Below are positions 1-16,592 of a stretch of DNA of 16,592 nt, piece after piece (within the stretch, counting starts at the first letter, position 1; each line of letters opens with the position of its first letter). The translations under genes were made by a program, and so were the position numbers. This DNA comes from a bacterium (GTDB lineage: Bacteria; Bacillota; Bacilli; Lactobacillales; Streptococcaceae): positions 1-16,592 of the forward strand of contig CAJNBS010000025.1 in NCBI GenBank assembly GCA_905221065.1. Direction: 5' to 3'. The notes under the pieces were generated by a model. The model was not told the origin of the DNA and ran no database searches. It saw nothing but the letters and a program-made list of their open reading frames with translations.

Positions 1-3000
1 GCTGAGGTAGACGCTACAGCGCTAGTACTTGCTGAGGTAGACGCTACCGCACTTGTTGACGCTGACGTAGACGCTACAGCGCTTGTACTTGCTGAAGTAG
101 ACGCTACCGCACTTGTTGACGCTGAAGTAGACGCTACAGCGCTTGTGCTTGCTGATGTTGATGCTACAGCGCTTGTACTTGCTGAAGTAGACGCTACGGC
201 ACTTGTTGACGCCGATGTAGACGCTACCGCACTTGTTGAAGCTGACGTAGAGGCCACAGCGCTTGTTGATGCTGAAGTAGACGCTACAGCGCTTGTTGAT
301 GCTGACGTAGAGGCTACAGCGCTTGTACTTGCTGATGTTGATGCTACTGCACTTGTGCTTGCTGAGGTAGAGGCTACGGCACTTGTTGAGGCTGAGGTTG
401 ATGCTACAGCGCTAGTACTGGCTGATGTAGATGCTACAGCGCTTGTGCTTGCTGATGTAGAGGCTACCGCACTTGTTGATGCTGAAGTAGACGCTACAGC
501 GCTTGTACTTGCTGAAGTAGAGGCTACAGCGCTTGTTGAAGCTGAGGTAGACGCTACAGCGCTTGTACTTGCTGAAGTAGAGGCTACAGCGCTTGTTGAA
601 GCTGAGGTAGACGCTACCGCACTTGTTGACGCTGACGTAGACGCTACCGCACTTGTTGACGCTGACGTAGACGCTACAGCGCTTGTACTTGCTGAAGTAG
701 ACGCTACTGCACTTGTTGACGCTGAGGTAGACGCTACAGCGCTTGTACTTGCTGAAGTAGACGCTACCGCACTTGTTGACGCTGACGTAGACGCTACAGC
801 GCTTGTGCTTGCTGAAGTAGAGGCTACAGCGCTTGTACTTGCTGAAGTAGAGGCTACTGCACTTGTGCTTGCTGAAGTAGACGCTACGGCACTAGTACTT
901 GCTGAAGTAGAGGCTACGGCACTTGTTGAAGCTGAGGTAGACGCTACAGCGCTAGTACTTGCTGATGTTGATGCTACGGCACTTGTTGAAGCTGAGGTAG
1001 ACGCTACCGCACTTGTTGATGCTGACGTAGAGGCTACAGCGCTTGTTGAAGCTGACGTAGAGGCCACAGCGCTTGTTGAAGCTGAAGTAGAGGCTACAGC
1101 GCTAGTACTTGCTGAAGTAGAGGCTACAGCGCTTGTTGAAGCTGAGGTAGACGCTACCGCACTTGTTGATGCTGACGTAGAGGCTACGGCACTAGTACTT
1201 GCTGAAGTAGAGGCTACGGCACTTGTTGAAGCTGAGGTAGACGCTACAGCGCTAGTACTTGCTGATGTTGATGCTACGGCACTTGTTGAAGCTGAGGTAG
1301 ACGCTACCGCACTTGTTGACGCTGAGGTAGACGCTACCGCACTTGTTGATGCTGACGTAGAGGCTACAGCGCTTGTTGAAGCTGAAGTAGAGGCTACAGC
1401 GCTAGTACTTGCTGATGTTGATGCTACAGCGCTTGTTGATGCTGAGGTAGACGCTACCGCACTTGTTGATGCTGACGTAGAGGCTACAGCGCTTGTTGAA
1501 GCTGAGGTAGACGCTACAGCGCTAGTACTTGCTGATGTTGATGCTACGGCACTTGTTGATGCTGAGGTAGACGCTACAGCACTTGTTGACGCTGAGGTAG
1601 ACGCTACCGCACTTGTTGATGCTGACGTAGAGGCTACAGCGCTTGTTGAAGCTGAAGTAGACGCTACGGCACTAGTACTTGCTGAAGTAGATGCTACGGC
1701 ACTTGTTGATGCTGAGGTAGACGCTACAGCGCTTGTGCTTGCTGAGGTAGATGCTACTGCACTTGTGCTTGCTGATGTAGAGGCTACCGCACTTGTTGAC
1801 GCTGACGTAGACGCTACAGCGCTTGTGCTTGCTGAAGTAGACGCTACGGCGCTTGTGCTTGCTGAAGTAGACGCTACAGCGCTAGTACTTGCTGAGGTAG
1901 AGGCTACTGCACTTGTTGACGCCGATGTAGACGCTACCGCACTTGTTGATGCTGACGTAGACGCTACAGCGCTTGTGCTTGCTGAAGTAGACGCTACGGC
2001 GCTTGTGCTTGCTGATGTAGAGGCTACCGCACTTGTTGATGCTGAAGTAGACGCTACAGCGCTAGTACTTGCTGATGTAGAGGCTACAGCGCTAGTACTT
2101 GCTGAGGTAGAGGCTACTGCACTTGTTGAAGCTGAAGTAGACGCTACCGCACTTGTTGATGCTGACGTAGACGCTACCGCACTAGTACTTGCTGAGGTTG
2201 ATGCTACGGCACTAGTACTTGCTGATGTAGAGGCTACCGCACTTGTTGAAGCTGAAGTAGACGCTACCGCGCTTGTTGATGCTGAGGTAGACGCTACCGC
2301 ACTTGTTGACGCTGACGTAGACGCTACCGCACTTGTTGATGCTGACGTAGACGCTACAGCGCTTGTTGAAGCTGAAGTAGACGCTACGGCGCTTGTGCTT
2401 GCTGAAGTAGACGCTACCGCACTTGTTGACGCTGACGTAGACGCTACCGCACTTGTTGACGCTGACGTAGACGCTACAGCGCTTGTTGAAGCTGAAGTAG
2501 ACGCTACCGCACTTGTTGACGCTGAGGTAGACGCTACCGCACTTGTTGATGCTGACGTAGACGCTACCGCACTTGTTGACGCTGAGGTAGACGCTACTGC
2601 ACTTGTTGATGCTGACGTAGAGGCTACTGCACTTGTTGACGCTGAAGTAGAGGCTACTGCGCTTGTGCTGGCTGAGGTAGACGCTACGGCACTTGTTGAC
2701 GCTGACGTAGAGGCTACCGCACTTGTTGACGCTGACGTAGACGCTACTGCACTTGTACTTGCTGAGGTAGACGCTACAGCGCTAGTACTTGCTGATGTAG
2801 AGGCTACTGCACTTGTTGATGCTGAAGTAGACGCTACTGCACTAGTACTTGCTGAAGTAGATGCTACTGCACTTGTTGATGCTGAGGTAGACGCTACAGC
2901 GCTAGTACTTGCTGATGTAGATGCTACTGCACTTGTTGACGCTGAAGTAGACGCTACAGCGCTTGTGCTTGCTGATGTAGAGGCTACCGCACTTGTTGAT

Positions 3001-3668
3001 GCTGAAGTAGACGCTACAGCGCTTGTGCTTGCTGATGTTGATGCTACGGCACTTGTTGAAGCTGACGTAGACGCTACAGCACTTGTTGATGCTGACGTAG
3101 ACGCTACAGCGCTTGTGCTTGCTGATGTTGATGCTACTGCACTTGTTGACGCTGACGTAGACGCTACTGCACTTGTGCTTGCTGACGTAGATGCTACAGC
3201 GCTTGTGCTTGCTGAGGTAGACGCTACCGCACTTGTGCTTGCTGAGGTTGAGGCTACCGCACTTGTGCTTGCTGAGGTAGACGCTACTGCGCTTGTTGAA
3301 GCTGACGTAGACGCTACTGCACTTGTTGACGCTGACGTAGACGCTACTGCACTTGTTGATGCTGACGTAGACGCTACGGCGCTTGTGCTTGCTGAGGTAG
3401 ACGCTACCGCACTTGTTGATGCTGAGGTAGACGCTACAGCACTAGTACTTGCTGACGTAGACGCTACCGCACTTGTTGATGCTGACGTAGACGCTACGGC
3501 GCTTGTGCTTGCTGACGTAGACGCTACTGCACTTGTTGATGCTGACGTAGACGCTACGGCGCTTGTGCTTGCTGAGGTTGAGGCTACCGCACTTGTTGAT
3601 GCTGAGGTAGACGCTACAGCACTTGTTGACGCTGAAGTAGACGCTACAGCGCTTGTTGACGCACTTTG
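1..3668 (-). repeat. SRR2 decapeptide array of adhesin B (at least 122 units of 30 bp)
   Basis: The array is a perfectly phased tandem array of 30-bp units, read on the minus strand as SASTSAVAST with almost only synonymous differences. Six of ten residues are Ser/Thr, potential O-glycosylation sites, and Val recurs once per unit. No insertion, deletion or stop disturbs the phase. Longer units have also been copied: 901-1019 is repeated at 1201-1319, and the 60 bp from 511 recur from 571. The array continues past the left edge, so its full length and the wall anchor are not visible. Confidence 0.96.
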
Positions 3669-6600
3669 TGATCTGTAATCCGAGTCAGATAAATTAGGCT
3701 TAAATATATCCGTCGTATCATCTTCATAGGTAACTGTGACCGTACCATCTCTACCTACAGAGACAGTTTTTATCTGCATGTTAGGATTCGCATCTTCAAT
3801 AGCCTTGCGAATCTTTTCCTTATCAGCTTCTGTTGGTGTAGTAAGATTTTCCACCTGAATTACTGGGGAAGCTGGAGTATATTTCTCACTCAACGGAGCT
3901 TGTATAATGACATACTTTTCAGCCTTTAAATTGCCAGACAAATCTTTAACCCTTGCAAAACGTGTCCAGACATTGGGTGTATCATCATCATTATCTGGTG
4001 TTGCAGTATTAGTATAATCTTTTCTTGGATTAAATACCTGATTAGCATTATAAGTTCCATCACTCGTTAAATTATGAGTATAAGGCTGTGCTTGAGACGC
4101 ATCTGTTAATTTATTTGTTCTTTGATCAGCAATCCCTCCTGTAGAATGATCAATTACATTTCTTGTAACATATTTCAACTGCTCACTAGTCTCATTGTTC
4201 CAAGCTTCTATATGAGTAACTTTTCCACTATTATCCCAAGTTTCAACTCTGACACGGAACTGATCACCCGCATAGATTTTATTTCTTCCCTGTGAATCTT
4301 TAGGAGCATCTACCCACACGCCATCACGAAGAACTTGAACCTTAACAGTAACATTCGGTGCTTCTGTTTCCTTAGTAATCGTACCAGAACCTGGCTCTGA
4401 AGTTAACACTTCAGTTGTATTTGGTCCTGCTGGCACACTTTGAGTCGCAGTTACATTAGGTACAGTACTTGAAGGAAGAAGACCATTATTTGTATCATAG
4501 ACTTTTTGCAATTCGTCAGCAGTAAAGGTTACACTTGTAGCATTTGTTGGAACTTGCTTTTTAAAGGTTTGGTTCCCTACTGTCAAGGTTACAGTTGCAC
4601 CTGGAAGAACATTAGTTACCGTGATGGTTTGATTTGGCAAGCCTCCACGTCCAGTTAGATTTTCAACAACTGGTTGGTTAACTTCCATTGCCAATTCTGA
4701 GAGTGGTTTGATACGAGATTGACCATCTTTATAGGTAATCTTAGCATTAGTTCCTTCGAAGGTAACTTCCTTGATACGGTCTTTTTCTTTTTGTGTAGCT
4801 GTATCATGGGCATTCTTGATGGATTCTACAATGCTTGTTTTTTCCGGATCTGTCAAAGTAGACAGACTTGTAACTTTAATCTTCTTATCAGGATTCAAGT
4901 TAGCATTTTTTACTGCTAAATCACCTTGCACAAGTTTAAATGTATTTCCTACTGACTCATTTCCTGCAACATCTGTAGCTGTAATCGCACGATTCGCAAA
5001 ATTTCCGGTGCGGTATTGAAGTTCTTCTTTGACTTTCCCCTCTGCAACTAGGCTAGCTGGATTGGTAGCTGAGGCATCTGTAATAGAAGCAATATTGGAT
5101 ACAATTGCTGTTCCAAAAGCGTCATCCAAAGCATTTCCATTCGGAACCTTCTTTCCGTCAGAGCCACCTATTTTAATCTCTGTTTTGTTTATATAGTTAC
5201 TATTGTCAGTGGCTGATGTTGTAAATCTAATTTGGTCACCAGCATAAAAAGTATATACTGGATTTCCACCTGAAATCGTCTTAGGAGCTTCTACCCATTG
5301 ATCAGTCGCTTTATTGTAAATTTCTACAACTGTATTCGCTACTGGCCTAATCGTCTCAGGGGTAATATTGACACCTGTACTTTCAGCAGATGGGGTTGTA
5401 ACGCCATTAGAATCCGTAACATTAGCTGTAGCTGTTACACTGCCTCTGGCTGGCAATACATTCAAACCAAGTTCTGCAGGAGTTACTGTCAGTTCAGTTG
5501 CACCTGCTGGCTTATCGACTGTATAAGTTTCATTTCCGATTTTAATCGTAACAGACGTTGCTTTTGGTTCAATATTTGTAATCGTAATGTTCTTGGCAAG
5601 ACCACCTTGATCTGTCAAATCATTTGTAACCGTTGGAGCTTTTGGTTTAGCAATATCTGCCACCTTGAGTGTACGACTAGTTCCATCTTTATATTGGATA
5701 GTTACAAGGTCACCACTAAATGAAATATTGCCAATTCTGCCATCAACACCATGTGCGTTCTCGATATTAGTCTTAAGAGTCGCTTTTTCTGTCTCTGTTG
5801 GATTACTTAGATCATTTACTGTTGGCTTTTCAGTTGGATTGAGATTTGCATTTCTTTCTGCTAAACTCCCTTGTACAAGTTTAAATGTATTTCCTACTGA
5901 CTCATTTCCTGCAACATCTGTAGCTGTAATCGCACGAGTCGCAAAAATTCCGGTGCGGTATTGAAGTTCTTCTTTGACTTTCCCCTCTGCAACTAGGCTA
6001 GCTGGATTTGTAGTTGAGGCATCTGTAATAGAAGCAATATTGGATGCAATTGCTTCTCCAAAAGTATCATCCAAAACATTTCCATTTCGAACCTCGCTAC
6101 CTCCATCACTCCCTTTTCTAACCGTCGTTCTCTTGATATAGTTACTATTGTCTGTGAAGGTTGTGGTAAAGCGAAGTTCATCACCTGCATAGAAGGTATA
6201 TTCTGGTAGATTATTTGCGGTTCCTGTTGGAACTAATTTCCACTTGCCAGTCGCTGGGTCTTTTACTTCTACAAGAGTACTTGCTACTGGTCTTTCTGTT
6301 TCCTTCGTGATAGTTACAGGGTCACTTACTGTTGACTCAAGAAAAGTACCTGCTGGCTTACGAGAATCTTGCGCAGCAACCTTAGCTGTTACTGTTCCAG
6401 TTGCAGGCAATACACCATCGTCCAAACCAAGTTCAGTTGGTGTAACAGTTACACTAGATGTCCCTGCTGGAATATCCTTAGTGACAGATTTATTCCCCAC
6501 TGTTACTGTAACCTTAGTTGCCTGTGGGTCAATATCTGTTACCGTAATAGACGTTGGCATACCACCTTCTTCAGTCAAATTCTTAGTAACTGTAGGGGTG

Positions 6601-9600
6601 CTTGGACGAGCAACAATCGTTACCATATCATTTTGAATGTTCCCACGTCCATCTGTTGCCGCGAAGGCATAATTTTCATAAGTTCCGACTTTACTAATCG
6701 TTCCACGTAAATTAGCAGACATTGTCTTATCCGCATTCACATGTTTATTTTCCAACGATAGCGAACCATTTTCTGGTGGAATTGGAACAAATGCCAAACC
6801 GTTTAATGATTTAATACCTGAATTACCTGTTTCATTATCTGAAGCTGTAATTGCTAAATCGACAGAATCTCCTGCAACTATGTCAATTCGTTTATTGGCT
6901 GGAACTCCTGTAATAACTGGTTTAATTGCATCAGGTGTAGAAGTTGCAGGGGCACTGCTTTCAGAAGATAAGGTTCCCTTGTTATTTGGTAAGGTCACAT
7001 TTGTCTTAGCTACATATGAACCAGCCTGAACATTTGGAACAGTAATCGTTGCTTTCCCGTTTGAAACTGTACCTGTGTGGCTTGTATTGTTTGGCCCCTG
7101 AAGGGTAACTGTTGAACCGTTTGGAATGTTTGATCCGACGTTAACTACGACATTCGCTCTCTGTCCAACTGTATTGTCAAGATTTGTTTCAATTGTTGGA
7201 GGAGCTGGATTAACAGCAACAGTAACAGTTTTCTCAGTTGTATTGCCAACCGCATCTGTAGCCGTCACCTTAACGTTTTCATAAAGCCCAATTTTTGAAG
7301 GAGTACCTGTCAAAGTAGTTGACATAGAACCGTCATTGTTTTTAACAGCTTTGCTTGCTGTCAAAACATTGTTAAAGTTTGTAGTCGATTTATCAAGGTT
7401 GGTTCCTGTAGACTTACTTGCATCATAAGTAATGGCCTTCATGCCTGAATTACCAGTTGTCGCATCAGAAGCTGACAAGCGGACATTAGCTGGTTGTCCA
7501 ACGGTCAAATTGATTCGTCCGTTGTTATCACCTGCTGTAATAACAGGTCCAGTCTTATCAATATTAATTGCGCGAACTGTATTACTATAATCAGACTCAA
7601 CAGATGTCTTAGTGGCTCCACTTCTATCTCTATATTCTGGCTGTCCATCAACTACCGTTTGAGCCTTGTAGTCTGCATTGTTTTTTAAGGTAACATTACG
7701 GAAGGTCACTTGACCGTTATTATCAGCCGTTGCCTCTTGGATTTTTGTTCCATTTTCATATAGGTAAACTTTCTTACCAGGAGTAGCGTTTTCAACTTGA
7801 ATATCTTGTTGTTCCTTACCTTCAACTAACTTATTGGTAATTTTCGGAGTATAAGGCTTAACGATAAACTGAGTATCTACATCTTTTGTTGTATTATCAG
7901 GGAAAGTTACATGTAGCTTATTGTTAAAGACCCCTGGAGTGCGTCCAACTTCCCTCTTCTCGATAGTTCGACCGTTAGAATCTCTCCACTCTATCTGTGA
8001 GCCAGCAGGCAACTTCCCACTACTCCAGTCATTGGTTCCCTTTTTCACCAAGTACTGGTTCGGATCCGTAAAGGCTTGGTTTGTATCGTTATTTGAATAC
8101 CACCATTTCAATTTTGCATTATTATAGCTACTGGTATTATACGGTTCTTCCACTTGGTTAACAAAATATTTCCCACCTTGTGCTGCGGCTAGTGGATAAG
8201 CTTGTTCGTAGCTCATCCCAAGAGGATTGGTGTGGAGCCCCACCGTTGCAAAGGTCGTACCTGGTGAGCCTACACCAAATAACAGTTTCATATTTTTTAT
8301 TTGCTCAGGAGTAACACCTGGTTTTACTCTTGTTTCAAAGCGTGTTACGTTTACTTCACTTTGCGTTCCACCGATATTAACCGTTTGCCAAATAGTACGT
8401 GGGTCTGAAACACGCGGAACGATTGCTGGAGAAATTTCGTTCCATATAGGGCGTTTATACTCGTCATTATTATCAGATAAAGCTTTTAGCAAGTTTTTGG
8501 ATTCATCTGGATGATAGAGAGAAACAAAGCCTTGACTTCCATTTGCAAACTGACCTCTATCATATGTTGCTGTCCCCTGTTTAGCAAATCCATCATTACC
8601 ACCTGCAACAGTCTCACCAAATTTATCCGGCAAGCTAAGCGGATTTGACTTATCAACAGGAAGGTTAGCGAAATTCAGATTTGGTTTTTCTGTTGTACTT
8701 GTTATTAGATTTTTATAACCTGTCGTGACAATAGTATCAGGCATCTCTAGCTGGTCTGGAACCTGCATCCACTTAATCACATTAGTATAACCACGATTCG
8801 TAAGCGGATTTGCAATCAGTGTCCAAATGATAGAGGTTACTTTACCATTTGCATCATATACAGGCTCCGATGCAACAGCCACGTGATCTCTCAAATGATT
8901 TTGTGCAGAATCATTATAACCAGATACGTAAGATTTTAAGTTTTCGCCATTTTCACGATTCTCGTTAGCCACTCCTACCGCACGTGAACCAACCTGTGTA
9001 TTAATGGCACGAGGCTGTGCCCCTCTCTCCATCTGTCTACCATTTAGCACACTACGTTTACCGTTGCTAGCACGAAGGACAGCGTTGACGATTGAGTTTT
9101 GCGCAGACGTAGCTTGCTTGATAACATCTGTCAAGTCAGCATTTGGATTTTTAAGAGCTTCTTCGATAGCTGTTACAGCAGCATTAACCTTAGCAACAGC
9201 TGATTCCGTATTTGGCAGACCGATAGACTTAGCGAGGTATTCACCCATAGTCGCTGAGATTTTAGACAGACGTTTGCGGTCTTCTTGAGCTTTTTTGTCG
9301 CTCTCAGCAGATACTGTTGTCGCTACAGCAGCTGTTGTCGTTGTATCTACCAAACTTGAAGTCGTTGAGGTGATTTGACTCAAACGAGTTTCAACTGCTT
9401 GTAGAGATGCGAGGCTATCAGTGATAACTTTTGAAAGAGCCGCATCAGCTGTCGCGTTAGCTGCATCTTCCTTACGAACAGATGTCTCTTTGTTTGAAGC
9501 TGTTTCTGATGCTACTGGTTTTGCCAGTTCAGAAGTTACTCCAGCTTGTGATTGAGAAGCACTTGTTGAGGCTGACTCAGATGCACTTGTACTTGCACTT

Positions 9601-10121
9601 GCAGAAGCAGATGTACTTGCTGATACAGAAGCACTTGTTGAAGTACTTACTGATTGGCTTTCACTTTCTGAAAGATGCTTACTTGCATTCTTGGAAGCTT
9701 CCTCAGACAAGGATTGGCTTTGGCTGACAGAAATTGATAAGCTGTCGGCTTGAGCCCCCTCCTGATCTTTTACTGTTCCCAAAGTTACTGTGTCTGTATT
9801 TGCAAGTGTTTGATTTGACTCTACTGTCTTTTCAAGAGCATCGTTGGCATAAACAGTTGTTTGTGTTGCAACCGCTCCTCCAAGTACCGTCCCTGCTGCG
9901 GCTAGCCCTTTCAGGATATCCAATCCTGTTAGTGTATTTGCTGATTGCTCTTCGATAACTTCAGTTGTTACCTGAGCAGCATCTACACCACCACGCAAGA
10001 CTTTAAAGAGACCAAATTGAGAGGTCGAGGCACGCAACCAATGCTTACCCGACTTGATCAACTTGAAACGGGTCACACGATCCGTCTCTCTATATTCACC
10101 TTCTTGGCGTCTAAAAAACAT
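1..10121 (-). CDS. Serine-rich-repeat surface adhesin B with tandem Siglec-like domains, 3' end beyond left edge
   Basis: This is a cell-wall SRR glycoprotein adhesin, expected to bind host sialoglycans; 3,373 complete codons are visible and the frame is open at the left edge, so the wall anchor is not seen. I translated the non-repeat part and spot-checked phase at several points from 10121 to 3663; I found no stop or frameshift. Approximate order: residues 1-91 long signal peptide with KLIKSGKHW at 20-28 (KxxKxGKxW type) and a likely cut after VYA; SRR1 127-192; Ala-rich helical segment 205-375; unrecognised domain 385-660; Ig/cadherin-like domains 757-1172; three Ig+Siglec+Unique modules 1173-2145; SRR2 from about 2149. 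The start is set by the AGGAAGG site and by the MFFRRQ opening typical of SRR adhesins. Export by accessory Sec and O-glycosylation are inferred from the family. The binding region, about 1,950 residues, is very long. It does not resemble the PsrP binding region as I remember it; the architecture is nearer to GspB/Hsa/SrpA, with extra modules. Confidence 0.95.
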   Translation of the reverse strand, partial: MFFRRQEGEYRETDRVTRFKLIKSGKHWLRASTSQFGLFKVLRGGVDAAQVTTEVIEEQSANTLTGLDILKGLAAAGTVLGGAVATQTTVYANDALEKTVESNQTLANTDTVTLGTVKDQEGAQADSLSISVSQSQSLSEEASKNASKHLSESESQSVSTSTSASVSASTSASASASTSASESASTSASQSQAGVTSELAKPVASETASNKETSVRKEDAANATADAALSKVITDSLASLQAVETRLSQITSTTSSLVDTTTTAAVATTVSAESDKKAQEDRKRLSKISATMGEYLAKSIGLPNTESAVAKVNAAVTAIEEALKNPNADLTDVIKQATSAQNSIVNAVLRASNGKRSVLNGRQMERGAQPRAINTQVGSRAVGVANENRENGENLKSYVSGYNDSAQNHLRDHVAVASEPVYDANGKVTSIIWTLIANPLTNRGYTNVIKWMQVPDQLEMPDTIVTTGYKNLITSTTEKPNLNFANLPVDKSNPLSLPDKFGETVAGGNDGFAKQGTATYDRGQFANGSQGFVSLYHPDESKNLLKALSDNNDEYKRPIWNEISPAIVPRVSDPRTIWQTVNIGGTQSEVNVTRFETRVKPGVTPEQIKNMKLLFGVGSPGTTFATVGLHTNPLGMSYEQAYPLAAAQGGKYFVNQVEEPYNTSSYNNAKLKWWYSNNDTNQAFTDPNQYLVKKGTNDWSSGKLPAGSQIEWRDSNGRTIEKREVGRTPGVFNNKLHVTFPDNTTKDVDTQFIVKPYTPKITNKLVEGKEQQDIQVENATPGKKVYLYENGTKIQEATADNNGQVTFRNVTLKNNADYKAQTVVDGQPEYRDRSGATKTSVESDYSNTVRAINIDKTGPVITAGDNNGRINLTVGQPANVRLSASDATTGNSGMKAITYDASKSTGTNLDKSTTNFNNVLTASKAVKNNDGSMSTTLTGTPSKIGLYENVKVTATDAVGNTTEKTVTVAVNPAPPTIETNLDNTVGQRANVVVNVGSNIPNGSTVTLQGPNNTSHTGTVSNGKATITVPNVQAGSYVAKTNVTLPNNKGTLSSESSAPATSTPDAIKPVITGVPANKRIDIVAGDSVDLAITASDNETGNSGIKSLNGLAFVPIPPENGSLSLENKHVNADKTMSANLRGTISKVGTYENYAFAATDGRGNIQNDMVTIVARPSTPTVTKNLTEEGGMPTSITVTDIDPQATKVTVTVGNKSVTKDIPAGTSSVTVTPTELGLDDGVLPATGTVTAKVAAQDSRKPAGTFLESTVSDPVTITKETERPVASTLVEVKDPATGKWKLVPTGTANNLPEYTFYAGDELRFTTTFTDNSNYIKRTTVRKGSDGGSEVRNGNVLDDTFGEAIASNIASITDASTTNPASLVAEGKVKEELQYRTGIFATRAITATDVAGNESVGNTFKLVQGSLAERNANLNPTEKPTVNDLSNPTETEKATLKTNIENAHGVDGRIGNISFSGDLVTIQYKDGTSRTLKVADIAKPKAPTVTNDLTDQGGLAKNITITNIEPKATSVTIKIGNETYTVDKPAGATELTVTPAELGLNVLPARGSVTATANVTDSNGVTTPSAESTGVNITPETIRPVANTVVEIYNKATDQWVEAPKTISGGNPVYTFYAGDQIRFTTSATDNSNYINKTEIKIGGSDGKKVPNGNALDDAFGTAIVSNIASITDASATNPASLVAEGKVKEELQYRTGNFANRAITATDVAGNESVGNTFKLVQGDLAVKNANLNPDKKIKVTSLSTLTDPEKTSIVESIKNAHDTATQKEKDRIKEVTFEGTNAKITYKDGQSRIKPLSELAMEVNQPVVENLTGRGGLPNQTITVTNVLPGATVTLTVGNQTFKKQVPTNATSVTFTADELQKVYDTNNGLLPSSTVPNVTATQSVPAGPNTTEVLTSEPGSGTITKETEAPNVTVKVQVLRDGVWVDAPKDSQGRNKIYAGDQFRVRVETWDNSGKVTHIEAWNNETSEQLKYVTRNVIDHSTGGIADQRTNKLTDASQAQPYTHNLTSDGTYNANQVFNPRKDYTNTATPDNDDDTPNVWTRFARVKDLSGNLKAEKYVIIQAPLSEKYTPASPVIQVENLTTPTEADKEKIRKAIEDANPNMQIKTVSVGRDGTVTVTYEDDTTDIFKPNLSDSDYRSQSASTSAVASTSASTSAVASTSASTSAVASTSASTSAVASTSASTSAVASTSASTSAVASTSASTSAVASTSASTSAVASTSASTSAVASTSASTSAVASTSASTSAVASTSASTSAVASTSASTSAVASTSASTSAVASTSASTSAVASTSASTSAVASTSASTSAVASTSASTSAVASTSASTSAVASTSASTSAVASTSASTSAVASTSASTSAVASTSASTSAVASTSASTSAVASTSASTSAVASTSASTSAVASTSASTSAVASTSASTSAVASTSASTSAVASTSASTSAVASTSASTSAVASTSASTSAVASTSASTSAVASTSASTSAVASTSASTSAVASTSASTSAVASTSASTSAVASTSASTSAVASTSASTSAVASTSASTSAVASTSASTSAVASTSASTSAVASTSASTSAVASTSASTSAVASTSASTSAVASTSASTSAVASTSASTSAVASTSASTSAVASTSASTSAVASTSASTSAVASTSASTSAVASTSASTSAVASTSASTSAVASTSASTSAVASTSASTSAVASTSASTSAVASTSASTSAVASTSASTSAVASTSASTSAVASTSASTSAVASTSASTSAVASTSASTSAVASTSASTSAVASTSASTSAVASTSASTSAVASTSASTSAVASTSASTSAVASTSASTSAVASTSASTSAVASTSASTSAVASTSASTSAVASTSASTSAVASTSASTSAVASTSASTSAVASTSASTSAVASTSASTSAVASTSASTSAVASTSASTSAVASTSASTSAVASTSASTSAVASTSASTSAVASTSASTSAVASTSASTSAVASTSASTSAVASTSASTSAVASTSASTSAVASTSASTSAVASTSASTSAVASTSASTSAVASTSASTSAVASTSASTSAVASTSASTSAVASTSASTSAVASTSASTSAVASTSASTSAVASTSASTSAVASTSASTSAVASTSASTSAVASTSASTSAVASTSASTSAVASTSASTSAVASTSASTSAVASTSASTSAVASTSASTSAVASTSASTSAVASTSASTSAVASTSASTSAVASTSASTSAVASTSASTSAVASTSASTSAVASTSASTSAVASTSASTSAVASTSASTSAVASTSASTSAVASTSASTSAVASTSASTSAVASTSASTSAVASTSASTSAVASTSASTSAVASTSASTSAVASTSASTSAVASTSASTSAVASTS
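3687..4679 (-). other. Module 3: Ig-like + Siglec-like + Unique domains, canonical motif WTRF (residues 1815-2145)
   Basis: The Ig-like part begins NQPVVENLTGRGG. The Siglec-like part starts near residue 1922 (APNVTVKVQVLRDGVW), contains IYAGDQFRVRV and DNSGKVTHIEAW, and has W2052-T2053-R2054-F2055 in VWTRFARVKDLSGN, a good fit to the hydrophobic-T-R-x sialoglycan motif. The Unique part (LTTPTEADKEKIRKAIEDAN...DGTVTVTYEDDT) abuts SRR2. This is the position, next to SRR2, where the Siglec+Unique pair sits in known SRR adhesins, so module 3 is the likeliest functional binding domain. Confidence 0.75.
4680..5648 (-). other. Module 2: Ig-like + Siglec-like + Unique domains, motif degraded to ANRA (residues 1492-1814)
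   Basis: The same three-domain order as module 1, offset by 315 residues: Ig-like part (KAPTVTNDLTDQGG), Siglec-like part from RPVANT (residue 1592) with YTFYAGDQIRF and DNSNYIN, and Unique part ending AKITYKDGQSR. The strand F motif is A1709-N1710-R1711-A1712, so the Thr of the sialic-acid motif is Asn. The DNA around the motif is almost identical to module 1. The domain may have lost or changed its ligand. Confidence 0.68.
5649..6605 (-). other. Module 1: Ig-like + Siglec-like + Unique domains, motif ATRA (residues 1173-1491)
   Basis: The Ig-like part begins PSTPTVTKNLTEEGG; the Siglec-like part begins at RPVAST (residue 1277), contains YTFYAGDELRF and DNSNYI, and carries the F-strand sequence FATRAITATDVAGN with A1394-T1395-R1396-A1397. 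The Unique part ends with the strand pair ...VTIQYKDGTSR. In GspB/Hsa-type Siglec-like domains the hydrophobic-Thr-Arg-x motif on strand F contacts sialic acid. Here T and R are present, but the usual aromatic before Thr is Ala and the residue after Arg is also Ala. Sialic acid binding is therefore possible but uncertain. Confidence 0.68.
5875..6006 (-). repeat. 132-bp block shared by Siglec modules 1 and 2 (second copy 4930-5061)
   Basis: The two copies, 945 bp apart, differ only at 5938/4993 (g versus t) and 5947/5002 (a versus t). Beyond the block similarity continues with more substitutions to about 6090/5145. Both differences change amino acids: T1395 versus N1710 and I1392 versus N1707. 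The rest of the modules is much more diverged, so the block looks like gene conversion or a young duplication. Confidence 0.85.
6606..7853 (-). other. Ig-like and cadherin-like beta domains of adhesin B (residues about 757-1172)
   Basis: Four domains of roughly 90-120 residues can be separated by internal similarity. The first (PKITNKLVEGKEQQDIQV...) and third (PPTIETNLDNTVGQ...GSTVTLQG) look like bacterial Ig domains of the Big_6 type. The second and fourth resemble each other: PVITAGDNNGRINLTVG with LSASDATTGNSGMKAI, and PVITGVPANKRIDIVAG with ITASDNETGNSGIKSL. Each of these ends in a SKIG/SKVG...YEN...ATD.xGN strand. Their alternation suggests duplication of a two-domain unit. Such domains usually act as spacers in streptococcal adhesins; no binding motif was seen. 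Confidence 0.6.
8142..8969 (-). other. Unrecognised N-terminal domain of adhesin B binding region (residues about 385-660)
   Basis: About 275 residues follow a helical, Arg-punctuated segment (GKRSVLNGRQMERG near residue 360). The stretch is rich in aromatic and Asn/Gly residues, for example IIWTLIANPLTNRGYTN, QGFVSLYHPDE, RPIWNEISP and GTTFATVGLHTNPLG. It reads as a folded, beta-rich globular domain rather than stalk. I do not recognise the family. By position, first folded domain after SRR1, it could be a second ligand-binding domain distinct from the Siglec modules; that is inference only. It is followed by a short segment (GVFNNKLHVTFPDNTTKD, residues about 725-745) with the look of a Rib/Ig-like strand pair. 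Confidence 0.5.
9546..9743 (-). repeat. SRR1, short Ser-rich repeat region of adhesin B (residues 127-192)
   Basis: This segment directly follows the mature N-terminus and is Ser-dominated: it starts irregularly (SVSQSQSLSEEASKNAS) and becomes a regular SAST/SASESAST pattern before ending in SQSQAG. In SRR adhesins a short SRR1 normally separates the signal peptide from the binding region and is glycosylated like SRR2. Its units use SASAS/SASES without the regular Val found in SRR2, so SRR1 was not copied recently from the long array. Confidence 0.88.
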
Positions 10122-10131
10122 ATTTTAGATT

Positions 10132-10138
10132 CCTTCCT
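10132..10138 (-). promoter_or_regulatory. Ribosome binding site of adhesin B
   Basis: AGGAAGG on the minus strand ends 10 bases before the ATG at 10121-10119. It fits the Gram-positive Shine-Dalgarno sequence and fixes the start that opens the long signal peptide. Confidence 0.85.
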
Positions 10139-10151
10139 ACTTATATTTATG

Positions 10152-10180
10152 TGTATTTGGCAATAAAATACCAATATACA
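10152..10180 (-). promoter_or_regulatory. Imperfect inverted repeat across the predicted transcription start
   Basis: On the minus strand TGTATATTGG (10180-10171) and CCAAATACA (10160-10152) form an inverted repeat with one unpaired A and a 10-bp centre. It overlaps the end of the -10 and the predicted start, where a repressor site could lie. In AT-rich DNA it could also be chance. Confidence 0.28.
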
Positions 10181-10208
10181 TTATACACTTTAGATGCAAG
10201 TAATTCAA
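10180..10208 (-). promoter_or_regulatory. Sigma-A-type promoter of adhesin B
   Basis: On the minus strand TTGAAT (10208-10203) and TATAAT (10185-10180) are separated by exactly 17 bp. The -10 is a perfect consensus and the -35 matches four of six. The predicted start near 10173 gives a leader of about 50 nt containing the ribosome site. Adhesin B can therefore be transcribed independently of adhesin A. Confidence 0.72.
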
Positions 10209-10231
10209 TAAGTTTTAAAACATTTTTACCT

Positions 10232-10242
10232 AAAAAAAAAAA
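10232..10242 (-). promoter_or_regulatory. Run of 11 T upstream of the adhesin B promoter
   Basis: An uninterrupted homopolymer (A11 on plus, T11 on minus) lies 23 bp upstream of the -35 hexamer. It could act as an UP-like A/T tract, and runs of this length are prone to slippage. Any regulatory role is inference. Confidence 0.35.
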
Positions 10243-10595
10243 GTATTTTATATGGATATTATAGGTGGGTATGCTGCTTTTTATAAATATTAGAAAAATG
10301 ACAATTTTAAGCACTTTCAAAGGAGTACAGTCCAAATTTTAAGCGTTTTTATGTTTCTTAATTACGAAATATTAAATTTTTGTTACAGGTTTTCCGAATA
10401 CAATTCCACGATAAATTTTTAAAATAGTTTAATTTATAACAAATTTGTTTTGCTTGAATTTTAATAATATACTAATTATATCGTATTTTACATAAGCACT
10501 TTTGGATGTCTCCGATATGAATAATACAGCGGTTTCATTTTATAATTATTTATAGAATGTTTCGTTCGTATGATATCTTTATCTCTATTTATTAA

Positions 10596-10807
10596 ACTCT
10601 TCGAAAATCTCTTCAAACAAGCTCAGCTTGGTCTCACTATTTGTATGGTTTAGACCGAGCAGAAAGTCTTTAAAACAATAAAAGCGCATCGTATAAAGCC
10701 TTAAAAAAACTTGATGTTCTGCGTTCTTATTGTGGAAAACCTACCACATTTTCAACTAAAATTCAGTTTTTGACCAACCTCTATACATTTTTTGATTTTT
10801 GTTGAGT
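10596..10807. mobile_element. MITE-like element with imperfect terminal inverted repeats
   Basis: The left end ACTCTTCGAAAATC (10596-10609) and the complement of the right end, ACTCAACAAAAATC (10807-10794), match in 11 of 14 positions. The left end continues TCTTCAAAC, which from memory is the edge of a short repeat very common between genes in S. pneumoniae and S. mitis. The interior has no reading frame but holds a hairpin (gcttggtct at 10626-10634 with agaccgagc at 10652-10660). The interior has drifted from the version I remember, so identity is uncertain. Confidence 0.42.
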
Positions 10808-11011
10808 ATATAAATAAGCTATCCATAACCTGCAAAAACTTCCTTAGCCTATTTTTAAAGTAAAGATAAGGTATTTACTTTCAACTGTTGATCTTTTAGG
10901 ATTTCTTATACAACGAACCCGCTTCAAAGATTAAATCAAAGGTAAGGTCTCGGATCCATCTGTCGATTTTATCTACTAATTATCCAATTAATAGGAATAT
11001 TTTAGAAGCTG

Positions 11012-11049
11012 CAGTCTAGTATTTTAATTTCAGTCTAGTATTTTAATTT
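11012..11049. repeat. 19-bp perfect tandem duplication in the intergenic region
   Basis: CAGTCTAGTATTTTAATTT occurs at 11012-11030 and again at 11031-11049, followed by a partial third copy (caatcta) to 11056. No gene is here; it looks like a simple slippage duplication. Confidence 0.8.
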
Positions 11050-11250
11050 CAATCTATTACAAGTTCCAAAATCGCATATATTTTCTTTATATATTGGGAA
11101 TAAGCGAATAACAAAAGTTGCCCAATTTCAACATATAGTTCCACCAGGAAGCTTCTTGAATAGGATTCTAGCAACAAAAATGAGACTATTTTACATTAGT
11201 ATAGTTGTCAGCTGTGGTGTACTATTCTAATTTCATTCTACAACAAAATA

Positions 11251-11306
11251 AAAAAGTGAACGAAACAGAATTCTGATTTACAGAAAACTAGTTTTGTTCA
11301 CTTTTT
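11251..11306 (-). terminator. Intrinsic terminator of adhesin A
   Basis: The arms 11251-11266 and 11291-11306 are complementary in 15 of 16 positions, the exception being a G-T type pair; the loop is 24 bases. On the minus strand the second arm runs into CACTTTTTTATTTTG, giving a U-rich tail. It lies about 75 bp after the TAA, so readthrough from adhesin A into adhesin B should be limited. Confidence 0.82.
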
Positions 11307-11380
11307 CTTATGATCGAAACTTCTGTTCCATTCACTTTTCAATCATCTATCCACAGATAAATCTGCTCCAGAAAGATTGT

Positions 11381-14300
11381 TTACATTTCTTCTTCATCAT
11401 CACGTTTGCGACGTTTCGCAATCAGACCTAGACCTGTTACAGCGGCTAAAGCTCCTAGAAGTGCAGATGTTTTGGATACTTCTGTACCTGTATTTGGCAG
11501 TTGTTGTCTTGACTTAGATGTAGATTCCGTACCATTTCCTACGTGTGAAGTCGAATGTTCAACATTTGATTCTACAAGCGAGCGCGACGTTGTGGCACTA
11601 TCAGAAATTGCATCTGAAAGTGACGTACTTGTTGAAGTCGACATAGACATCGAAGTTGAGACTGACATACTTAGACTTGTTGACGCTGAGGTAGACGCTA
11701 CCGCACTTGTTGACGCTGAAGTAGAGGCTACGGCGCTTGTGCTTGCTGAGGTAGACGCTACAGCACTTGTTGACGCTGAGGTAGAGGCTACTGCGCTTGT
11801 GCTTGCTGAGGTAGACGCTACAGCGCTAGTCGATGCTGACGTAGACGCTACTGCGCTAGTCGATGCTGAGGCAGACGCTACGGCACTTGTTGATGCTGAC
11901 GTAGACGCTACGGCGCTTGTGCTTGCTGAGGTAGACGCTACAGCACTTGTTGATGCTGAGGTAGAGGCTACGGCGCTTGTGCTTGCTGACGTAGACGCTA
12001 CGGCACTTGTTGACGCTGAGGTAGACGCTACGGCGCTTGTTGATGCTGAGGTAGAGGCTACCGCACTTGTGCTTGCTGAGGTAGATGCTACAGCACTTGT
12101 GCTTGCTGAGGTAGACGCTACAGCACTTGTTGATGCTGACGTAGACGCTACCGCGCTTGTGCTTGCTGACGTAGATGCTACAGCGCTAGTTGATGCTGAG
12201 GTAGAGGCTACGGCACTTGTTGATGCTGACGTAGACGCTACGGCACTTGTTGACGCTGATGTAGACGCTACAGCACTAGTCGATGCTGATGTAGATGCTA
12301 CCGCACTTGTTGATGCTGACGTAGAAGCTACCGCACTTGTTGATGCTGAGGTAGACGCTACGGCGCTTGTGCTTGCTGAGGTAGACGCTACGGCGCTTGT
12401 TGATGCTGATGTAGATGCTACAGCGCTTGTGCTTGCTGAGGTAGACGCTACAGCGCTAGTCGATGCTGACGTAGATGCTACGGCGCTAGTCGATGCTGAC
12501 GTAGACGCTACCGCACTTGTTGATGCTGATGTAGAGGCTACAACGCTAGTACTTGCTGAGGTAGACGCTACTGCACTTGTTGATGCTGATGTAGAAGCTA
12601 CCGCACTTGTTGATGATGATGTAGAGGCTACGGCGCTAGTCGATGCTGATGTAGACGCTACAGCGCTTGTGCTTGCTGAGGTAGATGCTACTGCACTTGT
12701 GCTTGCTGACGTAGATGCTACGGCGCTAGTCGATGCTGACGTAGACGCTACCGCACTTGTTGATGATGATGTAGAGGCTACGGCGCTAGTACTTGCTGAG
12801 GTAGACGCTACTGCGCTTGTTGATGCTGATGTAGACGCTACTGCGCTTGTGCTTGCTGAGGTAGACGCTACAGCGCTTGTGCTTGCTGATGTAGAGGCTA
12901 CCGCACTAGTACTTGCTGAGGTAGATGCTACTGCGCTTGTTGACGCTGATGTAGATGCTACGGCACTTGTTGATGCTGATGTAGATGCTACCGCACTTGT
13001 GCTTGCTGAGGTAGACGCTACGGCACTTGTTGATGCTGATGTAGATGCTACGGCGCTTGTTGACGCTGACGTAGAGGCTACGGCACTTGTTGACGCTGAC
13101 GTAGACGCTACCGCACTTGTTGACGCTGATGTAGACGCTACCGCACTTGTGCTTGCTGAGGTAGACGCTACGGCACTTGTTGATGCTGATGTAGAGGCTA
13201 CAGCGCTTGTGCTTGCTGAGGTAGACGCTACGGCACTTGTTGATGCTGATGTAGACGCTACGGCACTTGTTGATGCTGATGTAGAGGCTACAGCGCTAGT
13301 ACTTGCTGACGTAGAGGCTACGGCGCTAGTCGATGCTGACGTAGACGCTACTGCGCTTGTGCTTGCTGAGGTAGATGCTACTGCACTTGTTGATGCTGAT
13401 GTAGACGCTACGGCACTTGTTGATGCTGATGTAGAGGCTACAGCGCTAGTACTTGCTGACGTAGAGGCTACGGCGCTAGTCGATGCTGACGTAGACGCTA
13501 CTGCGCTTGTGCTTGCTGACGTAGATGCTACGGCGCTAGTCGATGCTGACGTAGACGCTACCGCACTTGTTGATGCTGATGTAGAGGCTACTGCGCTAGT
13601 ACTTGCTGAGGTAGACGCTACTGCACTTGTGCTTGCTGAGGTAGACGCTACAGCGCTTGTGCTTGCTGATGTAGATGCTACAGCGCTTGTGCTTGCTGAT
13701 GTAGAGGCTACTGCACTTGTTGATGCTGATGTAGAAGCTACCGCACTTGTTGATGCTGATGTAGACGCTACTGCACTTGTTGATGCTGATGTAGAAGCTA
13801 CCGCACTTGTTGATGATGATGTAGAGGCTACGGCGCTAGTCGATGCTGATGTAGACGCTACAGCGCTTGTGCTTGCTGAGGTAGATGCTACTGCACTTGT
13901 TGATGCTGAGGTAGATGCTACAGCGCTTGTGCTTGCTGAGGTAGACGCTACTGCACTTGTTGATGCTGATGTAGACGCTACAGCACTTGTTGATGCTGAG
14001 GTAGACGCTACGGCACTTGTTGATGCTGAGGTAGAGGCTACCGCACTTGTTGACGCTGATGTAGAGGCTACAGCGCTTGTGCTTGCTGATGTAGAAGCTA
14101 CCGCACTTGTTGATGCTGATGTAGAGGCTACTGCGCTTGTGCTTGCTGATGTAGAGGCTACAGCGCTAGTACTTGCTGATGTAGAAGCTACCGCACTTGT
14201 TGATGCTGAGGTAGATGCTACCGCACTTGTGCTTGCTGAGGTAGACGCTACGGCACTTGTTGATGCTGATGTAGAGGCTACTGCGCTTGTTGACGCTGAC

Positions 14301-16592
14301 GTAGAGGCTACGGCACTTGTTGACGCTGACGTAGACGCTACCGCACTTGTTGACGCTGATGTAGACGCTACCGCACTTGTGCTTGCTGATGTAGAGGCTA
14401 CAGCGCTAGTACTTGCTGATGTAGATGCTACGGCACTTGTTGATGCTGATGTAGATGCTACAGCGCTTGTGCTTGCTGATGTAGACGCTACAGCGCTTGT
14501 GCTTGCTGATGTAGACGCTACGGCACTTGTTGAGGCTGATGTAGATGCTACGGCGCTAGTCGATGCTGACGTAGACGCTACTGCGCTTGTGCTTGCTGAC
14601 GTAGATGCTACGGCGCTAGTCGATGCTGACGTAGACGCTACCGCACTTGTTGATGCTGATGTAGAGGCTACAGCGCTTGTGCTTGCTGATGTAGACGCTA
14701 CAGCGCTAGTACTTGCTGAGGTAGATGCTACAGCACTTGTTGATGCTGACGTAGATGCTACAGCACTTGTTGATGCTGATGTAGAGGCTACTGCGCTTGT
14801 TGACGCTGACGTAGAGGCTACGGCACTTGTGCTTGCTGAGGTAGAAGCTACGGCACTTGTTGATGCTGAGGTAGAAGCTACCGCACTTGTTGATGCTGAT
14901 GTAGATGCTACTGCGCTAGTACTTGCTGACGTAGATGCTACGGCACTTGTTGATGCTGACGTAGACGCTACAGCGCTTGTTGACGCTGACGTAGACGCTA
15001 CTGCGCTTGTGCTTGCTGATGTAGACGCTACTGCGCTTGTGCTTGCTGACGTAGAGGCTACAGCACTTGTGCTTGCTGAGGTAGAGGCTACGGCACTTGT
15101 TGATGCTGAGGTAGATGCTACCGCACTTGTGCTTGCTGAGGTAGACGCTACGGCACTTGTTGATGCTGATGTAGAGGCTACTGCGCTTGTTGACGCTGAC
15201 GTAGAGGCTACGGCACTTGTTGACGCTGACGTAGACGCTACCGCACTTGTTGACGCTGATGTAGACGCTACCGCACTTGTGCTTGCTGATGTAGAGGCTA
15301 CAGCGCTAGTACTTGCTGATGTAGATGCTACGGCACTTGTTGATGCTGATGTAGATGCTACAGCGCTTGTGCTTGCTGATGTAGACGCTACAGCGCTTGT
15401 GCTTGCTGATGTAGACGCTACGGCACTTGTTGAGGCTGATGTAGATGCTACGGCGCTAGTCGATGCTGACGTAGACGCTACAGCGCTTGTGCTTGCTGAC
15501 GTAGATGCTACGGCGCTAGTCGATGCTGACGTAGACGCTACCGCACTTGTTGATGCTGATGTAGAGGCTACAGCGCTTGTGCTTGCTGATGTAGACGCTA
15601 CAGCGCTAGTACTTGCTGAGGTAGATGCTACAGCACTTGTTGATGCTGACGTAGACGCTACAGCGCTTGTGCTTGCTGATGTAGAGGCTACAGCGCTTGT
15701 GCTTGCTGATGTAGAGGCTACAGCGCTTGTGCTTGCTGAGGTAGACGCTACTGCGCTAGTACTTGCTGATGTAGACGCTACGGCACTTGTTGATGCTGAT
15801 GTAGACGCTACTGCGCTAGTACTTGCTGATGTAGACGCTACGGCACTTGTTGATGCTGATGTAGAGGCTACCGCACTTGTTGATGCTGATGTAGATGCTA
15901 CAGCGCTTGTGCTTGCTGATGTAGACGCTACGGCACTTGTTGATGCTGATGTAGAGGCTACAGCGCTAGTACTTGCTGAGGTAGACGCTACGGCACTTGT
16001 TGATGCTGATGTAGAAGCTACAGCGCTAGTACTTGCTGACGTAGATGCTACGACGCTAGTCGATGCTGACGTAGACGCTACAGCGCTTGTGCTTGCTGAG
16101 GTAGAGGCTACGGCACTTGTACTTGCTGATGTAGAGGCTACAGCGCTTGTGCTTGCTGAGGTAGACGCTACTGCGCTAGTACTTGCTGATGTAGACGCTA
16201 CGGCACTTGTTGATGCTGATGTAGACGCTACTGCGCTAGTACTTGCTGATGTAGACGCTACGGCACTTGTTGAGGCTGATGTAGATGCTACGGCGCTAGT
16301 CGATGCTGACGTAGACGCTACAGCGCTTGTGCTTGCTGACGTAGATGCTACGGCGCTAGTCGATGCTGACGTAGACGCTACCGCACTTGTTGATGCTGAT
16401 GTAGAGGCTACAGCGCTAGTACTTGCTGAGGTAGACGCTACGGCACTTGTTGAGGCTGATGTAGATGCTACGGCGCTAGTCGATGCTGACGTAGACGCTA
16501 CAGCGCTTGTGCTTGCTGACGTAGATGCTACGGCGCTAGTCGATGCTGACGTAGACGCTACCGCACTTGTTGATGCTGATGTAGAGGCTACA
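11381..16592 (-). CDS. Serine-rich-repeat surface adhesin A, C-terminal part with LPNTG anchor; 5' end beyond right edge
   Basis: This is the C-terminal 1,736 residues of a second SRR adhesin. From the right edge to about 11680 the frame is an uninterrupted SASTSAVAST-type array (about 1,640 residues). A less regular Ser/Thr/Met hinge (STSMSMSTSTSTS) and a non-repetitive linker follow. Then come LPNTG (11486-11500), a hydrophobic segment (SALLGALAAVTGLGLIA), KRRKR and an acidic tail DDEEEM before TAA at 11381-11383. That is a complete sortase A sorting signal, so the product should be covalently wall-anchored with a glycosylated stalk. No stop or phase change occurs in the array; every unit is a multiple of 30 bp. 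Scattered substitutions include Ala to Val at about 12542 and 16052, and Thr to Ala near 11868. The start, signal peptide and binding region are outside the window, so ligand and type are unknown. It lies upstream of adhesin B on the same strand and ends in its own terminator. Confidence 0.94.
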   Translation of the reverse strand, partial: VASTSASTSAVASTSASTSAVASTSASTSAVASTSASTSAVASTSASTSAVASTSASTSAVASTSASTSAVASTSASTSAVASTSASTSAVASTSASTSAVASTSASTSAVASTSASTSAVASTSASTSAVASTSASTSAVASTSASTSAVASTSASTSAVASTSASTSAVASTSASTSVVASTSASTSAVASTSASTSAVASTSASTSAVASTSASTSAVASTSASTSAVASTSASTSAVASTSASTSAVASTSASTSAVASTSASTSAVASTSASTSAVASTSASTSAVASTSASTSAVASTSASTSAVASTSASTSAVASTSASTSAVASTSASTSAVASTSASTSAVASTSASTSAVASTSASTSAVASTSASTSAVASTSASTSAVASTSASTSAVASTSASTSAVASTSASTSAVASTSASTSAVASTSASTSAVASTSASTSAVASTSASTSAVASTSASTSAVASTSASTSAVASTSASTSAVASTSASTSAVASTSASTSAVASTSASTSAVASTSASTSAVASTSASTSAVASTSASTSAVASTSASTSAVASTSASTSAVASTSASTSAVASTSASTSAVASTSASTSAVASTSASTSAVASTSASTSAVASTSASTSAVASTSASTSAVASTSASTSAVASTSASTSAVASTSASTSAVASTSASTSAVASTSASTSAVASTSASTSAVASTSASTSAVASTSASTSAVASTSASTSAVASTSASTSAVASTSASTSAVASTSASTSAVASTSASTSAVASTSASTSAVASTSASTSAVASTSASTSAVASTSASTSAVASTSASTSAVASTSASTSAVASTSASTSAVASTSASTSAVASTSASTSAVASTSASTSAVASTSASTSAVASTSASTSAVASTSASTSAVASTSASTSAVASTSASTSAVASTSSSTSAVASTSASTSAVASTSASTSAVASTSASTSAVASTSASTSAVASTSASTSAVASTSASTSAVASTSASTSAVASTSASTSAVASTSASTSAVASTSASTSAVASTSASTSAVASTSASTSAVASTSASTSAVASTSASTSAVASTSASTSAVASTSASTSAVASTSASTSAVASTSASTSAVASTSASTSAVASTSASTSAVASTSASTSAVASTSASTSAVASTSASTSAVASTSASTSAVASTSASTSAVASTSASTSAVASTSASTSAVASTSASTSAVASTSASTSAVASTSASTSAVASTSASTSAVASTSASTSAVASTSASTSAVASTSASTSAVASTSSSTSAVASTSASTSAVASTSASTSAVASTSASTSAVASTSASTSAVASTSSSTSAVASTSASTSAVASTSASTSVVASTSASTSAVASTSASTSAVASTSASTSAVASTSASTSAVASTSASTSAVASTSASTSAVASTSASTSAVASTSASTSAVASTSASTSAVASTSASTSAVASTSASTSAVASTSASTSAVASTSASTSAVASTSASTSAVASTSASTSAVASTSASTSAVASTSASTSAVASTSASTSAVASTSASTSAVASTSASTSAVASTSASTSAVASTSASTSAVASASASTSAVASTSASTSAVASTSASTSAVASTSASTSAVASTSASTSAVASTSASTSAVASTSASTSLSMSVSTSMSMSTSTSTSLSDAISDSATTSRSLVESNVEHSTSHVGNGTESTSKSRQQLPNTGTEVSKTSALLGALAAVTGLGLIAKRRKRDDEEEM
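11682..16592 (-). repeat. SRR2 decapeptide array of adhesin A (at least 163 units of 30 bp)
   Basis: The same SASTSAVAST decapeptide as in adhesin B, in continuous 30-bp phase through to the right edge. Its codon choices differ from the left array: the plus-strand string agtcgatgct is frequent here and I saw none in the left array, whereas gctgaagtag and gatgttgatgct are common on the left and nearly or wholly absent here. A few units carry replacements, such as S-T-S-S-S near 12613, 12753 and 13813. Large segmental duplications occur towards the right end. Confidence 0.96.
14193..14755 (-). repeat. 563-bp segment duplicated at 15093-15655 within the adhesin A array
   Basis: Line-by-line comparison shows 14193-14755 and 15093-15655, offset 900 bp, to be identical apart from one base (14582 t versus 15482 a). 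Adjacent units differ from each other at many synonymous sites, so this match is well above the background similarity of the array. It marks a recent in-frame duplication of about 30 units. Smaller copies of the same material occur further right: 15721-15853 matches 16141-16273, and 16261-16410 matches 16441-16590. Confidence 0.85.

Follow-up and report, generated by a model that had tools for sequence, protein, structure and literature searches.

We identified a serine-rich repeat (SRR) adhesin, adhesin B, which is best read as a multivalent lectin array that has probably been diversified by cassette exchange. Its gene lies in a 16,592-nt stretch of DNA (the window) from a Streptococcus mitis-like bacterium of the mouth, and encodes three consecutive Ig-Siglec-Unique modules on the minus strand, from position 6605 to 3687. 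An earlier note on this DNA had proposed these tandem modules with the strand F motifs ATRA, ANRA and WTRF, and our analysis confirmed both the modules and the motifs at these positions (Table 1). The arginine of these motifs is conserved in all three modules across homologues, modules 1 and 2 share a nearly identical tract of DNA, and module 3 carries a sharp recombination-like junction.

Architecture of adhesin B

The open frame of adhesin B begins at an ATG codon at 10121 on the minus strand. Its N-terminus carries a KxYKxGKxW-type signal and a ser_adhes match (PF19258, 5.9e-09; TIGR04224, 3.9e-19), which places the protein in the accessory-Sec SRR adhesin class. As this class demands, the binding region is flanked by two serine-rich regions: a short SRR1, a Ser-rich stretch near residues 124-200, and a long SRR2, a repeat array with a period of 30/60 nt at window positions 1-3659. 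The frame leaves the window within SRR2, and an LPxTG anchor is present in the homologue P0004. Residues 369-1172, which are N-terminal to the array, gave no match to a solved structure by sequence at E 0.01.

Table 1. Features of adhesin B (coordinates refer to the window).
Feature	Residues	Position	Strand	Basis or remark
Adhesin B, accessory-Sec serine-rich repeat adhesin		3..10121	(-)	open frame; TIGR04224; KxYKxGKxW signal; 3' end cut inside SRR2
Module 1, Ig + Siglec + Unique	1173-1495	5637..6605	(-)	model, fold comparison
Module 1 Siglec-like domain	1273-1418	5868..6305	(-)	
Tract, module 1 copy	~1346-1416	5875..6086	(-)	Siglec C-terminal half with strand F
Module 1 F-strand motif ATRA	1394-1397	5931..5942	(-)	model strand E221-229; register with Hsa YTRY
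Module 2, Ig + Siglec + Unique	1496-1813	4683..5636	(-)	model, fold comparison
Tract, module 2 copy	~1661-1731	4930..5141	(-)	
Module 2 F-strand motif ANRA	1709-1712	4986..4997	(-)	model strand E221-229
Module 3, Ig + Siglec + Unique	1814-2145	3687..4682	(-)	sequence match
Exchanged Siglec+Unique cassette of module 3		3687..4379	(-)	boundary near residue 1915-1923 in TKETEAP
Module 3 F-strand motif WTRF	2052-2055	3957..3968	(-)	

Two checks suggested in the earlier note, a comparison of modules 1 and 2 with Siglec structures and an alignment of strand F, both supported the assignment. Fold searches, whose lists are dominated by a single domain family, matched the predicted structures of these modules (mean pLDDT 92) to solved Siglec+Unique structures; each model shows a V-set Siglec fold and, after it, a Unique domain. 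For module 3 the same order was assigned by sequence, with matches to SK1 (6vs7, 5.4e-18) and Hsa (6efc/9q5f). A profile alignment places the TR or NR of modules 1 and 2 on strand F, over the TR of the Hsa motif YTRY and also in register with the SrpA motif.

Conservation of the strand F motif

The strict phi-TRX motif has been defined with Trp, Phe or Tyr at phi and Tyr, Thr, Glu, His or Lys at X (PMC7586212). ATRA and ANRA both fail this definition at phi, and ANRA also lacks the Thr; WTRF satisfies phi-TR, but its Phe at X leaves it outside the strict motif. The strict motif is also failed by SK1, which binds (PMC7586212).

We compared the motif across the 35 proteins that have three modules in direct succession, namely adhesin B and 34 of its 73 homologues; these represent 90%-identity clusters and are not independent, P0013-P0017 being near copies. 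The motif Arg is present in 105/105 modules (35/35 at each position) and is one of only 11 invariant columns among 135 occupied Siglec columns. Among the Ig domains that lie upstream in these proteins, 0/58 copies detected by pattern have Arg at that column (V in 35, Y in 23), so Arg is not a requirement of the Ig-like fold as such. The motif Thr is kept in 35/35 proteins at position 1, 34/35 at position 2 and 25/35 at position 3, and is thus least conserved at position 3. The earlier note had read the three motifs as a graded loss of the sialic-acid motif; these counts do not support that reading, which was rejected. Nor does the non-aromatic first residue in modules 1 and 2 point to decay in this copy, because the homologues usually have such a residue (A, L, M, E or V) at these two positions. 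ATRS-like motifs are common there and W-type motifs prevail at position 3 (W in 31/35), while ANRA occurs in a single protein of the 35. Binding of sialoglycans is the most likely function of all three modules.

Probable exchange of Siglec domains within and between adhesins

Modules 1 and 2 share a 212-nt tract with 95.3% nucleotide identity, compared with 58.6% outside it, a likeness reached in 0/2000 codon shuffles. At the protein level the identity between the two modules is 0.90 in the C-terminal half of the Siglec domain, against 0.50 in its N-terminal half, 0.51 in the Ig domain and 0.42 in the Unique domain. Duplication of a whole module was rejected as the source of this likeness in the window, as the Siglec C-terminal half alone is alike. 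The C-terminal half of module 1 is closest to that of its own module 2 (0.90), whereas its N-terminal half is closest to other position-1 modules (0.78); however, P0009 also has a C-terminal half of this type (0.84) at position 1. The direction of copying was likely, although not certainly, from module 2 to module 1.

Such likeness within an array was found at the DNA level in two cases, the window and genome G117. Two neighbouring modules of G117 share 408 nt at 91.9% identity (0/2000 shuffles), with 85-90% identity in the Siglec domain versus 62% in the Unique domain. Unlike the window tract, the G117 tract stops just before strand F and reaches into the Ig domain, of which it covers the end. 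In the first module, an in-frame stop separates most of the Ig domain from the compared sequence, so partial duplication of a module is also a possible reading in G117. Inter-module copying was rejected as a general feature of such arrays, since the three-module gene L058 of genome G268 has no shared tract between any pair of modules. In 17/34 homologues (P0006, P0008 and P0021-P0035) the Siglec C-terminal halves of modules 1 and 2 are only 22-29% identical.

The cassette of module 3 records exchange with a distinct adhesin, in the one case seen at the DNA level. Over 730 nt (window 4379-3650, running into SRR2) it is 95.2% identical to the adhesin of S. mitis SK608, a protein differently built from adhesin B, whereas the blocks just upstream are 47-67% identical, which sets a sharp breakpoint at a hinge that both proteins share. 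The Ig domain of module 3 instead resembles those of the eight best three-module homologues of adhesin B (85-90%). The whole cassette is also found in six further proteins, P0041-P0046, besides SK608.

Across the 35 proteins, Ig and Unique domains group according to position, whereas Siglec domains from position 1 and from position 2 fall into common clusters, and position changes on the trees number four for Siglec, two for Ig and two for Unique domains. In these proteins, three position-1 types and six position-3 types occur in 12 different combinations. Ig and Unique domains thus appear largely locked to position and Siglec domains exchanged; in the window, however, the Unique domain of module 3 was exchanged as one piece with the Siglec domain, so the locking of Unique domains is not absolute. 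There is about an even chance that the Siglec domain acts as an exchangeable specificity cassette in this largely position-locked frame, both passed by copying from module to module within an array and traded with other SRR adhesins at the TKETE-P hinge (at position 3 together with the Unique domain). S. mitis would in this way build combinatorial multi-lectin arrays whose receptors change by recombination and not by point mutation alone.

Proposed mechanism and alternatives

Between its two serine-rich repeat regions, adhesin B would display three complete Siglec-like lectin modules arranged as a rod. In each module the Ig domain would be specific to its position, the Siglec domain, with the sialic-acid Arg on strand F, would be exchangeable, and a Unique domain would complete the unit. 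As modules 1 and 2 have a nearly identical Siglec half including strand F, whereas module 3 belongs to another type, one type of glycan may be held bivalently by modules 1 and 2 and a second by the module next to SRR2. Specificity could change by recombination: the Siglec part may be copied between modules of one array, and the Siglec domain, alone or with the Unique domain, may be traded with another SRR adhesin at the TKETE-P hinge, which is conserved.

A rather improbable alternative is that modules 1 and 2 have been retired and serve as spacers that lift a single working module 3, with its WTRF motif. Their lack of an aromatic phi, and the Asn in place of Thr in module 2, would fit such a role, but the complete retention of Arg and the near-complete retention of Thr at the two positions argue against it. 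Among the 35 proteins the Siglec domain is more diverse than its neighbours (mean identity 0.52-0.61 versus 0.77-0.80 for Ig and Unique at position 1, and 0.69-0.72 versus 0.82-0.85 at position 2) and yet keeps its Arg, unlike what idle spacers would show. Moreover, SK1 modules bind without the Arg (PMC7586212), and Siglec1 of AsaA has the motif GTRY (PMC7846122). Conservation of the Arg does not in itself prove function, since binding by FapC is reported not to need its Arg (PMC7846122).

Modules 1 and 2 might also keep a working pocket for another ligand, a different class of sialoglycan or a non-sialylated glycan, which would make the array hetero-specific and not multivalent for one glycan. 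The stable ATRS, LTRQ and ETRS types at positions 1 and 2 and the dominance of W-type motifs at position 3 are consistent with this, but we consider it unlikely, as the Arg that is essential for sialic acid in other members (PMC7846122) is invariant here. An assembly artefact, from repeats or mixing of strains, is a still more doubtful source of the tract and of the module 3 junction. Both ends of the window do lie within repeats; yet the tract copies differ at ~5% of sites, patterns of domain-wise exchange recur among the 34 other proteins and in G117, and the cassette is found whole in SK608 and P0041-P0046. The array diversified by cassette exchange stays our preferred reading.

Relation to known adhesins

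GspB, Hsa and SrpA share the Siglec + Unique fold and the TR motif on strand F, but each has just one Siglec domain, with a Unique domain after it (PMC7846122). The earlier note gave one such domain for GspB and SrpA and two for some oral streptococci; this picture has to be amended, as three Siglec-like modules are reported for AsaA of S. mitis B6, which is not a serine-rich repeat protein (PMC7846122). AsaA (S. oralis / S. mitis B6) resembles adhesin B in having two or three Siglec modules in series and differs in its FIVAR/CBM domain and DUF1542 repeats; neither was found in residues 1-2174 of adhesin B by a Pfam scan (E up to 10), and the visible frame beyond residue 2174 is serine-rich repeat. 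SK1 of Streptococcus sanguinis (PDB 6vs7) also belongs to the SRR adhesins and has Siglec+Unique modules in tandem, with motifs that are divergent and non-canonical; both of its domains bind, with different selectivity (PMC7586212). Its two modules have no Ig domain between them and carry YTKY and YTFK without the Arg, whereas adhesin B keeps the Arg in three. FapC of S. oralis subsp. dentisani is likewise an SRR adhesin and has Siglec and Unique domains too (PMC7846122, PMC7586212), but in two modules, of which the first alone carries the Arg.

Tandem modules are already known (two, or three in AsaA), and what is new here is their history, the copying and exchange of Siglec domains. In the open-licence PMC literature, as far as it was covered, we found no report of exchange between Siglec modules; one paper suggests just the shuffling of whole binding-region domains. 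A 2022 study described how these adhesin sequences change in evolution as not known and recombination as likely (PMC9117288), and direct traces of the process it raised are seen here in the tract shared by modules 1 and 2 and in the abrupt junction of the cassette. Such exchange suggests how these bacteria may alter the host sugars that they hold. The triple array offers a natural test of avidity versus mixed specificity within one protein, and its invariant Arg at three positions leads to the clear prediction that each module binds.

Three Ig-Siglec-Unique modules in adhesin B

Adhesin B, the accessory-Sec serine-rich repeat (SRR) adhesin of the window, begins with a KxYKxGKxW signal and an accessory-Sec SRR adhesin N-terminus, and carries three modules between SRR1 and SRR2. 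In a family profile search with the modules scanned singly, the Siglec-like family PF20164 was matched in modules 1, 2 and 3 (E 1.7e-06, 6.6e-06 and 0.00037), bearing out the three copies read earlier from the sequence, and aRib was matched on the part named Unique in the literature (E 0.00068, 3.2e-05 and 1.4e-14); four of these six matches fall below the Pfam curated cut-off. SRR Siglec-like adhesins and tandem pairs are already in print (PMC7846122, PMC7586212), and for AsaA of S. mitis B6, an adhesin that is not of the SRR kind, a triple has been published (PMC7846122). Our searches of open-licence papers turned up no SRR adhesin described as having a triple array and no account of Siglec cassette exchange; recombination and domain shuffling have previously been suggested, in the passages concerned in general terms only (PMC9117288 for recombination).

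Features of the window referred to in the text
Feature	Window position	Strand	Residues	Remark
Adhesin B frame	from ATG 10121	-		open reading frame, still open at window end
Region from SRR1 to the array	6606-9017	-	369-1172	about 800 residues
Three-module array	6605-3687	-	1173-2145	
Module 1	6605-5637	-		323 residues as cut; ATRA at 5931..5942
Module 2	5636-4683	-		318 residues as cut; ANRA at 4986..4997
Module 3	4682-3687	-		332 residues as cut; WTRF at 3957..3968
Tract, module 1 copy	6086-5875	-		212 nt
Tract, module 2 copy	5141-4930	-		212 nt
Second SRR adhesin, SRR2 and C-terminal LPNTG anchor region	16591-11381	-		directly upstream of adhesin B, same strand
Long open frame	145-3678	+		antisense to serine-rich repeats
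Long open frame	11406-16592	+		antisense to serine-rich repeats

With the array as query, 73 proteins were matched at E 1e-5 among 7988 scored candidates, namely those with the most words in common with the query. Three contiguous modules at a spacing of 313-341 residues were found in the window protein and in 34 of the 73 (P0002-P0035), five of which have source names (Streptococcus mitis in three, Streptococcus sp. in two). Of the remaining 39, P0040 has three modules that are non-contiguous and was excluded from the counts; all the others have one or two strong modules. Module matches below 100 bits were discarded in counting, and the rows represent 90%-identity clusters, which are not independent. 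A module match at 1e-10 was present in 44 of 147 species-level Streptococcus genomes. When the window three-module protein was the query, nine of 284 genomes were matched at 1e-60, with no more than three candidates scored in any genome; the match in one of the nine, G268, covered the whole length.

Conservation of the F-strand motif

The earlier note had proposed a graded loss of the sialic-acid motif along the array, a view that the 35 three-module proteins do not support: the motif is kept, and its Arg is present in 35/35 at each of the three positions. The Thr is found in 35/35, 34/35 and 25/35 at positions 1, 2 and 3; ANRA occurs in a single protein, at position 2, and Asn replaces Thr at position 3 in six proteins (WNRG). 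The first residue is A, L or M at position 1 and A, E or V at position 2; position 3 has W in 31 proteins and I in 4. Of the 135 Siglec columns that are occupied, only 11 show the same residue in all 105 modules. The motif Arg is among these, as are two hinge residues, Glu and Pro of TKETE-P.

Ig-like domains directly upstream in the same proteins, recognised from a D-x-x-G-N signature (23 proteins have two copies and 12 have one), have Val (35) or Tyr (23) at the equivalent residue. Since none of these 58 copies carries Arg, the Ig-like fold per se does not demand it; both SK1 motifs described in PMC7586212 are also without the Arg. P0055, a homologue outside the 35, has one module with Gln instead (WTQF), which shows that the family as a whole tolerates exceptions to the Arg.

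Probable exchange of Siglec domains

At 60% identity, Ig domains formed three clusters, one for each position, and Unique domains likewise formed one per position, but with Unique 3 of the window standing alone. Siglec domains behaved differently, with 18 position-1 and 35 position-2 domains in a single cluster and those of position 3 in six types by themselves. Between proteins, position-1 versus position-2 identity reached at most 0.53 for Ig and 0.51 for Unique domains, and up to 0.84-0.86 for Siglec halves. Position labels changed four times on the Siglec tree, compared with twice on the Ig tree and twice on the Unique tree; all three were quick trees built without a mixture model and read without support values. 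Three position-1 types occur with six position-3 types in 12 combinations among the 35 proteins; for A/B with C/E, C/F and C/G, all four pairings occur in each case.

Modules 1 and 2 of the window have a 212-nt tract in common at 95.3% identity versus 58.6% outside it, a score matched by 0/2000 codon shuffles. The tract covers the C-terminal half of the Siglec domain, including strand F, and the C-halves are 0.90 identical in protein. No comparable tract was found in window pairs 1-3 and 2-3 (374/2000 and 421/2000 shuffles). A second homogenised module pair, in genome G117, has 408 nt at 91.9% versus 67.9% elsewhere (0/2000 shuffles); this tract takes in the end of the Ig domain and stops right before strand F, and the pair is 85-90% alike in the Siglec and 62% in the Unique domain. 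The G268 array yielded no tract in any module pair, and in 17 of the 34 homologues modules 1 and 2 show no likeness beyond old divergence. The module arrays L056 (G117 C5) and L055 (G161 C15) are each interrupted by an in-frame stop, possibly through decay or sequencing error.

The Siglec and Unique domains of module 3 share 94% protein identity with an S. mitis SK608 adhesin and 91-96% with six more homologues (P0041-P0046). With third modules of other three-module proteins, identity is no higher than 0.49 for the Siglec halves and 0.46 for the Unique domain. Its Ig domain is of the three-module family type (85-90% to the eight best matches). Against SK608 DNA, per-block identity rises from 47-67% to 91-100% at residue 1915-1923, the hinge TKETEAP, and the match (730 nt, 95.2%) extends into SRR2. 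In SK608, too, two SRR adhesin genes stand in tandem, ordered as in the window, and a 1484-nt stretch that begins upstream of adhesin B and reaches into its N-terminus is 88.9% alike between the two. The cassette lies within the first SRR gene of SK608; the second differs in architecture.

At this SK608 locus (L031), the first SRR gene (4963-14736) stops within its repeats, and after it, in a separate frame at 16620-16982, comes a stretch resembling the C-terminus of adhesin A; either a frameshift or an error in assembling the repeats would account for this. Genome G001/G171, equated with SK608 on the basis of shared match coordinates, gave ten matches to Siglec-like modules under our thresholds, across several large open frames; PF20164 gives 13.

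Proposed function of the array

The three modules would most likely form a rod of lectins. The fold of two modules, the motif register, the conservation and the recombination traces have been shown here; we infer that all three modules bind sialoglycans, and exchange would presumably serve receptor change. Tandem modules have been shown in published work to provide avidity or division of labour (PMC7586212). In this copy, modules 1 and 2 would bind alike and module 3 differently, a bivalent reading to be taken with caution: selectivity is set by the CD, EF and FG loops (PMC9117288), and that of modules 1 and 2 may still differ because their Siglec N-halves are only 0.50 identical. Some of the pocket may lie in the N-half, for example the CD loop named in PMC9117288, whose place here is presumed.

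The region from SRR1 to the array had no solved-structure sequence match at E 0.01. Within it, residues 391-760 (370 residues), with BLASTP matches in 52 of the 74 sequences compared with the window, are possibly a further binding region. The two long plus-strand frames lying opposite the serine-rich repeats are a by-product of the repeat codons.
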